DNA of 64,000 bases. Origin: Chloroflexota bacterium (GTDB lineage Bacteria; Chloroflexota; UBA11872). This document shows positions 1-64,000 of the stretch, in pieces. Position numbers and translations under genes: made by a program. Numbering within the stretch: position 1 is the first letter of the stretch; every line of letters starts with the position of its first letter. The stretch covers positions 1 to 64,000 of the forward strand of contig JAPOWQ010000028.1 of assembly GCA_026707585.1 (NCBI GenBank), given 5' to 3'. Under the pieces are notes generated by a model. That model was given only the letters and a program-made list of their open reading frames with translations, did no database searches and was not told the origin of the DNA.

Positions 1-690
1 GTCGGCGCCCAGACGGATCACCGCGTCGACACCTTTGCACGAGACCACGACCGCATTCGTGAGGCGATCGGCCGTCGCTATGGCGAGAAACCGACCGTTG
101 GCGTGTTTCACTCCATTTCAGCCCTGGCATGTCTTCACGCGCCGTCGCGGGGAGACGGCTACTCCGCCGTGGTCCCTTTCGCCCCACCCCTCTGCAACAG
201 CGGCCCCACGTACCGGGCGTTCGAGTCGCGGGCGAAGAGCACAGCTGACATGCTCAGGCGGAGGACACAGTGGTTCCGGTCCAGGGACGAGCTGGCGGAA
301 ATTCATTCCTATTTGCCCTATTTTCACCGGGCCGTTCCGGGAGTCTTCGAACTTGTGGCCAGAACGACCCTCAAGGCGTCGGCGACCGGCCAGGGGTTCG
401 AGCTCAGGTGTCCCGCCGAGTTCGAAGCGCAAATCTGGGACCATGCCTCGACGTATGCGGTGACCGTCGATTTCGACGCCATGCGGTGTCCGGTCAAAGT
501 CGTAGCCGCGGACCCAGCGGCACAGGACCCGAGCGACTCCACGTTCGACTACGGGGACGCGGACGTCGACCATGAGGTCATTCCCGACACGACACACTTC
601 CTGCAACTCGAAAAACCGCGAGAGTGTGCGGCGGCCCTGCGGAGATATCTAAAGCAGGTGGGAATCCTGGAGAGTCGATTATTCCCGTGA
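1..690 (+). CDS. alpha/beta hydrolase, 5' truncated by window edge
   Basis: The reading frame is open from the first base, so the gene starts outside the window; about 229 codons are visible. The fold is recognisable from GVFHSISALACLHA near residues 33-46, which resembles a nucleophile elbow with Ser between small residues. Later come a strand with an acidic turn (PVKVVAADP) and, near the C terminus, the His-containing segment DTTHFLQLEKP typical of alpha/beta hydrolases. The elbow has His before the Ser rather than the textbook G-x-S-x-G, so the exact nucleophile is not certain. Substrate cannot be told. A GTG at 103 is an internal codon, not the start. It is followed by a 750-base gap and a gene on the other strand, so it is probably the last gene of its transcript. 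Confidence 0.7.
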   Translation, partial: VGAQTDHRVDTFARDHDRIREAIGRRYGEKPTVGVFHSISALACLHAPSRGDGYSAVVPFAPPLCNSGPTYRAFESRAKSTADMLRRRTQWFRSRDELAEIHSYLPYFHRAVPGVFELVARTTLKASATGQGFELRCPAEFEAQIWDHASTYAVTVDFDAMRCPVKVVAADPAAQDPSDSTFDYGDADVDHEVIPDTTHFLQLEKPRECAAALRRYLKQVGILESRLFP

Positions 691-1441
691 GTGCCGCTTT
701 CCTCGGTTCGGACCTACGCACGCCCCCTGAACTTGGAAGGAACCACGGAATCGAGCTGCTGACTCCGACGTGACCCACCGGTCATTTGGACTCATGACCT
801 CAGCGAATACGGAATCCTCACGAGGCAAACGGGCGTACTCGCAGTTCGATGGATGCTGATAGGCGTGCAACCGGACGCATCCAGCCGAATGAATCTCCCG
901 GACGCGTCCGGAGCCGGGCACGGGACGATGACAGGTCCGGGACGTCGACCGCGGGTTGTGATGGTCGCGACCGATGTGTTCATGCGACTGGTGACCGCTC
1001 CCGGCGCTGTGCCCGCCCAAACCGAAGGCGAATCCGCCGTGGGGCTGGGCCGCGACTCGGCCTCATCCTCGATTGCCTGCGCCGGTAATCGCTGCCGGCG
1101 GACCGGAATGCGAACGGCGACTCGTCCCCCCGGAGACCCTTGCATAACGCCTCTCGTCTGCCAATTGGCGGCCGCTCTTGCCCCCTCGCCCTCTGGGAGA
1201 GGGTTGGGGTGAGGGTCTCCCGGGCAACCACCCCGGGTTATGCAGAGGTCTCCCCCCGAGCCTGGCGTGTGGACTCTCCTGGCCTGCTCTGCTGCGACGC
1301 TAAATGCTCTGTGCCGCTGCGACCCGGCGGCGATCGGACCGACCCGATCAGTCAGTCCCGTGGATTCCACGGACTTCTGGCTCGCGAGCCGTCTGCCGGC
1401 GCGAATAACTTGTCTCCGCTGGCTGTCGGCGGGGGGCGCAA
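691..1441. other. 751-base intergenic region with one MITE-like repeat
   Basis: No gene is supported here. Open frames on both strands run through it without recognisable domains or ribosome-binding sites. It lies between two gene 3' ends (convergent genes) and contains the repeat at 1132-1253. No clear terminator hairpin outside the repeat was found. Confidence 0.6.
1132..1253. repeat. MITE-like element with 17-bp terminal inverted repeats
   Basis: The ends GGAGACCCTTGCATAAC (1132-1148) and GTTATGCAGAGGTCTCC (1237-1253) are inverted repeats matching at 15 of 17 positions. The interior holds the block CTCTGGGAGAGGGTTGGGG followed by TGAGGGTCTCCCGGGCA. The same block and related ends recur at 14.2-14.5 kb. 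There is no coding capacity, so any movement would need a transposase elsewhere. The flanks are C-rich, so a target duplication cannot be judged. Confidence 0.65.
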
Positions 1442-2983
1442 CTACACCGGGCGGTTCAGGTCCCGGACGACCGTCCGGGCGGCGTTGTAGCCGGGTACCC
1501 CGGTCACCCCGCCGCCTGGATGACATCCGGACCCGCAGAGGTAGAGCCCGTCGAGCGGTGTGCGGTAGCCCGAGCAGCCGGGGAGCGGTCGCGCGCCCAG
1601 CATCTGATCGATGGTCATGTCGACATGATGCATGTTGCCTCGCGTCATGCCGGTCCGAGCCTCGATCTCTGGTGGTCCGTGCAGGAAGGTATCGCTCACG
1701 ATGTCCGGGAAATTCGGGGCGTAACGCGCGACCTGCGCAATGAGAGCGCTGGTCGTCTCCTCGCGCCGCTCTTCCCAGACGCCTTCGGGGAGCCCCACTG
1801 GCGCGTATTCGGCCCAAATCGAAATCGTGTGGCGGCCGGCTGGCGCAACGGACGAGTCGTACACGGACGGACACACCAGGCCAAGGACCGGCGACGTGGG
1901 CATCCGGCCGGCGCGGGCCTCGCTCCAGGCCCGGTCGATATCGTCCAGCGATTCGCAGATGCGTACGTTGGCGCCGTGCTGCGGTCCGCCCCCCGGCGCG
2001 GCCCGCCAGTCCGGCAGACCGGTCGTGGCGCAGTGCAGCTTCAGGTAGCCGGCGTTCAGGCGCAGCCCGCGGACTGACCGCAGGAACGAAGCTGGTACGT
2101 GCTCGGCCGCGACCAGCCGCACGAAGGTGCGTTGTGGGTCGGCGTTGGAGAGCACGATCCGGGCGGTGATGACCGTGCCGTCCACAAGCGTCACGCCGCG
2201 GACGCGGCCTTCGACCACGTGAACACTTGCCACTGGCGTCGCGACGCGGATTTCAGCGCCGGCGTCTTCGGCCGCTTGTCCAAGCAGCCGCGTCACGGTC
2301 CCCATGCCGCCCTGCGGGAATCCGGCGAGACCGCGTTCGCTCAGGCGACGCGAAAGTGCCGCCGCATATGCAAAGTAAAGGAGCCCCCCGGCGTTGTCGG
2401 TGGATCCGGCGTCGAATGTCGTGCCCAGGGATGCTTTGACGCGAGGCGACTCGAAGTATTCGTCGAGCAGTTGGCGCCGGGTGCCGGTGACAAGGGTATG
2501 CGCGACGAGGGCGTCGGGCGTGTCCTCCGCCGCGCGCAGGAATTCGCCCAGCGTTGGTGGCGCAGCCAGCAGATACGGATCGAACAGCTGGGCCGCTCGC
2601 CGCCAGAAATCGCCGTAGCTTGCATAGGCGTCCGCGTCGTGGCGAGAGAATCGAGAGATGGATTCACGCGTTCGCTCCGGATCGTTCCAGATGAGCAGGT
2701 ACTGGTCATCGGCGAACGGGTGGAACTGCACCGGATCGCGCTGAAACACCCGCAGTCCGCGCTCCACGAGCTGCATGTCGTCCAGGATTTGCGGATGAAA
2801 CAGCACGAAACTGTGGGCGCAGGTCGAGAAGTGGAAGCCGGCAAAGAGCTCATCGGTAGTTGCCGCGCCGCCGATATTGGGACCCTGCTCAAGAGCGAGG
2901 ACCCGCAGCCCGGCCCGGGCAAGGTAGAACGCCGCCACGAGCCCGTTGTGGCCGCAACCGATGATGATCGCGTCATAGTCCAC
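1442..2983 (-). CDS. FAD-dependent oxidoreductase, phytoene-desaturase/PYROXD2-like (COG1233 type)
   Basis: 513 aa. An N-terminal Rossmann motif (IIIGCGHNGLVAAFYLARAG, residues 6-25) followed by Glu at the end of the second strand (ALEQ) binds FAD. The C-terminal block LYLCGSGCHPGGGVTGVPG is the second FAD-contact signature of the carotenoid desaturase/PYROXD2 group. Family members oxidise or isomerise polyenes or act as uncharacterised amine or lipid oxidases. No carotenoid synthesis genes are nearby, so a true phytoene desaturase role is unlikely. No signal peptide is seen. The gene starts 15 bases after the acylase stop and is last in a possible operon with the propeller and acylase genes. 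Confidence 0.8.
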   Translation of the reverse strand: MDYDAIIIGCGHNGLVAAFYLARAGLRVLALEQGPNIGGAATTDELFAGFHFSTCAHSFVLFHPQILDDMQLVERGLRVFQRDPVQFHPFADDQYLLIWNDPERTRESISRFSRHDADAYASYGDFWRRAAQLFDPYLLAAPPTLGEFLRAAEDTPDALVAHTLVTGTRRQLLDEYFESPRVKASLGTTFDAGSTDNAGGLLYFAYAAALSRRLSERGLAGFPQGGMGTVTRLLGQAAEDAGAEIRVATPVASVHVVEGRVRGVTLVDGTVITARIVLSNADPQRTFVRLVAAEHVPASFLRSVRGLRLNAGYLKLHCATTGLPDWRAAPGGGPQHGANVRICESLDDIDRAWSEARAGRMPTSPVLGLVCPSVYDSSVAPAGRHTISIWAEYAPVGLPEGVWEERREETTSALIAQVARYAPNFPDIVSDTFLHGPPEIEARTGMTRGNMHHVDMTIDQMLGARPLPGCSGYRTPLDGLYLCGSGCHPGGGVTGVPGYNAARTVVRDLNRPV

Positions 2984-2998
2984 CGGGGAAACCCGAGG

Positions 2999-5395
2999 TC
3001 ACTGGCGAGGCTGGAGGCTCAGCGTGGTTCGGATCGCTTCCTGGACGTCGCTTCGCCCCAGGTGAATCCTGTGATATCGGCCCTTCCGCCAGTCGCCGAA
3101 CTGATTGGCGTAGTACGGACTGCCGGGCTGGCCCGACGGCCCCGCCGCGTCCAATGTCCACATCTGCGCCGGCTGCTCGGCAAGGTCCGCGATCAGTCGA
3201 TAGTTGGCGCCGCTCCGCGAGACGAAGTCCGGCGTCGAGCCGCTGTTCGACACCACCACGCCGTTGCCGCTGACCGGTTCACCCCCGCGGTCCAGCAACT
3301 GCCCCAGGTCTCCGCGGCCAGACAACAGGTGCTGTAGCGGCAAGGTGTGGAGCCGGCCCCAGTTCCAGGTGCTCATGTCCTCGCCAAGCCGCTCGCTGAG
3401 CTGGTTGAGGGAGCGGTTCATCGCCGACCGTACGGCCGCATCACGCGCCTCTGCGGACGCAAACCATCCCACGTCGTCGTCAGCCAGCAAGCGCAGGGAC
3501 AGGCTACCGATGCCGCCCGCCACGAAGGCGGCGGAATCGCCAACGGCCAGGGCCGACGAGTCCGCCGCGAACCGTTCAGCCGCAACCGCCTCGTCCCATT
3601 GGAATTGGAACGCCTCGAAGATCGCCGCCGCCGCGCTCGTGGTGTCCATGCACCGGTCCCAGGCGCGCAGCGCATCTGCGGCTGCCTTGGCCCGGGCATC
3701 GCCCTTGTCCAGGATCTGCACCAGTGCCGGTATCGCATCTACGGCCCGCAGCGCCAGCACGTCGTACTGCATCGAGGCCATGTCCTCGCGGCTGTGAAGC
3801 TCGCGCGACTCGATCATCTGCCGGATGCGTCGCGCGCGGTAGCCGGTCGGCGACATGTTGGCCAGCGGGTATGGAAAGTCCGCCGGCGCCGGCAGGTTAT
3901 TGGCCGTCGCCACCCAGCCCCGCTCCGGCTCGCGCACCGCGGGCATGCCCTCAAACGGAATCATCCCCTGCCACCCGTCGGCGGGATCCCACCCGCGTCG
4001 GTATCCCTGCTCCTCCCGAGCGCGGATCGGCACCTGGCCCGTCGCTCGATAGCCAAAACCCCCGTCAACGTCGCCAAACACCATGCTAAGCGTCGGCGAA
4101 CCCCAGCCCCGCAGCGCACGCTCGAATTCCGAGCACGACTCCGCCGCATTCATTTCCAGAATCGACGTCGGCCACCCACATGGCAGCGCCCCCACCCACC
4201 GCAGCGAAACCGGCCCAGTCCCTCGCGCGAAATCCGGCAGGATCTCGTCGACAATCGGCCCGTGCCGCGACGACCGCACCACCGCCTCGCGCACCCCCTC
4301 GCCGCGCACCTGGATGGTTTCCGTCCGCTCCCGAGCCGGCTCCCACTGCCCGTCGTAAAGAAACGCCCCCGGCTGCGACGCCGCCGTACGTTCCTGGTAG
4401 AGGTCGCGCTGCGAACTGATGTTGTTCGTAATCCCCCACGCCACCCGCCGGTTTCGACCGATCAGGATCCCCGGCGCCCCCGCATACGCGGCCCCCGCCA
4501 CGTTGTACCGCCCGCCCACCAGGTGCGCTTGGTACCAGCAGTTCGGTGCACCGAACGCGATATGCGGATCACTCGCCACCAGCGCCCCACCCGACGAGCT
4601 CCGGCTCGGCCCGATCACCCAATTATTGCTACCCGTACCGTCGTCGATCCCGCCCGCCCGCGGCTCGCCCACGCCGCTCCCATTGCTCGCGTACTCCCCC
4701 GGATGCAGGATCGTCTCGTCAATCGCCTCCGCCGTCAGGAAGGCCTGGTACAGCACCCCTTCCCCCAGCGCGCGCTTCGCCAGCTCCGGTACCGCGATCA
4801 CCGGCAACCGCCCCGTCAGGTACCAGCGAAACTCACCCAGCAGCGCAATCGAATCCAGCGGCCGCCACGGCTCCGGCCGGTAGTCCAGCAGGTCGAACTC
4901 GATCGGCGGCACCTCCAGGCACGCCTCGATAAACGCGTTCACCCCCGCCGCGAACGCCTCATACCGCGACGCCGTCTCAGCCGGCAGGCGCGCCGTCTCC
5001 GCCTCCGCGATTCGATGCAGCCCAACCGTCCGCGCCAGCAGGTCATAGTCATTCGCCTCCGGCCCCAGCACCTCCGCCAGCCGGCCCACCGCCTGCCGCC
5101 GCAGGTAGTCCATCTGGAATAAGCGGTCCTGCGCCATGGCGTAGCCGTACCCCACAAACAGATCCGGCTCCGTCTCGGCGAAGATGTGCGGCATCCCGCT
5201 GGCGTCCCGCTGAATCTCCACCGCCGCCCCAACCGGTCCCGAGGCCTCTCCATCGATCACCGCCAGCCGGCGCCTGGTCTCCCGCTCCCACCAGGCCTCG
5301 AACTCGCTCTCCGTCAGCCCCGCCGCGGCGCGAACGTCCGCAATTGACTCCCCGCGCCCCAACTGGCGCAACAGTTCCGACGAGTCAATGGCTAT
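2999..5395 (-). CDS. penicillin acylase family Ntn hydrolase
   Basis: About 798 aa. The family makes a precursor that cuts itself to expose an N-terminal Ser; here GTGSNNWVIG gives that Ser, preceded by an alpha-chain-like region with GYGYAMAQDRLFQMD. Substrates in the family are acyl amides, including penicillins and acyl-homoserine lactones; which one applies here is unknown. The start is unclear. An in-frame ATG at 5458 would overlap the upstream gene by 67 bases. The frame has ATA at 5395 with GGGAG eight bases upstream, and that ATA overlaps the upstream TAG as ATAG. TTG at 5371 is the first ordinary alternative after it. The protein begins with about 40 helical residues (SSELLRQLGRGESIADV...) and has no visible signal peptide, which is odd for a family usually exported. 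Confidence 0.85.
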   Translation of the reverse strand: MAIDSSELLRQLGRGESIADVRAAAGLTESEFEAWWERETRRRLAVIDGEASGPVGAAVEIQRDASGMPHIFAETEPDLFVGYGYAMAQDRLFQMDYLRRQAVGRLAEVLGPEANDYDLLARTVGLHRIAEAETARLPAETASRYEAFAAGVNAFIEACLEVPPIEFDLLDYRPEPWRPLDSIALLGEFRWYLTGRLPVIAVPELAKRALGEGVLYQAFLTAEAIDETILHPGEYASNGSGVGEPRAGGIDDGTGSNNWVIGPSRSSSGGALVASDPHIAFGAPNCWYQAHLVGGRYNVAGAAYAGAPGILIGRNRRVAWGITNNISSQRDLYQERTAASQPGAFLYDGQWEPARERTETIQVRGEGVREAVVRSSRHGPIVDEILPDFARGTGPVSLRWVGALPCGWPTSILEMNAAESCSEFERALRGWGSPTLSMVFGDVDGGFGYRATGQVPIRAREEQGYRRGWDPADGWQGMIPFEGMPAVREPERGWVATANNLPAPADFPYPLANMSPTGYRARRIRQMIESRELHSREDMASMQYDVLALRAVDAIPALVQILDKGDARAKAAADALRAWDRCMDTTSAAAAIFEAFQFQWDEAVAAERFAADSSALAVGDSAAFVAGGIGSLSLRLLADDDVGWFASAEARDAAVRSAMNRSLNQLSERLGEDMSTWNWGRLHTLPLQHLLSGRGDLGQLLDRGGEPVSGNGVVVSNSGSTPDFVSRSGANYRLIADLAEQPAQMWTLDAAGPSGQPGSPYYANQFGDWRKGRYHRIHLGRSDVQEAIRTTLSLQPRQ

Positions 5396-6927
5396 GGCGT
5401 CGACTCCCAGGCGTACCCGTACAAGCGCGACCGCTCCAGGTAAAACCGCACCGCGCATTTGTCCAGCGGACACCGCGTCCCGCCGGTCCAGCGCGCCATC
5501 GCCGACGTGCTGTCCCCGTGCCACGGGATGTAATCGTCCTTGCTGAAGCCCTCCACCACGTGTCCGTCCGGATCCAGCAACTCCGCCTGCAACGTTCCGT
5601 CAGCCACCGTCGAGGTCGCCGCATTCAGCGTCAGGCTCTGCCCGGCAACCGGCAGCGGATGCGTCGTCAGCGTCCCCACGACATCCCCGCCCGGACCCGA
5701 AACCGCCGCCCAATACCGGTTCACCGCCCAGCTGGCCCGGCAGATGGCCGAAAAGAACGGCCAGATCGAAGGACTCTTCGATGCCGGGTCGCCGTGCAGA
5801 CCCTCGGTGGCCGAGAAATACATGTAGTGCCGGCCGTCGTGCTCGATCAGGTTGTGCGAGGGCCACAGCATCCCGCCGCCGTAATCGCCCAGCGCGCCCG
5901 TCGACACTGCCGGCAGCCGCACCCGCCGGTCCCAGATCCGCCCGTCCGAGCTCCCGCCCAGGTGCAGTTCCATCGTCTGCGTGCGATTCAGATAGATCCC
6001 GATCACCCCCAGGTACCCGCTCCGCACCGGCGTCACGCACAGCTCCATAATCTGGATGTCCTGCGGGTCGTAAATGTCCGGCTGGATGATCGTCTCGAAA
6101 GGGCTCCAGGTCGACCCGTCTGGGCTCGTCCGCCGCGCCATCACCCGCCGGCCCTCCGCGAAGATGTCATACGGCACCAGCCCGCCCGGATGCGCCGGCT
6201 CGCCCAGCTTGTGCGTCGCCATGTACGTGCCGTCCGGCTCGCGAAAGATATACGTCGTATCCGCCGTATGCTTCGGGTTCTCGTACGGAATCACCAGCCG
6301 CACCCCCGGCACCGCCACCTCCAGCACCGGGCCCTCGCTCACCGTCCAGTTGATCCCGTCCGGCGAGAAATACCGGTACATGCCGCGCTTATGCGTCTGG
6401 CCTGGAGGAGGCGGCGAAAGCCCGCGGATGTAGCCCGGACTCCCGTTGGTGGTGTTACCCGGGTCGCGCATCACGAACATCTCGTAGCGACGATCCGGCT
6501 CCGCATTTGGGTCGATCATCACCGAGCTGTAGTTGCTCGGTCCGCCCGAATCGAAGTCCAGCAGGATATTCGTAAGCGGATATCCCGGTTGCGGGAACAA
6601 GTCCAACTCGGGACGCATCCACTCCACCCCGTCGTCCGAGACCAGGTGAGTCACGCGCCGGTAGTTCTCAAAGTAGCCGGTCGTGAGCGGCGTCGAGGCC
6701 TGCCAGCCCTTCCATCGCCCGTCGATCGGGTCGAGCGCAAACGTCCCGTGGGCGAACACCGAACCGCTGTCCCAAGGCGTGGCCGGCGTGACCAGCGGGT
6801 TGTTGGGATCCAGTTCCCCCGGCTCCAGCCGCCAGGCCAGCATCTCCTGCTCGGCAATGTCCTCGCCCAGGATCATCGAGAGACAGTCGGTCCGCCGCTT
6901 AACGCCGGTGGGAAACGAGAACGCCAT
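5392..6927 (-). CDS. predicted beta-propeller protein with Asp-box repeats (glycosidase-like)
   Basis: 511 aa, no signal peptide seen. Four repeats of the S-x-D-G-x-x-W type (SDDGVEW, SPDGINW, SPDGSTW, SSDGRIW) are spread along the chain, as in sialidase/BNR and GH32/GH43-like propellers. The C-terminal 100 residues resemble a beta-sandwich. A second protein with the same organisation lies at 38912-40423 beside sulfatases. Enzymatic activity is not shown: the Asp boxes are structural and I cannot place a catalytic triad. It is translationally coupled to the downstream acylase by overlapping bases. Confidence 0.65.
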   Translation of the reverse strand: MAFSFPTGVKRRTDCLSMILGEDIAEQEMLAWRLEPGELDPNNPLVTPATPWDSGSVFAHGTFALDPIDGRWKGWQASTPLTTGYFENYRRVTHLVSDDGVEWMRPELDLFPQPGYPLTNILLDFDSGGPSNYSSVMIDPNAEPDRRYEMFVMRDPGNTTNGSPGYIRGLSPPPPGQTHKRGMYRYFSPDGINWTVSEGPVLEVAVPGVRLVIPYENPKHTADTTYIFREPDGTYMATHKLGEPAHPGGLVPYDIFAEGRRVMARRTSPDGSTWSPFETIIQPDIYDPQDIQIMELCVTPVRSGYLGVIGIYLNRTQTMELHLGGSSDGRIWDRRVRLPAVSTGALGDYGGGMLWPSHNLIEHDGRHYMYFSATEGLHGDPASKSPSIWPFFSAICRASWAVNRYWAAVSGPGGDVVGTLTTHPLPVAGQSLTLNAATSTVADGTLQAELLDPDGHVVEGFSKDDYIPWHGDSTSAMARWTGGTRCPLDKCAVRFYLERSRLYGYAWESTP

Positions 6928-7258
6928 GTCTTCCTCGCGCGGCTCGCCGCCGCGTCCTGGCCGGCGGCGGGCGAATCTAGCAAATGCACTCCAGGATGCC
7001 GGCGCCTCGTTCGCGGGCGTCTCCAGTCATCGCCGCTTCGTGCCTCCGGCACATGCGGTGCGGCCCTGTGGCGGCTCCGCCCGGGGCGCAACTCGCGACG
7101 CTCGCATAGCGGCCATGTACTTTGATGGCAAGACTTTCGAGGCCGTGATTCTTGACGACGAGAGTTTCGCTGCCGCATCATCCTTTGGCTGTCTGGAATC
7201 AGCGATACGCGGCCGCGCGGTGTGCCTGGTCGTCGTCTGATCGCAGGGGGAGGGGCCA
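6928..7258. other. 331-base divergent intergenic region
   Basis: It separates the minus-strand propeller/acylase/oxidoreductase run from the plus-strand solute-binding gene, so promoters for both should lie here. I could not place convincing -35/-10 boxes. The only clear signal is a strong ribosome-binding site, GGGGGAGGGG, just before the start at 7259. Confidence 0.5.
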
Positions 7259-8812
7259 ATGGACCGCAACAGGCACGTGAGCAGACGCTTGATTCTGAAG
7301 TTGGCTGGGTCCGGTGCCCTCGGTGCGAGTGCCGCAGTGGCCCTGGCGGCCTGCGGTGAGACCCAGGTCGTTGAAGTCATCAAGGAAGTTGAGAAGGTCG
7401 TCACGCAGGAGGTTGTCAAGGAAGTCGAAAAGGTCGTCACGAAAGAAGTCGTAAAAGAAGTTGAGAAAGTCGTCGAAGTCCAGGCGATGCCGCAGGCCGT
7501 CACCGCCATCATTCGGGTGGCCCATGACCACACCTCCGGTCCCCGCGGTACGGCCATGAAGTGGGCGCTTGAGCAGTTCGCGAAGGCATACCCGCACATT
7601 CCCATCAAGTTCGAGCCTCAGGGTGGGGATTACCAGGAAGCCTTCGGAATTCAAATGACGGCCGGAACGCAAGCCGAAGTTGCCTTGCTCGACGCAGGCT
7701 TTGTTAATCAGTGGATTCAGCCCGGAGGTTTCACGCAGATTAACGAAGAAATACGCAAGCACCCGGACTGGGATCCGTCTCGCTGGTGGTTCTCGGCGGA
7801 TGAATACACGGTCAACTTCTTCAACACGATCCCGGCCCCAACCAACAAGCCCATCGAGGGTCCGCAGTTCGGCATGACCTACCAGGGTGCCTGCACCGGC
7901 CTGATCTTCAACTACAACATGGCCGAAGAGAAGGGTATCCCTGAGCCTTCCGAGGGCAGCTTCGGTCTGACCACCGACTTCGTCGAAACCGCGATGAAAG
8001 CGACCGACGCCGAAGCCGGCGAGTGGGGCAAGTGGATGCACGTGCATCCCGCGCTTACCTGGGGCGGCTGGGTCTTCGGCCTCAGCGACACCGGGACCAG
8101 GCATTTCCGAAGTGCGGATGGCCTGCACCTTGAATGCTTCGACGACGGAGGCGATAAGGGCTATCAGCTGGCCATCGACTCCATCCACAAGGATAAATAC
8201 GCGTTCCCGCCGGCGGATGCCGGCGAGTTCTCCGGTGAGTTCGGCGACCCGTTCTCGGCCGGGAAAGTCCTCTACGGGTGGCACAACGGCGGCGTCGGCG
8301 GAAATGTGGCCCGCATCAAAGACCGGTTCCACTGGGGGCTCATCGTGCCCCCTGAAGGACCGCGAGGGCAGATTCCGGGCTCATATATCGGGCAGCCGCA
8401 CGCGGTGACGAATGCGGCCGGCAATGCCGGCAGCACCGAGCAAGCCATCGAGTGGCTGCTCTTCATGGCGGGACCCGTCGTCCAGGAGCGCATCGCCATC
8501 GACAAGGGCAGCACCCCCGTGCTCAAGGAGATCTACGACGGCGACGTCATCAACGCACCGCCGCCGGACAACTACGGCACGCTGCATATCAAGCTCATGC
8601 GTGAGCGTGACGATCAGCGCAACTGGCAGGGCGCGCACCCGCACTGGTGGGAATGGGCGGCCTGGTGGGGCGCGGCGGATCCCGGCTTTGTCGGCGAGGA
8701 AACCGCCGAACAGAGCATCGAGCGAATGGTCACGACCTCCGACAAGGTCCTGCAGGCCACCAAGGAGGACTACGACGCCTACGAGGCCTACATCAAGACG
8801 CTGCCCAGCTAG
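7259..8812 (+). CDS. ABC-type extracellular solute-binding lipoprotein with repeat stalk
   Basis: 517 aa. A twin-Arg-like start (VSRRLILKLAG) is followed by a hydrophobic stretch and lipobox LAAC with Cys32, so the mature protein is lipid-anchored outside the membrane. Residues 37-75 form a stalk of three 12-residue repeats such as EVVKEVEKVVTK. Residues 80 onward look like family 1 (sugar-type) binding proteins, with the HTSGPRGTAMKWALEQF segment also found in the paralogue at 42337-43959. A strong purine-rich ribosome-binding site precedes the ATG. No permease or ATPase gene is near, so it must work with a transporter encoded elsewhere. A terminator-like hairpin follows at 8845-8878. Confidence 0.88.
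   Translation: MDRNRHVSRRLILKLAGSGALGASAAVALAACGETQVVEVIKEVEKVVTQEVVKEVEKVVTKEVVKEVEKVVEVQAMPQAVTAIIRVAHDHTSGPRGTAMKWALEQFAKAYPHIPIKFEPQGGDYQEAFGIQMTAGTQAEVALLDAGFVNQWIQPGGFTQINEEIRKHPDWDPSRWWFSADEYTVNFFNTIPAPTNKPIEGPQFGMTYQGACTGLIFNYNMAEEKGIPEPSEGSFGLTTDFVETAMKATDAEAGEWGKWMHVHPALTWGGWVFGLSDTGTRHFRSADGLHLECFDDGGDKGYQLAIDSIHKDKYAFPPADAGEFSGEFGDPFSAGKVLYGWHNGGVGGNVARIKDRFHWGLIVPPEGPRGQIPGSYIGQPHAVTNAAGNAGSTEQAIEWLLFMAGPVVQERIAIDKGSTPVLKEIYDGDVINAPPPDNYGTLHIKLMRERDDQRNWQGAHPHWWEWAAWWGAADPGFVGEETAEQSIERMVTTSDKVLQATKEDYDAYEAYIKTLPS
7373..7480 (+). repeat. three 36-bp direct repeats encoding the lipoprotein stalk
   Basis: Three consecutive 36-base units (7373, 7409, 7445) encode EVIKEVEKVVTQ, EVVKEVEKVVTK and EVVKEVEKVVEV. 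Synonymous changes between units show protein-level constraint rather than very recent duplication. Confidence 0.85.
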
Positions 8813-8844
8813 GGTCCTGGCGGCGCGTTGATCGTGCTAAGCGT

Positions 8845-8878
8845 CGACCGGCCGACGCCTTCGGGCATCGGCCGGTCG
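8845..8878 (+). terminator. hairpin with UUCG loop after the solute-binding gene
   Basis: CGACCGGCCGA (8845-8855) pairs perfectly with TCGGCCGGTCG (8868-8878). Inside these arms is one C/A mismatch, then GCC/GGC closing a TTCG tetraloop. Only a short T run follows (GCGTTTCGG), so it may be a weak intrinsic terminator or an mRNA 3' stabiliser. It lies 33 bases after the stop of the solute-binding gene. Confidence 0.6.
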
Positions 8879-8996
8879 GCGTTTCGGAAACGGTGCGTGC
8901 GCTGCCCGGCCCCGCGTCGTGCTACGTTTTCCCTGCCGCGGCGCCGGGTTCGCCGGTGGGTCTGGACGGGTTCCACGACATGAGGAGATGTCCGTC

Positions 8997-9995
8997 GTGA
9001 GCCAGGTCGTCACCGAGCGGACCGAGACCGGAAGCAACTTCCTCACGGGCGAGCAGCTACGTCGCTTCGAGCGTGACGGCTACCTCCTGGTTAGAGGCGT
9101 GCTGGACCCGGCGGAGTCGATCGATCCCCTGATTGCCGAGTACGAAGGCGTGCTCGACCGCCTGGCCCACGACCTTCACCAGGCGGGCGAGATCGCCTCA
9201 ACCTACGACCACCTGAACTTTAGCGACCGCATGGTTCGCATCTACCAGGAGACCGGGCGCGACTTCGCCAGCAATTTCGACTGCTGCCTGCCCAGTCGCG
9301 GAACCGCGCACGACACGCCCATGTGGCTCGGTCCGGCAGTCTTCGACGTGCTCAGACACGACCGCGTTCTCGATCTGGTCGAGTCCATCATCGGACCCGA
9401 GATCACATCCAACCCGGTTCAGCACGTGCGCATCAAGCCGCCCGAACACGCGCTCCCGGAGGGCGCCGATCATGTCCTCGTGCGTGCGACCAATTGGCAC
9501 CAGGACAACGCCGCGGTTGATCCCGTTGCCGACGAAACCGACATGCTCACCGTATGGATCTCGCTCTCGGAGGCAACGATCGAGAATGGCTGCCTGCGCG
9601 TGATTCCGGGGAGCCATCGGGACGCGCTGCGAATCCACTGCGCACCCCCGCACGTCGCCATCCCCGATGTGCTTCTGGAAGTGGATCGGATAACGCCCGT
9701 GCCAACGCAGCCCGGCGACGTGATCCTCATGACCAGGTACACTTGCCATGACTCGCTTCCTAACCTCAGCGACCGCTGCCGTTGGAGCCTGGACTTGCGG
9801 TACAACCCCACCGGCCAGCCGAGTGGTCGTCCGGCGTTCCCCGATTTTGTGGCGCGGAGTCGCCGCGATCCCGCCAGTGAGCTTCGAGACCCGGAGGCCT
9901 GGGCCCGGCTCTGGTACGACGCCCGGGCGCGTCTGGCCGCCCATCCCGACGACTTCATCATCCGCTGGCGCGGTACCGAGCCCGTCTGCGCCTAG
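8997..9995 (+). CDS. phytanoyl-CoA dioxygenase family Fe(II)/2-oxoglutarate enzyme, copy 1
   Basis: 332 aa. The iron ligands are visible as H168-x-D170 (NWHQDN) and distal H251 (YTCHDS), with a downstream Arg (R262 region) suited to bind 2-oxoglutarate. The family hydroxylates small carbon substrates; the substrate here is unknown. The GTG at 8997 was chosen because it puts the protein in ungapped register with the paralogue at 15026 and because both genes have GAGGAG exactly nine bases before that codon. An ATG at 8988 touches the GAGGAG and is too close. Neighbours are mini-lipoproteins, Gfo/Idh enzymes and an epimerase. Confidence 0.85.
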   Translation: MSQVVTERTETGSNFLTGEQLRRFERDGYLLVRGVLDPAESIDPLIAEYEGVLDRLAHDLHQAGEIASTYDHLNFSDRMVRIYQETGRDFASNFDCCLPSRGTAHDTPMWLGPAVFDVLRHDRVLDLVESIIGPEITSNPVQHVRIKPPEHALPEGADHVLVRATNWHQDNAAVDPVADETDMLTVWISLSEATIENGCLRVIPGSHRDALRIHCAPPHVAIPDVLLEVDRITPVPTQPGDVILMTRYTCHDSLPNLSDRCRWSLDLRYNPTGQPSGRPAFPDFVARSRRDPASELRDPEAWARLWYDARARLAAHPDDFIIRWRGTEPVCA

Positions 9996-10072
9996 GCCGC
10001 ATCGTCGGGCACTAGGCGGACGAGCGACCCCTTATTGGCTCGATCGTCAATCGTTGGGAGTAAGTGCTGTGG

Positions 10073-10276
10073 CTACCGCCGCCCCGATTCGGAGTCGTGG
10101 CCCGGTCGGGTAGCGGGAAAGGCGAACGGCGTTGGCGTTGCGTCTGCCTCGCCTCCGTCACCGCAAGCGACTGACCCGGCCGACACCAGAGAGACCCCGA
10201 GCAGAGCCAGAACCCGCCGGCGCCTCCAACAATTCAACCCAGGCATCCCTCGGGTGCCGCCTCGCCTCGTGTCCAT
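10073..10276 (-). CDS. mini-lipoprotein A with FAFPAT motif
   Basis: 67 aa. Four consecutive Arg (CWRRRRVLALLGVS) lead into a hydrophobic stretch and lipobox-like GSVACG. The mature part is only about 30 residues and contains TPTPFAFPATRPGHD. AAGGGG lies eight bases before the ATG. The motif recurs in the genes at 10407, 14505 and, more loosely, 42003. It is likely anchored outside the membrane; function unknown. It is convergent with dioxygenase copy 1. Confidence 0.6.
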   Translation of the reverse strand: MDTRRGGTRGMPGLNCWRRRRVLALLGVSLVSAGSVACGDGGEADATPTPFAFPATRPGHDSESGRR

Positions 10277-10406
10277 GCCATTCGCCCCTTGAACGCTTCG
10301 CCGACGCCATCTTGATGGCGGCTTTACGCGACAGGTGCCTGCAGCCTCAAGACCATCCGACCGCTCACGGGCTCGACCATCCATGGTTGAGGATTGAACG
10401 GCGTGG

Positions 10407-10622
10407 CTAGCGACCTCCGGAGCAATTCGCCACGCAGGCGTCGTGTCCCGGCTTGGTGCCCGGAAACGCGAAGGGCGTCGGAGTCGCCATTGCGCCATCG
10501 CCGCCACCGCACGCGGCAAATCCCACCGAACCCAGGGACGTCCCCAGCAAGACCAGGAACCGCCGGCGCTGCACGACGTTCGACCGGGCGACCGGTCGCG
10601 AGGCGCTCTTCCCGCTGTGCAT
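10407..10622 (-). CDS. mini-lipoprotein B with FAFPGT motif
   Basis: 71 aa. QRRRFLVLLGTSLGSVG leads to FAACGGG, a Tat-like or Arg-rich signal with lipobox. The mature part is short and ends TPTPFAFPGTKPGHDACVA, with two further Cys near the C terminus. AGAGG lies eight bases before the ATG. It is upstream of and co-oriented with mini-lipoprotein A. The start region and upstream DNA closely match those of mini-lipoprotein C at 14.7 kb. Function unknown. Confidence 0.65.
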   Translation of the reverse strand: MHSGKSASRPVARSNVVQRRRFLVLLGTSLGSVGFAACGGGDGAMATPTPFAFPGTKPGHDACVANCSGGR

Positions 10623-10665
10623 GAGATTCGCCTCTGAATTATCTGGCCGTCGCAGCAATTGTAGC
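10621..10665 (-). promoter_or_regulatory. conserved leader upstream of mini-lipoprotein B
   Basis: On the minus strand the element GCTACAATTGCTGCGACGG ends 24 bases before the ATG. It matches the element before mini-lipoprotein C at 17 of 19 positions and at the same distance. TACAAT would serve as a -10 box; no good -35 box is seen at 17 bases. This is inferred from conservation between two copies only. Confidence 0.45.
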
Positions 10666-10891
10666 GAGGTCACTCGATTCCCGCGCCCGGACGTCGAGCC
10701 GCTGGTCGCGCTGCGGCGCGTCGATCGGGCCAAACGCTCCGGTCGCCGGCGCGGCCTTGCCGCCAACCGAGCCGATTGGCCGCGTGGCGCGACTTCTCTG
10801 AGCTTCGGGGTGCTCTCGAGCGCGCGCCAAGTCGGACCAAAACTCGGCCCGCTCGTTAGAATGACCTTGTCTAGGGTCGGGAGTCCCAGGG

Positions 10892-11704
10892 ATGGCTAAA
10901 GAGAAAGTCTTGATTACTGGTGCCAGTGGCTTGGTTGGTGGACTCACGGTCGAGGCTCTGGGTGACCGGTACGAATTCACCGCACTTAACAGGCGTCCTG
11001 TTTCGGAAGTCCCGTGCATCCAGGCTGACATCTCGGACCTTGGATCAATCCGACCTGCATTCAAGAATATCGACAAGGTGCTCCATCTTGCGGCCTATAC
11101 GGATGACATTAACTGCCCATGCGGAACTCGCGCTTGTGATGACTGCTGGGGTCGCACGATGGCGATCACCGTAATTGGCACGGTCAACGTCTTCAGGGCC
11201 GCACAGGAAGCCGCTGTATCGAGGGTCGTGTTTATGAGTACCGGCGGCACGATGAACGGCTACGAACGGGACGAGAATTCACCGTATGCGCTGATATCGG
11301 AAGGTCGATTTGAGGAAGTACCCGCGGTCTGGCCCAAAGTGACGTCCGACTGGGCTGCTCGCCCAACCAGCCCATATCACGTCGGAAAACTGTTTGGGGA
11401 AGCCTGCGCGCGATACTTCGCCGACAACTACGATATGTCGGTCATCGTTATCCGTCTTGGAAACGTCTCGGCCTCCGATCGCCCCGCAACACGTCGGCAG
11501 TTCTCGGGCTACTTAAGTCATACGGACACCACGCAAATGATCGACAAGTGCCTCAGCGCCCCTGACGATATGCGCTACCGCATATTTGATGCCATTTCCG
11601 AAAACTTCTGGCGCTGGCGAGACACGGCTCCGGCAAAGCGAGAACTTGGGTGGATTCCGACCAGCTCATCCGATGTCTTCAACTACCTGGAGTATGACGA
11701 GTAG
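10892..11704 (+). CDS. NAD-dependent epimerase/dehydratase (extended SDR)
   Basis: 270 aa. N-terminal LITGASGLVGG is the SDR dinucleotide loop, LAAY follows the fourth strand, STGGT carries the catalytic Thr/Ser and YHVGK the Tyr-Lys pair. An unusual Cys-rich insert (CPCGTRACDDC) follows the LAAY motif; four Cys in 11 residues could hold a metal or disulfides. The family epimerises, dehydrates or reduces nucleotide sugars or simple polyols. The gene stands alone between a minus-strand lipoprotein pair and the minus-strand Gfo/Idh pair. Base composition looks slightly lower in GC than the neighbours. Confidence 0.82.
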   Translation: MAKEKVLITGASGLVGGLTVEALGDRYEFTALNRRPVSEVPCIQADISDLGSIRPAFKNIDKVLHLAAYTDDINCPCGTRACDDCWGRTMAITVIGTVNVFRAAQEAAVSRVVFMSTGGTMNGYERDENSPYALISEGRFEEVPAVWPKVTSDWAARPTSPYHVGKLFGEACARYFADNYDMSVIVIRLGNVSASDRPATRRQFSGYLSHTDTTQMIDKCLSAPDDMRYRIFDAISENFWRWRDTAPAKRELGWIPTSSSDVFNYLEYDE

Positions 11705-11818
11705 AGCACGAAGCGCGACGTCTCCGACCCCGCGAGTCTGACCGGTGTGATTCGTGGACGGTGAATTGCGTCCTGCGTCTGTGCAGTCCTTCCCTGGCCT
11801 CTCGCCAAAGCTCGGCCG

Positions 11819-12976
11819 TTAGTCGCGCTGGGATTGCCACCGCTTCCAATCGGCGGCGGACATGCCCTCGCGCTGGCGCAGGATCGCTCGCGGCACTTCA
11901 CTGCGGACGACTTCCGTGGAAATGATCTTGAGACTGCGATCTGACAGGGGAAGCTCGACGGGGAGGTTGCGCCGGCGTTCGGATTCCCGGATGGCGATGG
12001 CGATTTCCAGGGCTTCCCTGGCGTCTTCGCCGCTGCAATGGGGCGCGTCGCCGGTCTCGATGCAGTCGAGAAGGTTGTAGATCGCGTTTACGCCGCCGCT
12101 CCGGCGTCTGCGCGGCGGTGGAAAGAAGCGGCGGCCAAACGCCCCCAGGCCTTTCTGGCTGGCAAAGTTCTCGGCCCCTGGTTCCTGGATCCACAAGTCG
12201 ATCTCGCGGCCGTCGTGCAGGATCCGGATGGCGCCATGCGAACCCACGATGTCATGCGAGTTTTCGGAGGGCCCGTTGGCGAACCCTCGCACGTAACCGC
12301 GGACGTGGCCGGGATAGGAAATAACTGCACTGCCGGCGAAGTCGTTGTCCGGATGCGCTTCGTCGATGTCGGCCTCGCCCACCAGGGACGTAGCTCGACC
12401 GGGCATGTACATCGTTTGGGTCGTGATCAGGTGGCTGCCGTTGTGCGACAGACCGCACTGGGCTCTCGACTGGACGAACAGCAGGTCGCCTAGAGCGCCG
12501 TCGTTGAGTAATTCCAGGGCCTGCCGGTAGTCGTCGCGCCAGCGGCGGGTGCAATTGACCGCCAGCGCGATGCCGGCCTTTGCACAGGCAGCGATGGCTT
12601 GATCGGCCTCGGCTAGAGATAGCGTGATTGGCTTGTCGGCCCAGATGGCCTTTACGCCATAGCCGCCGTTGGCAATTGCCGTAAGGATTGCTCCGCGAGG
12701 TTTGGCCGACGTGCATACGCTGACGATGTCCGGCCGCGTTTCTTCGAGCATCTGCCGATAGTCGGCATAGAGCGCGTCCAGACCCCAGCGCTGCCTGGCG
12801 GATTCACGTTGTTCCTCCCACGTATCGGCCATTCCAACGATTTCGACCTCTGGAACGGCCCGGTAGCACGCAATGTGGGAGTAGGGCAGGTGGTTGCCGT
12901 CGTACTTTTCTATTTCGTCGTCGATGGTGCTCGCGATACGGCCAAGTCCGATGACCGCAACCTTCAACCTGGCCAT
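11819..12976 (-). CDS. Gfo/Idh/MocA family oxidoreductase, copy 1
   Basis: 385 aa. The NAD(P)-binding loop is VIGLGRIAS, and the lysine motif is WADKP (K115, where most members have EKP). A second alpha/beta domain carries NCTRRWRDDY and GSHLITTQTM. Members oxidise sugars, inositols or similar polyols. It is the downstream member of a tandem pair with the gene at 12994, 17 bases apart and alike throughout, so it arose by duplication and probably acts in the same pathway. Confidence 0.88.
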   Translation of the reverse strand: MARLKVAVIGLGRIASTIDDEIEKYDGNHLPYSHIACYRAVPEVEIVGMADTWEEQRESARQRWGLDALYADYRQMLEETRPDIVSVCTSAKPRGAILTAIANGGYGVKAIWADKPITLSLAEADQAIAACAKAGIALAVNCTRRWRDDYRQALELLNDGALGDLLFVQSRAQCGLSHNGSHLITTQTMYMPGRATSLVGEADIDEAHPDNDFAGSAVISYPGHVRGYVRGFANGPSENSHDIVGSHGAIRILHDGREIDLWIQEPGAENFASQKGLGAFGRRFFPPPRRRRSGGVNAIYNLLDCIETGDAPHCSGEDAREALEIAIAIRESERRRNLPVELPLSDRSLKIISTEVVRSEVPRAILRQREGMSAADWKRWQSQRD

Positions 12977-12993
12977 CTGCTGATCCTCACCCC

Positions 12994-14106
12994 TTATCCC
13001 TGGCTCGCGGCCGCGCGCGCGGTCTCGATAGCTCGCGGCAGCGGATGATCGAGCACCTCGCGCGACACGATTCCGAGACTGCGATCCTCGATCGGAAGGT
13101 CGACTCGTCCTCCCCCTTGCCGGTGCGATTCTCGGACGGCAATCGCGATTTCAAGAGCCTCGCGCGCATCCTCCCCCGGGCACCGCGAGTCTTCGCCGGT
13201 CTCGATGCAGTGCAACAGGTCATACAGGGCATGAACCCCGGTGGCTCGCGGCTTTTGCGCGGGTCGCAAGATGTGACGTGCCGGCGCCGGCCGCCGTTCA
13301 CCCGGGAGACTCTTCTCGAACACCCACAGATCGCCTAGCAGCCCATCTTCCGTGAAACGGAACATTCCCTCGGTACCGGTGATGTCGTACGTCATCTCCA
13401 GCCCGCCGGTCCGCATGCCCCGAAAGTATCCGCGTACGCCGTTCTCGCATACGAAGTACCCGTTGCCGGCAAAGTCATCGTCGCCGCTGACCGCTTCGTC
13501 CGACACCGCTTCGCCGGCCACCCAGGCAACCGGGGCGTCGGTAAACATCGTCAGGCGGGTAATCAGGTGACTGCCGTTTTGCGAAAGGTCGCAGGCAAGG
13601 TTCCCCGATACGTGCACGACATCCCCGATGTACCCCGCGTCGATCATCTCGCGGGCCTGCACAAAGCTGTCCCGCCAGCGATGCGTGCAATTCACCGCCA
13701 ATGTGATATTCGCGCTACGCACCGCTTCGATGATTTCGTCGGCATCGGCGAGGGAATACGTGAGTGGCTTCTCGGCCCAGATCGCTCGTACTCCGTAGTT
13801 TCCGTTTGCAATCTCCAGGATGATGTCCTTGCGCGGTCTCATTGACGTACACACGCTGACGATCTGCGGACGGGCCTTGTCCAGCATCTCGCGATAATCT
13901 TCGAATAGGGCGTCGATACCCCACTTGATCCGCGCCGCCTCACGCTGCTCGGCCCACGTGTCGCACAGGCCAACGATTTCGATCTCCGGCACCTCGGCCA
14001 TGCACCCGATGTGGGCGTGTGGCAATGGCCAGCCGTCGTACCTGTTCCGTTCTTCGTCCCACGTGCTGGCCACGCGCCCAAGACCGATCACGGCGGCCCG
14101 CGTCAT
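12994..14106 (-). CDS. Gfo/Idh/MocA family oxidoreductase, copy 2
   Basis: 370 aa from the ATG at 14106, which matches the start of copy 1 (MTRAAVIGLGRVAS against MARLKVAVIGLGRIAS). An upstream in-frame ATG at 14145 would add 13 non-conserved residues. It has the usual EKP lysine motif (WAEKP) and NCTHRWRDSF, GSHLITRLTM as in copy 1. Likely sugar or cyclitol dehydrogenase. Its promoter region holds the nested MITE repeats. Confidence 0.88.
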   Translation of the reverse strand: MTRAAVIGLGRVASTWDEERNRYDGWPLPHAHIGCMAEVPEIEIVGLCDTWAEQREAARIKWGIDALFEDYREMLDKARPQIVSVCTSMRPRKDIILEIANGNYGVRAIWAEKPLTYSLADADEIIEAVRSANITLAVNCTHRWRDSFVQAREMIDAGYIGDVVHVSGNLACDLSQNGSHLITRLTMFTDAPVAWVAGEAVSDEAVSGDDDFAGNGYFVCENGVRGYFRGMRTGGLEMTYDITGTEGMFRFTEDGLLGDLWVFEKSLPGERRPAPARHILRPAQKPRATGVHALYDLLHCIETGEDSRCPGEDAREALEIAIAVRESHRQGGGRVDLPIEDRSLGIVSREVLDHPLPRAIETARAAASQG

Positions 14107-14202
14107 TGGTAACGGTCGTTCAGGCATCGGTGTCGTAGCCGGCACAGTCCCGGAGCCACAACGAATCGGTCATTGTTGGCGTCAACCACGCGCTCCGCAA
14201 CT

Positions 14203-14496
14203 GGAAAACCTTGCATAGCCCCGCCTCGACCTCGAAAGCGGGGCCGCTCTTTCTCCCTCTCCCTCTGGAGACCCTTGCCTAGCTCCCCGCGCCCTCGAAG
14301 GCGCGGCGGCTCTTCACCCTCTCCTGGGGGAGAGGCAGAGCCTGCCCCGGACTCGATCCGGGGTTCGGCCGTCTTCGGCCGAAACCGGTGAGGGGTCTTC
14401 CGGGCACCCGAACTCCGGTTACGCAAACGTCTCCTCTGGGAGAGGCTTGGGGTGAGGGTCTTCCGGGCACCTTCCCTCGAGTTACGCAAAGGGTTC
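14203..14496. repeat. MITE-like repeat, outer copy interrupted by an inner copy
   Basis: The outer ends are GGAAAACCTTGCATAGC (from 14203) and GTTACGCAAAGGGTTC (14481-14496), related to the ends of the element at 1132-1253. Removing 14267-14433 plus one CTCT rejoins ...TCCCTCTCCCTCT with GGGAGAGGCTTGGGG, which matches the uninterrupted interior at 1.2 kb. It lies between the Gfo/Idh copy 2 start and mini-lipoprotein C. No coding capacity. Confidence 0.6.
14267..14433. repeat. inner MITE-like copy inserted in the outer repeat
   Basis: Starts GGAGACCCTTGCCTAGC and ends GTTACGCAAACGTCTC, partly inverted repeats. CTCT is present on both sides (14263-14266 and 14434-14437) and may be a 4-base target duplication, though the sequence is low in complexity. 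The interior holds CCCTCTCCTGGGGGAGAGG and a short palindrome around TTCGGCCGTCTTCGGCCGAA. Confidence 0.55.
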
Positions 14497-14504
14497 AACT
14501 GGGC

Positions 14505-14753
14505 CTAGCAGCCCGGATGTCCTGGAATGCACGAATCGTGGACGCTGTCCTTGTCGCTGGTGCCTGGAAACGAGTAGGGCGTTGGAAGCTGCTGCGTGTC
14601 GATCGCCTGACTACCACCATTCCCGTCGCCATCGCCCCCACACGCCGCCAGCCCCGCGGAAGTCAGGGACAAGCCGAGCAGAACCAGGAACCGCCGGCGC
14701 CGCCAGGCTTTCGAAGCATGGACCGATGGTGGCTCAACTCTCCTGCTGGCCAT
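14505..14753 (-). CDS. mini-lipoprotein C with YSFPGT motif
   Basis: 82 aa. WRRRRFLVLLGLSLTSAG leads to LAACGGDG, an Arg-rich signal with lipobox. The mature part is Gly/Asp-rich and then carries LPTPYSFPGTSDKDSVHDS, ending in a Cys-containing tail. Same layout as mini-lipoproteins A and B. It is divergent from dioxygenase copy 2, as if one regulatory region served both. Function unknown. Confidence 0.65.
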   Translation of the reverse strand: MASRRVEPPSVHASKAWRRRRFLVLLGLSLTSAGLAACGGDGDGNGGSQAIDTQQLPTPYSFPGTSDKDSVHDSCIPGHPGC

Positions 14754-14796
14754 GAGCTTTGTCCCGGAACTATCCGACCGGCGTAGCAATTGTAGC
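14752..14796 (-). promoter_or_regulatory. conserved leader upstream of mini-lipoprotein C
   Basis: On the minus strand GCTACAATTGCTACGCCGG ends 24 bases before the ATG, as in mini-lipoprotein B (17 of 19 positions equal). TACAAT could be a -10 box. The stretch from this element to the start codon is also similar between the two genes. Confidence 0.45.
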
Positions 14797-15025
14797 CCGA
14801 ACAGGGTGCCGACCCTGGCATCACCATCGCGGCGGCCCCCTGAAATGCACCGAGCCTCCGGCGCCAAATCGACTCGGCCCGGCACGTAGAGAGCGTGTGA
14901 CATCGCCTCCATCCGCCAAGGCGCAGATCGTTCGGGCCTGAATTGCCGCATGCTATATTTCCGCAAGGCCACGCTGGGCTCTCTGTGAGATCGGCCGGGT
15001 CGCGCAAAACGAGGAGAAGTCGGCC

Positions 15026-16021
15026 ATGAGCCAGGTCATGACCCCGAGTACCGAGACGGCGAACCACTTCCTCACTTCCGAGCAGCTGCAGCAGTTTGAG
15101 CATGACGGCTACCTCAGGGTCGAAGGCGTAATCGATCCGGCAGCCTTCATCGACCCGCTCTTTGCCGACTACGCATTGGTACTTGATCGACTGGCCAACG
15201 AGCTATGCGACCGTGGCGAGATCGACTCCACCTTCGACGATCTGCCGTTTGGCGACCGCATGATTCGCGTCTACCAGGAATCCGGGCGTGACCACGCCAG
15301 GTACTTCGACTGCAGCCTGCCCAACCGGGACGTCAAGCCGGACACCCACATGTGGCTCGGTCCGTCGGTCTTTCACCTCCTCACGCATCCGGGGGTCCTG
15401 GACGTCGTCGAGTCGGTCATCGGCCCGGAGATCACGTCCAACCCGGTGCAGCATGTGCGCATCAAGCCACCCGAGAAAGCGCTCCCGGACGGCGCGACTG
15501 ATGTCCTGGTCAGGGCCAACCCCTGGCATCAGGACAACGGTGTGGTCGACCCGATTGCCGACGAGACGCACATGCTCACCGTGTGGATCTCGCTCTCGGC
15601 GGCAACGCCCGAAAACGGGTGTCTGCGAGTAATCCCGGGCAGTCACGGCGGCGCGCTGCGAACCCACTGCCTGAACCCGGTCGCTATCCCCGATTCCCTC
15701 CTTGAACTTGATCGGGTCACGCCGGTCCCGACCGAACCTGGCGACGTGATCATCTTCAACAAGTACACCTGTCACGGCTCCGGCCCCAACGTCAGCGACC
15801 ATTTCCGCGTCAGCCTTGACCTGCGCTACAACCCGACCGGTCAGCCAACCGGCCGCCCGGCGTTCCCGGATTTCGTGGCGCGGAGTCGCCGCGATCCCTC
15901 GAGCGAGCTTCGCGATCCCGCCGCCTGGGCCCAGCTCTGGTACGACGCCCGAACGCGACTGGCCGAAAAAGGCGAGAACTTTGCCTTTCGCTGGCGAGGC
16001 GACGAGCCCGTCTGCGCCTAG
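15026..16021 (+). CDS. phytanoyl-CoA dioxygenase family Fe(II)/2-oxoglutarate enzyme, copy 2
   Basis: 331 aa. Iron ligands H168-x-D170 (PWHQDN) and distal His in YTCHGS, followed by an Arg in HFRVSLDLRYN. It aligns without gaps with copy 1 (8997-9995) for at least the first 170 residues and has the same C-terminal ending (EPVCA). GAGGAG lies nine bases before the ATG. The close similarity points to a recent duplication with related but perhaps diverged substrate. The 3' end faces the third Gfo/Idh gene. Confidence 0.87.
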   Translation: MSQVMTPSTETANHFLTSEQLQQFEHDGYLRVEGVIDPAAFIDPLFADYALVLDRLANELCDRGEIDSTFDDLPFGDRMIRVYQESGRDHARYFDCSLPNRDVKPDTHMWLGPSVFHLLTHPGVLDVVESVIGPEITSNPVQHVRIKPPEKALPDGATDVLVRANPWHQDNGVVDPIADETHMLTVWISLSAATPENGCLRVIPGSHGGALRTHCLNPVAIPDSLLELDRVTPVPTEPGDVIIFNKYTCHGSGPNVSDHFRVSLDLRYNPTGQPTGRPAFPDFVARSRRDPSSELRDPAAWAQLWYDARTRLAEKGENFAFRWRGDEPVCA

Positions 16022-16063
16022 CCGTCTCGGCCGATCCGCCGGCCAATGCCACGGCGTTGCGGC

Positions 16064-17104
16064 TCAGGCCAGCCCGATAGCCCGCAATAGCGTTTCCTGG
16101 ACCAGGTATTCGTGCTCCAGCGTGCGATCGGCTGGTTTCTCGCCTCGGATAGTGGCCAACAGCGATGCCAGGCCGGGGAAGTACCGCCTCGCCGGCGGCA
16201 CCGGCACCGTCTGCCACCCCTTGGCGTACCCGTCCCGATCTTCGTCCAGGCATAGCCGTATCTCGGGCCGGACACTGCTGCCGCGCCGCGTCTCGAACGG
16301 CTCCAGGATCACGCTGCCGCGGGTTCCGTACACCTCTAACCGGCGCGACTCCCACGAGTCGAGCTCCATGTTCGTGGATTCGAGCGTGACCATGGCCTGC
16401 GGGTACTCGAAGATCGCAGCCGTGTTGTTGTAGTACCACGGCGGATCGGTCGTCCATTCGCCTTCGTCGAAGGACGAGAAGCTCTCGGCATCGTGCCGCT
16501 GGAACCGCGTCACTCGCTCCGGCCTCCCCAGGATCGACACGATGATGTCGACCAAGTGACCGCCCATGATGAAGAGGATGCCGCCGGCGCGCACGCCCGG
16601 GGACTCCCATAGTTTCCACCGATCCGCGCTTCCCGGTGCGGCGGACAGGCGGCTGCGAATGGAGAAGATATCGCCGAGTCTCCCCGACGTTGCCCAGTCC
16701 ACCACAAAATTAAAGCCGGGATCGTAGCGGTACATGTAGCTCAACTGGACGTTCAGGTTTCGCGCAGCTGCGATGTCCAGCACGTCCCGGAACTCCGCGA
16801 GGTCATTTCCCGCCGGCTTGTCCAGCCAGACGTGCTTGTCGTGCACGACTACTTCGCGAGCGAAACGCAGGTTGTCGAAGATCTCGCCCTCGACGGCAAT
16901 CGCAACGATGCTCTCGTCCTCGAGCATCTCTTCCTTGGATTCGAACCAGTGGACTCCCTGGTACTCCGCTTGACCGCCTAGCCGCTCGATCTTTTGCTTG
17001 TCAGGCTCGTATACACCGACGAACTCGACTTCTTCGGTCTGACTCAGCACGCGCGCCTTGTCGTGCGCGTGGTCGTGGGCGATGCCGTACTGCGCCATTC
17101 GCAT
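16064..17104 (-). CDS. Gfo/Idh/MocA family oxidoreductase, copy 3 (divergent)
   Basis: 346 aa from the ATG at 17104; GTG at 17134 would add ten residues. The Rossmann loop is unusual: the chain begins MRMAQYGIAHDHAHDKARV, with His-rich residues instead of G-x-G-x-x-G. It has WLDKPAGND (lysine motif) and MGGHLVDII in the second domain. It is not closely related to copies 1 and 2. Substrate unknown. The convergent gap to dioxygenase copy 2 is only 42 bases. Confidence 0.82.
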   Translation of the reverse strand: MRMAQYGIAHDHAHDKARVLSQTEEVEFVGVYEPDKQKIERLGGQAEYQGVHWFESKEEMLEDESIVAIAVEGEIFDNLRFAREVVVHDKHVWLDKPAGNDLAEFRDVLDIAAARNLNVQLSYMYRYDPGFNFVVDWATSGRLGDIFSIRSRLSAAPGSADRWKLWESPGVRAGGILFIMGGHLVDIIVSILGRPERVTRFQRHDAESFSSFDEGEWTTDPPWYYNNTAAIFEYPQAMVTLESTNMELDSWESRRLEVYGTRGSVILEPFETRRGSSVRPEIRLCLDEDRDGYAKGWQTVPVPPARRYFPGLASLLATIRGEKPADRTLEHEYLVQETLLRAIGLA

Positions 17105-17249
17105 GCTCGAATCATGCGGGATATCGACGGGCACTGTCGAATGACCGGCGGCTCTGCGACTCTACGTCGCGTGGCGAGTGCGACCAACTGCCGCAACAGA
17201 CGCCGGGGTGTCTGGATGGCTTCTGGAAGCGGCGGCCAATCGCCGGCGA

Positions 17250-18617
17250 TCACCCGGGAGCGCGCCGCTCGACCGACGGTCGCGGAATCAGCGCCGGCGC
17301 CAGGCTTGCTTCCAACACGTCGTCGACGGCATCGCGCGCGAGCGCGTCCTTCACCACCCGCAGTGCGTCGCGAAACGCTTCGAGCGTAATACCCAGATCA
17401 CGGTCGCTGTGCACCGAGCTGTGTCGTGGATGCGTATTGAATAAGACGCCCCGCTTGGCGGTTTCCTGCGCTACCAGCACGTTGAGCTTCTTCGATTCCT
17501 CCGCATCGAACGGCTCGGTGAAGGTGAAACCTGGGGTGGCGGCCAGACCGGCGACTTCCACTGGCACGTCCATTTCGTCCAGCACTTCCCGCAGGCCCGA
17601 CTGCAGGCGCTCGCCGTAGTCGCTGAGTTGCGCTGGCACGTCACGCCGCTCGATTTCCTTCAAAGTCGTGATCGCCGCCGTAATGCCCACCAGGTCACTC
17701 CAGTAGGTGCTGCTCACGAACATGTTCGACGCCGGCTCCATCACCCAGCGCTTGCCGACCACCGCGCCCATGGCGTACCCGTTCGAGATCGCCTTCGCGA
17801 AGCACGCCAGGTCCGGGACCACGCCGACAAACTCTTGGATCCCGGTGGCGCTATACCGGAAGTTGGTCGTGACCTCGTCGAAGATCAGCACCACGTTCTC
17901 GCGCGTCGCCAGCTCGCGTACGCCGGCTAGGTAGCCCTCGGGCGGCGCTTCGCCCATCAGGATGGGCTCCATCATGATCGCGGCCACTTGGCCGCGATGC
18001 TGATCAAGCAGCAACTCAAGCGCTGCAAGGTCTCCCCAGGGAAACGGAATTGAGGTGCCCCGCAGCGCTCTCGGCACTCCGGTTGGCTGAATATTCGGCA
18101 CCGCGAACGGATCGAACGCCCCCTCCTGCAAATGACCTGCCGCCAGGTACCAGTCGTGCCACCCGTGATAGCCGCTGAAGAGCACTACGTCTCGCCCCGT
18201 GGTCCCACGCGCAATGCGCACGGCAATCCCGCACGACTCGCCGCCGCCCTTCGAGAACCGCACCATTTCTGCGCACGGAATCCGCTCGATCAGCAGCTCC
18301 GCCAGTTCGATCTCGCGCTCGCTGTTCAGCGAGTATGTCGTGCCCTTGCCGATTTGCTCGATGACCGCCTGATCCACGACGTCGTCGGCGTATCCCAGGA
18401 TCGCCGAGGTCACCGACATGCCGTAGTCCAGGTACTCCACGCCTCGGTCATCCCAGATGCGCGAGCCCTTGCCGCGCTCGGCGTACACCGGCGCCACCCC
18501 GTTGGCGAATGCGTACGGCCGCCGGCTGATGAGTTGCGAGCCGCCGGGGATCACCCGGTTGGCGCGCTCCCATAGCGCGTAGGAACTCGCCACGTCGTGC
18601 GCGCCGGGATCTTTCAC
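17250..18617 (-). CDS. class III aminotransferase, glutamate-1-semialdehyde aminomutase-like
   Basis: 455 aa, full length. PLP-binding Lys275 lies in CFAKAISNGYAMGA and the ring-stacking Asp in LIFDEVTTNFRYS. The N terminus (RANRVIPGGSQL) is HemL-like. Because it sits among sugar-type dehydrogenases and dioxygenases and away from tetrapyrrole genes, it is more likely a catabolic or sugar/amino-acid aminotransferase than HemL itself. It is co-oriented with the Gfo/Idh copy 3 gene, 145 bases apart. Confidence 0.83.
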   Translation of the reverse strand: MKDPGAHDVASSYALWERANRVIPGGSQLISRRPYAFANGVAPVYAERGKGSRIWDDRGVEYLDYGMSVTSAILGYADDVVDQAVIEQIGKGTTYSLNSEREIELAELLIERIPCAEMVRFSKGGGESCGIAVRIARGTTGRDVVLFSGYHGWHDWYLAAGHLQEGAFDPFAVPNIQPTGVPRALRGTSIPFPWGDLAALELLLDQHRGQVAAIMMEPILMGEAPPEGYLAGVRELATRENVVLIFDEVTTNFRYSATGIQEFVGVVPDLACFAKAISNGYAMGAVVGKRWVMEPASNMFVSSTYWSDLVGITAAITTLKEIERRDVPAQLSDYGERLQSGLREVLDEMDVPVEVAGLAATPGFTFTEPFDAEESKKLNVLVAQETAKRGVLFNTHPRHSSVHSDRDLGITLEAFRDALRVVKDALARDAVDDVLEASLAPALIPRPSVERRAPG

Positions 18618-19047
18618 GTCAGGCCGCCTTTACCCGAGAGAGCGAGGCGTTGGTTCGCCGTCGCCACGAGCGCGCCTCCACGGTAACGCCAGCCCTCGCG
18701 GCTGCCAACAACAGCGCCGCCGGGCTCGTCCCTCCCCGGTCCCCCTATCGAAAAACTTGACATAACCATCCACCATTCCGTCAAAGAACCTGCCCCTCGA
18801 CCATCGCTTGCCATCCATACTCTCTCAGTGTACACTGCGCACCATGACCCCGCAACCCCCACCCCCATCACCCGCCACCCCGAGTACCCCACAAAACGCT
18901 GCGTCCGCTGCCGCTGATGCGTGGCCGCGGCCCCGTGTCTCAGTGCCCCGGATGCCGTGCCGCCGGTGTGGTAAAGCACCATAATCGGTCCCACGCCGCT
19001 CGGAGCCTGCCCGTGCGCTCCCAACGCCGGTCTGGTGGAGAACTTTC
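18618..19047. other. 430-base divergent intergenic region
   Basis: No supported gene. A perfect TTGACA at 18757-18762 could be a plus-strand -35 box, but the sequence 17 bases on (GTCAAA) is a poor -10 box. A short plus-strand frame near 18843-18980 ends in CRRCGKAP and looks chance. GGTGGAG lies seven bases before the GTG at 19048. Confidence 0.4.
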
Positions 19048-20607
19048 GTGACGCCCGCCCGCCGACTTCTCAGCCGTCGGCTTGCGACTCACGCCCCCCC
19101 GCCTGTGCTGGTGGCCTGCCTGGCCCTGGTCCTGATCGCGGCCGTCTACGCGCGCAGCCTCGACAACTACTTCCAATCCGACGACTTCGACTGGCTGTAT
19201 ACCTACGGCCTGCACGCGGCGTCGATCGGCACCGTCCAGGCCGTGCTTGCGCTGCCGGATCCGGCCGCCGTCGATCCTGCGGATCCCTTCACCTGGAACT
19301 ACCGTCCCACCACGGCGCTCCTCGTAAACCTGCTGTATCGCCTGTTCGGCGTAGCCGCGCCGGCCGGTTATCACGCGGTGCTGATTGCGGGCCACTTGGT
19401 GGCCTCGGTGCTGGCCGGCCTCCTGGCCAGCCGCCTCACGCGCCGCAGCTGGATCGGCGTAGCTGTAATTGCGGTGTTCGGGCTCCACTTCGCACACGTG
19501 GAAACGGTGGCTTGGTTTGGCTCGATCGCCGAAGTGCTGGCCGGCGTGCTCGCGCTGGGGGCAGCGCTTGCATTCCTGCAGTTCCGTCAGTCAGACCGCA
19601 CCCGCTGGGCCTGGACCACGGTATTGGTCTACGGCCTGTCGCTCGGCGCCAACCCTACGGCAGCGCCGATCCTCGGCCTGTTTCTGCTGGTGGACCTCTG
19701 GCGCTTCGCTCGTGGCGACGGACGGTGTTGGCGGGCGTTTTGGGTCTATCTGCCGCTGCTGGCGCTGGCGGGCGCCTACCTCGCCATCGAAGCCGCTGCG
19801 CTGAGCGTAGCGGCCGGCAGTGGCGGCTACGGGTACCGTCTCGGTCCCCACATGCTCCTCAACGCCGTCTGGTACCCGACGGTGCTCCTGGCACCGTTTA
19901 CCGAGCCGGAACTGTTCGATGTGCACCGCGCGTTGCTTGCCATTCTGGATGGAGGCGGCACGATCGCTGACGCGCTGGCGACGCCGCAATTCGTTCCCGT
20001 CCTCGCTGCGCATCTTGTGGTCGTCGGCGCACTTCTCCTGGTTGCGGTTCGCGGTCCGGGATGGGCTCGACTGGCTGGTGGCGCAGCGCTGGCTCTTGAA
20101 GCGCCATTCGTTCTGCTCGGCGGAACGATGTTTCACTTTGCCTATCTGCCCGCCGCTTTTTTTCTGACGCTCGGCGTTGCCGCGCTGGTCAGCGCCTGTC
20201 GACTGATTGTCAAGTCGCCGGCCTGGTCCTGGATGCCAGCGGCAGGGCTGTTGGTCCTTGCCACAGGTCTTCTGGCCTGGCAGACGCATGACCGCCTGGA
20301 CGACTGGGAGTTCGCGGCCGGCCTGAGTCACCGTCTGGTGCAGAGTGCCCATGCCGAGCTTGGCGAGGTGCCGGCGGGGTCGACCATCATTACCGCGGAC
20401 TTGCCGAACACGGTCAATGGCGCCTTCGTCTTTCGCGAAGGATTCCCGGCGGCGCTCAAAGTTACTTACGGCCGCGCGGACCTGGAGGTTCAGACATTCA
20501 GTCGGCCAGTCCTGACACGCCTGATGTCGGAGTCCGGTGTAGGCGATCGCCGGTACTTTCTCACCTACGACCCACTGGCCAGGGTGCTTCGTCGCGAGGC
20601 GCCCTGA
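19048..20607 (+). CDS. multi-pass membrane protein, GT-C glycosyltransferase-like
   Basis: 519 aa with about ten hydrophobic helices and a short extracytoplasmic C-terminal domain. After the first helix (residues about 19-35) the loop reads NYFQSDDFDWLY; an acidic pair in the first outer loop is the hallmark of GT-C lipid-linked sugar transferases. Start is GTG with GGTGGAG seven bases before it. It opens a 16.6-kb stretch of similar membrane proteins and would use polyprenyl-phosphate sugars at the outer face of the membrane. Confidence 0.7.
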   Translation: MTPARRLLSRRLATHAPPPVLVACLALVLIAAVYARSLDNYFQSDDFDWLYTYGLHAASIGTVQAVLALPDPAAVDPADPFTWNYRPTTALLVNLLYRLFGVAAPAGYHAVLIAGHLVASVLAGLLASRLTRRSWIGVAVIAVFGLHFAHVETVAWFGSIAEVLAGVLALGAALAFLQFRQSDRTRWAWTTVLVYGLSLGANPTAAPILGLFLLVDLWRFARGDGRCWRAFWVYLPLLALAGAYLAIEAAALSVAAGSGGYGYRLGPHMLLNAVWYPTVLLAPFTEPELFDVHRALLAILDGGGTIADALATPQFVPVLAAHLVVVGALLLVAVRGPGWARLAGGAALALEAPFVLLGGTMFHFAYLPAAFFLTLGVAALVSACRLIVKSPAWSWMPAAGLLVLATGLLAWQTHDRLDDWEFAAGLSHRLVQSAHAELGEVPAGSTIITADLPNTVNGAFVFREGFPAALKVTYGRADLEVQTFSRPVLTRLMSESGVGDRRYFLTYDPLARVLRREAP

Positions 20608-20639
20608 TCAGGTCATTCGCGAGCCATTCTCCGGCCGCG

Positions 20640-22205
20640 TTAGCTCGGACTGAACTCCAGTACGCTGACCTTCGTCTTTGCGCCCGGACGCTCGAATTCG
20701 GCCACCGGTGTGAACTCCGGGTTGAGATGGAGGAACGTTGCTTCGTCGTCCTGATTGCCGTTGATGAGGGCGTACACAGGGACACCATGTCTTCGCCAGG
20801 CGTCTGCAACGCCGCCCGCGGGGTGACGAATGCGGGTCTCAACGTGGGTTGCCACGTCTGGTCGATTCCGGAGTGTGAGGACGGCAAGGTCCCTGGGTGC
20901 GCCGTAGACATGGTTCGTGAGCACGATCGCGGGACCAGGTTCGGCGGCGGTCGCCTCGGCGATCCATTGGAGCGCCTCCGTCTGTCCGAAGCCCGACGAC
21001 CACTCTTCGATGTATTGCGCGCGGTCGTCGCTAGAGAGAGCGGCTCGCGTCGGAGCGACGATGACGACCAGGGCCGGGACGGCAAGTGAGAGCAGAACGG
21101 CGAATGTGGCGCCAACCATCCACAGGGACGCCGCATGACCTTGATTGGCCTGGCGGAGCGCGGTGCCAATGACTGCAATCGTGCGTGCGGTCAGCAGCGC
21201 CAGCGGCACAAGGGCGGGCAAGGCGTAGCGAGAGTAGAGCCTCGCTCCGAAGACGATGTGGAACCCGAGCCAGATCACCAGCACCGCCCAAAGCCACCAG
21301 TCGTCACGTCGGCGCGTGACCAACGGCAAAGCCAGTCCGGCGATGGCGGCAACGATGGAGACCGCTGGAAGGTAGGCCAGGGCCCAGCCGCCCATCTGGG
21401 ACAGGTTGTCGGCCCATTGCCCGACGGGGACTGCCACGAGCCGGTCGGGAGTCAGCACGAATCCCCGCGCGTGCTCGAAAGTCTGCGCTGACTTCGGGGC
21501 CAGCAGGAACGCGATGCCCGCGACGCTGGGTGGGACGATGCAGGCCGCGAGTGTCAGCGCGCGGCGCCAAAGTGCGAGCCGGGCGACGAGCATGATGCCG
21601 ACAGCCGGAATGATCAGGAGCAGCGCACCGCTGACCTTCGTCCAAAGGGCCAGCGCCACGACGAGGCCGGCGCCGAGTGCGTGCGGCAGACGGCCTCGGG
21701 CTGCGCGTGCCGACAATGCCCAGACGAGTGCGGTCAGCATTACGATCAGCCCGTCCGTCAGGGCCAGCCGGCTGGTGAAGACCAGGGCGGGCGAGACGGC
21801 CGTGACGGCAGCGGCGATTGCCGCCGGCCATGCGCCGACGAGCCGTGAGCCCGCGTGGAAAACCAACGCCACCGTCAACAGACCGCTGAGGGATGTAATG
21901 AGGCGGCCGGTCAGGATCGGATCGTCCAACCAGCGTTTCGTGCTGGCCAGCACCCAGATGAATGCCGGAGTCTTCCAGTCCTCGTGAGTCGAAAGCCAAA
22001 GCGTTTCGGCCGATGGCGATTCGGCAAGACGAAGGGCCCAGCGTGCATAGACGGCTTCATCGACGAATGCCGGGAAGTCATCAAGCTTTGCTAGCAGCAT
22101 GACGGCGCTCACCAGAACGGCCACGGCGCCTGCGGCGTGCGGCGTTGCAGCGCACCGCGCCGCCGCGTGCAGGCGGCCGAACAGGCGCGATCGTTCGGCA
22201 CTCAC
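20640..22205 (-). CDS. GT-C glycosyltransferase, PMT/ArnT-like (GT39/GT83 type)
   Basis: 521 aa from GTG at 22205. The open frame extends further upstream but those residues are Arg-rich and run towards the divergent gene. After helix 1 the outer loop reads FVDEAVYARWALRLAES, the D-E pair of GT-C enzymes, followed by THEDWKTPAFIW as in ArnT-like proteins. About ten membrane helices and a soluble C-terminal tail. It would move a sugar from a polyprenyl carrier to lipid, glycan or protein. Confidence 0.75.
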   Translation of the reverse strand: MSAERSRLFGRLHAAARCAATPHAAGAVAVLVSAVMLLAKLDDFPAFVDEAVYARWALRLAESPSAETLWLSTHEDWKTPAFIWVLASTKRWLDDPILTGRLITSLSGLLTVALVFHAGSRLVGAWPAAIAAAVTAVSPALVFTSRLALTDGLIVMLTALVWALSARAARGRLPHALGAGLVVALALWTKVSGALLLIIPAVGIMLVARLALWRRALTLAACIVPPSVAGIAFLLAPKSAQTFEHARGFVLTPDRLVAVPVGQWADNLSQMGGWALAYLPAVSIVAAIAGLALPLVTRRRDDWWLWAVLVIWLGFHIVFGARLYSRYALPALVPLALLTARTIAVIGTALRQANQGHAASLWMVGATFAVLLSLAVPALVVIVAPTRAALSSDDRAQYIEEWSSGFGQTEALQWIAEATAAEPGPAIVLTNHVYGAPRDLAVLTLRNRPDVATHVETRIRHPAGGVADAWRRHGVPVYALINGNQDDEATFLHLNPEFTPVAEFERPGAKTKVSVLEFSPS

Positions 22206-22385
22206 GTCACGTGGCCAATGTCGTCGTTGAATGGGAGCGCCGGCGCCTCCACAGCATGCGAAGCTGTCTCGGTTCGGTCTCGGGTGCGTCGTAGGCTCTG
22301 GCGCGCGTCTCGTGGCGTTAGAGGCCTGCGCCGTACGCTCATGCGGCAAGCTGATCCAAGTTCTTGCAACTCCTACAGTCGAGCG

Positions 22386-23891
22386 ATGACACCGTCGGGC
22401 CCCCAAGCCTCCGGCACGGGGAATAGCGTTTCACGGCGAGATGTTGCCCGCGCCGCGGTTGTGGCGCTGCTGGCCGGCCTCGTCTATCTGCTCTCGTCCG
22501 GGGCGCACGCTTATAGCGTAGATGAAATCACCAACTACGCTTCGGCGCGGGCGCTGGTGGAAACGGGCAGTCCCGACCTGGCGGGCGAGCAGCCGTTTCC
22601 TCGCGAACAGCTGTTGACGCTCAGCCATCCGTCGGCCGACCGGACGACAAGCCGCTATGGATTCCTGTCCTGGGCGGCCATAACACCGGCCTATCTGGCA
22701 GCGAGTTGGTTAGATTCACAGCCGCCGCCGCCCTCGCAGGCGTTTCCTCAGCCCAGCGCAGTGCGTCCCGTAGCAGCGTTGTTGTACGGCCCGGTCGTGG
22801 CGGCCGCCCTGGTTGGCGCGACCTTTCTGCTTGGGCGCAATCTGGGCTTGCGCCCGCGCTCTGCCCTGGCCGCCGCGCTGATCCTGGCGTTTGCAAGTCC
22901 GCTCTGGGTTTATGCGAAGGGGCTGGCCAACATCCCGCTGGCCGCTCTGCTGGCGGTGCTGGCGCTTGTGCCAGTCACTCGTCCTTGTCCGGATGCCCGC
23001 CATTGGACAGCCGGCGGCGTACTGGCCGGGCTTGCAGTGGTTACACGACCGGAGTTCGTCGTCTTCGGGGGCATAGGTGGCGTACTGAGCCTGATGGATT
23101 GGAAGCGTGGACATCGGACCGGTTTAAGCCACTCACTGGTCTACCTCGCTGCGTGGGCCGCGATGGCAGTTCCGGGCGTCGGTCTCTGGAACCTGTATCG
23201 GACTGGCGGATTCCTTGATGTCGGGTATCGATCAGCGTCGATTCTGTGGCAGACGGAGCGAGCCTACATTGGGGTTTTTGGGTCTCTCGCCAGCCCCAGT
23301 TTTGGGCTGCTGGTTTTCATGCCGGTAGCAGCGGTTGGCTTGCTGGGGTTGCTTACAAAGGCATCACACCGACCAGTCTGGCTGGCCATGCTGGCGCTGG
23401 TTGTGATGGCGGCCGTCGGCTATGGCTCGTTTCACGATTGGTCCGGCGGTGTGTCATGGGGGCCGCGGTATCTCACTTCGGTTACGCCGTTCCTGGCGCT
23501 TGGCGTGGGTGCGGTGCTCCAGATGCCTTCTACGACCCTGGCCGTACGACTCGCCACCGCCGGACTCGCGGCTTGGTCGTTGGGTCTGGCGGCGCTTGGA
23601 GTTCTGTTCGACTATCAGACGGGCTGGCGGAACCTCTGGGATCATGGCGCACGGCCGGAGCAGGTGCTATGGAACCCTCATTTTTCGCTGATCGGCGCAC
23701 ATCTTCGGCTGGCCAGACAGTGGCTGGACGGTCTGATTGGACCCGACCTCTATCTTGTCCAGCGTCTGGGTGCGTGGGCGCTCGTCGTGCTGGTGATTGG
23801 TCTGCTCAGCGTGCTCGGACTTGCCCTGGTCATTGAGGGACGCCTTCCTTGGCGCAACAGCAACACAGGCGCACCCGTCCTACCGGAATGA
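22386..23891 (+). CDS. GT-C glycosyltransferase-like multi-pass membrane protein
   Basis: 501 aa from ATG at 22386; open sequence further upstream is Arg-rich and not protein-like. The first helix (AAVVALLAGLVYLLSS) is followed by the outer loop HAYSVDEITNYASARAL with the D-E pair. About ten helices in all. It is divergent from the previous gene and convergent with the tandem array that follows. Role presumably in the same surface glycan pathway. Confidence 0.72.
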   Translation: MTPSGPQASGTGNSVSRRDVARAAVVALLAGLVYLLSSGAHAYSVDEITNYASARALVETGSPDLAGEQPFPREQLLTLSHPSADRTTSRYGFLSWAAITPAYLAASWLDSQPPPPSQAFPQPSAVRPVAALLYGPVVAAALVGATFLLGRNLGLRPRSALAAALILAFASPLWVYAKGLANIPLAALLAVLALVPVTRPCPDARHWTAGGVLAGLAVVTRPEFVVFGGIGGVLSLMDWKRGHRTGLSHSLVYLAAWAAMAVPGVGLWNLYRTGGFLDVGYRSASILWQTERAYIGVFGSLASPSFGLLVFMPVAAVGLLGLLTKASHRPVWLAMLALVVMAAVGYGSFHDWSGGVSWGPRYLTSVTPFLALGVGAVLQMPSTTLAVRLATAGLAAWSLGLAALGVLFDYQTGWRNLWDHGARPEQVLWNPHFSLIGAHLRLARQWLDGLIGPDLYLVQRLGAWALVVLVIGLLSVLGLALVIEGRLPWRNSNTGAPVLPE

Positions 23892-23949
23892 CAGACGACG
23901 CACGAGCGGTGTTCGCAACGAATCTTGATTGGAATCGCTAAAGGTGGAG

Positions 23950-26853
23950 TCACCGAACTAGCATGGCATCGAGCGACCCTTCGTAGGTCTTATAGGTCAC
24001 GGACCCATCGCCGGCCAGGGTGAACTGCAGCACTGGTATCAGCCCGACCTCTTCGCGATTGATGTTGGGTCGGGCGGCGAGTATCCAATGGCCGGGCCGA
24101 AGCGGCGGCTGGGGCTCGGCGAGGCTGGTGTAGTCGGTTCCGTCCCAAACGGCGAGGGTGCCGGTCCGTGGATCGAATTCGTAGAGATAGACGTACTCGT
24201 GAGTCGTGGTTGCGGGGACGGGCTGGACCTGACCATCAAACCAGCGCACAAAGACCTGGTTGAGCCTGATGGTGTCGAAGCGGTAGGGGAGTCGCCAGGG
24301 AGACGCATCGGTCGCGACGACGACCCAATCCTGGCCCTGCCACAGGTCGGTGGCGCGATCGGTGAACGTGGCCGTAAAGGCGATACGGCCGTCAACGGAC
24401 CGCACCTCGGAGAGCTGGATGCTGAAGTCGGATGGTGGAGGGGGCATGAGTGGCGCCACCGTGCCGCTGGGCGCGTAAACGGCGGCTTGCTGATTCCACC
24501 AGATGGGGCGACGAGCCGCAGGCGCGAATGCAGCGGGCGCGATTTGGGCCGGCGCAACAACGAAACCAGGTGTCCGCGGGCCCACGGCGGTGATCGGGAT
24601 CTTGCTTAGCAAGTAGGCGCTCTCAAGCTCTCCCGAGCCATGCAGCCGCGCATGTGGCAACGCCATCGCGATCAGCGTGACCTGTCGCGATTGGATGCCT
24701 GGCGCCAGGTAGACGGATGCGGAAGAGGGGATGGCCTGCCGAAGGGCCTCGAACGAATCCGCGGCCGGCGTGGGATTCATTCGCAGAAACGCCGGCTGGA
24801 TGCGGTAGAGGGACTCGGCTTCGCCCTGCACCAGGGCTTGAAAGAGCCGGGGATCGTCCAGCCAGCGTTGGGCTCGCACGGGCAGCGTGGCGACCCAGGT
24901 GCTGGTGGCGTGCACGTAGCTGAAGCCCAGCCGACGAACGGCTGCCGGTTCGAGGAAGCGCAATACATCGTCGTATTCCGGGCCGGCATACGGGAGGAGG
25001 TGGAGACGGCCGGCCGGGCCCGAGGCATTCGGTCGGCCTGTCGCAATAGTCAGCGCGATGGGATGGGGAGAGAAAATCCGCGCATCGACTGCCGTCTGCT
25101 CGCGGATGTAAGCCCGAACGGATCCGGAGGCAAACGGCGAGATTGCGGTGCGCCCCATCCATCGGAACGACTCGCCGAACTCGGAATGATCGGGCTGGGC
25201 GTTCGCCAGGTGGATGCCGCGGTTGAGCGCGACAGCGAGGGCGCCGGTGGGGGCGGCGAGTGTAGGCCAGATTGCGAGCAAAGATACTGAGGCAAACGCC
25301 ACGAAGCGCCAGCGGGGGCGCAGGGCGCGCAGGCGAAGCGCGGCCGCCACCAGCAGGGCCAGCAGGGCAAAGTTACGGGCGTGCCCGTCCAAACGAACGG
25401 CGTCGCCGGAGATCTCATACCGCAGCACTAACCCGGCGATCAAGAAGACGCCGCTGCTGATTGCCAGCGCCATAACTAGCCGGTGGCCCCTTCCCAGCAA
25501 CGCGGCTCCACCGGCGACCACGGCGGGACCCAACCCCAGCAAGCCAAGACCACCAGGCCCAGGCAAGAAGAACCCTATCGGATGGCGGTGGCTCGCGACT
25601 CCAATCCACCCAACAGAAAGTCCCCCGCCCAGCGCGCCGCTCAACGCCCCGGTAATCATGCTGCCTCCAACGGCCAGGAGTAGCGCGGCCAGCGCCGGCC
25701 CCGTGGCCGCGCGTAGCAGCGCAAGCGCGTGCAGAGGCTCACGCTCGGTAAGCCGGAAGGCTCCCGGAATCCGAGCGAGGCCTCGGCGCTCAGGGCCAAC
25801 ACCGGTCTCGGAGGCCAGGGTCCCGGCGCGCAAAACCGGCAGCGCCAGGAACCGGGCCGCCTCCCTGCTGGCCCAGAGTGCCATTACCACGAGTGCGATG
25901 GTCTCGTCGGCGAGCCCCAAGAACGCGATGAGTGCGGCGACTGTCAGTGGCGCGGTCCAGCTACCGGACCGGTGAGAGGCGACTACATACTCCAGGACCA
26001 CAAGCGACAGGGCGTAGGCGAACGGAAAGGCGGGCTTCCAAATGTTGGGAGGGGATGCCGCTGGTTCTGGTTCGGCCCAGGGAAATTGGATGTCCGGCCA
26101 AAAGATGTTGCTAAGCGAGGCACCAACGTCGCCACTCGGGAGCCCCGACGGCAGGGGGATTTGCAAAATCACGGGGGCGTCACCAACGAGCACCAGCGTC
26201 CAGGCGCCAGCCGTTAGCATCAGCGGTCCAAGAACGATCGCGGCGGGCCAGGCCCCGTGGCGGTACAGCGTGGCGAGAACGACCATGCTGAGGCTCGTCC
26301 AGGCGTACACGCCAACCAGTTCGGTCGTAAACGCCAGATCCGGTCCGATCGGCGGAGCCAAGAGCCCGATGGCCAGGTCCATTCCGTAGTGGTAGGGGAC
26401 AACGGTCCAGGGATTCCAGGGCGTAACCGGCGGCCAGTTCCCGGCCCGAATAAGGGCCGCGAGTCCCAAGTGGAGTTCGGCATCGGGAATCGCGATTACC
26501 TGGCGGCCAGCCAGCGCGATCCAGGACAACACCAAGGCCAAAGTGCAGAACATGGCCAGCGTTCGCCCTGGGAGCTTCAATACTTGAGGCGAGCGGAAAA
26601 GTAACCCGACCCCGAGCGACAGCATGACGACCCAGCCGGCGATTGCCCCTGGCAGCCCGGGCAGTAGGTGGAGGGCGAAGCTGACGCTCAGGCCCCAGAG
26701 CGCCGGACCGATCACCAGGCCTTGCGCCAGCGCCATGAAGTGGTTGCGCTGGCGGAGTGCGACCCGCGCGACCATGTAGCCGAGCGCCGCCAGGGCCAGA
26801 AGTTCAACCGCCAGGAGCACGAGGCCGGGGAGACTTGTCGGGTCTACCGTCAT
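23950..26853 (-). CDS. giant GT-C-like membrane protein, tandem copy 1
   Basis: 967 aa. About a dozen N-terminal membrane helices (residues 1-560) and a long extracytoplasmic C-terminal region. The first outer loop holds PDAELH at 123-128, a D-x-E pair as in GT-C enzymes. It is followed by WPPVTPWNP and YHYGMDL, which recall the YYY/DUF2298 type of archaeal and Chloroflexota membrane proteins. The C-terminal 150 residues (DFSIQLSEV through YEGSLDAMLVR) look like a beta-sandwich and are strikingly alike in all four copies. It is last in the tandem run and 106 bases from copy 2. Sugar donor and acceptor unknown. Confidence 0.7.
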   Translation of the reverse strand: MTVDPTSLPGLVLLAVELLALAALGYMVARVALRQRNHFMALAQGLVIGPALWGLSVSFALHLLPGLPGAIAGWVVMLSLGVGLLFRSPQVLKLPGRTLAMFCTLALVLSWIALAGRQVIAIPDAELHLGLAALIRAGNWPPVTPWNPWTVVPYHYGMDLAIGLLAPPIGPDLAFTTELVGVYAWTSLSMVVLATLYRHGAWPAAIVLGPLMLTAGAWTLVLVGDAPVILQIPLPSGLPSGDVGASLSNIFWPDIQFPWAEPEPAASPPNIWKPAFPFAYALSLVVLEYVVASHRSGSWTAPLTVAALIAFLGLADETIALVVMALWASREAARFLALPVLRAGTLASETGVGPERRGLARIPGAFRLTEREPLHALALLRAATGPALAALLLAVGGSMITGALSGALGGGLSVGWIGVASHRHPIGFFLPGPGGLGLLGLGPAVVAGGAALLGRGHRLVMALAISSGVFLIAGLVLRYEISGDAVRLDGHARNFALLALLVAAALRLRALRPRWRFVAFASVSLLAIWPTLAAPTGALAVALNRGIHLANAQPDHSEFGESFRWMGRTAISPFASGSVRAYIREQTAVDARIFSPHPIALTIATGRPNASGPAGRLHLLPYAGPEYDDVLRFLEPAAVRRLGFSYVHATSTWVATLPVRAQRWLDDPRLFQALVQGEAESLYRIQPAFLRMNPTPAADSFEALRQAIPSSASVYLAPGIQSRQVTLIAMALPHARLHGSGELESAYLLSKIPITAVGPRTPGFVVAPAQIAPAAFAPAARRPIWWNQQAAVYAPSGTVAPLMPPPPSDFSIQLSEVRSVDGRIAFTATFTDRATDLWQGQDWVVVATDASPWRLPYRFDTIRLNQVFVRWFDGQVQPVPATTTHEYVYLYEFDPRTGTLAVWDGTDYTSLAEPQPPLRPGHWILAARPNINREEVGLIPVLQFTLAGDGSVTYKTYEGSLDAMLVR

Positions 26854-26959
26854 TCAGGACATCGGCTGCGGTGCCCGCTGAAGCGGGTTGACGCCACAGC
26901 GTGCCTCGCTGCCGCGTTGCCGGGATTGAGGGCGCAGGGTGGCGATTTGCAATGAAGCA

Positions 26960-29773
26960 TCAGCGAATCAGCATGGCGTCAAGCGAACCTTCATAGGTCT
27001 TGTAGGTTACGGATTCGTCGTCGGTAAGGGTGAACTGCAGCACTGGAATCAGACCGACTTCCTCGCGATTGATGTTGGGTCGCGCGGCGAGTATCCAGCG
27101 GCCGGGCTGAAGTGGCGGTTGCGGTGACGAGAGGCTGGCGTAGCCACGTCCATCCCAAACTGCCAGGGTCCCGGTGAGCGGCTCAAACTGGTAGAGGAAG
27201 AGATACTCGTGCGGAGGGCCTTCGGGCTGGGGCTGGACCTGGCCGTCAAACCAGCGGGCAAAGCCGGAGGTGAAGGAGTCGGTTTCGAATCGGTAGGGAA
27301 CTCTCCAGGGGGAGTCGTCGGTCGCGATAACAACCCAGTCCTGGCCTTGCCAGCGATCGGTGGCGCGATCGGTAAAAGTGGCGGTAAATGCGAGGCTACG
27401 TTCGGCGACTTGCACGTCCGAAAGCTGGATGCTGAAGTCGCGTGGCGGCGGGGGCACGACGGGGGACACCGCGCCGCCGGGCGCGTAGACGGCGACTTCG
27501 TGATTCCACCAGACAGGGCGACGAACAGTAGGCGCGAATGCTGCGGGAGCCATCTGGGATGGAACCACCACGAAATCGGGATATCCGGAGCCCAGTGGCT
27601 GAATTGGAAAGTCAGTCAAGCGATGAATGTTTGACTTGTCCACGGAACCGAATAAGCGTGTATGCGATAGCGACGCGGCTATGCGAAGTCCAACTTTGGG
27701 TAGAATTCCTGGAGGAAGATAAACCGAGGACGAAGTAGGAATGGCTTGGCGCAGGTTTTCGTACGAGTTGAAATCGTAGATGTCGTTTAGGAGTAGGAAT
27801 TCTGGCTTAATGAGGTAAAGAGCGTCGGACTCGCTTCGCGCCAACTGCTCGAAAAGATGTGTGCTGCTCAGCCATTGCCGGGCGTGATCGGGCAGGCGTT
27901 CGACCCAGGCCTGTGTCGCATGAACGTAGCTGAATCCGCGCCGTCGGATTGCCCGAGGCTCCAGATACCGCAAGGCATCGGTATATTGGGCTCCTTCCAC
28001 GTGCAATAGATGTACGTGGCCAGCCAGGCCGGAGGCGTTTGGGCGCCCAGTTGCAATGCTCATCTCGACGGGATAGGGAGACAATATAAGGGCATCTACC
28101 GTCGTGTTATTACGAATATAGCTAACCACCTGGTCCGAGACTTGATGGTCCATGGCAAAGCGTCGCAGGTCGTGGTGGTATGGATTGGCGTCGGTGCTCA
28201 AGACTCCTGGCTGAGGATTGCTAAGCTCCAGACCGCGCCCGATCCCCGCGGCGATGGTGTGGGCGGGCCGCGCCACGGTTGGCCAGACAATGAGCGCGAC
28301 GACAACAGTGCTGGCCGCGAAACGCCACCGCGGTCGAAGACCGGGCAACCGGTCGGCGAGCGCCAGCAGCAGGGCCAGCAGCGCCAGGTTGCGCGCATGC
28401 CCGTCAAAACGGGTCACGTCGATGGGTGAGGTCTCGTAGGTGATCGTAAGGGCGGCAGCCATACAGGCCAGGCTCCCGGCGACCAACGCCACGACGAGGC
28501 GATCACGCCAGGCAAGCAACGAAGCGACCGTCGCGATGGTCACGGCCCCGATACCCAGCAATCCGATGCCTTCTGGCAGTGTTTCAAAGCGACCCAGCGT
28601 CTGACGATCTAATGGATCATGGATCCAACCAATCGAAATGTCAGATCGAGGCTCGCCAGACAATATGGCGGTCAATCCCCCTCCGCTGAAGGCCAAAAGT
28701 AGAACCGCTGCGACCGGTCCAAGGATGGTTGAACGGAGTACGGTCCAGGAAGTGGGGCGGCTGGCTAGATGCGGAACTATGTGGGACGCAATCAGTCCAA
28801 TCCACAGCACGATGACCAGCAGTGCCAACTCCTCACTTAGAATTCCCTGGAACCCGATCAGTGCGGCGAGCGTGAGTGCGCCAAGGCGGGACTGATCCTG
28901 GCCCGAAGCGGCGTACCACAGCACGATGAAGGCCAACGCGTACGCGAGCACGAAAGGCGGTTTCCAAATGTTGGCCGGCGCACCTCCAAGCTTGGATTCC
29001 CAAAGCGAGGGAATCTCGGGCCAATAGAGATCTCCAAGGGAGGCCACCAGCTTGGACGATGGGACTTCAGTCAGGACTGGAATCTGAAGAATATTCGGCA
29101 ACTCGGCCCCATGCAGAGTCCAGCTTCCGTCGGTAAGCAACAATAGCGAAAGCGTGAGTGCGATGAGCCATCCGCTTCGCTTCAGCAACGCGACGGCGAC
29201 AAGCAGGGCGAAGCCGGTCCAGGCGTAGGCACCGATCAGTTCGGTCACGAAGACCGAATTCGGGCCGACCGGTGGCGCAAGCAAGCCAACGAGCAGGTCG
29301 ACTCCATGGTGGTAATACGCCGGCGACTCGGGATTCCAGGATGTGATCGGCGGCCAACCACCGGCCTGGATATAGGCGCTCAACCAAAGATGTAGCTCCG
29401 GGTCTGGGACTTTCAGCAGCTGTCGGGATGCCAACATGGCCCAGAACAGGGCTACGGTCGCGGCCGTGAACGTGGCAAGCGTGCGAGGCGACATCCGCAA
29501 GGTCTGCGGCGCATGCCGGACCAGGGCGGCGCCAACCACGAGGATGACGACCCAACCTATGGCGGCGGCCGCTGGGCCGGGGAAGACAGGGAGCACGGAG
29601 TTGACGCAGAGCCCCCAAAGCGCCGGGCCAATGACCACCCCCTGCGCCAACGCCACGCCGTCTTCTGTTTGCCGCAGGGCCGCTCGAGCGACGACGACGC
29701 CGAAGACTGCAAGAGCGATGAGTTGCAGCATGAAGAACAAGAGGCCGGGGAGGACGGCTGGATCTACCGTCAT
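26960..29773 (-). CDS. giant GT-C-like membrane protein, tandem copy 2
   Basis: 937 aa with the same layout as copy 1: PDPELH at 123-128, WPPITSWNP and YYHHGVDL, many helices, then the conserved C-terminal domain ending YEGSLDAMLIR. The final 150 residues are closest to copy 1. The stretch encoding roughly residues 600-700 (about 27.6-27.96 kb) is visibly AT-richer than the same stretch in the other copies, hinting at a mosaic origin. Start MTVDPAVLPG matches the other copies exactly in register. Confidence 0.7.
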   Translation of the reverse strand: MTVDPAVLPGLLFFMLQLIALAVFGVVVARAALRQTEDGVALAQGVVIGPALWGLCVNSVLPVFPGPAAAAIGWVVILVVGAALVRHAPQTLRMSPRTLATFTAATVALFWAMLASRQLLKVPDPELHLWLSAYIQAGGWPPITSWNPESPAYYHHGVDLLVGLLAPPVGPNSVFVTELIGAYAWTGFALLVAVALLKRSGWLIALTLSLLLLTDGSWTLHGAELPNILQIPVLTEVPSSKLVASLGDLYWPEIPSLWESKLGGAPANIWKPPFVLAYALAFIVLWYAASGQDQSRLGALTLAALIGFQGILSEELALLVIVLWIGLIASHIVPHLASRPTSWTVLRSTILGPVAAVLLLAFSGGGLTAILSGEPRSDISIGWIHDPLDRQTLGRFETLPEGIGLLGIGAVTIATVASLLAWRDRLVVALVAGSLACMAAALTITYETSPIDVTRFDGHARNLALLALLLALADRLPGLRPRWRFAASTVVVALIVWPTVARPAHTIAAGIGRGLELSNPQPGVLSTDANPYHHDLRRFAMDHQVSDQVVSYIRNNTTVDALILSPYPVEMSIATGRPNASGLAGHVHLLHVEGAQYTDALRYLEPRAIRRRGFSYVHATQAWVERLPDHARQWLSSTHLFEQLARSESDALYLIKPEFLLLNDIYDFNSYENLRQAIPTSSSVYLPPGILPKVGLRIAASLSHTRLFGSVDKSNIHRLTDFPIQPLGSGYPDFVVVPSQMAPAAFAPTVRRPVWWNHEVAVYAPGGAVSPVVPPPPRDFSIQLSDVQVAERSLAFTATFTDRATDRWQGQDWVVIATDDSPWRVPYRFETDSFTSGFARWFDGQVQPQPEGPPHEYLFLYQFEPLTGTLAVWDGRGYASLSSPQPPLQPGRWILAARPNINREEVGLIPVLQFTLTDDESVTYKTYEGSLDAMLIR

Positions 29774-29884
29774 TCGGCTAGTCCCGGTTGCCGCAGACTG
29801 GAGCCCGCTGGACTTAGCGTGCGATGGCGGAAGCTGCGCTGGCTGGCTGGCGGTAAGGAGTCGGGGCGACTCGTGGCATTGGGG

Positions 29885-32707
29885 TCATCGGACCAGGAGG
29901 GCACTAAGCGAGCCTTCATGAGCATTGAGGGAAAGGTCGGCGTCTGCGGTGAGCGAGAAATGCAGAACCGGTATGAGACCGACTTCGTGGCCATTGATGT
30001 TGGGCCGCGCGGCCAGCAGCCAGTTGCCGCGGCCGAGGGCTGGTTGTGGGGGGCCGAGGCTAGCGAATTCATGCCCGTTCCATACGGCCAAGGTCCCTGT
30101 TCGCGGATCGAACTCGTACAGGAAGAAATACTCCTGGGTGGCGGTCTCCGGAACAGGTTGAACCTGACCCTCGAACCAGCGGACGAAGACCTGCGTGAGC
30201 TTCATGGTGTCGAATCGATAGGGGAGCCGCCAGGGTGACGAGTCGGTAGCTACGACCACCCAATCTTGTCCCTGCCAGCGGGTGGGGGCGCGATCGGTGA
30301 ACGTGGCGGTGAAGGCGAGGCGACCGTCCGTGAGTTGCACGTTGGAGAGCTGGATGCTGAAGTCGGGCGGCGGAGGGGGCATGAGCGGCGCCACCGCGCC
30401 GCTGGGCGCATACACGGCAAACTCGGGAGTCCACCAGATGGGCTGGCGCGTGGTTGCAGGCAAGCTGGAGGGCGCCAGCCGCGCCCGCATCGCCACAAAG
30501 TCAGGTGTCTGCGCGCCGACCGAGCCAATAGGTATGTCTGTCATCAGGTGGTCTCTGACCACGTCCACCGCACCGAGCAATTGGGTATGCGATAGCGCCA
30601 CAGCCAGTCTGGCGCCGTCTTGCGGCGGGAGCCCTGGCGCCAAGTACACCGTGGCTGTCGCGGGAATGGCCTGCCGCAAGGCTTCGAACGACGCAGGATT
30701 CGGAGACACGTCCAGGCTGAGAAACGCCGGTTGGACGCGGTAGAGAGCGTCGGCATGGCCCTGCACTAGGAGTTCAAAGAGCCGGGGATCGTCCAGCCAG
30801 CGTTGGGCGCGGTCGGGCAGCGTGGCGACCCACGCGTTGGTGGCGTGCACATAGGTGAAGCCCAGCCGGCGAGTGGCCCCGGGCTCGAGGTAACGCACCA
30901 CGTCTTCGTACCGAGGGCCGGTGTGCAAATTGAGATGGAGATGTCCTGCGAATCCCGAGGCGTTGGGTCGGCCCGTGGCGATGCTCATCGCAATTGGGTG
31001 CGGAGAAAAGACGCGGGTGTCGACGGGCGTGTGATTGCGGATATGGCGGATCACGCCGGCGGAAATCGGGGTATCGATGACGAAGCGCCGCAGATCGAAG
31101 TGGTATGGGTTGGTGTCCGTATCCCGGACTCCCGGTTGGGTGTTGGCCAGCTCCACGCCGCGACTGACGCCGAGAGCGACCGTTCGGGCGGGCAGCGCGA
31201 CCGTTGGCCAAACGACGAGCACGGCGATCAGGACGCAGACGCCGGCGCGCCAGCGGAGGCGCAGGGCCGGCAGGCGGCTGGCCAGGGCCACCAGCAGAGC
31301 CAAGAGGGCGAAGTTGCGAGCGTGTCCGTCAAGACGCGTGACATCAAACTGGGATGCCTGGTACTGAACGGTCAGCGCGCCAGCCATGCAAGCCAGGCTG
31401 CTGGCGGCGAGCGCCAGCACCAGACGGTCACGCCAAGCCACAACCAATGCGAGCGCCGCCGTTGCGATGGCTCCGATGCCCAGGAGACCAAGGCCACCGG
31501 GCAGCAGGTCAAAGCGGCCCCAGGCTTGTCGGCTCGAGGGATCGCTGATCCAGCTGAGCGACACGTCGCCTCGGGGCGCGCCAGTCAGCATTGCGGTCAG
31601 CGCTCCTCCGCCCAGCGCCAGCAGGAGGACGGCTAGCGCAGGGCCCGTGAGGCCGCGTCGGAGCGCTTCCGCGGCGGTGCGCCGATTCCTGGGCAATTGA
31701 GCAATGTGGATGGCCTCCAGTCCGATCCAGAATCCGAGGATCAGGAGCGCGATTTCTGCACTTGCGACGCCGAGGAATCCAGTCAACGCCCCCAGCGTTG
31801 GGGCGATCAGCCGGGAGGCGCGCCGGCCGGCGGCTGCGTGCCAGAGCACGATGAATGCCAGCGTATAGGCCAGCACGAACGATGGTTTCCAGATGTTGGC
31901 GGGATATCCGTCCCGCTCGGAAGTCCACGGCAGCGAAACTTGCTCGGGCCAGTACAGGCTGGCCAGCGAGTCGCCCAGCCCGGCGGCGGGAATCTCCGTG
32001 GGGACGGGAATCTGAAGCACATTGGGGATCTTTTCTATGAACCCGACCAGCGTCCAGGCGCCGGCGGTGAGCAACAGCGGCGATAGGGTGAGGACGCTGA
32101 GCCAGCCGCCGCGATGTCGCACGGCGGTGGCCACGACCAGGGCGAAGCTGCACCACACGTAGGCGCCGATCAGTTCGAACATGAATGCCGGATTCGGTCC
32201 GGACGGCGGCGCCAGCAAGGCGACCAGCAGATCGACACCGTGGTGATAGTGCAGGACCAGGTCCGGATTCCAGGAGGCGATTGGCGGCCAGCCACCGTTC
32301 GTGATGTAGGCGGTCAGACTCAGGTGCAATTCCGAATCGGGGATTTTCATCAACTGCCGGGCGGCCAGCGTGATCCAGAAGAGCGCCAGGGTGACGGCAA
32401 TGAATCCGGCCAGCGTGCGCGGCGGCACACGTAAGACTTGCGGGGCGCGCCAAATCAGGATCGCGCCAATGGCCAGGGTGATAGCCCAGCCCAGCAGCGC
32501 GCCGGTTCGACCGGGCAGGAGATAGAGGATCAGGCTGACGCACAGTCCCCAAAGAGCCGGTCCAACAACCAAGCCGTGGGCGAGTGCGAGGCAGTCATCG
32601 GCCTGTCGCAGCGCTACCCGGACGACCACAAAGCCCACGGCCGCCAGCGCCAGCAATTCCACGGCCAGGAGCAGCAGGCCAGGGAGGACGGCCGCGTCAA
32701 TCGTCAT
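29885..32707 (-). CDS. giant GT-C-like membrane protein, tandem copy 3
   Basis: 940 aa. PDSELH at 123-128 and WPPIASWNP, HYHHGVDL follow the first helices; the C-terminal beta-rich domain ends AHEGSLSALLVR. Copies 3 and 4 resemble each other most in the membrane part (HYHHG and the helices around it). Spacing to copy 2 is 111 bases. All copies share the FxYVHAT-x-AW segment after the membrane part, which may be part of a substrate site outside the cell. Confidence 0.7.
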   Translation of the reverse strand: MTIDAAVLPGLLLLAVELLALAAVGFVVVRVALRQADDCLALAHGLVVGPALWGLCVSLILYLLPGRTGALLGWAITLAIGAILIWRAPQVLRVPPRTLAGFIAVTLALFWITLAARQLMKIPDSELHLSLTAYITNGGWPPIASWNPDLVLHYHHGVDLLVALLAPPSGPNPAFMFELIGAYVWCSFALVVATAVRHRGGWLSVLTLSPLLLTAGAWTLVGFIEKIPNVLQIPVPTEIPAAGLGDSLASLYWPEQVSLPWTSERDGYPANIWKPSFVLAYTLAFIVLWHAAAGRRASRLIAPTLGALTGFLGVASAEIALLILGFWIGLEAIHIAQLPRNRRTAAEALRRGLTGPALAVLLLALGGGALTAMLTGAPRGDVSLSWISDPSSRQAWGRFDLLPGGLGLLGIGAIATAALALVVAWRDRLVLALAASSLACMAGALTVQYQASQFDVTRLDGHARNFALLALLVALASRLPALRLRWRAGVCVLIAVLVVWPTVALPARTVALGVSRGVELANTQPGVRDTDTNPYHFDLRRFVIDTPISAGVIRHIRNHTPVDTRVFSPHPIAMSIATGRPNASGFAGHLHLNLHTGPRYEDVVRYLEPGATRRLGFTYVHATNAWVATLPDRAQRWLDDPRLFELLVQGHADALYRVQPAFLSLDVSPNPASFEALRQAIPATATVYLAPGLPPQDGARLAVALSHTQLLGAVDVVRDHLMTDIPIGSVGAQTPDFVAMRARLAPSSLPATTRQPIWWTPEFAVYAPSGAVAPLMPPPPPDFSIQLSNVQLTDGRLAFTATFTDRAPTRWQGQDWVVVATDSSPWRLPYRFDTMKLTQVFVRWFEGQVQPVPETATQEYFFLYEFDPRTGTLAVWNGHEFASLGPPQPALGRGNWLLAARPNINGHEVGLIPVLHFSLTADADLSLNAHEGSLSALLVR

Positions 32708-32804
32708 TCAGCCAGTGTCCGCCATAGCAGCCAAGAGCACGTCTGCGAGTGCGATCCGTCAAGCACTCGATGCCGACTGGTTGCCGACGGCGTATCGAGC
32801 GGAT

Positions 32805-35645
32805 TCACGGCGTCGTGGCTTTCGACCGGATCAGCGTGGCGTTGAGCGAGCCTTCATAGGCGCTGAACGTCACGTTGCCGTCGTCGGTCAGCGTGAATTG
32901 CAGCACGGGAATCAGCCCGACCTCGCGGCCATCGACATTGGGCCGGGCGGCCAGCAGCCACTCGCCGGGGCCAAGGGCTGGTTGTGGCGGACCCAATCTG
33001 GCGTATCCCGTCCCATCCCAGACCGTCAGCACGCCTGTTCGAGGCTCGAACTCGTAAAGGAAGAAGTACTCGTGGGTGGAGGTTTCCGGAACGGGTTGGA
33101 CCTGGCCTTCAAACCAGCGGACAAAGACCTGGGTGAGTCTCATCGTGTCAAAGCGGTAGGGGAAGCGCCAGCGGGAGGCGTCGGTGGCGACGACGACCCA
33201 ATCCTGCCCGTGCCATAGGTCGGTGGCGCGATCGGTGAACGTAGCGGTGAAGGCAATGCGCCCATCGGCCATTGCCACATCGGAGAGTTGAATGCTGAAG
33301 TCGACTGGTGGTGGGGGTAGCAGCGGCACCGGATCGCCTTCGGCCGCATAGACGGCGAGGTCGCGGTTCCACCACATGGGCCGGCGGGCATTTGCCGGGA
33401 AGGCGGACGGAGCCAACTGCGCCGGTGTCGCGAGAAAGTCCGGCGTCTGCCTGCCCAGCGGCCGCGTAGGGATGTGTGTGATCAAGTGGACTGCTCCCGG
33501 GTCCACTGTGCCGAGAAGCTGCGCGCGCGACAGAGTCACTGCCAGTCGGATGCCATCGGTTGGCTGGATCCCTGGCGCCAGATACACCGTGGCCGCCGGG
33601 GGGATTGCCTGCCGCAGGCCTTCGAACGACGCTGGACTCGGGGGTACGTCCAGGCTGAGAAAGGCCGGCTGAACGCGGTACAAGGCGTCCGACTCGGTCT
33701 GGATCAGTCGTTCGAATAGCTCCGGGTTGGCCAGCCAGCGTTGGGCGCGGGCGGGCAGCGTGGCGACCCAGGCGTTGGTGGCGTGGACATAGGCGAATCC
33801 CAACCGCCGCATGGCTCCGGGTTCCAGGTGGCGCAACACGTCCTCGTACTGGGGATCGGTCAACGGTCGGAGGTGAACGTGACCTCGGAGCCCTGAGGCG
33901 TTGGGGCGGCCCGTGGCGTTGCTCATCGCGACTGGGTGGGGCGAAAAGATGCGAGTGTCGACGGGCGAGTGGTTGCGGATGTACCGGGTCACGCCGACGG
34001 ATAGTGGAGTTTCGATGACGTAGCGCCGCAGGTCGTAATGGTACGGGTCTGAATCGGACTCCCAGGCTCCAGGTTGCGTGTTGGTTAGGTTCACACCGCG
34101 GCTGACGCCGTGAACAACCGTGCGAACGGGCAGCGCCACCGTTGGCCAGACGACAAGCGCGGCGATCAGGACGCAGGTTCCAGCGCGCCAGCGTGGGCGC
34201 AGGGCTGGCAGGCGCCCGGCTAGGGCCAGCAGCAACGCCAGCAGTGCGAAGTTGCGGGCGTGCCCGTCAAAGCGCGTGACATCGTACTGGGATGGCGGGT
34301 ATTGCAGGGTCAGCGCACCGATCATCAATGGAACGCTGCTTGCGGCTAGTGCCACCACCAGGCGGTCACGCCAGGCGAGGAGCGACGCGATCACCGCTGT
34401 CGAGATGGCCCCAACGCCCAAGAGCCCGATGCCACCCGGCAAGAGTTCAAAACGTCCCAGGGCCTGGCGTCCAAACAGATCATCGATCCACTCCAGGGAA
34501 AACTCGGCTCGGGGCGCGTTTGTCAACGTCGCGGTCAGCATGCCCCCGCCAAAGGCCAGCAGCAGGAGAGCCAGCGCCGGGCCCGTTGCCGCGCGCAGCA
34601 GTGCGATCAGTGCCGTGCGTCGGCTTGGTGATAGCCGAACGATCTGGAATGCCGACAGGCCGATCCAAAGCCCGAGGACGAGAATTGCGATTTCTGAACT
34701 GACGACGCCGAGGAATCCAATCAGCGCCGCCAGTGTGGCGGCGGCCGGGAAGGATCGGCGCCGGCTGGCGGCCGCGTGCCATAGCACGATGAATGCCAGC
34801 GCATACGCCAGCACGAACGGCGGTTTCCAGATGTTTGGCGGCACTCCATCAAGACGGGAGGGCCAGGGCACGGGGAGGTCCTGCGGCCAGTACACGCCGA
34901 TCAGCGAAGACCGTAGTCCGGTCGTTGGAATTGCCGCGGGGACGGGAACCTGAAGGAGGTTGTCGATCGGGTCCTGAAACCCGACCAGCGTCCAGGCGCC
35001 GGCGGTCAGCAACAGCGGCAACAAGATGAGGACGCTGAGCCAGCCGCCACGGTGTCGTATGGCGGTGGCCACCACCAGGGCAAAGCTGGTCCACACGTAG
35101 GCGCCGATCAGTTCGATCATGAATGCGAGGTCTGGGCCTGACGGCGGTGCCAGCAGCGCGACCAGCAGGTCAATGCCATGGTGATAGTGAAGGACGAAGT
35201 CGGGATTCCAGGAAACGATTGGTGGCCAGCCGCCGTCCCTGATGTACGCGGCCAGTCCCAGGTGTAGTTCCGGATCAGGGACTTTCATCAACTGCCGGGC
35301 GGCCAGCGCGACCCAGAAGAGCGCCAGGGTGACGGCGATGAAGCCGGCCAGTGTGCGCGGAGGCACCCGCACGATGTGCGGGGCGCGCCAGGTCAGGATC
35401 GCGCCAATGGCCAGGGTGATTACCCAACCCAACAGCGCGCCGGCCAGGCCGGGAAGCAGATACATGACGAGGTTCACGATCAAGCCCCAGGTCACCGGGC
35501 CGATCACCAAGCCCTGGGCCAGCGCCAGGCGGTGGTCCGGCTCCCGCAACGCTATTCGTGCGATAACGAATCCAACCGCCGCGAGCGCCAGCAATTCCAG
35601 AGCCAGGAGCAGCAGACCTGGGAGGATCGAAGGGTCAAGGATCAG
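32805..35645 (-). CDS. giant GT-C-like membrane protein, tandem copy 4 (probable CTG start)
   Basis: About 946 aa if it starts at CTG 35645. That start gives (M)ILDPSILPG, in ungapped register with MTVDPTSLPG and MTIDAAVLPG of the other copies, and puts PDPELH at 123-128 as in all of them. AAGGGGA lies eight bases upstream. No ATG, GTG or TTG fits this position; TTG at 35594 would remove the first 17 residues, including most of the first helix. Otherwise the layout is as in copies 1-3, with HYHHGIDL and the C-terminal domain ending YEGSLNATLIR. It is the first gene of the array. Confidence 0.7.
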   Translation of the reverse strand: MILDPSILPGLLLLALELLALAAVGFVIARIALREPDHRLALAQGLVIGPVTWGLIVNLVMYLLPGLAGALLGWVITLAIGAILTWRAPHIVRVPPRTLAGFIAVTLALFWVALAARQLMKVPDPELHLGLAAYIRDGGWPPIVSWNPDFVLHYHHGIDLLVALLAPPSGPDLAFMIELIGAYVWTSFALVVATAIRHRGGWLSVLILLPLLLTAGAWTLVGFQDPIDNLLQVPVPAAIPTTGLRSSLIGVYWPQDLPVPWPSRLDGVPPNIWKPPFVLAYALAFIVLWHAAASRRRSFPAAATLAALIGFLGVVSSEIAILVLGLWIGLSAFQIVRLSPSRRTALIALLRAATGPALALLLLAFGGGMLTATLTNAPRAEFSLEWIDDLFGRQALGRFELLPGGIGLLGVGAISTAVIASLLAWRDRLVVALAASSVPLMIGALTLQYPPSQYDVTRFDGHARNFALLALLLALAGRLPALRPRWRAGTCVLIAALVVWPTVALPVRTVVHGVSRGVNLTNTQPGAWESDSDPYHYDLRRYVIETPLSVGVTRYIRNHSPVDTRIFSPHPVAMSNATGRPNASGLRGHVHLRPLTDPQYEDVLRHLEPGAMRRLGFAYVHATNAWVATLPARAQRWLANPELFERLIQTESDALYRVQPAFLSLDVPPSPASFEGLRQAIPPAATVYLAPGIQPTDGIRLAVTLSRAQLLGTVDPGAVHLITHIPTRPLGRQTPDFLATPAQLAPSAFPANARRPMWWNRDLAVYAAEGDPVPLLPPPPVDFSIQLSDVAMADGRIAFTATFTDRATDLWHGQDWVVVATDASRWRFPYRFDTMRLTQVFVRWFEGQVQPVPETSTHEYFFLYEFEPRTGVLTVWDGTGYARLGPPQPALGPGEWLLAARPNVDGREVGLIPVLQFTLTDDGNVTFSAYEGSLNATLIRSKATTP

Positions 35646-36127
35646 GTTCGAGGTCCCCTTTTCTCGCCGCTAGGCGATGGCCTGGATTGCAGTGACAGTG
35701 AACCCGGGCGGTACGCACAGCAGCAGGCAGCAAGCCGAGCCCAATTGCCGCTTCCGTGGGCCTCTGCAGCCCCGCCCAATACGTCCCGCCTGAATCCCGG
35801 TCGAGGTTCCTGGGCGACTCGCGTGCCTGCCGCCTCGCCGAGCCTGCCCGCGTAGCGGGTCGAGCCATTGTCGTCGACCATCGTTTCACCGGGCAGGCAA
35901 CGCTGCTCGATGCCCGGCCAAGCCGTTCGCACGGAGGCGGCAACGGCTGTGCGTTCGTTTGGAGACGTACACCGACCGAAATTTGGGGTCGGGCGTCGCG
36001 GCAGGCATGTCGGCAAGGCATGGTAGCGCCCAGCCCGGCGCACGCAGGTCGAGTCTCGGGCCCAGATGCTCGCGCCGCATCTTCCTGTCGGCGATGATGC
36101 GGTGGCATTTGTACTCGGGACTGATCC
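35646..36127. other. 482-base divergent intergenic region
   Basis: No supported gene; short Arg-rich frames on both strands are compositional. It should hold promoters for the GT-C array (minus) and the sulfatase at 36128 (plus). I saw no clear promoter boxes, repeat or RNA element. Confidence 0.5.
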
Positions 36128-37522
36128 ATGACGCAGCCCAACATTGTGTTGATCGTGGCCGACGACATGGGGTACGGCGACTTTGGGATGTTCAATGACG
36201 GTCCGGCGCAGACGCCAGCTCTGGACGGGCTGGCGGACGAGAGCGTGTGCCTGACGCAGCACTACTCAGGCTCATGCGTGTGTGCGCCCGCGCGGGCCGC
36301 TCTGATGACGGGGCGATATCCGCACCGCACCGGAGCCATCGACACGCTGGAGGGCCAGGGACTCGACCGGCTGGCGCTGCGGGAAGTCACGCTGGCCGAC
36401 CACCTGCGGGCTGCGGGATATGCCACCGGCATGGTAGGCAAGTGGCACCTGGGAGCGCTGGATCCGCGTTTCCACCCGAACGCCCGTGGGTTTGATGACT
36501 TCTTTGGGTTTCGCGGTGGCTGGGCGGACTACTACAAGTGGCGCATCGACCGTAACGGGACAATTGAGCACTCCGACGGCCGCTATTTGACGGACGTATT
36601 CGCTTCCGAGGCGTCGGCGTTCATTGCACGAAATGCACAGCGGCCCTTCTTTCTGCATGTCGCCTTCAACGCGCCGCACACGCCGCTGCAGGCGCCACAG
36701 GAGCTCGTTCAGCCCTATGTGGACGCCGGTCTTCCACATGGCGTGGCGCTGATCTACGCCATGAATGAGCGCATGGATGCCGGCGTGGGCCAGATTCTCG
36801 ACGCACTGGACCAAACGGGCTGTGCCGACAACACCGTCGTCATGTTCACAAGCGACAACGGCCCCCAACTTTCGCGCGGATTCGACTACACCATGGGCAT
36901 CGAAGTGGATACGCATCGCTTCAACTGCAACTTCAATGGCGCCAAGGGCAACGTCTTCGAGGGCGGGATTCGCGTTCCTATGCTCGTGCGCTGGCCGGAC
37001 GGACTGCCGGCCGGACAGCGCAACGATGCACTGGTCCACTACGTTGACTGGCTGCCGACGCTGATCGAGGCGGCCGGCGTCTCGAGGGTCGGTGGTCGGC
37101 CAATTGACGGAGTTAGCGTGCTGCCTGCGCTCCGCGGCGAGATACCGGCTGCTGCACCGCGACGGTACTGGCAATGGAATCGCTACACGCCACAGGTCGA
37201 GTGCAATGCCGCGATCAGGAATGGCCGCTGGAAGTTGGTGCGGCCGCGAATCACAGAACTGATGAGTGTCCGGCCCGAACACACCCAGATGGACCGTGAC
37301 CTGAAGTATCGACCCGATCTTCACGCGGCGGCGATTCCGGCCGACATTCCGGAGCGTGACTTTCCACCTCCGGAAGCCCCGATGCTGTTTGACCTCGAGC
37401 TTGATCCCGGGGAGCAGAACGATCTGTCGAACGCCGAACCGCAGCGAGCCGCCAGGCTGCTTGGCGAGTTGGAGTCCCTGTTCGAAGAGGTCGAAGCCGA
37501 GCGGCTGACGATCGCCGATTGA
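36128..37522 (+). CDS. sulfatase (Cys-type, formylglycine-dependent)
   Basis: 464 aa, no signal peptide. Metal-binding start VADDMGYGDFG and the canonical C-x-P-x-R motif CAPARAALMTG (Cys52), whose Cys is converted to formylglycine by a maturase. GKWHLG near residue 104 and TSDNGP complete the active site. It hydrolyses a sulfate ester, probably of a carbohydrate. No formylglycine-generating enzyme is in the window. It points away from the GT-C array and converges on the minus-strand sulfatase run, whose last stop is 31 bases from its own. Confidence 0.9.
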   Translation: MTQPNIVLIVADDMGYGDFGMFNDGPAQTPALDGLADESVCLTQHYSGSCVCAPARAALMTGRYPHRTGAIDTLEGQGLDRLALREVTLADHLRAAGYATGMVGKWHLGALDPRFHPNARGFDDFFGFRGGWADYYKWRIDRNGTIEHSDGRYLTDVFASEASAFIARNAQRPFFLHVAFNAPHTPLQAPQELVQPYVDAGLPHGVALIYAMNERMDAGVGQILDALDQTGCADNTVVMFTSDNGPQLSRGFDYTMGIEVDTHRFNCNFNGAKGNVFEGGIRVPMLVRWPDGLPAGQRNDALVHYVDWLPTLIEAAGVSRVGGRPIDGVSVLPALRGEIPAAAPRRYWQWNRYTPQVECNAAIRNGRWKLVRPRITELMSVRPEHTQMDRDLKYRPDLHAAAIPADIPERDFPPPEAPMLFDLELDPGEQNDLSNAEPQRAARLLGELESLFEEVEAERLTIAD

Positions 37523-37553
37523 GGCGGCGGCCCGAAGCCAGAGTCTTCGCGAT

Positions 37554-38915
37554 CTAGTAGGGGACCCTGGCCGCCGACGGATGATTGGCGTAGGTCAGTT
37601 GCGGATCCGGCCGCCCATCCAGCACGCGGGCCACGAATGCCTGCATCTCGCCGCGCAGCGCTTCCGCCAACCCCTGATGCGTGGCAATGAGATTGGTTCG
37701 CTCGTATGGGTCGCTGACGACGTCGTACAGCTCAAGTTCTCCTGGCCTAGCTCCAAGGTGACCGGCCGACATGTGCTCGATGAGCTTCCAGCGCCCGCTG
37801 CGCCATCCTCGGTTCATGCCGAAGTTGTTGTTGGTCATGCAGACCGGCGGATGCTCCAGCGTCTGCCCACGGATGGCCGGCATGAGGCTCATTCCATCCA
37901 CGCACGGAGGCCTCTCAATTCCCAGATAGTCGAGGACTGTAGGTACCAGGTCGATGTGCTCGACGGTGTCTGGTACTCGGCGGACGGGAAGGCCAGCCGG
38001 GTGGTGAAGGATCAGGGGGATCTGCACGTTGGTCTGATAGAGATCGCCGTGATTGAAGAACATGTCGTGGTCGACTATCGACTCGCCGTGATCGGCCACG
38101 ATGACCGTCAATGTGTCTTCTGCAAGCCCGCGTGCTTCCAGTGACGACAATACGCGCCCAATCATGGCGTCCATGTAGGCGATTTCGCCGTCGAATAATG
38201 CAGTCACGAATTCCAGGTCGGTTACATCGCGTACCAGGTCGATGTGCGCTTGCTGGCGGGGGTCGCGCCTGCCCGCGCCACCGCTCGTTCGATGTTTCCA
38301 CCACGGGTGCTGGTGGAACTTGGTGAGGCTGGTATTTCCGGGGTTGTGCTCGTCGCCGGCGTAGAACATTCGGTCATATGGTGCCGGAGGAAAATAAGGC
38401 CAGTGGGGATCCCACCAGTGGGTGAACAGGTAAAACGGGCCGTTATCCGCGTCGCCCGACTCGATCCACTCCACCAGGATGTCGGCCATGTGTTCGGCTG
38501 GGATACCACCTCCATAAGTGGCTTCGCCGCCACGGTCCAGGTACGTCTCCCAGTTGCGCATCCAATACGGCGAGCGAAAGGCGCGTCCGCGTCCTTCCAG
38601 CGCTGCCGTGCGGTACCCATACCGAGCCAGCGTCTCGTGCAGAAACTCGATGTCCAGTGCCAGCGCGTGTTGCTGCGGCGGCTCGGCGTGAATCACGATG
38701 CCCGAATTCAGTGGATGCACGCCGGTGAGCATGCTGGTCCAACCCGGCGTGGTCGGCAGCCCCGTCAGGTTTGCGTCGGCGAACTGCACGCCGTTACGTG
38801 CCAGTCGATCGATATTGGGTGAGGTGGGACGCGGGTAGCCGTAGCAGCCAAGATGATTGGCTGGTGTGGTATCTAGGCCAAAGATCAGAATGTTCGGACG
38901 GCGGTCGTCGCTCAT
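37554..38915 (-). CDS. sulfatase-fold hydrolase with Thr at the formylglycine position
   Basis: 453 aa. The alkaline-phosphatase/sulfatase fold is clear (NILIFGLDTTPANHLGCYGY, later VADHGESIVDHD with metal ligands). Where sulfatases have C-x-P-x-R, this protein reads TTPGWTSMLTG: Thr55 replaces Cys and Trp59 replaces Arg at the right spacing from the following TG. It therefore cannot form formylglycine there. Phosphodiesterases and phosphoethanolamine transferases of the superfamily use Thr as nucleophile, so a phospho- or phosphono-ester substrate, or a non-standard sulfatase, is possible. It overlaps the upstream propeller gene by 4 bases and ends the operon. Confidence 0.8.
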   Translation of the reverse strand: MSDDRRPNILIFGLDTTPANHLGCYGYPRPTSPNIDRLARNGVQFADANLTGLPTTPGWTSMLTGVHPLNSGIVIHAEPPQQHALALDIEFLHETLARYGYRTAALEGRGRAFRSPYWMRNWETYLDRGGEATYGGGIPAEHMADILVEWIESGDADNGPFYLFTHWWDPHWPYFPPAPYDRMFYAGDEHNPGNTSLTKFHQHPWWKHRTSGGAGRRDPRQQAHIDLVRDVTDLEFVTALFDGEIAYMDAMIGRVLSSLEARGLAEDTLTVIVADHGESIVDHDMFFNHGDLYQTNVQIPLILHHPAGLPVRRVPDTVEHIDLVPTVLDYLGIERPPCVDGMSLMPAIRGQTLEHPPVCMTNNNFGMNRGWRSGRWKLIEHMSAGHLGARPGELELYDVVSDPYERTNLIATHQGLAEALRGEMQAFVARVLDGRPDPQLTYANHPSAARVPY

Positions 38916-40423
38916 TGCCTGCCGTCAATGTCCCGAAAGCTGAACCCGAAGAGTCGGGCGGCGCCGTGGATTCCGAATCGCAATCGAAACTCTCGATCAA
39001 CCGGCAAGGAATGCAAGTCGTCCCACACCACTGGCACGCACGATCCTTGCGTCACGACGCGTGCAGGGGACACGGTGCTGATGGGGTCTCCTGCAAGGTC
39101 CACCACTTGCACGTCGATCCAGTTTCGACCCGGCAGCGCGTTGCCCCACGAGATCTCGAGCCCAACCCGCCTCGCCGAAGGCTTAAGTGGAATCGTCGTG
39201 ACGGCGCCCGGCATTTCGCCGTCGGCTGTTTCGAGAGCCGCGAATCCATCCAAAGGAATCGTCGCGAGGCCGGTCTGCGCCGGATACACGCTGCCAGCGC
39301 TGCTCGTCCACTCGCCCCTATTCTCGGAGGGCCAGTTTGTCCAGTGCTCGGGCTGGCCTGCGTAGAACACCTGGATCTCGTGGTCACGTACCACCAGGTC
39401 ACTCGACGTGACCAGGAAACCACCGTCCCAGTCACCGGGCCCGCCTCGCCGTACAAATGGCTGATTAGGCTGAACCCTCTGAAACCGCTCACCGTCACGG
39501 CTGACGGCCAGTCGAATGTCAGCCACATACACGGAGGTCAGCGGATCCAGCCAGCCGTACTCGTAGAGCATCACGTACAGACCCTTGTAGGGCAGAACTG
39601 AGATGAAGTGGATCTGGGACTCATCGCCCTCGTCGGGGTCAATGATTGGGTTCTGCGGTGAACGAGTCCAGGTCCAGGGGTCCGGGCCGTACAGCAGGGC
39701 GCCCTTTCTGATCGACCAGCCGCCGCGCCGTGCCGACATTTGGCCATAGGCTTTGTATCGGCGGTCAGGATTCGGGTCTTGCCGGTCATAGAGAAGCTGG
39801 TGCGCGTCGAACCAGGCGAGGGGATCCGGGAGCTGTCGCCGCGAACCATCGGCGGCCGGGGGCGTCGAGATGCTGGGAGCGCCCTCGCGCGTGAAGCCCA
39901 ATCCATCGGGCGAATTCCAAATCTCCCGGTCACCGTTCTCGTCGCGTAGCAGCAACTTGTAGCGTCGGGAGGGGTCGGTTTCACCAGGGTCCTTCAGCGC
40001 CGGACCATTGGTGCGTCTGCCCGGGAGAAATGCGATCAGGTTGTTGTCGCGCGAGCCGCCGTATTTGTGCACGCCGACGTTGGGCTTTTCCCAGGTCGAT
40101 CCGTCCGGGCTAACGGCGTAGCCCACGCGCGGGATCTGCAGGCCGGCCTCGGCGACGTCCATGCCCATGTACCAGGCCTTGTAGTGCCCATCCTCGGCAT
40201 CCCACATCACTGTGCCCTGCCAGGGACTGGCTTGCAGTGAGTCCCAAGTTCCGAGCGGCCCGGTGCGGATGACCGGATTGGCGGGGTGCTTGACGGCGGG
40301 ATGCACGACTTGCCGCACGCGCTGCATATCGTCGACTTCGAGCAGGTCGAGGAAAAGAATCGAGTGGCCGACCTCGACCGCAAGCTCGACGGCCGTGGGG
40401 TATGGCGAAGCCACGTGAGGCAA
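38912..40423 (-). CDS. predicted beta-propeller protein with Asp-box repeats (GH32/43-like)
   Basis: 503 aa. S-x-D-G repeats (SPDGSTW, SPDGLGF, SRDGERF) and the opening NPVIRTGPLGTWDS, WYMGMD, YKLLLRDENGDRE suggest a five-bladed propeller of the GH32/GH43/GH130 kind; the C-terminal 110 residues look like a beta-sandwich. The overall layout is like 5392-6927. Catalytic residues cannot be fixed by eye. It sits between two sulfatase genes (8 bases after one, 4-base overlap with the next), which suggests that it cleaves or binds the same sulfated glycan. Confidence 0.65.
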   Translation of the reverse strand: MPHVASPYPTAVELAVEVGHSILFLDLLEVDDMQRVRQVVHPAVKHPANPVIRTGPLGTWDSLQASPWQGTVMWDAEDGHYKAWYMGMDVAEAGLQIPRVGYAVSPDGSTWEKPNVGVHKYGGSRDNNLIAFLPGRRTNGPALKDPGETDPSRRYKLLLRDENGDREIWNSPDGLGFTREGAPSISTPPAADGSRRQLPDPLAWFDAHQLLYDRQDPNPDRRYKAYGQMSARRGGWSIRKGALLYGPDPWTWTRSPQNPIIDPDEGDESQIHFISVLPYKGLYVMLYEYGWLDPLTSVYVADIRLAVSRDGERFQRVQPNQPFVRRGGPGDWDGGFLVTSSDLVVRDHEIQVFYAGQPEHWTNWPSENRGEWTSSAGSVYPAQTGLATIPLDGFAALETADGEMPGAVTTIPLKPSARRVGLEISWGNALPGRNWIDVQVVDLAGDPISTVSPARVVTQGSCVPVVWDDLHSLPVDREFRLRFGIHGAARLFGFSFRDIDGRQ

Positions 40424-40431
40424 GCGACTAT

Positions 40432-41916
40432 CTAGACGGCGGGCAGCGGTGCCGTGTCGTCGACCGTGGCCTGCCAGGCCCGGATGCGATCCAGTAAGTC
40501 GGCAATTCGTGCGCGCTGGTCGGGATCGTTGAACCGGTTCGTCAGTTCATGGGGATCCGTGTTGAGGTCGAATAGCTCCGACTGATCCGTGGCGCTGGCG
40601 TTCAACTTCCAGCCGTCGTGGCTGAGGATGGAGCGCCAGGGGTCGGATTCCACCCGGTGCGCTTCAGGCGGCGCGTCCGGCGGCCAGACGCAGGAGTTGT
40701 GGCTGCCATTCCACTCGACGATCACGTCGTTGCTGGCCAGGTCGGCGTTGCCCTCGAACACGCCAGCCCGACTTATGCCCTGTACCTCCGGTGGCGCACC
40801 AAAGCCCATCAGATCCATCAGCGTTGGAACCAGGTCCACCAGGCTCATCGCGCCGTCGATGCGTTCTCCGTTGTTGGACAGCCAGGGAACCCGCACGAGC
40901 AGCGGCACGCGCATGGCCTCTTCGTAGAGCGTGCACTTGGCCAGGATGTTGTGGTCGCCCATCATGTCGCCGTGGTCCGACGTGAAGACGACGATGGTGC
41001 GATCCGCCTGTCCAGAGTCATGCACGGCCTGGAGGATGCGTCCCACAGCGCGGTCGACGAGGGTCACGAGTCCCCAGTAGTTTCGACGAACTCTGCGCCA
41101 GGAAGCTTCGTCCTTTAGATCAAACCCTCGCCAATCCGTGCTGCCGTAGTAGGCGGCCAGCGCCTGGTGAATGAGAGAGACGTCGTCGTCCGGCGGACGA
41201 AGGAAGGCGGGACCGGTTTCCAGATGTGCGGGGTCGTGCAATTCGTTCAGCGGACCGTCGAAGGGCATGTGCGGTTCAAGAAAGTTGACATAGTGCACCC
41301 AGGGCGTGTCCGCCTGAGCGCGAATGAACTCGGCCGAACGTTCGCCCAGAAAGCTGGCCTTCGTGTACGGCACCGGCATCTCGGCGGCGTACTGCCGGGA
41401 GAAAGTCCGTAACGTACCGGTGTCCGCCGACGAGTCACCGCGCTGGGACTTCCCGGAGTCCGGCTCAAATCCCTGCTCCACCAGGAAGTGGTGATAGTCG
41501 CTCAGACGCTGAGCCTCGACGGGGTCTGCGTAGTATTCCCGGTAGCCGTCCTCGATCCCCACGAACTCCGAGAAGCCGCGCTGCGCAATGAGTTCGCTAC
41601 CCAGGTGCCACTTGCCGTAGTACGTGCAGGTGTAGTCACCCGGAACGCGCTCGGCCAACGTTCGATGCTCTGGCTTCAGCGGGTCGTTGTTTTCCAGGCA
41701 TCCCGTCGTGTGCGGGTAGAACCCGGTCATGATCGACGAGCGTGACGGTGTGCAGACCGGCTGTGTGCAGTACGCACGTTCGACCACAAAGCTCTCGTCG
41801 GCCAGACGATTCAGGTTTGGCGCCTGGATCGTCTGGTTGCCGTAGCAGGCCAGCGTGTCGTCCCGTTGCTCGTCTGTAAAAATGAACAGTAAGTTCGGCC
41901 TGTCAACCACGCTCAA
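40432..41916 (-). CDS. sulfatase (Cys-type, formylglycine-dependent)
   Basis: 494 aa, no signal peptide. FIFTDEQRDDTLACYGN at the N terminus and canonical CTPSRSSIMTG with Cys55 and Arg59; YYGKWHLGSE and VFTSDHGDMMGDH complete the metal and substrate site. The layout resembles choline-sulfatase/iduronate-sulfatase-like enzymes. It lies downstream of the solute-binding and mini-lipoprotein genes and 8 bases upstream of the propeller gene. Confidence 0.9.
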   Translation of the reverse strand: MSVVDRPNLLFIFTDEQRDDTLACYGNQTIQAPNLNRLADESFVVERAYCTQPVCTPSRSSIMTGFYPHTTGCLENNDPLKPEHRTLAERVPGDYTCTYYGKWHLGSELIAQRGFSEFVGIEDGYREYYADPVEAQRLSDYHHFLVEQGFEPDSGKSQRGDSSADTGTLRTFSRQYAAEMPVPYTKASFLGERSAEFIRAQADTPWVHYVNFLEPHMPFDGPLNELHDPAHLETGPAFLRPPDDDVSLIHQALAAYYGSTDWRGFDLKDEASWRRVRRNYWGLVTLVDRAVGRILQAVHDSGQADRTIVVFTSDHGDMMGDHNILAKCTLYEEAMRVPLLVRVPWLSNNGERIDGAMSLVDLVPTLMDLMGFGAPPEVQGISRAGVFEGNADLASNDVIVEWNGSHNSCVWPPDAPPEAHRVESDPWRSILSHDGWKLNASATDQSELFDLNTDPHELTNRFNDPDQRARIADLLDRIRAWQATVDDTAPLPAV

Positions 41917-42002
41917 CCTCCTGTTACCGGTTGTAGCTGCCCGGCGTCACTCGGTGATCCTATTCAAGCCACAGCGCGAGTTTCCCGCGGCTATTGGCCT
42001 GC

Positions 42003-42305
42003 TCAACTCCCCCCGGCTGCCTGTGCAGTCGGCGTCGTGCCCTGGGCGCTCTGCTTTTCCTGCCACTGCTGGCGCAGGCGGGCGTGTTCTTCATCGGAGA
42101 GATAGCGTCCGCTTTCGGAGCTCGTCCGTGGAAACGAGTAGTCCTCAAAGGCGCTCTTGGAGTCGCCGCAACTTGCAAGCAGTAGTGCAGCGGCAACGAC
42201 AGCAGCTCCAAGCGAGAGGCGAACACAAACGCGCGGGCGCACGGCCAGACGTTGCGTCACTGGCGCTCGGGCTCGGCAATGCAGCTGCAGGCAGGCGCAG
42301 GCCAT
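42003..42305 (-). CDS. mini-lipoprotein D with YSFPRT motif
   Basis: 100 aa from ATG at 42305, which has AGGGG with about ten bases of spacing; GTG at 42260 or 42242 are alternatives. A hydrophobic stretch (LSLGAAVVAAALLLASC) ends in a lipobox. The mature 55 residues hold FEDYSFPRTSSESGRYLSD, then a charged helix (EEHARLRQQWQEKQ). The F/Y-x-F-P-x-T core links it to the mini-lipoproteins at 10-15 kb, though without their Arg cluster. It follows the solute-binding gene by 31 bases, so the two are likely co-transcribed. Confidence 0.6.
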   Translation of the reverse strand: MACACLQLHCRARAPVTQRLAVRPRVCVRLSLGAAVVAAALLLASCGDSKSAFEDYSFPRTSSESGRYLSDEEHARLRQQWQEKQSAQGTTPTAQAAGGS

Positions 42306-42336
42306 GTAGCCCGCCCCTGCCTGGCGATCCATCCGG

Positions 42337-43959
42337 TTAGATCCAGCCGCGACTGCGCATCTCCTCAATCTGGAGCGCCTGGTTGGCCTCGGCGGCCGTC
42401 CTGACGTTCCCAATCATTTCCTCCAGCGTTACCTCGCCGAGCATGTAGCGTTGCTCAAGTCCGATCCAACTCTGGTACCACTCGCCCCAGTTGGGCATGC
42501 GGTACTGACGGTGCCGGTTCTCGGTGCCGTCGGCGTACTGCTTGAGGTAGTGCATGTTGTTCGGCGGGCCTGACTGCGCTTCCGCCGTCTCGAGGGCCGG
42601 GCGCCACATCGGCAGGTGGCCGCGGTCGACGCCGGCCACGCGGTGCTGCACTTCGGTTCCGAAGTACAGGCACACCTCGGTCGTCTCTTCCACGTTACCG
42701 CGCGCCTCTGCGCCGCTGGTCACGGCGTGGAACTGGCAGGACCAGAACGTGCCCGACCTGCCCGTTGCTGGATTGACGGGAACAGGCGCCAGCGACCACT
42801 CGAACCGATCCTTGATCTGAATCAGTGGGCGCGCCGTCTGACGGACGCGCTCGGTGAGGTAATACGCCTGGATCCCTGCCGTGAACGGCGTGCTGAACTC
42901 GCCGCGAACTTCGCGGATTTCAGCGATGGGCACGGCCACCTCGTGCTGGAATACGGCATCGTGGATGAACTCGATGCCCGCGCTTCCGCCGTTTTCGTAC
43001 ATCGTGAATTCGGTGTCGTCGTAGCTGCGGAAGTACTCCTCGTTGCCCGACCAGATCATCGGGTGCCACGAATACCAGTTGCCGCCCCCGTCCATGCCCC
43101 AAAGGCCTTGTTCTGGATCGGTGGTCTTCTGCGCATTCTCCAGCAGGTCGTCCCAGGTCCAGCTGTCGTCGGGATGACCGGCGCCCAGTTCATCCACGAG
43201 GGTCTGGTTGTACATGAACCCGCTGATCCCACCCTGGTAGGTGATGCCGTACTGGTTGCCGTGCAATTGGGGCGGAGGCGGAAACCTGTGGTCGTCGTCG
43301 TGCCCGTTGTCGGTCCAGAGGTTGGGGATGTAGTAGTACTCCTCCTCGTTCCAGCCGTCCATTTTCTCGAGGACTGAATTGAGCTGGAGCACCGTATTGT
43401 CGTCACGCCACGCATTGAACAGGTGGCCATCCCAGAGCACCATTTCCGGCAGCGTGCCGGCCGCCGCGCGAATTGACAGCGTGTCCCAATAGCCCCCGCC
43501 CACTGGCTCAACCAGCACCTTCACGTCTGGCCGCCGATTGGCCCAGTTGTCAACGGCCCACTGCACCGCCGCGCCTCGCGGCCCAGAGGTGTGGTCGGTC
43601 GCAAAGGTGAGCACCACGGGCGGGCGCTGGGCCTCGACTTCCACGACCTTCTCAACGACTTTTTCGACGACCTTCTCGACCTCAACTACCTCCTTGACGA
43701 CCTCAGTGACGACTTTTTCGACCTGGACTTCCTGAACTTCGACCTGAACCTGCGTCTGCGTCACGATCTTTTCGACCGGAACTTCCTTGACTTCGGTCCT
43801 CGTGACTATGGTCTCGACCGGAACTTCCTTGACCACGACCTTTTCGACGGGAACTTCCTTGGTGACTATCTGGGTCTCGCCGCACGCCGCCAGTACAGCC
43901 GTCGCACCGGCGCCGAAGCCTCCAGCACCTAGTGCCTTCAGGATGTGTCGTCGTGTCAT
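42337..43959 (-). CDS. ABC-type extracellular solute-binding lipoprotein with long repeat stalk
   Basis: 540 aa. Twin-Arg start MTRRHILKALGAGGFG and lipobox LAAC (Cys26). Residues 31-109 are a low-complexity stalk of EVPVEK-V and EVxKVVEK repeats, twice as long as in the protein at 7259-8812. The binding domain begins near 114 (LTFATDHTSGPRGAAVQWA), where the two proteins share DHTSGPRG-A. It is rich in Trp and Tyr, as in sugar-binding proteins. Followed by mini-lipoprotein D, then sulfatase genes, so it probably imports sulfated-glycan products. No permease or ATPase gene is nearby. Confidence 0.88.
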   Translation of the reverse strand: MTRRHILKALGAGGFGAGATAVLAACGETQIVTKEVPVEKVVVKEVPVETIVTRTEVKEVPVEKIVTQTQVQVEVQEVQVEKVVTEVVKEVVEVEKVVEKVVEKVVEVEAQRPPVVLTFATDHTSGPRGAAVQWAVDNWANRRPDVKVLVEPVGGGYWDTLSIRAAAGTLPEMVLWDGHLFNAWRDDNTVLQLNSVLEKMDGWNEEEYYYIPNLWTDNGHDDDHRFPPPPQLHGNQYGITYQGGISGFMYNQTLVDELGAGHPDDSWTWDDLLENAQKTTDPEQGLWGMDGGGNWYSWHPMIWSGNEEYFRSYDDTEFTMYENGGSAGIEFIHDAVFQHEVAVPIAEIREVRGEFSTPFTAGIQAYYLTERVRQTARPLIQIKDRFEWSLAPVPVNPATGRSGTFWSCQFHAVTSGAEARGNVEETTEVCLYFGTEVQHRVAGVDRGHLPMWRPALETAEAQSGPPNNMHYLKQYADGTENRHRQYRMPNWGEWYQSWIGLEQRYMLGEVTLEEMIGNVRTAAEANQALQIEEMRSRGWI

Positions 43960-44142
43960 TCGCGCCCTCCCTGGTTTCGGCCTCGCACTGCCCTATCTCA
44001 AAGTAATCTAGGTCCGAACCATCCTCACGCTACGCCCAGCGCGGGAGGGCGTCAAACGCGCTGGCGGCATCAGGCCTTAGGCTTTGGCAAGGGCAGCCAT
44101 GCTACCGATTTCGCGAAACTGCGCCGCTAGGAGGCACTAACT

Positions 44143-45606
44143 GTGTCCGAGACACGCCCGAACCTCCTGATCATCCTTTGCGACCAGCTAGACGCCAGCT
44201 ATCTGGGCGCCTATGGCAACCGGGTTGCGCAGACGCCCCACATTGACCGGTTGGCGGCCGGCGGCCTGACGCTGAACCGTGCCTACGTTCCGCTTCCCCA
44301 GTGCTCGCCGGCCCGAGCCTCGATGTTCACCGGGCTGTATCCGCACCAGCACCGTCTGCTCTGTGTTCCCCGGTCGGGCCAGGACGAGCGCTTCGGCACC
44401 GTTCGGCAGAGGGCCGTGCTTCCGGAGTCCGTCCCGTCGTTGGGTCAGGCATTTCGCGACGCGGGATACCGGATGGGATACACCGGCCCCTGGCACATGG
44501 GCAACGACGAAATCCCGCATCACGGCTGGGAGGAGCACTGGCGGACGTACCGCTACTGGAAGAACGGCCGCGACTACTACATCCAGCACCTCGAACGCCA
44601 CGGCCTGGCCGACCTGTTCAAGCGGGAGCACCACGAATTCGGCTTCAGTGAAGGCACAAAGTCCGGGGTGGTGCCCTCGGGGCCATCCGCCATTCCGGTC
44701 GAACATGCGCGCACGTCATGGGCCGTTGACGAAACCATCAGCTTCATCGACGGCAGCGACCAGCGCCCCTGGGCATTCACGCTTTCGATCAAGGATCCGC
44801 ATCCGCCAGTGATATCCCCTGGAGACTTCGCGGACCGGATCGACCCTGCCGATGTTGAGTTGCCGCCGACGATCAACGAGGACTTTCAAGGCAAGTCCGA
44901 CGCCTACCAGCGCAGCCTCACCCATCGCTGGGTGCGCAACATGTCGGAAGCCGATTGGCGCCGCTTTATTGCCCACTACCACGGCTTGAACGCTCACATC
45001 GACACTGAAGTGGGCCGACTGTTTACCTATCTGGATGCGCAAGGCCTGCGCGACAACACTCTGATCGTCTTCCTCTCGGATCACGGCGAGATGATGGGCG
45101 CCCATCGGATGGCCGGAAAGGGTCCGGCGATGTTCGAGCAGTCGATTGGAATTCCTCTCATCATTCGTTGGCCCGCCGCAATTGCCGCAGGTCGGCAAAC
45201 CGACGCCCTGTTCAATACGGTCGACTTGCCGGCCACGCTTGGAGACCTGTGCGGCGTTCCGATAAGCGCCGGCGCCGGGATCGATCAGAGCGCAATGGTC
45301 CGGGGCGAGGCGCCCGGACCGCGTCACATTGTCTTCAGCGAGTTCTACATCGAGGCCGGGTTACGAGACGACCTGATGTTCGTCAAGACCGCGGTTACCG
45401 ACCGCTGGAAGCTGAATCTATGGCTCTACGACAAGCCGGAGCTATACGACCTTCACAACGACCCACACGAGACCCGCAACGTCATCGACGATCCGTCAAC
45501 GACCGACGTGCGAGCGGAGTTGGCGGACGAAATCGTGAACTGGCTCAAGGAGACCGACGACCCACTGCTGCCGACGGTCGAGTGGACGATCGGTCGCGTC
45601 ACCTGA
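44143..45606 (+). CDS. sulfatase (Cys-type, formylglycine-dependent)
   Basis: 487 aa from GTG, which has a strong TAGGAGG eight bases upstream. LLIILCDQLDASYLGAYGN at the start, CSPARASMFTG with Cys54 and Arg58, and VFLSDHGEMMGAH later give a complete active site. No signal peptide. Divergent from the solute-binding gene by 183 bases, so the two may share a regulatory region. It ends 27 bases before the lpdA stop on the opposite strand. Confidence 0.9.
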   Translation: MSETRPNLLIILCDQLDASYLGAYGNRVAQTPHIDRLAAGGLTLNRAYVPLPQCSPARASMFTGLYPHQHRLLCVPRSGQDERFGTVRQRAVLPESVPSLGQAFRDAGYRMGYTGPWHMGNDEIPHHGWEEHWRTYRYWKNGRDYYIQHLERHGLADLFKREHHEFGFSEGTKSGVVPSGPSAIPVEHARTSWAVDETISFIDGSDQRPWAFTLSIKDPHPPVISPGDFADRIDPADVELPPTINEDFQGKSDAYQRSLTHRWVRNMSEADWRRFIAHYHGLNAHIDTEVGRLFTYLDAQGLRDNTLIVFLSDHGEMMGAHRMAGKGPAMFEQSIGIPLIIRWPAAIAAGRQTDALFNTVDLPATLGDLCGVPISAGAGIDQSAMVRGEAPGPRHIVFSEFYIEAGLRDDLMFVKTAVTDRWKLNLWLYDKPELYDLHNDPHETRNVIDDPSTTDVRAELADEIVNWLKETDDPLLPTVEWTIGRVT

Positions 45607-45633
45607 GGCCCTGCCGGGACTTCGCCCGCCAGT

Positions 45634-47064
45634 TCAGCCGCGCTTCCGCGCGATGTAGTGCGGGCTGGTGTTGAAGAAGACCTCGGCGGCTTCCATGAGG
45701 GTTTCCGACGTGGTGGGATGCGGATGAATACTCAGCCGCAGGTCGTCCGCCCGGGCGCCCATCTCGACAGCCAGCACACCCTCGGCAATCAGCTCGCCAG
45801 CGCCCCGGCCGGTGATTCCGACTCCAAGCACGCGTTCGGTTGTGGGTTCCAGGATGAGCTTTGTCAGCCCGTCATTGCGCCCAAGCGTGGTGGCTCGACC
45901 GGACGCCGCCCAGGGGAACGTGGCGACTTTGTGCGGACGGCCGGACTCACGGGCATCTGACTCAGTCAGGCCGCACCAGGCGATTTCGGGATCCGTAAAC
46001 ACCACCGCTGGGATGGCCTGCGCGTCATATGTCGCCGCGTGTCCGGCGATGGCCGAGGTCGCGACGTTCGCCTCGTACGTGGCTTTGTGCGCCAGCATTG
46101 GTTCACCCGCCACGTCGCCGATGGCGAAGATGTTGGCGGCACTGGTACGACGCTGGTGATCGACCTTGATAAAGCCGCGATTATCTGATTCCACGCCGGC
46201 GGCCTCCAGGTTCAGTCCGGTGCTGTTTGGGCGCCGTCCGACCGCCACCAGCACCTTGTCGAAGCGCTGGGAGGGCACTTCGACGTGCGCTCCCGCCAGT
46301 TCGACGTCAACGCCGTCCGGACGCACGTTCAGGCTCGCAACTCGCGTGCTGAGAAGGATCTCGTCGAACGCAGACTTCAGTTTCCGCTCAAGCGGTCGAA
46401 CGAGATCGCGGTCCGCTCCGGGTAGTAGACCGGCCTCCATCTCAACCACCGTCACTCTCGACCCAAGAGCGGCGTAGACCGAGCCCAATTCAAGCCCGAT
46501 GTAGCCCCCGCCAACCACCAGAAGTGTGTCGGGGACGTCGGCCATCTCCAGAGCGGAGGTGGAGTCCAGGACGCGGTCGCCATCGATCTGGAAGCCGGGC
46601 GGGGCCGCCGGCTGCGAGCCAGTGGCTATGACTGCATAGTCGAAGTCGAGACGTTCTGCCTCTCCTCCGTCGGATGGCTCGACCTTCAGCGCGTGCGGCC
46701 CATCGAAGCGGGCGAGTCCGCGAGTGAAACGCACGCGTCGCGCTCGGGTTAAGAGACCCAGCCCCGAAGTCATCTTGGAGATGACCTGATCCTTCCAGCT
46801 TCGCAGCCGGTCCAGGTCGATTTCCGGTTGGCCGAAACTCACGCCCCAGTCGGCCGCGTCCTCGGCCTCGCCCAACAGCGACGCCACGTGCAGCAGGGTT
46901 TTCGACGGAATACAGCCCCGATAGAGGCACACGCCACCCGGATTGGCCTCGGGGTCGATCAGCGTGACGTCCATCCCCAGTTCGGCGGCGTGGAACGCGG
47001 CCGGATAGCCTCCTGGCCCCGCGCCAATGACGGCTACGCGAGGCTGCCGTCCATTCGTGGTCAC
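45634..47064 (-). CDS. lpdA: dihydrolipoyl dehydrogenase (E3)
   Basis: 476 aa, usual length. FAD loop VIGAGPGGYPAAFHA near residue 13, redox Cys pair C46-x4-C51 in GGVCLYRGCIPSK, NAD-binding VVGGGYIGLELGS, and the C-terminal catalytic His in SIHPHPTTSE. It reoxidises dihydrolipoyl groups of the E2 component with NAD. Last gene of the pyruvate dehydrogenase operon, 7 bases after E2. Confidence 0.95.
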   Translation of the reverse strand: MTTNGRQPRVAVIGAGPGGYPAAFHAAELGMDVTLIDPEANPGGVCLYRGCIPSKTLLHVASLLGEAEDAADWGVSFGQPEIDLDRLRSWKDQVISKMTSGLGLLTRARRVRFTRGLARFDGPHALKVEPSDGGEAERLDFDYAVIATGSQPAAPPGFQIDGDRVLDSTSALEMADVPDTLLVVGGGYIGLELGSVYAALGSRVTVVEMEAGLLPGADRDLVRPLERKLKSAFDEILLSTRVASLNVRPDGVDVELAGAHVEVPSQRFDKVLVAVGRRPNSTGLNLEAAGVESDNRGFIKVDHQRRTSAANIFAIGDVAGEPMLAHKATYEANVATSAIAGHAATYDAQAIPAVVFTDPEIAWCGLTESDARESGRPHKVATFPWAASGRATTLGRNDGLTKLILEPTTERVLGVGITGRGAGELIAEGVLAVEMGARADDLRLSIHPHPTTSETLMEAAEVFFNTSPHYIARKRG

Positions 47065-47071
47065 GTCGCGG

Positions 47072-48376
47072 CTAGTCCCCCATCGCCAGCATCAGCGGCT
47101 GGGCCAGCGCCTCGACTATCCAGGTCAGGAAGCGCGCGCCGTCCGCGCCGTCCACAGCCCGATGGTCGAACGACAGCGCCAGGGGCAGCATGAGCCGCGG
47201 CCGCAGCAGTCCTTCGACATATACGGGTCGCTCCACGGCACGTCCGACGCCGAGGATTCCAACCTCAGGCGGATTGATGATCGGCGTGAAATGCCCGGTG
47301 CCGAGTCCGCCCAGGTTGCTGATCGTGAACGAGGCGCCCTCCAATCGCTCGGGCGGCAGCTGGCCCTCGCGAACCTGGCCGGCAACCTCGGCCACCTCGA
47401 TCGCCAGCTCGGTGATGCTCTTCTCGTCGACATCCCGAATAACCGGCACCAGCAGTCCCCGTTCCGTATCGGCGGCGACACCCAGGTGGCAATAGTCCTT
47501 CAGCACCATCTCGTTGGCGGTGAAGTCAGCGCTGGCGTTCATCTTCGGATGCGCCTTCAGCGCGGCCGCCACAACCTTCATCAGTATCGGCGTGATGGTG
47601 AGACTGCCGCCGGCGCTCCGAACACGGTCCTTTTCGCGCTGCCGCATCGCCTCGACGGACGTGATATCGGCGTCGTTGAAGAGCGTCACGTGCGGAATGC
47701 TTGACCACGACTGCGCGATGTTGGTTGCGGTTGCCCGACGAACCCTGCTCATGCGCTCGCGCCTGGTCGCGCCGAACTTGCTGAAGTCGGGCAGCGGCGC
47801 CGCAGTCAGACCAACAGAAGCTGCTGGTTGCGTCGATGGTCGAGCGCGGGCGTGGGCCTTGACGTCGTCAATCGAGATTCGCCCGGCGGGACCAGAACCT
47901 GGGACTTCGCGTATGTCGATACCGATTTCGCGCGCAAATCCGCGGGTTGATGGCGAGGCAAATACGGGCATGTCGCCGCCGGCGGATGGTGGTGGTGGCG
48001 GGGGCTGGGTCCTTATCGTTGGGCCGGGCTGTGGTCGTGACGGAGTGGGCGTCCGTTCCGGCGTCTCGGTGACGGCGCTTGGCCGTGCATTCGCCGTCGC
48101 CGGCGAAGGAGCCAGAGGCTTAGCGTCCTCCGCCGCGTCACTCTCTTCCAGTTCGAGAATCGTCTGACCGACCTGAAGCGTGTCTCCGGCACTCACCAGA
48201 ATCTGTGTGACCGTACCGGCCAGTTCCGCGGGAACCTCCAGCGTCGCCTTGTCGCTCTCGATCTCAATGATCGGGTCATCCTTGGCGACGGCCTGGCCAG
48301 CGCTGACGAGCACACTCAGCACGTCAGCGTCAGCAATGCCCTCGCCGAGGTCAGGGAGTCTCAGTTCAGTCGCCAT
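47072..48376 (-). CDS. aceF: dihydrolipoamide acyltransferase (E2 of pyruvate dehydrogenase)
   Basis: 434 aa. One lipoyl domain (residues 1-80) with the lipoylated Lys43 in EIESDKATLEV, a Pro/Ala/Thr linker, an E3-binding domain near 135-172 (SPSTRGFAREIG, GPAGRISIDDV) and the acyltransferase core ending in FDHRAVDGADG with catalytic His405 and Asp409. A single lipoyl domain is fewer than the three of E. coli AceF. Because it lies between an AceE-type E1 and E3, acetyl transfer from pyruvate is the likely role. Spacing to both neighbours is short. Confidence 0.93.
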   Translation of the reverse strand: MATELRLPDLGEGIADADVLSVLVSAGQAVAKDDPIIEIESDKATLEVPAELAGTVTQILVSAGDTLQVGQTILELEESDAAEDAKPLAPSPATANARPSAVTETPERTPTPSRPQPGPTIRTQPPPPPPSAGGDMPVFASPSTRGFAREIGIDIREVPGSGPAGRISIDDVKAHARARPSTQPAASVGLTAAPLPDFSKFGATRRERMSRVRRATATNIAQSWSSIPHVTLFNDADITSVEAMRQREKDRVRSAGGSLTITPILMKVVAAALKAHPKMNASADFTANEMVLKDYCHLGVAADTERGLLVPVIRDVDEKSITELAIEVAEVAGQVREGQLPPERLEGASFTISNLGGLGTGHFTPIINPPEVGILGVGRAVERPVYVEGLLRPRLMLPLALSFDHRAVDGADGARFLTWIVEALAQPLMLAMGD

Positions 48377-48406
48377 GCCGGTTCCGTCGCGGCGGTGGCG
48401 GAAGCG

Positions 48407-51100
48407 TCAGGCGAGCCGGGGGTTGGCCTTGGCCGGGTCGATCTCGAGATCTTCAAGTGCCTCGGAAACGATTTCCCGATCAAGCTCGCCTTCACGCGCC
48501 AGCGCGTACAGCGTCGCCAGCGTAACGTACCGGGCATCGACCTCGAAGAAGTCGCGCAGGGCCTCCCGGTCCTCGCTCCGGCCGAATCCGTCGGTGCCGA
48601 GCGAAATAAGTGGCTGCGGAATCCACTTGGAAACTGAATCCGACATCGTCTTGACATAATCCGAAGCCGCAACCACGATGCCGGGCAACCCGCTTAGCTG
48701 TCGCGTGAGGTACGGCGTGCGAGGCTCCTCGTGTGGATGCAGCATGTTCCAGCGTTCCACGTCCAGCGCGTCGCGCCGAAGTTCGGTGTAGCTGGTCACC
48801 GACCACACGTCGGCCGCCACGCCGTAACGATCGGCCAGCATCTCCTGCGCCTTGATGGTCTCATTCAGAATCGCCCCGCTCCCCAGCAACTGTGCCCGGG
48901 CCCGGGGCTGCTCCAGGTCGGCGCGCCGGAATCGATACATCCCTCGCAGAATCCCTTCGTCCACGTCCGCTTCGTCGGGCCTGGGCGGGTGGGTGTAGTT
49001 CTCGTTGCCAACAGTCAGATAGACGAAGCTGTCCTCCCCGTCGGCGTACATGCGGCGGATGCCGTCGCGGATCAGGGTTGCGACCTCGTAGGCGAACGCG
49101 GGGTCATACGCCCGGCAGTTGGGCACCGACGAAAACAGCAAATGGCTGTGCCCGTCCTGGTGCTGCAGACCCTCACCAGCCAACGTGGTTCGGCCAGCCG
49201 TTCCGCCAATCATGAAGCCCCGGGTGCGACTGTCGGCGGCCGCCCACACCAGGTCGCCGACACGTTGATAGCCGAACATCGAGTAGTAGATGTAGAAGGG
49301 AATCATCGGCAGGCCATGGGTCGCATAGGCCGTTCCCGCCGCGATGAAGGACGAGAGTGAGCCCGCTTCGGTGATCCCTTCCTCAAGAATCTGCCCGTCC
49401 GTCGATTCCTTGTAGTAGAGCAGGGTGTCGGAGTCGACCGGCTCATAGAGTTGCCCCACGTGCGAGTAAATGCCGACCTGCCGAAAGAGCGCCTCCATTC
49501 CGAATGTCCGCGCCTCGTCCGGGACGATCGGCACGATCAGGCGTCCGATCTCCGGATCTCGCAATAGCTTGGCCAGCAGTCGCACGAAGACCATGGTCGT
49601 TGAGGCTTGCCGCTGTCCCGTACCGGTCGAAAACTCGGCGTACGCGTCGTTGCTCGGGGGCGAAATCGGGTTGTAGGACGGGGCTCGAGTGGGCAGGTGC
49701 CCACCCATCGCCCGCACCCGCTCCGCGACGTAGCGACCCTCCACGCTGTCGCGGGGCGGCCGGTACAGCGGCGCATTGATGACCTCGTCGTCCGAAAGCG
49801 GAATGCGGAACCGGTCTCGGAATGAGAGAAGTTCGTCCAGATTCAGCTTCTTCTGCTGATGCGTGATGTTCCGGCCTTCGCCGGCCTCGCCCAGCCCGTA
49901 TCCCTTGATGGTGCGGGCCAGAATGATCGTGGGAGCGCCCTTGTGTCGCACGGCGGCGTGATAGGCCGCATAAACCTTGATCGGATCGTGGCCACCCAGC
50001 CGCATGCGCCAGAGTTCGTCGTCGCTGCGGTCGGCCACCATGGCCAGCAGGCGCGGGTCCACGCCGTAGAAGTTCTCGCGAATGTACGCCCCGCCGGCGA
50101 CCGAGTACTTCTGATACTCGCCGTCTACGACCTCAGTGGCTCGCTTGGCCAGGATCCCGTCGGAGTCGTTGGCGAACAACTCGTCATAGTCGCTGCCCCA
50201 CAGCACTTTGATGACGTTCCAGCCGGCTCCGCGGAATAGGCCCTCGAGTTCCTGCACCACGCTGCCGTTCCCGCGCACCGGGCCGTCCAGGCGCTGCAGG
50301 TTGCAGTTCAGGACCCAGGTCAGATTGTCCAGGTTCTCCCGAGCCGCCAGCGAAATCGCCCCGCTGGCCTCCGGTGAGTCGAACTCCCCGTCGCCCAGGA
50401 ACGCCCACACGCGGCGGCCGGTGTCCGGGCGCAAACCTCGGTCGGCCAGGTACTGCATGAATCGGGCCTGGTAAATGGACATGAGGGGTCCAAGGCCCAT
50501 GGAAACCGTTGGGTACTGCCAGAAGTCGGGCATGAGCCACGGGTGGGGATACGACGACAGGCCGCCGCCATCCGCCATTTCCCGCCGAAAGTTATGAAGC
50601 TGCGCGGGAGGCAGACGCCACTCGACATACGCGCGCGAATACATACCGGGCGAGGCGTGCCCCTGGAAATAGACGATGTCGGCGCCGTCCGGGTGATTCG
50701 GTCCTCGAAAGAAATGGTTGAAGCCGACCTCATACAACGTGGCCGCCGACGCGTACGTGGATATGTGGCCGCCGATGCCGTCCGACTTGCCGTTGGCCTC
50801 AACCACCATCGCCATCGCATTCCAGCGAATGACGCTCTTGATGGTTCGCTCGATGTCCCGATCGCCCGGATAGTCGGGCTGCCGCTCAGGCGGAATGGTG
50901 TTGACGTACGGCGTTCGAGACGTGACCGGGAGCGAAACGCCGTCCCGCTGCGCATGGATCTGAAGCTCGCGCAGTAAACCGGTAACTCGTTCCGGTCCGC
51001 GCAGCACGTAGACGTCGTCGAGCGAGTCCAGCCAGTCCTGGGTTTCCAGGGACTCGATCGCGGAGTCGTCAGCCTGTCCGTTGACGTCGATGGTTGCGAT
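48407..51100 (-). CDS. aceE: pyruvate dehydrogenase E1, homodimeric type (probable ATC start)
   Basis: About 897 aa, close to the family's usual 890-920. The AceE-type pattern is clear: TPYVNTI near the start, GHISTYASAATLYEVGFNHF, and the thiamine diphosphate motif GDGEFDSPE ending in NCNLQRLDGPV. It decarboxylates pyruvate and acetylates the lipoyl group of E2. Reading back from the first ordinary start (GTG 51007), the frame stays open and encodes TQDWLDSLDDVYV, a segment normal for AceE. No ATG, GTG or TTG lies before an in-frame TAG near 51141-51146. An ATC at 51100 has GAGGTG seven bases upstream and would give (M)ATIDVNGQADDS. Confidence 0.9.
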   Translation of the reverse strand: MATIDVNGQADDSAIESLETQDWLDSLDDVYVLRGPERVTGLLRELQIHAQRDGVSLPVTSRTPYVNTIPPERQPDYPGDRDIERTIKSVIRWNAMAMVVEANGKSDGIGGHISTYASAATLYEVGFNHFFRGPNHPDGADIVYFQGHASPGMYSRAYVEWRLPPAQLHNFRREMADGGGLSSYPHPWLMPDFWQYPTVSMGLGPLMSIYQARFMQYLADRGLRPDTGRRVWAFLGDGEFDSPEASGAISLAARENLDNLTWVLNCNLQRLDGPVRGNGSVVQELEGLFRGAGWNVIKVLWGSDYDELFANDSDGILAKRATEVVDGEYQKYSVAGGAYIRENFYGVDPRLLAMVADRSDDELWRMRLGGHDPIKVYAAYHAAVRHKGAPTIILARTIKGYGLGEAGEGRNITHQQKKLNLDELLSFRDRFRIPLSDDEVINAPLYRPPRDSVEGRYVAERVRAMGGHLPTRAPSYNPISPPSNDAYAEFSTGTGQRQASTTMVFVRLLAKLLRDPEIGRLIVPIVPDEARTFGMEALFRQVGIYSHVGQLYEPVDSDTLLYYKESTDGQILEEGITEAGSLSSFIAAGTAYATHGLPMIPFYIYYSMFGYQRVGDLVWAAADSRTRGFMIGGTAGRTTLAGEGLQHQDGHSHLLFSSVPNCRAYDPAFAYEVATLIRDGIRRMYADGEDSFVYLTVGNENYTHPPRPDEADVDEGILRGMYRFRRADLEQPRARAQLLGSGAILNETIKAQEMLADRYGVAADVWSVTSYTELRRDALDVERWNMLHPHEEPRTPYLTRQLSGLPGIVVAASDYVKTMSDSVSKWIPQPLISLGTDGFGRSEDREALRDFFEVDARYVTLATLYALAREGELDREIVSEALEDLEIDPAKANPRLA

Positions 51101-51177
51101 GTCGCCGCACCTCGCGCAGTCGAGAGTCCGACCGATCCGAGCCTAGCGCCCCTGGCCGGATGTGCGCACAGGTTTTC

Positions 51178-52080
51178 TTACCGTTCGCGCCTCAGCCTGG
51201 CCGCTTTGTCTCGGGCCGCGCGGGCCTGTTCCCCCGCATGGTACGAACTTCGCACCAGCGGTCCGGATTCAACGTGGGCGAAGCCGAGGCCCCGCGCCTC
51301 GTCGGCCAGCTCATCGAATTCGCTGGGACTGTAGTAACGAGTGATCGGCAGATGCTTGCGCGACGGCCGCAGATACTGACCAACGGTGAGCAGGTCGCAG
51401 TCGTGGTCGCGCAGATCGGCCAGCGTCTTGGACAACTCGTCCCGCGTCTCCCCGAGGCCGACCATGATCCCGGACTTCGTAATCATGGTTCGATCGATGC
51501 GCTTGACCCGCTGCAGCAACTCCAACGACTGCGTGTAGATTGCCTTGGGCCGCGCGCGCGGATAGAGCCGGGGCACCGTCTCAATATTGTGATTCAGGAC
51601 GACCGGCCTGGCCCGCACAACCGTCGCCAATGCGTCCCAGTCGCCCATGAAGTCCGGGATCAGGACTTCGACCTCCACGTGCGGCGTGCGATGTCGGATG
51701 GCCCGAATGCAACCTGCGAATATCGCCGCGCCACCGTCCGTCTCGTCATCCCGATTGACGGAGGTAATCACGCAGTAATCGAGATCCATCTGCGCAACAG
51801 CCTGGGCCACGCGAAACGGCTCAAGCGGATCAAGGGCCCCGGGCCGTCCCGACGTAACGGCGCAGAAGCCGCAAGCCCGCGTGCATGTGTCGCCCAGGAT
51901 CATGAACGTGGCTTCGCCCGCGTTCCAGCACTCGCCGATATTCGGGCACCGGGCCTCTTCACAGACGGTATGCAGGCGCTCCGAGCGCACAAGGTCTCGC
52001 AGACCTTCGAAACGCTCGCCCCCGGGCACGCGCGCTCGTAGCCAAGACGGTCGGGCTACCCGAACCTCAGTGGCCACCAT
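51178..52080 (-). CDS. lipA: lipoyl synthase (radical SAM)
   Basis: 300 aa. Auxiliary cluster Cys in CEEARCPNIGEC, radical SAM cluster CTRACGFC, and the C-terminal RSSYHAGE with the Ser that binds the auxiliary cluster. It inserts two sulfurs into octanoyl groups on the E2 lipoyl domain. The ATG at 52080 overlaps the end of lipB by 14 bases; an in-frame start at 52113 would add 11 residues inside lipB. Translationally coupled to lipB and followed by aceE after 77 bases. Confidence 0.95.
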   Translation of the reverse strand: MVATEVRVARPSWLRARVPGGERFEGLRDLVRSERLHTVCEEARCPNIGECWNAGEATFMILGDTCTRACGFCAVTSGRPGALDPLEPFRVAQAVAQMDLDYCVITSVNRDDETDGGAAIFAGCIRAIRHRTPHVEVEVLIPDFMGDWDALATVVRARPVVLNHNIETVPRLYPRARPKAIYTQSLELLQRVKRIDRTMITKSGIMVGLGETRDELSKTLADLRDHDCDLLTVGQYLRPSRKHLPITRYYSPSEFDELADEARGLGFAHVESGPLVRSSYHAGEQARAARDKAARLRRER

Positions 52081-52756
52081 GAGGCTCCATTGCCAATGCA
52101 GCCGGAACAACATCGGCCTGATAAACCTCGGCGAATGCGGCGGCGGCAGCCGCCATCACATCGCTCATCCTCGGAGCGTTCTTCAGTTCGCGCGTCATCG
52201 AAGTGACGCCGAGTCCATGTAATCCACAGGGCACGATGGCATTGAACCACGTGAGATCGTTCGTGACATTCAGTGCCGCGCCGTGCATCGTCGCGCCCCC
52301 GCGAATTGAGACGCCGATGGCCGCGATTTTTTGCGAACCGATCCAGACCCCCGGTCGTCCCTTGACCGTCCGCCCACGCAGGCCGAAGTCTGCCAGCGTG
52401 TCCAGGACCGTGCGTTCGAGGCAACGTACGTGGTCGACAGGACGCAAACTTCGACGCCGCAGATTCAGGACGGCGTACAGCACCAGCTGGCCGGGGCCAT
52501 GAAAGGTCATGTCGCCGCCTCGGTCCGTCATGATCAGGTCAGCGCCGCGCTCGCGCAGATCGTTCTCGCTAAGCAGCATGTGGTCATCCCCGCCGCGGCC
52601 GCCCATGGTGAACACCGGCGGGTGCTCCAGGAACGCCAGCGCATCGGCCGAAATCTCGGCTCGAACTTCGGCGGCCTTCGCCCGTTGCCAGTCCAGCGCG
52701 TCGCGGTAGGCAATATTGCCCAGGTCATACAGGTCAATCGGCAGATTGGTCGTCAT
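52067..52756 (-). CDS. lipB: octanoyl-[acyl carrier protein] transferase
   Basis: 229 aa. TDRGGDMTFHGPGQLVLY, GSQKIAAIGVS with the catalytic Lys and VPCGLHGLGVTSM with the catalytic Cys are all present. It moves octanoyl from acyl carrier protein to the lipoyl domain before LipA adds sulfur. ATG at 52756 comes 7 bases after the radical SAM stop; the open frame continues upstream into that gene but those residues are not LipB-like. Confidence 0.95.
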   Translation of the reverse strand: MTTNLPIDLYDLGNIAYRDALDWQRAKAAEVRAEISADALAFLEHPPVFTMGGRGGDDHMLLSENDLRERGADLIMTDRGGDMTFHGPGQLVLYAVLNLRRRSLRPVDHVRCLERTVLDTLADFGLRGRTVKGRPGVWIGSQKIAAIGVSIRGGATMHGAALNVTNDLTWFNAIVPCGLHGLGVTSMTRELKNAPRMSDVMAAAAAAFAEVYQADVVPAALAMEPHGGH

Positions 52757-52763
52757 ATGCGGG

Positions 52764-54167
52764 TTACGCCGGTATCTCTTCCAGCGGGCTGAACTGCATG
52801 TCCGTCGGCTCGGCGCAGCAGAACCAGGGCTCGGTGAGTCGCGGGCGGACCGGAAGTGGACGTCCGGCGAGTCTGGGCGGAGATCCCGCTCGCACATCCG
52901 GCGCTGCGGCGCGGACGGCCATCCAGAGTCGCTCGAACAAGACCGCATCGGAGGACTCCTCGGCGATCCCGTCCTCCACGATTCCGGCCAACTCTTCCTG
53001 CAGGTCGTCGGCATGCGGATCCTCGGCGCGCCACAGATAGGTCAAGCGTTCGTCGTCGTAACCGCGAAGGTGGGGAGTCATCTCGGGAAGGTCCAGCAGC
53101 AGCGAGCCCTGGGGTACCAGCAACCGGATCGTGAACTGAACGGGATCCACGTTGGCAACTAGGTCGTGATCCCGCACGAACTCCATTATCGCCAGCACAT
53201 CGGCGGGAGTCGTCCACGGCGTGAACGGCATCCAGGACGGGCGAATCTCGATTCCATGCCGACGAAGCTGCCGAATGGCCTGCGCCGCCTCGACCGCCGT
53301 GTGTCCCTTGTCCAGCCGCCGCAGGATATCGTCGTTCACGGTCTCGAATGCCGACACGACAAACAGGCAGCCAGCGCCTGCGAACTCTTCCCAGACGTCT
53401 GCGTGCTCCAGGATGTGCTCCACCTTCGTCGTCACGTCGAACGTCAGGTGTGGATGCCGGGCGTGCATGGCCCGAACCACCCGCTGCGAATGCCGTACCC
53501 CGTTCAGAAAATCGGGATCGGCAAACGTAATGTGCCGCGCACCTGCCTCCACCAGTTGGTCAATGTCGGCCAGCACCACGTCCTTCTCGATGATTCGAAT
53601 TCGCCCGTCGTACACGATTGGCACGGGACAGTGCCGGCAGTTATGCACGCACCCTCGGCTGGCTTCCGTATAGCCCACCGTCGACTCGTCGTCGCCGAGC
53701 GCCATGTGCGCGTAGCGCGAGATGTCGGGCAGCAGGTGCCTGGCCGGAAGTACGCTGGAACGTCGGCCGAGATCGACCAGAGGCTCCTTCGCGTTTCCGC
53801 TCGAAGCCAACCGGCCCAGCCACTCGACCAGGCCGTGTTCGTATGCCCCGGCGAGCTGAGCATCGGCGAGATTCGCGCCCGTCGGATGATGCTCCATTCC
53901 GGCGTAGAGACCGTAGAAGGCGATCGGCGTGTCGGGGCTGTTCTGGCGAATGCGTTGCGCCGCGCGTTCGGCAAGTCGCGTGGCCGTGTGCATGGGAACC
54001 GAAATGGCGACGGCGTCCGCCCAGGCCACGGAGACGCCGTCCCACATTTCGACCGACAGGTCCAGGCAACGTACCTCGTGACCGGCCCGCAGCAGCGCGC
54101 CGGCAGCTGACGCCGAGTGCAGCGGCTGATGTCCGAGTTCGTAGGTGGAGACCAGAAGTACTCGCAT
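52764..54167 (-). CDS. CUAEP/CCAEP-tail radical SAM protein (B12-binding-like N-terminus)
   Basis: 467 aa. N-terminal Rossmann-like domain (residues 1-125) of the B12-binding type, but without an obvious D-x-H-x-x-G motif. Radical SAM cluster Cys173, Cys177, Cys180 in GCVHNCRHCPVP. The C-terminal tail reads PWFCCAEPT (CCAEP at 450-454); the known group of radical SAM proteins with CUAEP or CCAEP tails has selenocysteine or Cys there, and here both codons are TGC. The reaction is not known to me. It lies 34 bases after the ATP-grasp gene and 7 bases before lipB, so it is firmly in the lipoate/PDH operon. Confidence 0.85.
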   Translation of the reverse strand: MRVLLVSTYELGHQPLHSASAAGALLRAGHEVRCLDLSVEMWDGVSVAWADAVAISVPMHTATRLAERAAQRIRQNSPDTPIAFYGLYAGMEHHPTGANLADAQLAGAYEHGLVEWLGRLASSGNAKEPLVDLGRRSSVLPARHLLPDISRYAHMALGDDESTVGYTEASRGCVHNCRHCPVPIVYDGRIRIIEKDVVLADIDQLVEAGARHITFADPDFLNGVRHSQRVVRAMHARHPHLTFDVTTKVEHILEHADVWEEFAGAGCLFVVSAFETVNDDILRRLDKGHTAVEAAQAIRQLRRHGIEIRPSWMPFTPWTTPADVLAIMEFVRDHDLVANVDPVQFTIRLLVPQGSLLLDLPEMTPHLRGYDDERLTYLWRAEDPHADDLQEELAGIVEDGIAEESSDAVLFERLWMAVRAAAPDVRAGSPPRLAGRPLPVRPRLTEPWFCCAEPTDMQFSPLEEIPA

Positions 54168-54201
54168 CGGTTAATGCTAGGAGTTTTTTCGCGCCTTCGC
54201 G

Positions 54202-55425
54202 CTAGTTCGCCTCAATGTCGAATTCCAATTCGGCATGAGCCGCGCGCAGCGCCGCTTCGACGGCATGTGGGTCACGCCCCCGAGCAAACACGAAACCAAG
54301 GTATCGGCTGCCCTCCGGCAAAGGGACCAGATCCTGTCCCGGGGCGATCGTGATTTCCACGCCGGCAACGCCGTCGACCGCCCGTGCTTGATCGACCCCG
54401 GCGACGGCCCGCAACCGGCCGGCTCGCGGGATGGGCAACATCATGACGCCCGCCGCGGCATCTGTGCGGGCCAAGTCGTGAATCGGGATCCCCAGCGCGT
54501 GCCGCAGAATTAGCTGTTCCAGGCTTACGCCCAGTCCAAACCTGAGCGAGCGCGCGCAGAGCCCCCCGATTGACCGTGCGGCGATCTCCAGCATCCACGC
54601 CTGTGAGTCCTTGATTCGCAGTTCGGCATGGACTGGTCCCTCCGAAAGCCCAAGACTCTTTGCTGCTGCCGCCGTGACTTTGCGAATGGCTTCCTGAGCC
54701 TTTGCAGGCAAGCGTGATGGTGTGACGTAAATCGTCTCCTCGAAATAGGGACCGTCCAATGGATCTGGTTTATCGAATATGGCAAGGATTTCCAATGACC
54801 CGCCTCGAACCAGCCCTTCCACGGCGACTTCAGCTCCCGAAATAAACCGCTCAACCAGCAACGGGTCCTCCGGACCGCGACCACTTGTTTCCACGATCGA
54901 CCTGATGCGCTCGACCACCCCTGGCATGTCAGCGGCCTTATCGACGCGGATTACACCCTGGCTGGCGGACAAGGAGACAGGCTTCACCACCACCGGGTAT
55001 CCCAGCCGGCTGGCGGCGAATTGCGCCTCGCTGACGCTCTCGGCTATCCGGAATGCCGGCTGGGCCACGTCGTGCGTGGCCAGTTGTCGGCGCATGACGG
55101 CTTTGTTGCGCGTCGCGGATACTGCCGAAGGTGGGTTGTGCGCCAGGCCAAGTTCCTCGCTGGCCAGCGCGGCCGTGGCAACCCCTTGATCGTCTACGGC
55201 CACAACTGCGTCGACCGCTGTTTCGGCTGCGTACTCAACGATCGCCGACGCGGCGATCTCCGGCTCGGTGAGATGGATTTCGATGACGCCGTCTTCCCCG
55301 TCACCCGCGACCGGGTTGCGCCGATCCGAGGCCACCGTGATATCAACGCCAAGCTGCCGTGCAGCTTGGAGGAAATCCGCGGCTCGGTAGCTCTCGCTGT
55401 GAAGCAATAGGACAACGTGCGCCAC
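54202..55425 (-). CDS. ATP-grasp ligase (L-amino-acid-ligase-like)
   Basis: 407 aa. N-terminal pre-ATP-grasp domain (residues 1-105), ATP-binding strands at YPVVVKPVSLSASQGV and EDPLLVERFISGAEVAVEG, metal and substrate loop LRIKDSQAWMLEIAARSIGG. The C-terminal part (GVEITIAPGQDLVPLP...GRDPHAVEAAL) resembles the C-terminal domain of L-amino-acid ligases. Such enzymes form amide or peptide bonds through acyl phosphates. Its place upstream of the CCAEP radical SAM gene suggests that the two make or modify one small molecule or peptide. First gene of the operon; the promoter should lie in the 49 bases between it and the divergent Nfu gene. Confidence 0.85.
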   Translation of the reverse strand: MAHVVLLLHSESYRAADFLQAARQLGVDITVASDRRNPVAGDGEDGVIEIHLTEPEIAASAIVEYAAETAVDAVVAVDDQGVATAALASEELGLAHNPPSAVSATRNKAVMRRQLATHDVAQPAFRIAESVSEAQFAASRLGYPVVVKPVSLSASQGVIRVDKAADMPGVVERIRSIVETSGRGPEDPLLVERFISGAEVAVEGLVRGGSLEILAIFDKPDPLDGPYFEETIYVTPSRLPAKAQEAIRKVTAAAAKSLGLSEGPVHAELRIKDSQAWMLEIAARSIGGLCARSLRFGLGVSLEQLILRHALGIPIHDLARTDAAAGVMMLPIPRAGRLRAVAGVDQARAVDGVAGVEITIAPGQDLVPLPEGSRYLGFVFARGRDPHAVEAALRAAHAELEFDIEAN

Positions 55426-55474
55426 GCCCTTATGATAGGGGTGGGTCCACGAGTCACCCTTGCAGGAAACCGTG

Positions 55475-56140
55475 ATGAGCTTCGACAGAGCTACGGCCGA
55501 TCAGCCGCTGGTCCAGGTCTCAGACGCCGCCAAGGATCTGGTACTCGCGTATCGCGGCCACTCCGACAAGCCCAACCCCGAGCGGCTTGCCATGTGGGTC
55601 GAGATCACGGGCGTATCTGGATCTGGCTTCAGCTACGACATGTACCTGAAGTCGGTGGACGACGCGGCACCGGACGATGCCGTCGTAACCGCGGCTGAGG
55701 GCCTGCAAGTCGTGATTCCCTCCGGCAGTGTGGACCAGATGCAGGGCTCAACCATCGACTTGTCCGATTCACCCGGTGGCGGCGGGCTGTTTGTACGCAA
55801 TCCGCAAAGTCCCAGCCCGGCCGTCGGCGGTGCCACCGCCGGCCAGGCGACGGCTGCGCCCACTGGGCCAGTGGCCGAGCGTGTGATTCAGGTCCTCGAC
55901 CACCAGATCAACCCGGCCATTGCCGCTCACGGTGGGCATGCGGAATTGGTCGCAGTCGAGGACGATGTCGCCTACTTGCGGCTTTCCGGTGGATGTCAGG
56001 GCTGCGGCATGGCCAGCGTCACCCTGTCGCAGGGCATTGAAGTCGCACTCCGCGACAACGTGCCGGAGATTTCGCGCGTGGTCGACGTCACGGACCATGC
56101 TGCCGGCGCCAACCCCTACTACGAAGCTGCCAAGAAGTAA
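55475..56140 (+). CDS. Nfu-type Fe-S cluster carrier with degenerate A-type domain
   Basis: 221 aa. The N-terminal 100 residues resemble an IscA/HesB fold but have no Cys in the usual places, as in NfuA. A flexible Gly/Ala/Pro linker leads to an Nfu domain with GGCQGCGMASVTL, the C-x-x-C that holds a 4Fe-4S cluster between two subunits. NfuA is known to rebuild the LipA auxiliary cluster, and lipA is 3.4 kb away in the divergent operon. ATG at 55475 was chosen (CAGGAAA upstream); a TTG at 55460 would add five residues. Confidence 0.87.
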   Translation: MSFDRATADQPLVQVSDAAKDLVLAYRGHSDKPNPERLAMWVEITGVSGSGFSYDMYLKSVDDAAPDDAVVTAAEGLQVVIPSGSVDQMQGSTIDLSDSPGGGGLFVRNPQSPSPAVGGATAGQATAAPTGPVAERVIQVLDHQINPAIAAHGGHAELVAVEDDVAYLRLSGGCQGCGMASVTLSQGIEVALRDNVPEISRVVDVTDHAAGANPYYEAAKK

Positions 56141-56206
56141 GCTGATCGTCAGAATCTAGCCGCAGCATCTGGCCAGGAGCTGTGCGCCTGACAGGGGGCC
56201 TCTGCC

Positions 56207-56914
56207 ATGACGACTGACTATTCCGACCTCGCGTCTCGTTTGCAGTCCAGTCTGGGACTCGACTTTCCGCCAGTGGCGCTCACCCGCGTATCAGAGGCCC
56301 CGGACGGAGTCGCTGAGGCCACGGCGGCCGTCCCATCCGCTTGCACCTTCTGGCGGCGCGCGGAACTCGGCGTGTTTTTCGCCGATGCCGGCGCGCACAT
56401 GGCCTGTCCAATCGGCGCCATGGTCATGGGCTTTGAATTGGACGCAGCCAAGAGCGCCGAACTGATGAGTCTCGTTGGCGACATGTGCGCCATCAATTAC
56501 ATCGATGAAGCCGAAGTCGCGAACATCCCGCACTTCGATCCGCCGGCCGGCGGCATCGTCTACGGCCCGCTGGCCGACTTTCCGTTGACTCCCGACGCTG
56601 TAGTCGTTTGGACGACCCCGCGCCAGGCAATGCTCTTGGAGGAGGCGTTGGGCGGAACCCATTGGCACGGGGTCGGCGGGTCAGTTCTAGGCCGGCCTGC
56701 GTGCGCCGCCCTGCCGCGAGCCGTTGCAGACGGAACGGCCACCCTGTCCGTCGGTTGCGCCGGCATGCGCACCTTCACCGAGATCCCCGACGCCTACACC
56801 TTGACCGCTATTCCGGGAGCGCAGCTTGAGAGTCTCGGCCCGGCGCTTGAGACCACGCTTGCCGCCAACACGCACATGCTGGCGGCCTACCGGGAGATGA
56901 AAGCCGCCGTTTAG
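56207..56914 (+). CDS. DUF169 domain protein
   Basis: 235 aa, no signal or membrane segment. PPVALTRV at the start, SACTFWRRA, a Cys in MACPIGAMVMG and the ending GCAGMRTFTEIP are the DUF169 signatures. Function is unknown; conserved Cys residues suggest redox or metal binding. Co-oriented with the Nfu gene (66 bases apart), so it may be part of the same Fe-S or cofactor set. Confidence 0.85.
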   Translation: MTTDYSDLASRLQSSLGLDFPPVALTRVSEAPDGVAEATAAVPSACTFWRRAELGVFFADAGAHMACPIGAMVMGFELDAAKSAELMSLVGDMCAINYIDEAEVANIPHFDPPAGGIVYGPLADFPLTPDAVVVWTTPRQAMLLEEALGGTHWHGVGGSVLGRPACAALPRAVADGTATLSVGCAGMRTFTEIPDAYTLTAIPGAQLESLGPALETTLAANTHMLAAYREMKAAV

Positions 56915-57265
56915 CGCACCAATCTCAGCCGCGTAGTCCGGCGCACGGGTTGCAGCGCGCCGAAGGAAGTCGCACGCTGGGGCCGCCTGATGCTCCCTGG
57001 AAGCGAACCGGGATGCGGGGGCTGCGGACCGTAGCAAGGGTGATCAAGTGCGCCTTGGGAGACGTTGGCAGAGTCATTCGTGAGCTTGGGTCGCACGAGG
57101 CGTATATGACCGATCTGTATCACCGTGGCGACGCGTCGATGCGGGGCGGTGATCCCAAGCCCGAGGCGCGGCGCCGGGACTTCACGGAATAGACATGCGC
57201 GCCTCGCAGACCCTGCGTCGCAATCGGTCTCTCGCGACGCGTGCTCTTGCCCATTCAAAACCTCG
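56915..57265. other. 351-base intergenic region
   Basis: No supported gene; a plus-strand frame from 56950 (80 aa) has no recognised domain. No clear promoter or terminator seen. Confidence 0.4.
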
Positions 57266-57760
57266 ATGACGCCAGTGCCAACCGACGCGTTGCACGCCCT
57301 AGATGTATTCAAGGAGGCAATGGCCTCGCTGGCCTCCGGTGTTGCCGTGGTAACCGCTGTTGATCCTGAGTTGGGGCCCTGCGGCATGACCGTGACCTCA
57401 ATTGCGTCCTATTCGGCGAAGCCGCCCTCGGTAATTGTCTGCGTCGACGAGTCGACTCGTAGTTATCGGGGCATGACGGAAGGTGAGTACTTCGCGGTCC
57501 ATCTGTTGAGCGAGAATCAGGCCGACGTGGCGCGGCTCTTCGCGTCCAAGGTCGACGACAAGTTTGAGCAATGCGAGAGCGTTGCGGGTCCGCATGGGCT
57601 GCAGCTGATAGTCGGCAGCCTGGCCACGCTCATCTGCCGGAAATCGTTCGTTGCGAAACACGGCGACCACGCCATCGTGATCGGAACGGTGGTGGATGGA
57701 AGTGTTGAGGACCGGCAGCCGCTGGTGTACTGGCGGAGGGTGTTCTCCGGCCGCCGCTAA
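57266..57760 (+). CDS. flavin reductase family protein (FMN-binding split barrel)
   Basis: 164 aa from ATG at 57266. FKEAMASLASGVAVVTAV, GMTVTSIASYSAKPPSVIVCV and FAVHLLSENQADVARLFA follow the flavin reductase-like domain. Such proteins reduce FMN or FAD with NAD(P)H for partner monooxygenases. The luciferase-like monooxygenase encoded opposite (57789-58880), with stops 28 bases apart, is an obvious candidate partner. Confidence 0.85.
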   Translation: MTPVPTDALHALDVFKEAMASLASGVAVVTAVDPELGPCGMTVTSIASYSAKPPSVIVCVDESTRSYRGMTEGEYFAVHLLSENQADVARLFASKVDDKFEQCESVAGPHGLQLIVGSLATLICRKSFVAKHGDHAIVIGTVVDGSVEDRQPLVYWRRVFSGRR

Positions 57761-57788
57761 GGCTGCCGACCCGCGGTGCGGCTGCTGC

Positions 57789-58880
57789 TCAAGCCGCCGG
57801 CGTGAGGTCCTTGAGACGCGGCATGACTTCTTGCGTCAACAGGTGCAGCGAGCGCTTCCAGCCGTCGGCTGGCTCCCATTCGTGGGCCATGGCCAGTAGC
57901 ACGCCGAAGCCACCAACCTCGTCGTTGAGCGCGCGTATCCGCCGCTCAACTTCGTCGGGACTGCCGACAATCCAGACCTCGTCGCACAAGTACTCAAGCG
58001 TGACATCGTCGTCGGGAATCTCCGGCGTCGTCTTAAACAGGTCGAACATCCCGGCCAGCGGCAGCAGCCGGAAGAAGTAGTTGCGGAAGTCGCGGCCCAT
58101 GCTGCCTTCAATGGCCTCTCGGCGAGCCTGCTCGGTGGTATCGGCGACGTAAATCGTCCTGGCGATTCGCCAGTCGGTTCGACTGGGCTGCTTGCCCGTC
58201 CTCTGCGCGCCCTCTTCCACAGCGTCCCAGTGCGTCTTCAGCGTGACCGGCGGGATGATGTTGATGGACATCGGGATCCAGCCGCGTTCGCCGGCCAGGC
58301 GCAGGGTGCCGGACGACGGCGATACGCCGGCGACTCCGATGGGCGGGTGCGGCTGCTGGTATGGGCGCAAGTGAAGACGCAGGCCAACCGCATCCACGTG
58401 CTCCGGGATCGTGTACTTCCAATACTTCGACTCGTAGGTGCCCGGCTCCTGGCCGTTCCAGATATCCAGAACTGCCTGGATCGTCTGTCCCGTCATCTTG
58501 CGGTTTTCACCGGACTTTAGATCGAATCCAAATGCTTCCAGATCTCCGGGAAAACCTCCGGACCCAACGCCCCAGTAGAAGCGTCCTCTCGCCATATGGT
58601 CGAGCTGCGCAATGCGGTGGGCCAAACCGAACGGATGGTGATTGGGAAGGCAGGTAACTCCCGTGCCTAAGATGATGTTCTTCGTTCGGCCAAGCGCCTG
58701 GGCTATCAGCAAGTCAGGAGCCGGAATGTTCTCCCACTCAGCCGTGAAATGCTCGCCAATCCAGTATTCGGAGAAGCCGAGACGATCCGCCTCCACAATT
58801 TGCTCGAGATCGGCGGCGATCGTTTCGGTGAAGTTATGGCCGGGTGGATGCAAGGGCATCATGAATCCGCCGAGCTTCAT
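57789..58880 (-). CDS. luciferase-like (LLM class) flavin-dependent monooxygenase
   Basis: 363 aa. GFSEYWIGEHFT, TGVTCLPNHHPFGLAHRIAQ, GRFYWGVGSGGFPGD and PPIGVAGVSPSSGTLRLAGE are typical of the bacterial luciferase TIM barrel. It uses reduced flavin and oxygen on an unknown substrate. Convergent with the flavin reductase gene. Confidence 0.87.
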   Translation of the reverse strand: MKLGGFMMPLHPPGHNFTETIAADLEQIVEADRLGFSEYWIGEHFTAEWENIPAPDLLIAQALGRTKNIILGTGVTCLPNHHPFGLAHRIAQLDHMARGRFYWGVGSGGFPGDLEAFGFDLKSGENRKMTGQTIQAVLDIWNGQEPGTYESKYWKYTIPEHVDAVGLRLHLRPYQQPHPPIGVAGVSPSSGTLRLAGERGWIPMSINIIPPVTLKTHWDAVEEGAQRTGKQPSRTDWRIARTIYVADTTEQARREAIEGSMGRDFRNYFFRLLPLAGMFDLFKTTPEIPDDDVTLEYLCDEVWIVGSPDEVERRIRALNDEVGGFGVLLAMAHEWEPADGWKRSLHLLTQEVMPRLKDLTPAA

Positions 58881-59003
58881 GCGATCGCCTCGCTCATCGA
58901 ACTAGCGCCAACACGTCGGCGGCAGCGTACGGCGAGGTCAAAAGCCCGTCAAAGCCATCACGAGACTCACTCGGACGCCCCTCCTGCGGATCGCTTGTCG
59001 CTG

Positions 59004-60041
59004 TTAGGGCTCATCGCTCAGCGCGCCGGCGTCGATGCCCAGCTTCTCTGCCGTGTCTAGTAGCGTCTGCAACGTGGCAGGCGCCACCTCGATTCCAGTC
59101 CGGCGTTGTTCCATTCGCGCCCGACGTTCCGGCACACCAGGAATCAGAACCTCGTCGAATCCCGGGGCGGGCTGCATGCCGGTAACGCGGTCGAACAGCC
59201 CGTCCACCGCCGCACCGTACTCGTCCCTGGGCCGGAAAACGGCAGGGTTGATGCCAATCAGGATGGCGCCTAGCTTGTTATAGCGGTCCGTCAGCTCCGA
59301 TCCCGTCATCCCGCTCCCGAGGGCGTCAATCAGGATCGATAGAGCCGAACCCTTGTGGCCGCCGAAGGGGAGCAACAGACCGCCGTCGAAGAAATCGTCC
59401 GGATCGGTCGTTGGGTTTCCCTCGGAGTCGAGAATTGAGTTCTCGGGCAACTGCATCCCGCGCGCCTGGGCGATGCGAATCTTGCCGACGGCCTGCGCCG
59501 AGGTCGCGAAGTCGAGGATCATTGGATCGCGCGTTCCCGCCGGGACTCCGGCCGCGATGGGGTTGGTGCTGAGCGCCGTCTCGGCGCCGCCGAACGGCGC
59601 GGTGACGATGTCGGAGGGACCGCCTACCACCATGATGGCGAGCACGTCGCTCTCGGCCGCCAACTCGACCCATTCGCCCACGCGGCCGACGTGATTGCAG
59701 TTCATCATGCCGGCCATCGCGATGCCGGATGCCTTTGCCAGCTTGACGACTTCCGCCACGGCGTCCGCGGCCGTGATCTGCCCGAATCCCCAGTGGCCAT
59801 CGACAAACACTGTGTTTGCGGTCGACCGCGTTATGGACGGTCTGACCGACGGATCGACCAGGCCCTCCTCGATGTAGGTGACGTAGTCGGGAATGCGCAT
59901 CACCCCGTGGGAGGGATGTCCCGAGAGGTCGGCCAACACCAGCGAGCAGGCCACCGCGTCCGCAATGTCGGGCGGTGAGCCGGCGGCCGCGAAGACACCT
60001 CGACCGTACTGCTCGAGAACGCTGCTTGAGAATTGCGGCAT
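59004..60041 (-). CDS. Ldh2-type malate/L-lactate/ureidoglycolate dehydrogenase
   Basis: 345 aa. LADLSGHPSHGVMRIPDYV carries the catalytic His, and LDFATSAQAVGKIRIAQARG and FGGHKGSALSILID are family blocks. NAD(P)-dependent reduction of 2-oxo acids, exact substrate uncertain. Downstream of an AT-rich upstream region at 60042-60234. Confidence 0.88.
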   Translation of the reverse strand: MPQFSSSVLEQYGRGVFAAAGSPPDIADAVACSLVLADLSGHPSHGVMRIPDYVTYIEEGLVDPSVRPSITRSTANTVFVDGHWGFGQITAADAVAEVVKLAKASGIAMAGMMNCNHVGRVGEWVELAAESDVLAIMVVGGPSDIVTAPFGGAETALSTNPIAAGVPAGTRDPMILDFATSAQAVGKIRIAQARGMQLPENSILDSEGNPTTDPDDFFDGGLLLPFGGHKGSALSILIDALGSGMTGSELTDRYNKLGAILIGINPAVFRPRDEYGAAVDGLFDRVTGMQPAPGFDEVLIPGVPERRARMEQRRTGIEVAPATLQTLLDTAEKLGIDAGALSDEP

Positions 60042-60234
60042 AGCTAATCCGTAGTATGTCGAGCGGGGTTGCTGGCAGTCTACATTTGCAGGCCCGCCGA
60101 CTCAAGAATCCGGGTCTCCAAAGAAGGCTCTGCAGCATTAATCTGGAGTGCGACGACAAGGTACGTTGTGCGTTCTTCAGATTGCGTATAGATCTCACCC
60201 TATTCACTATACAACAAAGCAATTTAGATGCGCC
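60042..60234 (-). promoter_or_regulatory. AT-rich region with possible minus-strand promoter
   Basis: The part from 60170 to 60234 is far richer in A/T than its surroundings. On the minus strand it reads TTGCTTTGTTGTATAGTGAA, giving a possible -10 (TATAGT) for the Ldh2 gene; the -35 is not clear. The leader to the start codon would be about 160 bases. Confidence 0.3.
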
Positions 60235-61420
60235 TCATTCAGCTTCGAAATCGGCGGCCTCAACCAAGGCGGCAATACCCATGCCACCGCCGACACATAG
60301 GGCGGCGACACCACGCCGCGCGTTGCGACGCCGCATCTCGTGCGTCAGGGACACGAGGATCCGGCAGCCGCTGGCGCCGATGGGATGACCCAGCGCAATT
60401 GCGCCGCCGTTGACGTTGACCCTGGACGCATCCAGCTCAAGTTGGCGAAGCACCCCCAACACCTGACCTGCGAATGCCTCGTTGATCTCATAGAGGTCAA
60501 CATCTTCTTTCCGCAGCCTGTGCCGATCCAGCAGTCCTCGGATCGCCTCGACGGGACCAAGCCCCATCAGCCCCGGTTCGATTCCAACGGTGTTGAAGCC
60601 TCGCAGGACGTGGTCGTAGCGGTGTCCGTGGTCGTTCGCCCAACGGCGGGAGGCGACGACCGCCAGCGCGGCGCCGTCGTTGATCCCCGAGGCGTTGCCC
60701 GCCGTGACGGTGCCGGATTCCTGAAAGACGGGCCTGAGCCCCGCCAGTGCGGCGTCGCTGGTCTCGCGCGGATGCTCGTCAAAACTGATCTCCACGGATC
60801 CATCGGAGCCGACAACAGTTACCGGGCTAACCTCTTGGGCCAGTCGCTCGCGGGCCGCCTGGTAACGCCGCTGGCTTTCCAGGGCGTATGCGTCCTGCTC
60901 GGTGCGGGAGATGTCGAGTTCGGCAGCAATGCGTTCCGCCGTGCAGCCCATGTGGATGTGCTCGAAGCTGTCCACCAGCCCGTCGCCTTGCAGCGAGTCA
61001 ACCGGGGATGCCGTCGGGTCGGGAGTGCCCTCGGAATCGCGCGGCGTCAGGAAGGGAGCGCCTGACATGCGTTCCACGCCGCCCGACAGAACCACACGGC
61101 TTTGTCCCAACCAGATCTGCTGCGCGGCCAGTTGCACCGCTAGCAAACCGCTGCCGCAGACCTGGTTCACTGTAAAGGCTGGTCGTTCAACGGGAATCCC
61201 GGCTCGAACCGCAATCTGGCGGGCCACGTTCATACCCAGTCCAGCCTGCAGGGCGCATCCAAGGATCGTCTGGTCGATCTGCTCCGGCTCAAGGCGGGCG
61301 GTCCGCAGGAGGTCAGCGGCGAGTTGGCGTCCGAGATCGGCGGCGCTCAATTCGGCAAATGCTCCCAGATACTTGCCGATCGGAGTTCGCCGGGCGGCCA
61401 GGATGACGGCTTCGGGCTGA

Positions 61421-61428
<8 letters not shown>
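60235..61428 (-). CDS. acetyl-CoA acetyltransferase (thiolase)
   Basis: 397 aa, usual length. Nucleophile Cys91 in NQVCGSGLLAV, His in GGAIALGHPIGASG and the second Cys in CVGGGMGIA. It would split acetoacetyl-CoA to two acetyl-CoA, or run in reverse. It overlaps the upstream acetoacetyl-CoA synthetase gene by 8 bases, so the two act together. Confidence 0.93.
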
Positions 61429-63400
<1,972 letters not shown>

Positions 63401-63444
63401 TGTGGAAGTCGGGCATGCGTGTCATGCGTGGGGATGATAGGGGG

Positions 63445-63497
63445 AACTGTCGCTCGCCAGCCCGCCCCCGAAGGGGGCGGGCTGGCGAGCGACAGTT
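63445..63497. repeat. perfect 25-bp inverted repeat with 3-base loop
   Basis: The left arm at 63445-63469 (starts AACTGTCGCTCGCC, ends in five C) pairs perfectly with the right arm at 63473-63497 (starts with five G, ends GGCGAGCGACAGTT). GAA forms the loop. On the plus strand TTGGCGGATTTTT follows, which is terminator-like, but no plus-strand gene ends here. A terminator for an unseen gene, a processed hairpin RNA or a transposon relic are options. Confidence 0.75.
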
Positions 63498-63787
63498 TTG
63501 GCGGATTTTTGGGCCGGACTGGCGAATCCTTGAGGTCGGGCGGGCGTGCGACGAGGGGTTCGCGACCTGTGGATCTGGGCGTAACGAGGGAGGTGCGGGG
63601 CGGGACGCCGCAGGGACGCAGGCAGATGGGCGATGGCAAAGGCGCGCGGGCACGGGGAGTCCGGGAAGGTGGGAGGTGACAGAAATAGTGTACCCGATAT
63701 GATTACGAGGGGCAAGGGGGCGTGGTTGGTGGGCAGAGGAGCCGAGGGCGCTCTCCTGGGTGTCCTGGCCGAGGCCTGGGTGGACAG

Positions 63788-63948
63788 GTGTTCGATTTGG
63801 CCGCCGATGTGTCCACTTTGGCAGTGAATGTGTCCAGTTTGACGGCCAATGTGTCCAATTGCGGGCCGGAAGTGTCCACTTTGGCGGCCAATGTGTTCAG
63901 TTTCTGGCCGAAAGTGTTCAGTTTTGGCGTCGAGGTGTTCAGAGCGAG
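63788..63948. repeat. 21-bp tandem repeat, seven full units and a partial unit
   Basis: Units begin GTGT(T/C)CA or close to it at 63788, 63809, 63830, 63851, 63872, 63893 and 63914, with a partial one at 63935. A typical unit is GTGTCCACTTTGGCGGCCAAT. The 21-base length keeps frame; on the minus strand it reads as heptads such as AAKVDTS and AVKLDTF. No start codon and ribosome-binding site fit either strand, so coding status is open. Confidence 0.75.
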
Positions 63949-64000
63949 ACGAGGAAGGCTTCAGTTCGGCGATCGTCGGAGCTTTGACCGGCGGGCGCCT

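Follow-up and report, generated by a model that had tools for sequence, protein, structure and literature searches.

Four giant membrane proteins encoded one behind the other raise the question of what such proteins do and why there are several of them. The genes lie in the window, which here means the whole 64-kb stretch of DNA that was analyzed, and their coordinates are given in Table 1 with those of the other features discussed. A sequence-only reading had described them as head-to-tail paralogues of about 940–970 residues, 97–111 bases apart, with a gapless first 120 residues and a P-D-x-E-L-H motif at positions 123–128 in all four. The alignment bears this out: the proteins have 937–967 residues, the spacings are 106, 111, and 97 bases (copies 1/2, 2/3, and 3/4), approximately the first 220 alignment columns are free of gaps, and the motif is common to all copies. 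As set out below, the four genes probably encode polyprenyl-phosphate-sugar-dependent glycosyltransferases with a GT-C fold, distant kin of the DUF2298/Chlor_Arch_YYY proteins, that would diversify a surface glycan.

Table 1. Features discussed in the text; positions refer to the window unless another locus or contig is named
Feature	Position	Strand	Description
Copy 1 (P0001)	23950..26853	(-)	967 aa; GT-C-like membrane protein; membrane part from a different lineage, C-terminal domain of the array type
Copy 2 (P0002)	26960..29773	(-)	937 aa; GT-C-like membrane protein
Copy 3 (P0003)	29885..32707	(-)	940 aa; GT-C-like membrane protein; copy used for modelling
Copy 4 (P0004)	32805..35645	(-)	946 aa; GT-C-like membrane protein; probable CTG start at 35645 after AAAAGGGG
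P-D-x-E-L-H motif, copy 3	32324..32341	(-)	Residues 123–128, first large extracytoplasmic loop; coordinates computed from gene start 32707
C-terminal Ig-like β-sandwich domain, copy 3	29888..30394	(-)	Residues 772–940; most alike part across the window array
GT-C-like neighbour	22137..23891	(+)	LA_3751/3752 glycosyltransferase model, E 5e-20, 71.8 bits, below curated cut-off of 200; edge of variable site
GT-C neighbour	20640..22406	(-)	Pfam PMT_2, E 9e-9
GT-C-like neighbour	19048..20607	(+)	~8 TM segments, the first followed by a DD motif; sub-threshold PMT_4TMC match only
Sulfatase	36128..37522	(+)	Other edge of variable site; 88–96% identical in four congeners
~750-codon ORFs at the variable site of G001, G004, G008	L125 6748-9045; L126 13331-15559; L127 12214-14460		
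Array-end copies without β-sandwich	G014:C2 32168-34543 (L057); G016:C2 13995-16538 (L045); G017:C8 22090-24441 (L060)		

Over their whole length, copies 2–4 are 52–56% identical to copy 1. For the six pairs of window copies, identity is 0.44–0.75 in columns 1–540 and 0.66–0.74 in the last ~180 columns, so that the earlier description of the C-terminal domains as almost alike is overstated. The contrast between this part and the membrane part is strong for copy 1 (0.73 in the C-terminal part versus ~0.48 in the membrane part), weak for copy 2, and absent for the pair of copies 3 and 4, which are 0.73 identical along all segments. Copy 4 needs a CTG codon to reach position 35645, the earliest ATG, GTG, or TTG start being the TTG at 35594, and its N-terminal residues align with those of the other copies only if the CTG is used; on this alignment, translation seems to begin at the CTG. 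Gene calling limited to ATG, GTG, and TTG trims 17 conserved residues from the protein (window 35594–35645). No model in Pfam and NCBIfam matches any of the four window proteins, even at an E value of 1, and the window gave no hits when scanned for Rfam families and tRNAs.

The fold was examined with an AlphaFold model of copy 3, for which 61 family members served as input (pLDDT 91.2, pTM 0.89). The model comprises helices in residues 1–516, a mixed α/β periplasmic domain (approximately residues 534–770), and a β-sandwich (approximately residues 781–940). In a Foldseek comparison with the PDB, the best match is AftA (E 3.1e-6, probability 1.00), followed by the C-mannosyltransferase DPY19 (2.3e-5), ArnT (1.4e-3), and ALG9 (0.018); the four top distinct solved structures are thus all GT-C enzymes, and the predicted structure agrees with the GT-C fold proposed from the sequence. 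The TM-scores against AftA are modest (0.33 by query and 0.48 by target), as the extra domains would cause. A sequence search of PDB chains found no match for the family which, as Pfam also gives none, does not belong to the Emb or AftA families by sequence. The C-terminal domain modelled alone (pLDDT 84.8) gave weak Foldseek matches to Ig-like sandwiches, the best being CD160 (E 1.2e-3), with the Wzt C-terminal domain at 0.02. An identity as a carbohydrate-binding module was considered for this domain and was not reached.

Among 129 full-length members of the family, position 124 is acidic in 124 (Asp in 119 and Glu in 5). By the model, this residue lies in the first large extracytoplasmic loop, where GT-C enzymes are expected to have an acidic residue. 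In GT-C enzymes generally, such a residue is the catalytic base, and Asp124 is a candidate for this role. The five copies that lack the loop acid may be inactive. Glu126 of the motif is not conserved across the family, and His128 is kept in 109 of the 129; His155, Glu178, Arg458, and the DGHARN motif (residues 460–465) are near-invariant. Close orthologues have dN/dS ratios of 0.12–0.26 and are therefore under purifying selection.

A relationship with DUF2298 had been suggested from the sequence and is supported at a distant level by profile-profile comparison, in which DUF2298 proteins match residues 18–177 (E 8.5e-6) and the middle domain, searched separately, gives a collinear match (E 3e-4). 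PF10060 finds family members weakly: a single one, a distant copy from G020, exceeds the cut-off (29.8 versus 27.8 bits), and none of the four window proteins reaches the curated cut-off for DUF2298/Chlor_Arch_YYY. The YYY-x-G motif of Chlor_Arch_YYY is absent, YHHG or YHYG being found instead. Because the evidence consists of profile matches and a weak response to PF10060, we regard the family as a distant relative of DUF2298 and not as a member by the curated criterion. The literature searched for DUF2298 gave no activity, donor, acceptor, or function, and no paper in it combines DUF2298 with a glycosyltransferase; the arrays would tie DUF2298 to sugar transfer.

The window array is flanked by three GT-C-like genes and by a stretch of genes for sulfatases and sugar uptake. 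The three neighbours had been counted with the four copies as one group of seven; they do span the membrane several times, and two of them match a family model (Table 1), but a homology search detected no relationship between them and the four copies. On its other side, the array adjoins sulfatases and solute-binding proteins, which are catabolic, and not glycan assembly genes. The run at 36128–45606 holds four sulfatases (36128, 37554, 40432, and 44143), a solute-binding protein, and a 503-residue soluble protein without a family match (38912–40423); judged from its gene content, it is likely a locus for the use of sulfated glycans.

The same site was compared in related genomes. In the congener G005, gene order on both sides is unchanged, and the flanking genes (for pyruvate dehydrogenase E1, E2, and Lpd; sulfatases; solute-binding proteins; oxidoreductases; and PhyH) are 84–98% identical to those of the window; for the GT-C-like neighbours, identity is 86% in one case and 67–75% in the other two. 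Between these flanks, where the window has four intact copies, only one of the three copies in G005 is intact; another is frameshifted, and the third is an N-terminal fragment. The intact and the frameshifted copy are only 41–49% identical to those of the window. Three further genomes (G001, G004, and G008) have at this site a single intact copy and a different ORF of ~750 codons, which has hydrophobic N-terminal stretches. The site therefore undergoes birth-and-death evolution between conserved flanks.

Repeated duplication, as proposed earlier, took place on a far larger scale than the window reveals. A second array, on contig C18 of the genome from which the window comes (3.92 Mb in 75 contigs), adds eight full-length copies, arranged as two blocks that face each other across a 5-kb core. 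In this core (L044:6422-10830), a DUF3604 protein is encoded beside an acetyl-CoA-synthetase-like gene, and ORFs of like size and placement occur in three relatives. Family matches were found in 26 of 61 genomes (this one included); in the class-level set, a genome has up to 18 matches, at most 21 candidates having been scored. On a contig of G016, twelve copies follow one another over ~37 kb, interrupted by a single unrelated ORF. The final copy of three long arrays, all in one sister genus (G014, G016, and G017), has no C-terminal β-sandwich, and a tryptophan-halogenase-like flavoprotein (L061:4919-6643) adjoins a single array copy on contig C10 of G005. In a sample of 400 genomes of the phylum, only the order of Chloroflexota to which the window belongs has full-length members, and matches outside that order are distant and partial. 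The named relatives are Chloroflexi MAGs; several appear to be derived from sponges, which would fit the Rhopaloeides odorabile and Coscinoderma matthewsi hosts of a published MAG set (PMC8163846). A paper on sponge Chloroflexi names GT2, GT4, and GT83, and the window family is not among them; no tandem GT-C arrays of such scale were found in the literature searched.

For about 80% of copies, the nearest relative is in another genome, so that many types of paralogue must have arisen before the species did; several 1:1 orthologues are 88–95% identical, and species-specific bursts, such as six copies in G016, also occur. The surroundings of the C18-type array resemble polysaccharide loci: in the window's genome an epimerase gene lies inside it, and in G006 MreB, MreC, and Lon are near one side and asparagine-synthase, methyltransferase, and GT2 genes near the other. 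The window's genome as a whole has 8 PMT_2, 2 DUF2298, and 17 GT2 matches; a search of it for a GtrA-type flippase gave none.

The C-terminal domain had been viewed as a common docking domain. This description suits the window array only and is rejected as a rule for the family: for the 129 full-length members, mean identity between arrays is 0.51 in the membrane part, 0.46 in the middle part, and lowest, at 0.40, in the C-terminal part, and some array-end copies have no C-terminal domain. Gene trees of the two parts, a comparison that the sequence-only reading had called for, differ in topology: in the membrane-part tree, copy 1 pairs with a copy from G012 (support 98), apart from copies 2–4, whereas in the C-domain tree all four window copies and three relatives form one clade (98). 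In AU tests, a grouping of copy 1 with the other array members was not quite rejected for the membrane part (p 0.061, lnL difference 33), and the middle part gave p 0.48. For the C-domain, the membrane-tree grouping was rejected with p 7e-13, a value that overstates the case for copy 1 because the tested grouping includes other copies scattered by the C-domain. Copies 1 and 3 share a tract at codons 670–679 (16 polymorphic sites, 0 of 2000 permutations), and in their C-domain dS is 1.11 versus 1.32 elsewhere and dN is 0.18 versus 0.44. Recent gene conversion as the full cause of the shared C-domain is only partly supported, since the one clear tract precedes this domain, and constraint or older exchange also contributes, because dS in the C-domain falls little short of its value in other parts. 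The combination in copy 1 of a membrane part of a different lineage with the array's own type of C-domain suggests recombination, and exchange within the array appears to be the likeliest cause of the shared domain, with constraint contributing.

From these results we infer the following mechanism. On the external face of the membrane, the enzyme would most likely use a polyprenyl-phosphate-sugar as donor and transfer the sugar to a surface glycan or glycoprotein, with Asp124 acting as the catalytic base, the middle periplasmic domain completing the active site, and the C-terminal β-sandwich probably holding the acceptor. In mycobacteria, replacement of the C-terminal domain of EmbC by that of EmbB changes the glycan product (PMC3044687); by analogy, the shared C-domain and different membrane parts of the window array would point to one acceptor that receives different linkages or donors. 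The tandem arrays of this order-specific family grow, decay, and probably recombine at fixed sites, and would so give closely related species different sets of cell-surface linkages. In a more far-reaching form, which we put forward tentatively, the GT-C genes constitute a cassette system at a hypervariable fixed site, where duplication, loss, and recombination reshuffle catalytic parts and acceptor-binding C-domains and produce different coats in related sponge-associated bacteria.

The same observations can be read in other ways. The array might be large because one big conserved polymer is complex, each copy making a fixed linkage as in mycobacterial arabinan, a reading to which the predominance of nearest relatives in other genomes, the paralogue types that predate the species, and the well conserved 1:1 orthologues under purifying selection lend weight; we consider it rather unlikely because copy number and type vary at the window's site between flanks that are 84–98% identical, with pseudogenes, and because bursts are confined to single species. 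The enzymes might instead act on proteins, either secreted or of the S-layer, in the manner of DPY19, PMT, and OST, and not on a polysaccharide, with many copies for many protein targets. DPY19, a protein C-mannosyltransferase, is the second-best fold match and an Ig-like C-domain could bind protein, but the top match, AftA, is a polysaccharide arabinosyltransferase and the larger array type adjoins polysaccharide-type genes, which makes this reading unlikely. Non-catalytic relatives that keep the GT-C shape as membrane scaffolds or transport parts would account for the few members without a loop acid; with the acid kept in nearly all members and other polar residues near-invariant, this reading is very improbable. 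The preferred reading remains that of lipid-linked sugar transfer that diversifies a surface glycan. GT-C enzymes determine the sugars that the outside world meets, and the long, fast-changing arrays suggest a continually changing sugar coat in relatives of sponge symbionts; if the arrays do vary the coat, they offer a testable handle on recognition of sponge symbionts by host and phage.

Each of the known systems closest to this one shares some of its features. EmbA, EmbB, and EmbC of mycobacteria are GT-C paralogues, ~40% identical and encoded at the consecutive loci Rv3793–Rv3795, in which a hydrophilic C-terminal domain helps to set the product (PMC3044687); there are three copies there and up to ~18 here, no sequence relation was detected, and the C-domain here is Ig-like, without an identified carbohydrate-binding module. 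AftA (8IF8) is the closest solved fold, alike in its GT-C helices and extracytoplasmic part, but is only 14% identical in the structural alignment. The serotype-converting Gtr proteins and the GT136 pentofuranosyltransferase are GT-C enzymes that use lipid-linked sugars to vary a surface polysaccharide (PMC11127046), as proposed here, but they belong to three-component systems with a synthase and a flippase, and no such partners adjoin the window array. DUF2298 (PF10060; Chlor_Arch_YYY, TIGR03662) shares with the window family the same collinear N-terminal helices and middle periplasmic domain, a loop with PP-x-x-x-W and Y-[HY]-[HY]-x-G-like motifs, and Chloroflexota hosts, and is encoded by genes of its own in the same genomes; to this common plan the window family adds the C-terminal β-sandwich and the tandem arrays, with YYY replaced by YHH or YHY.
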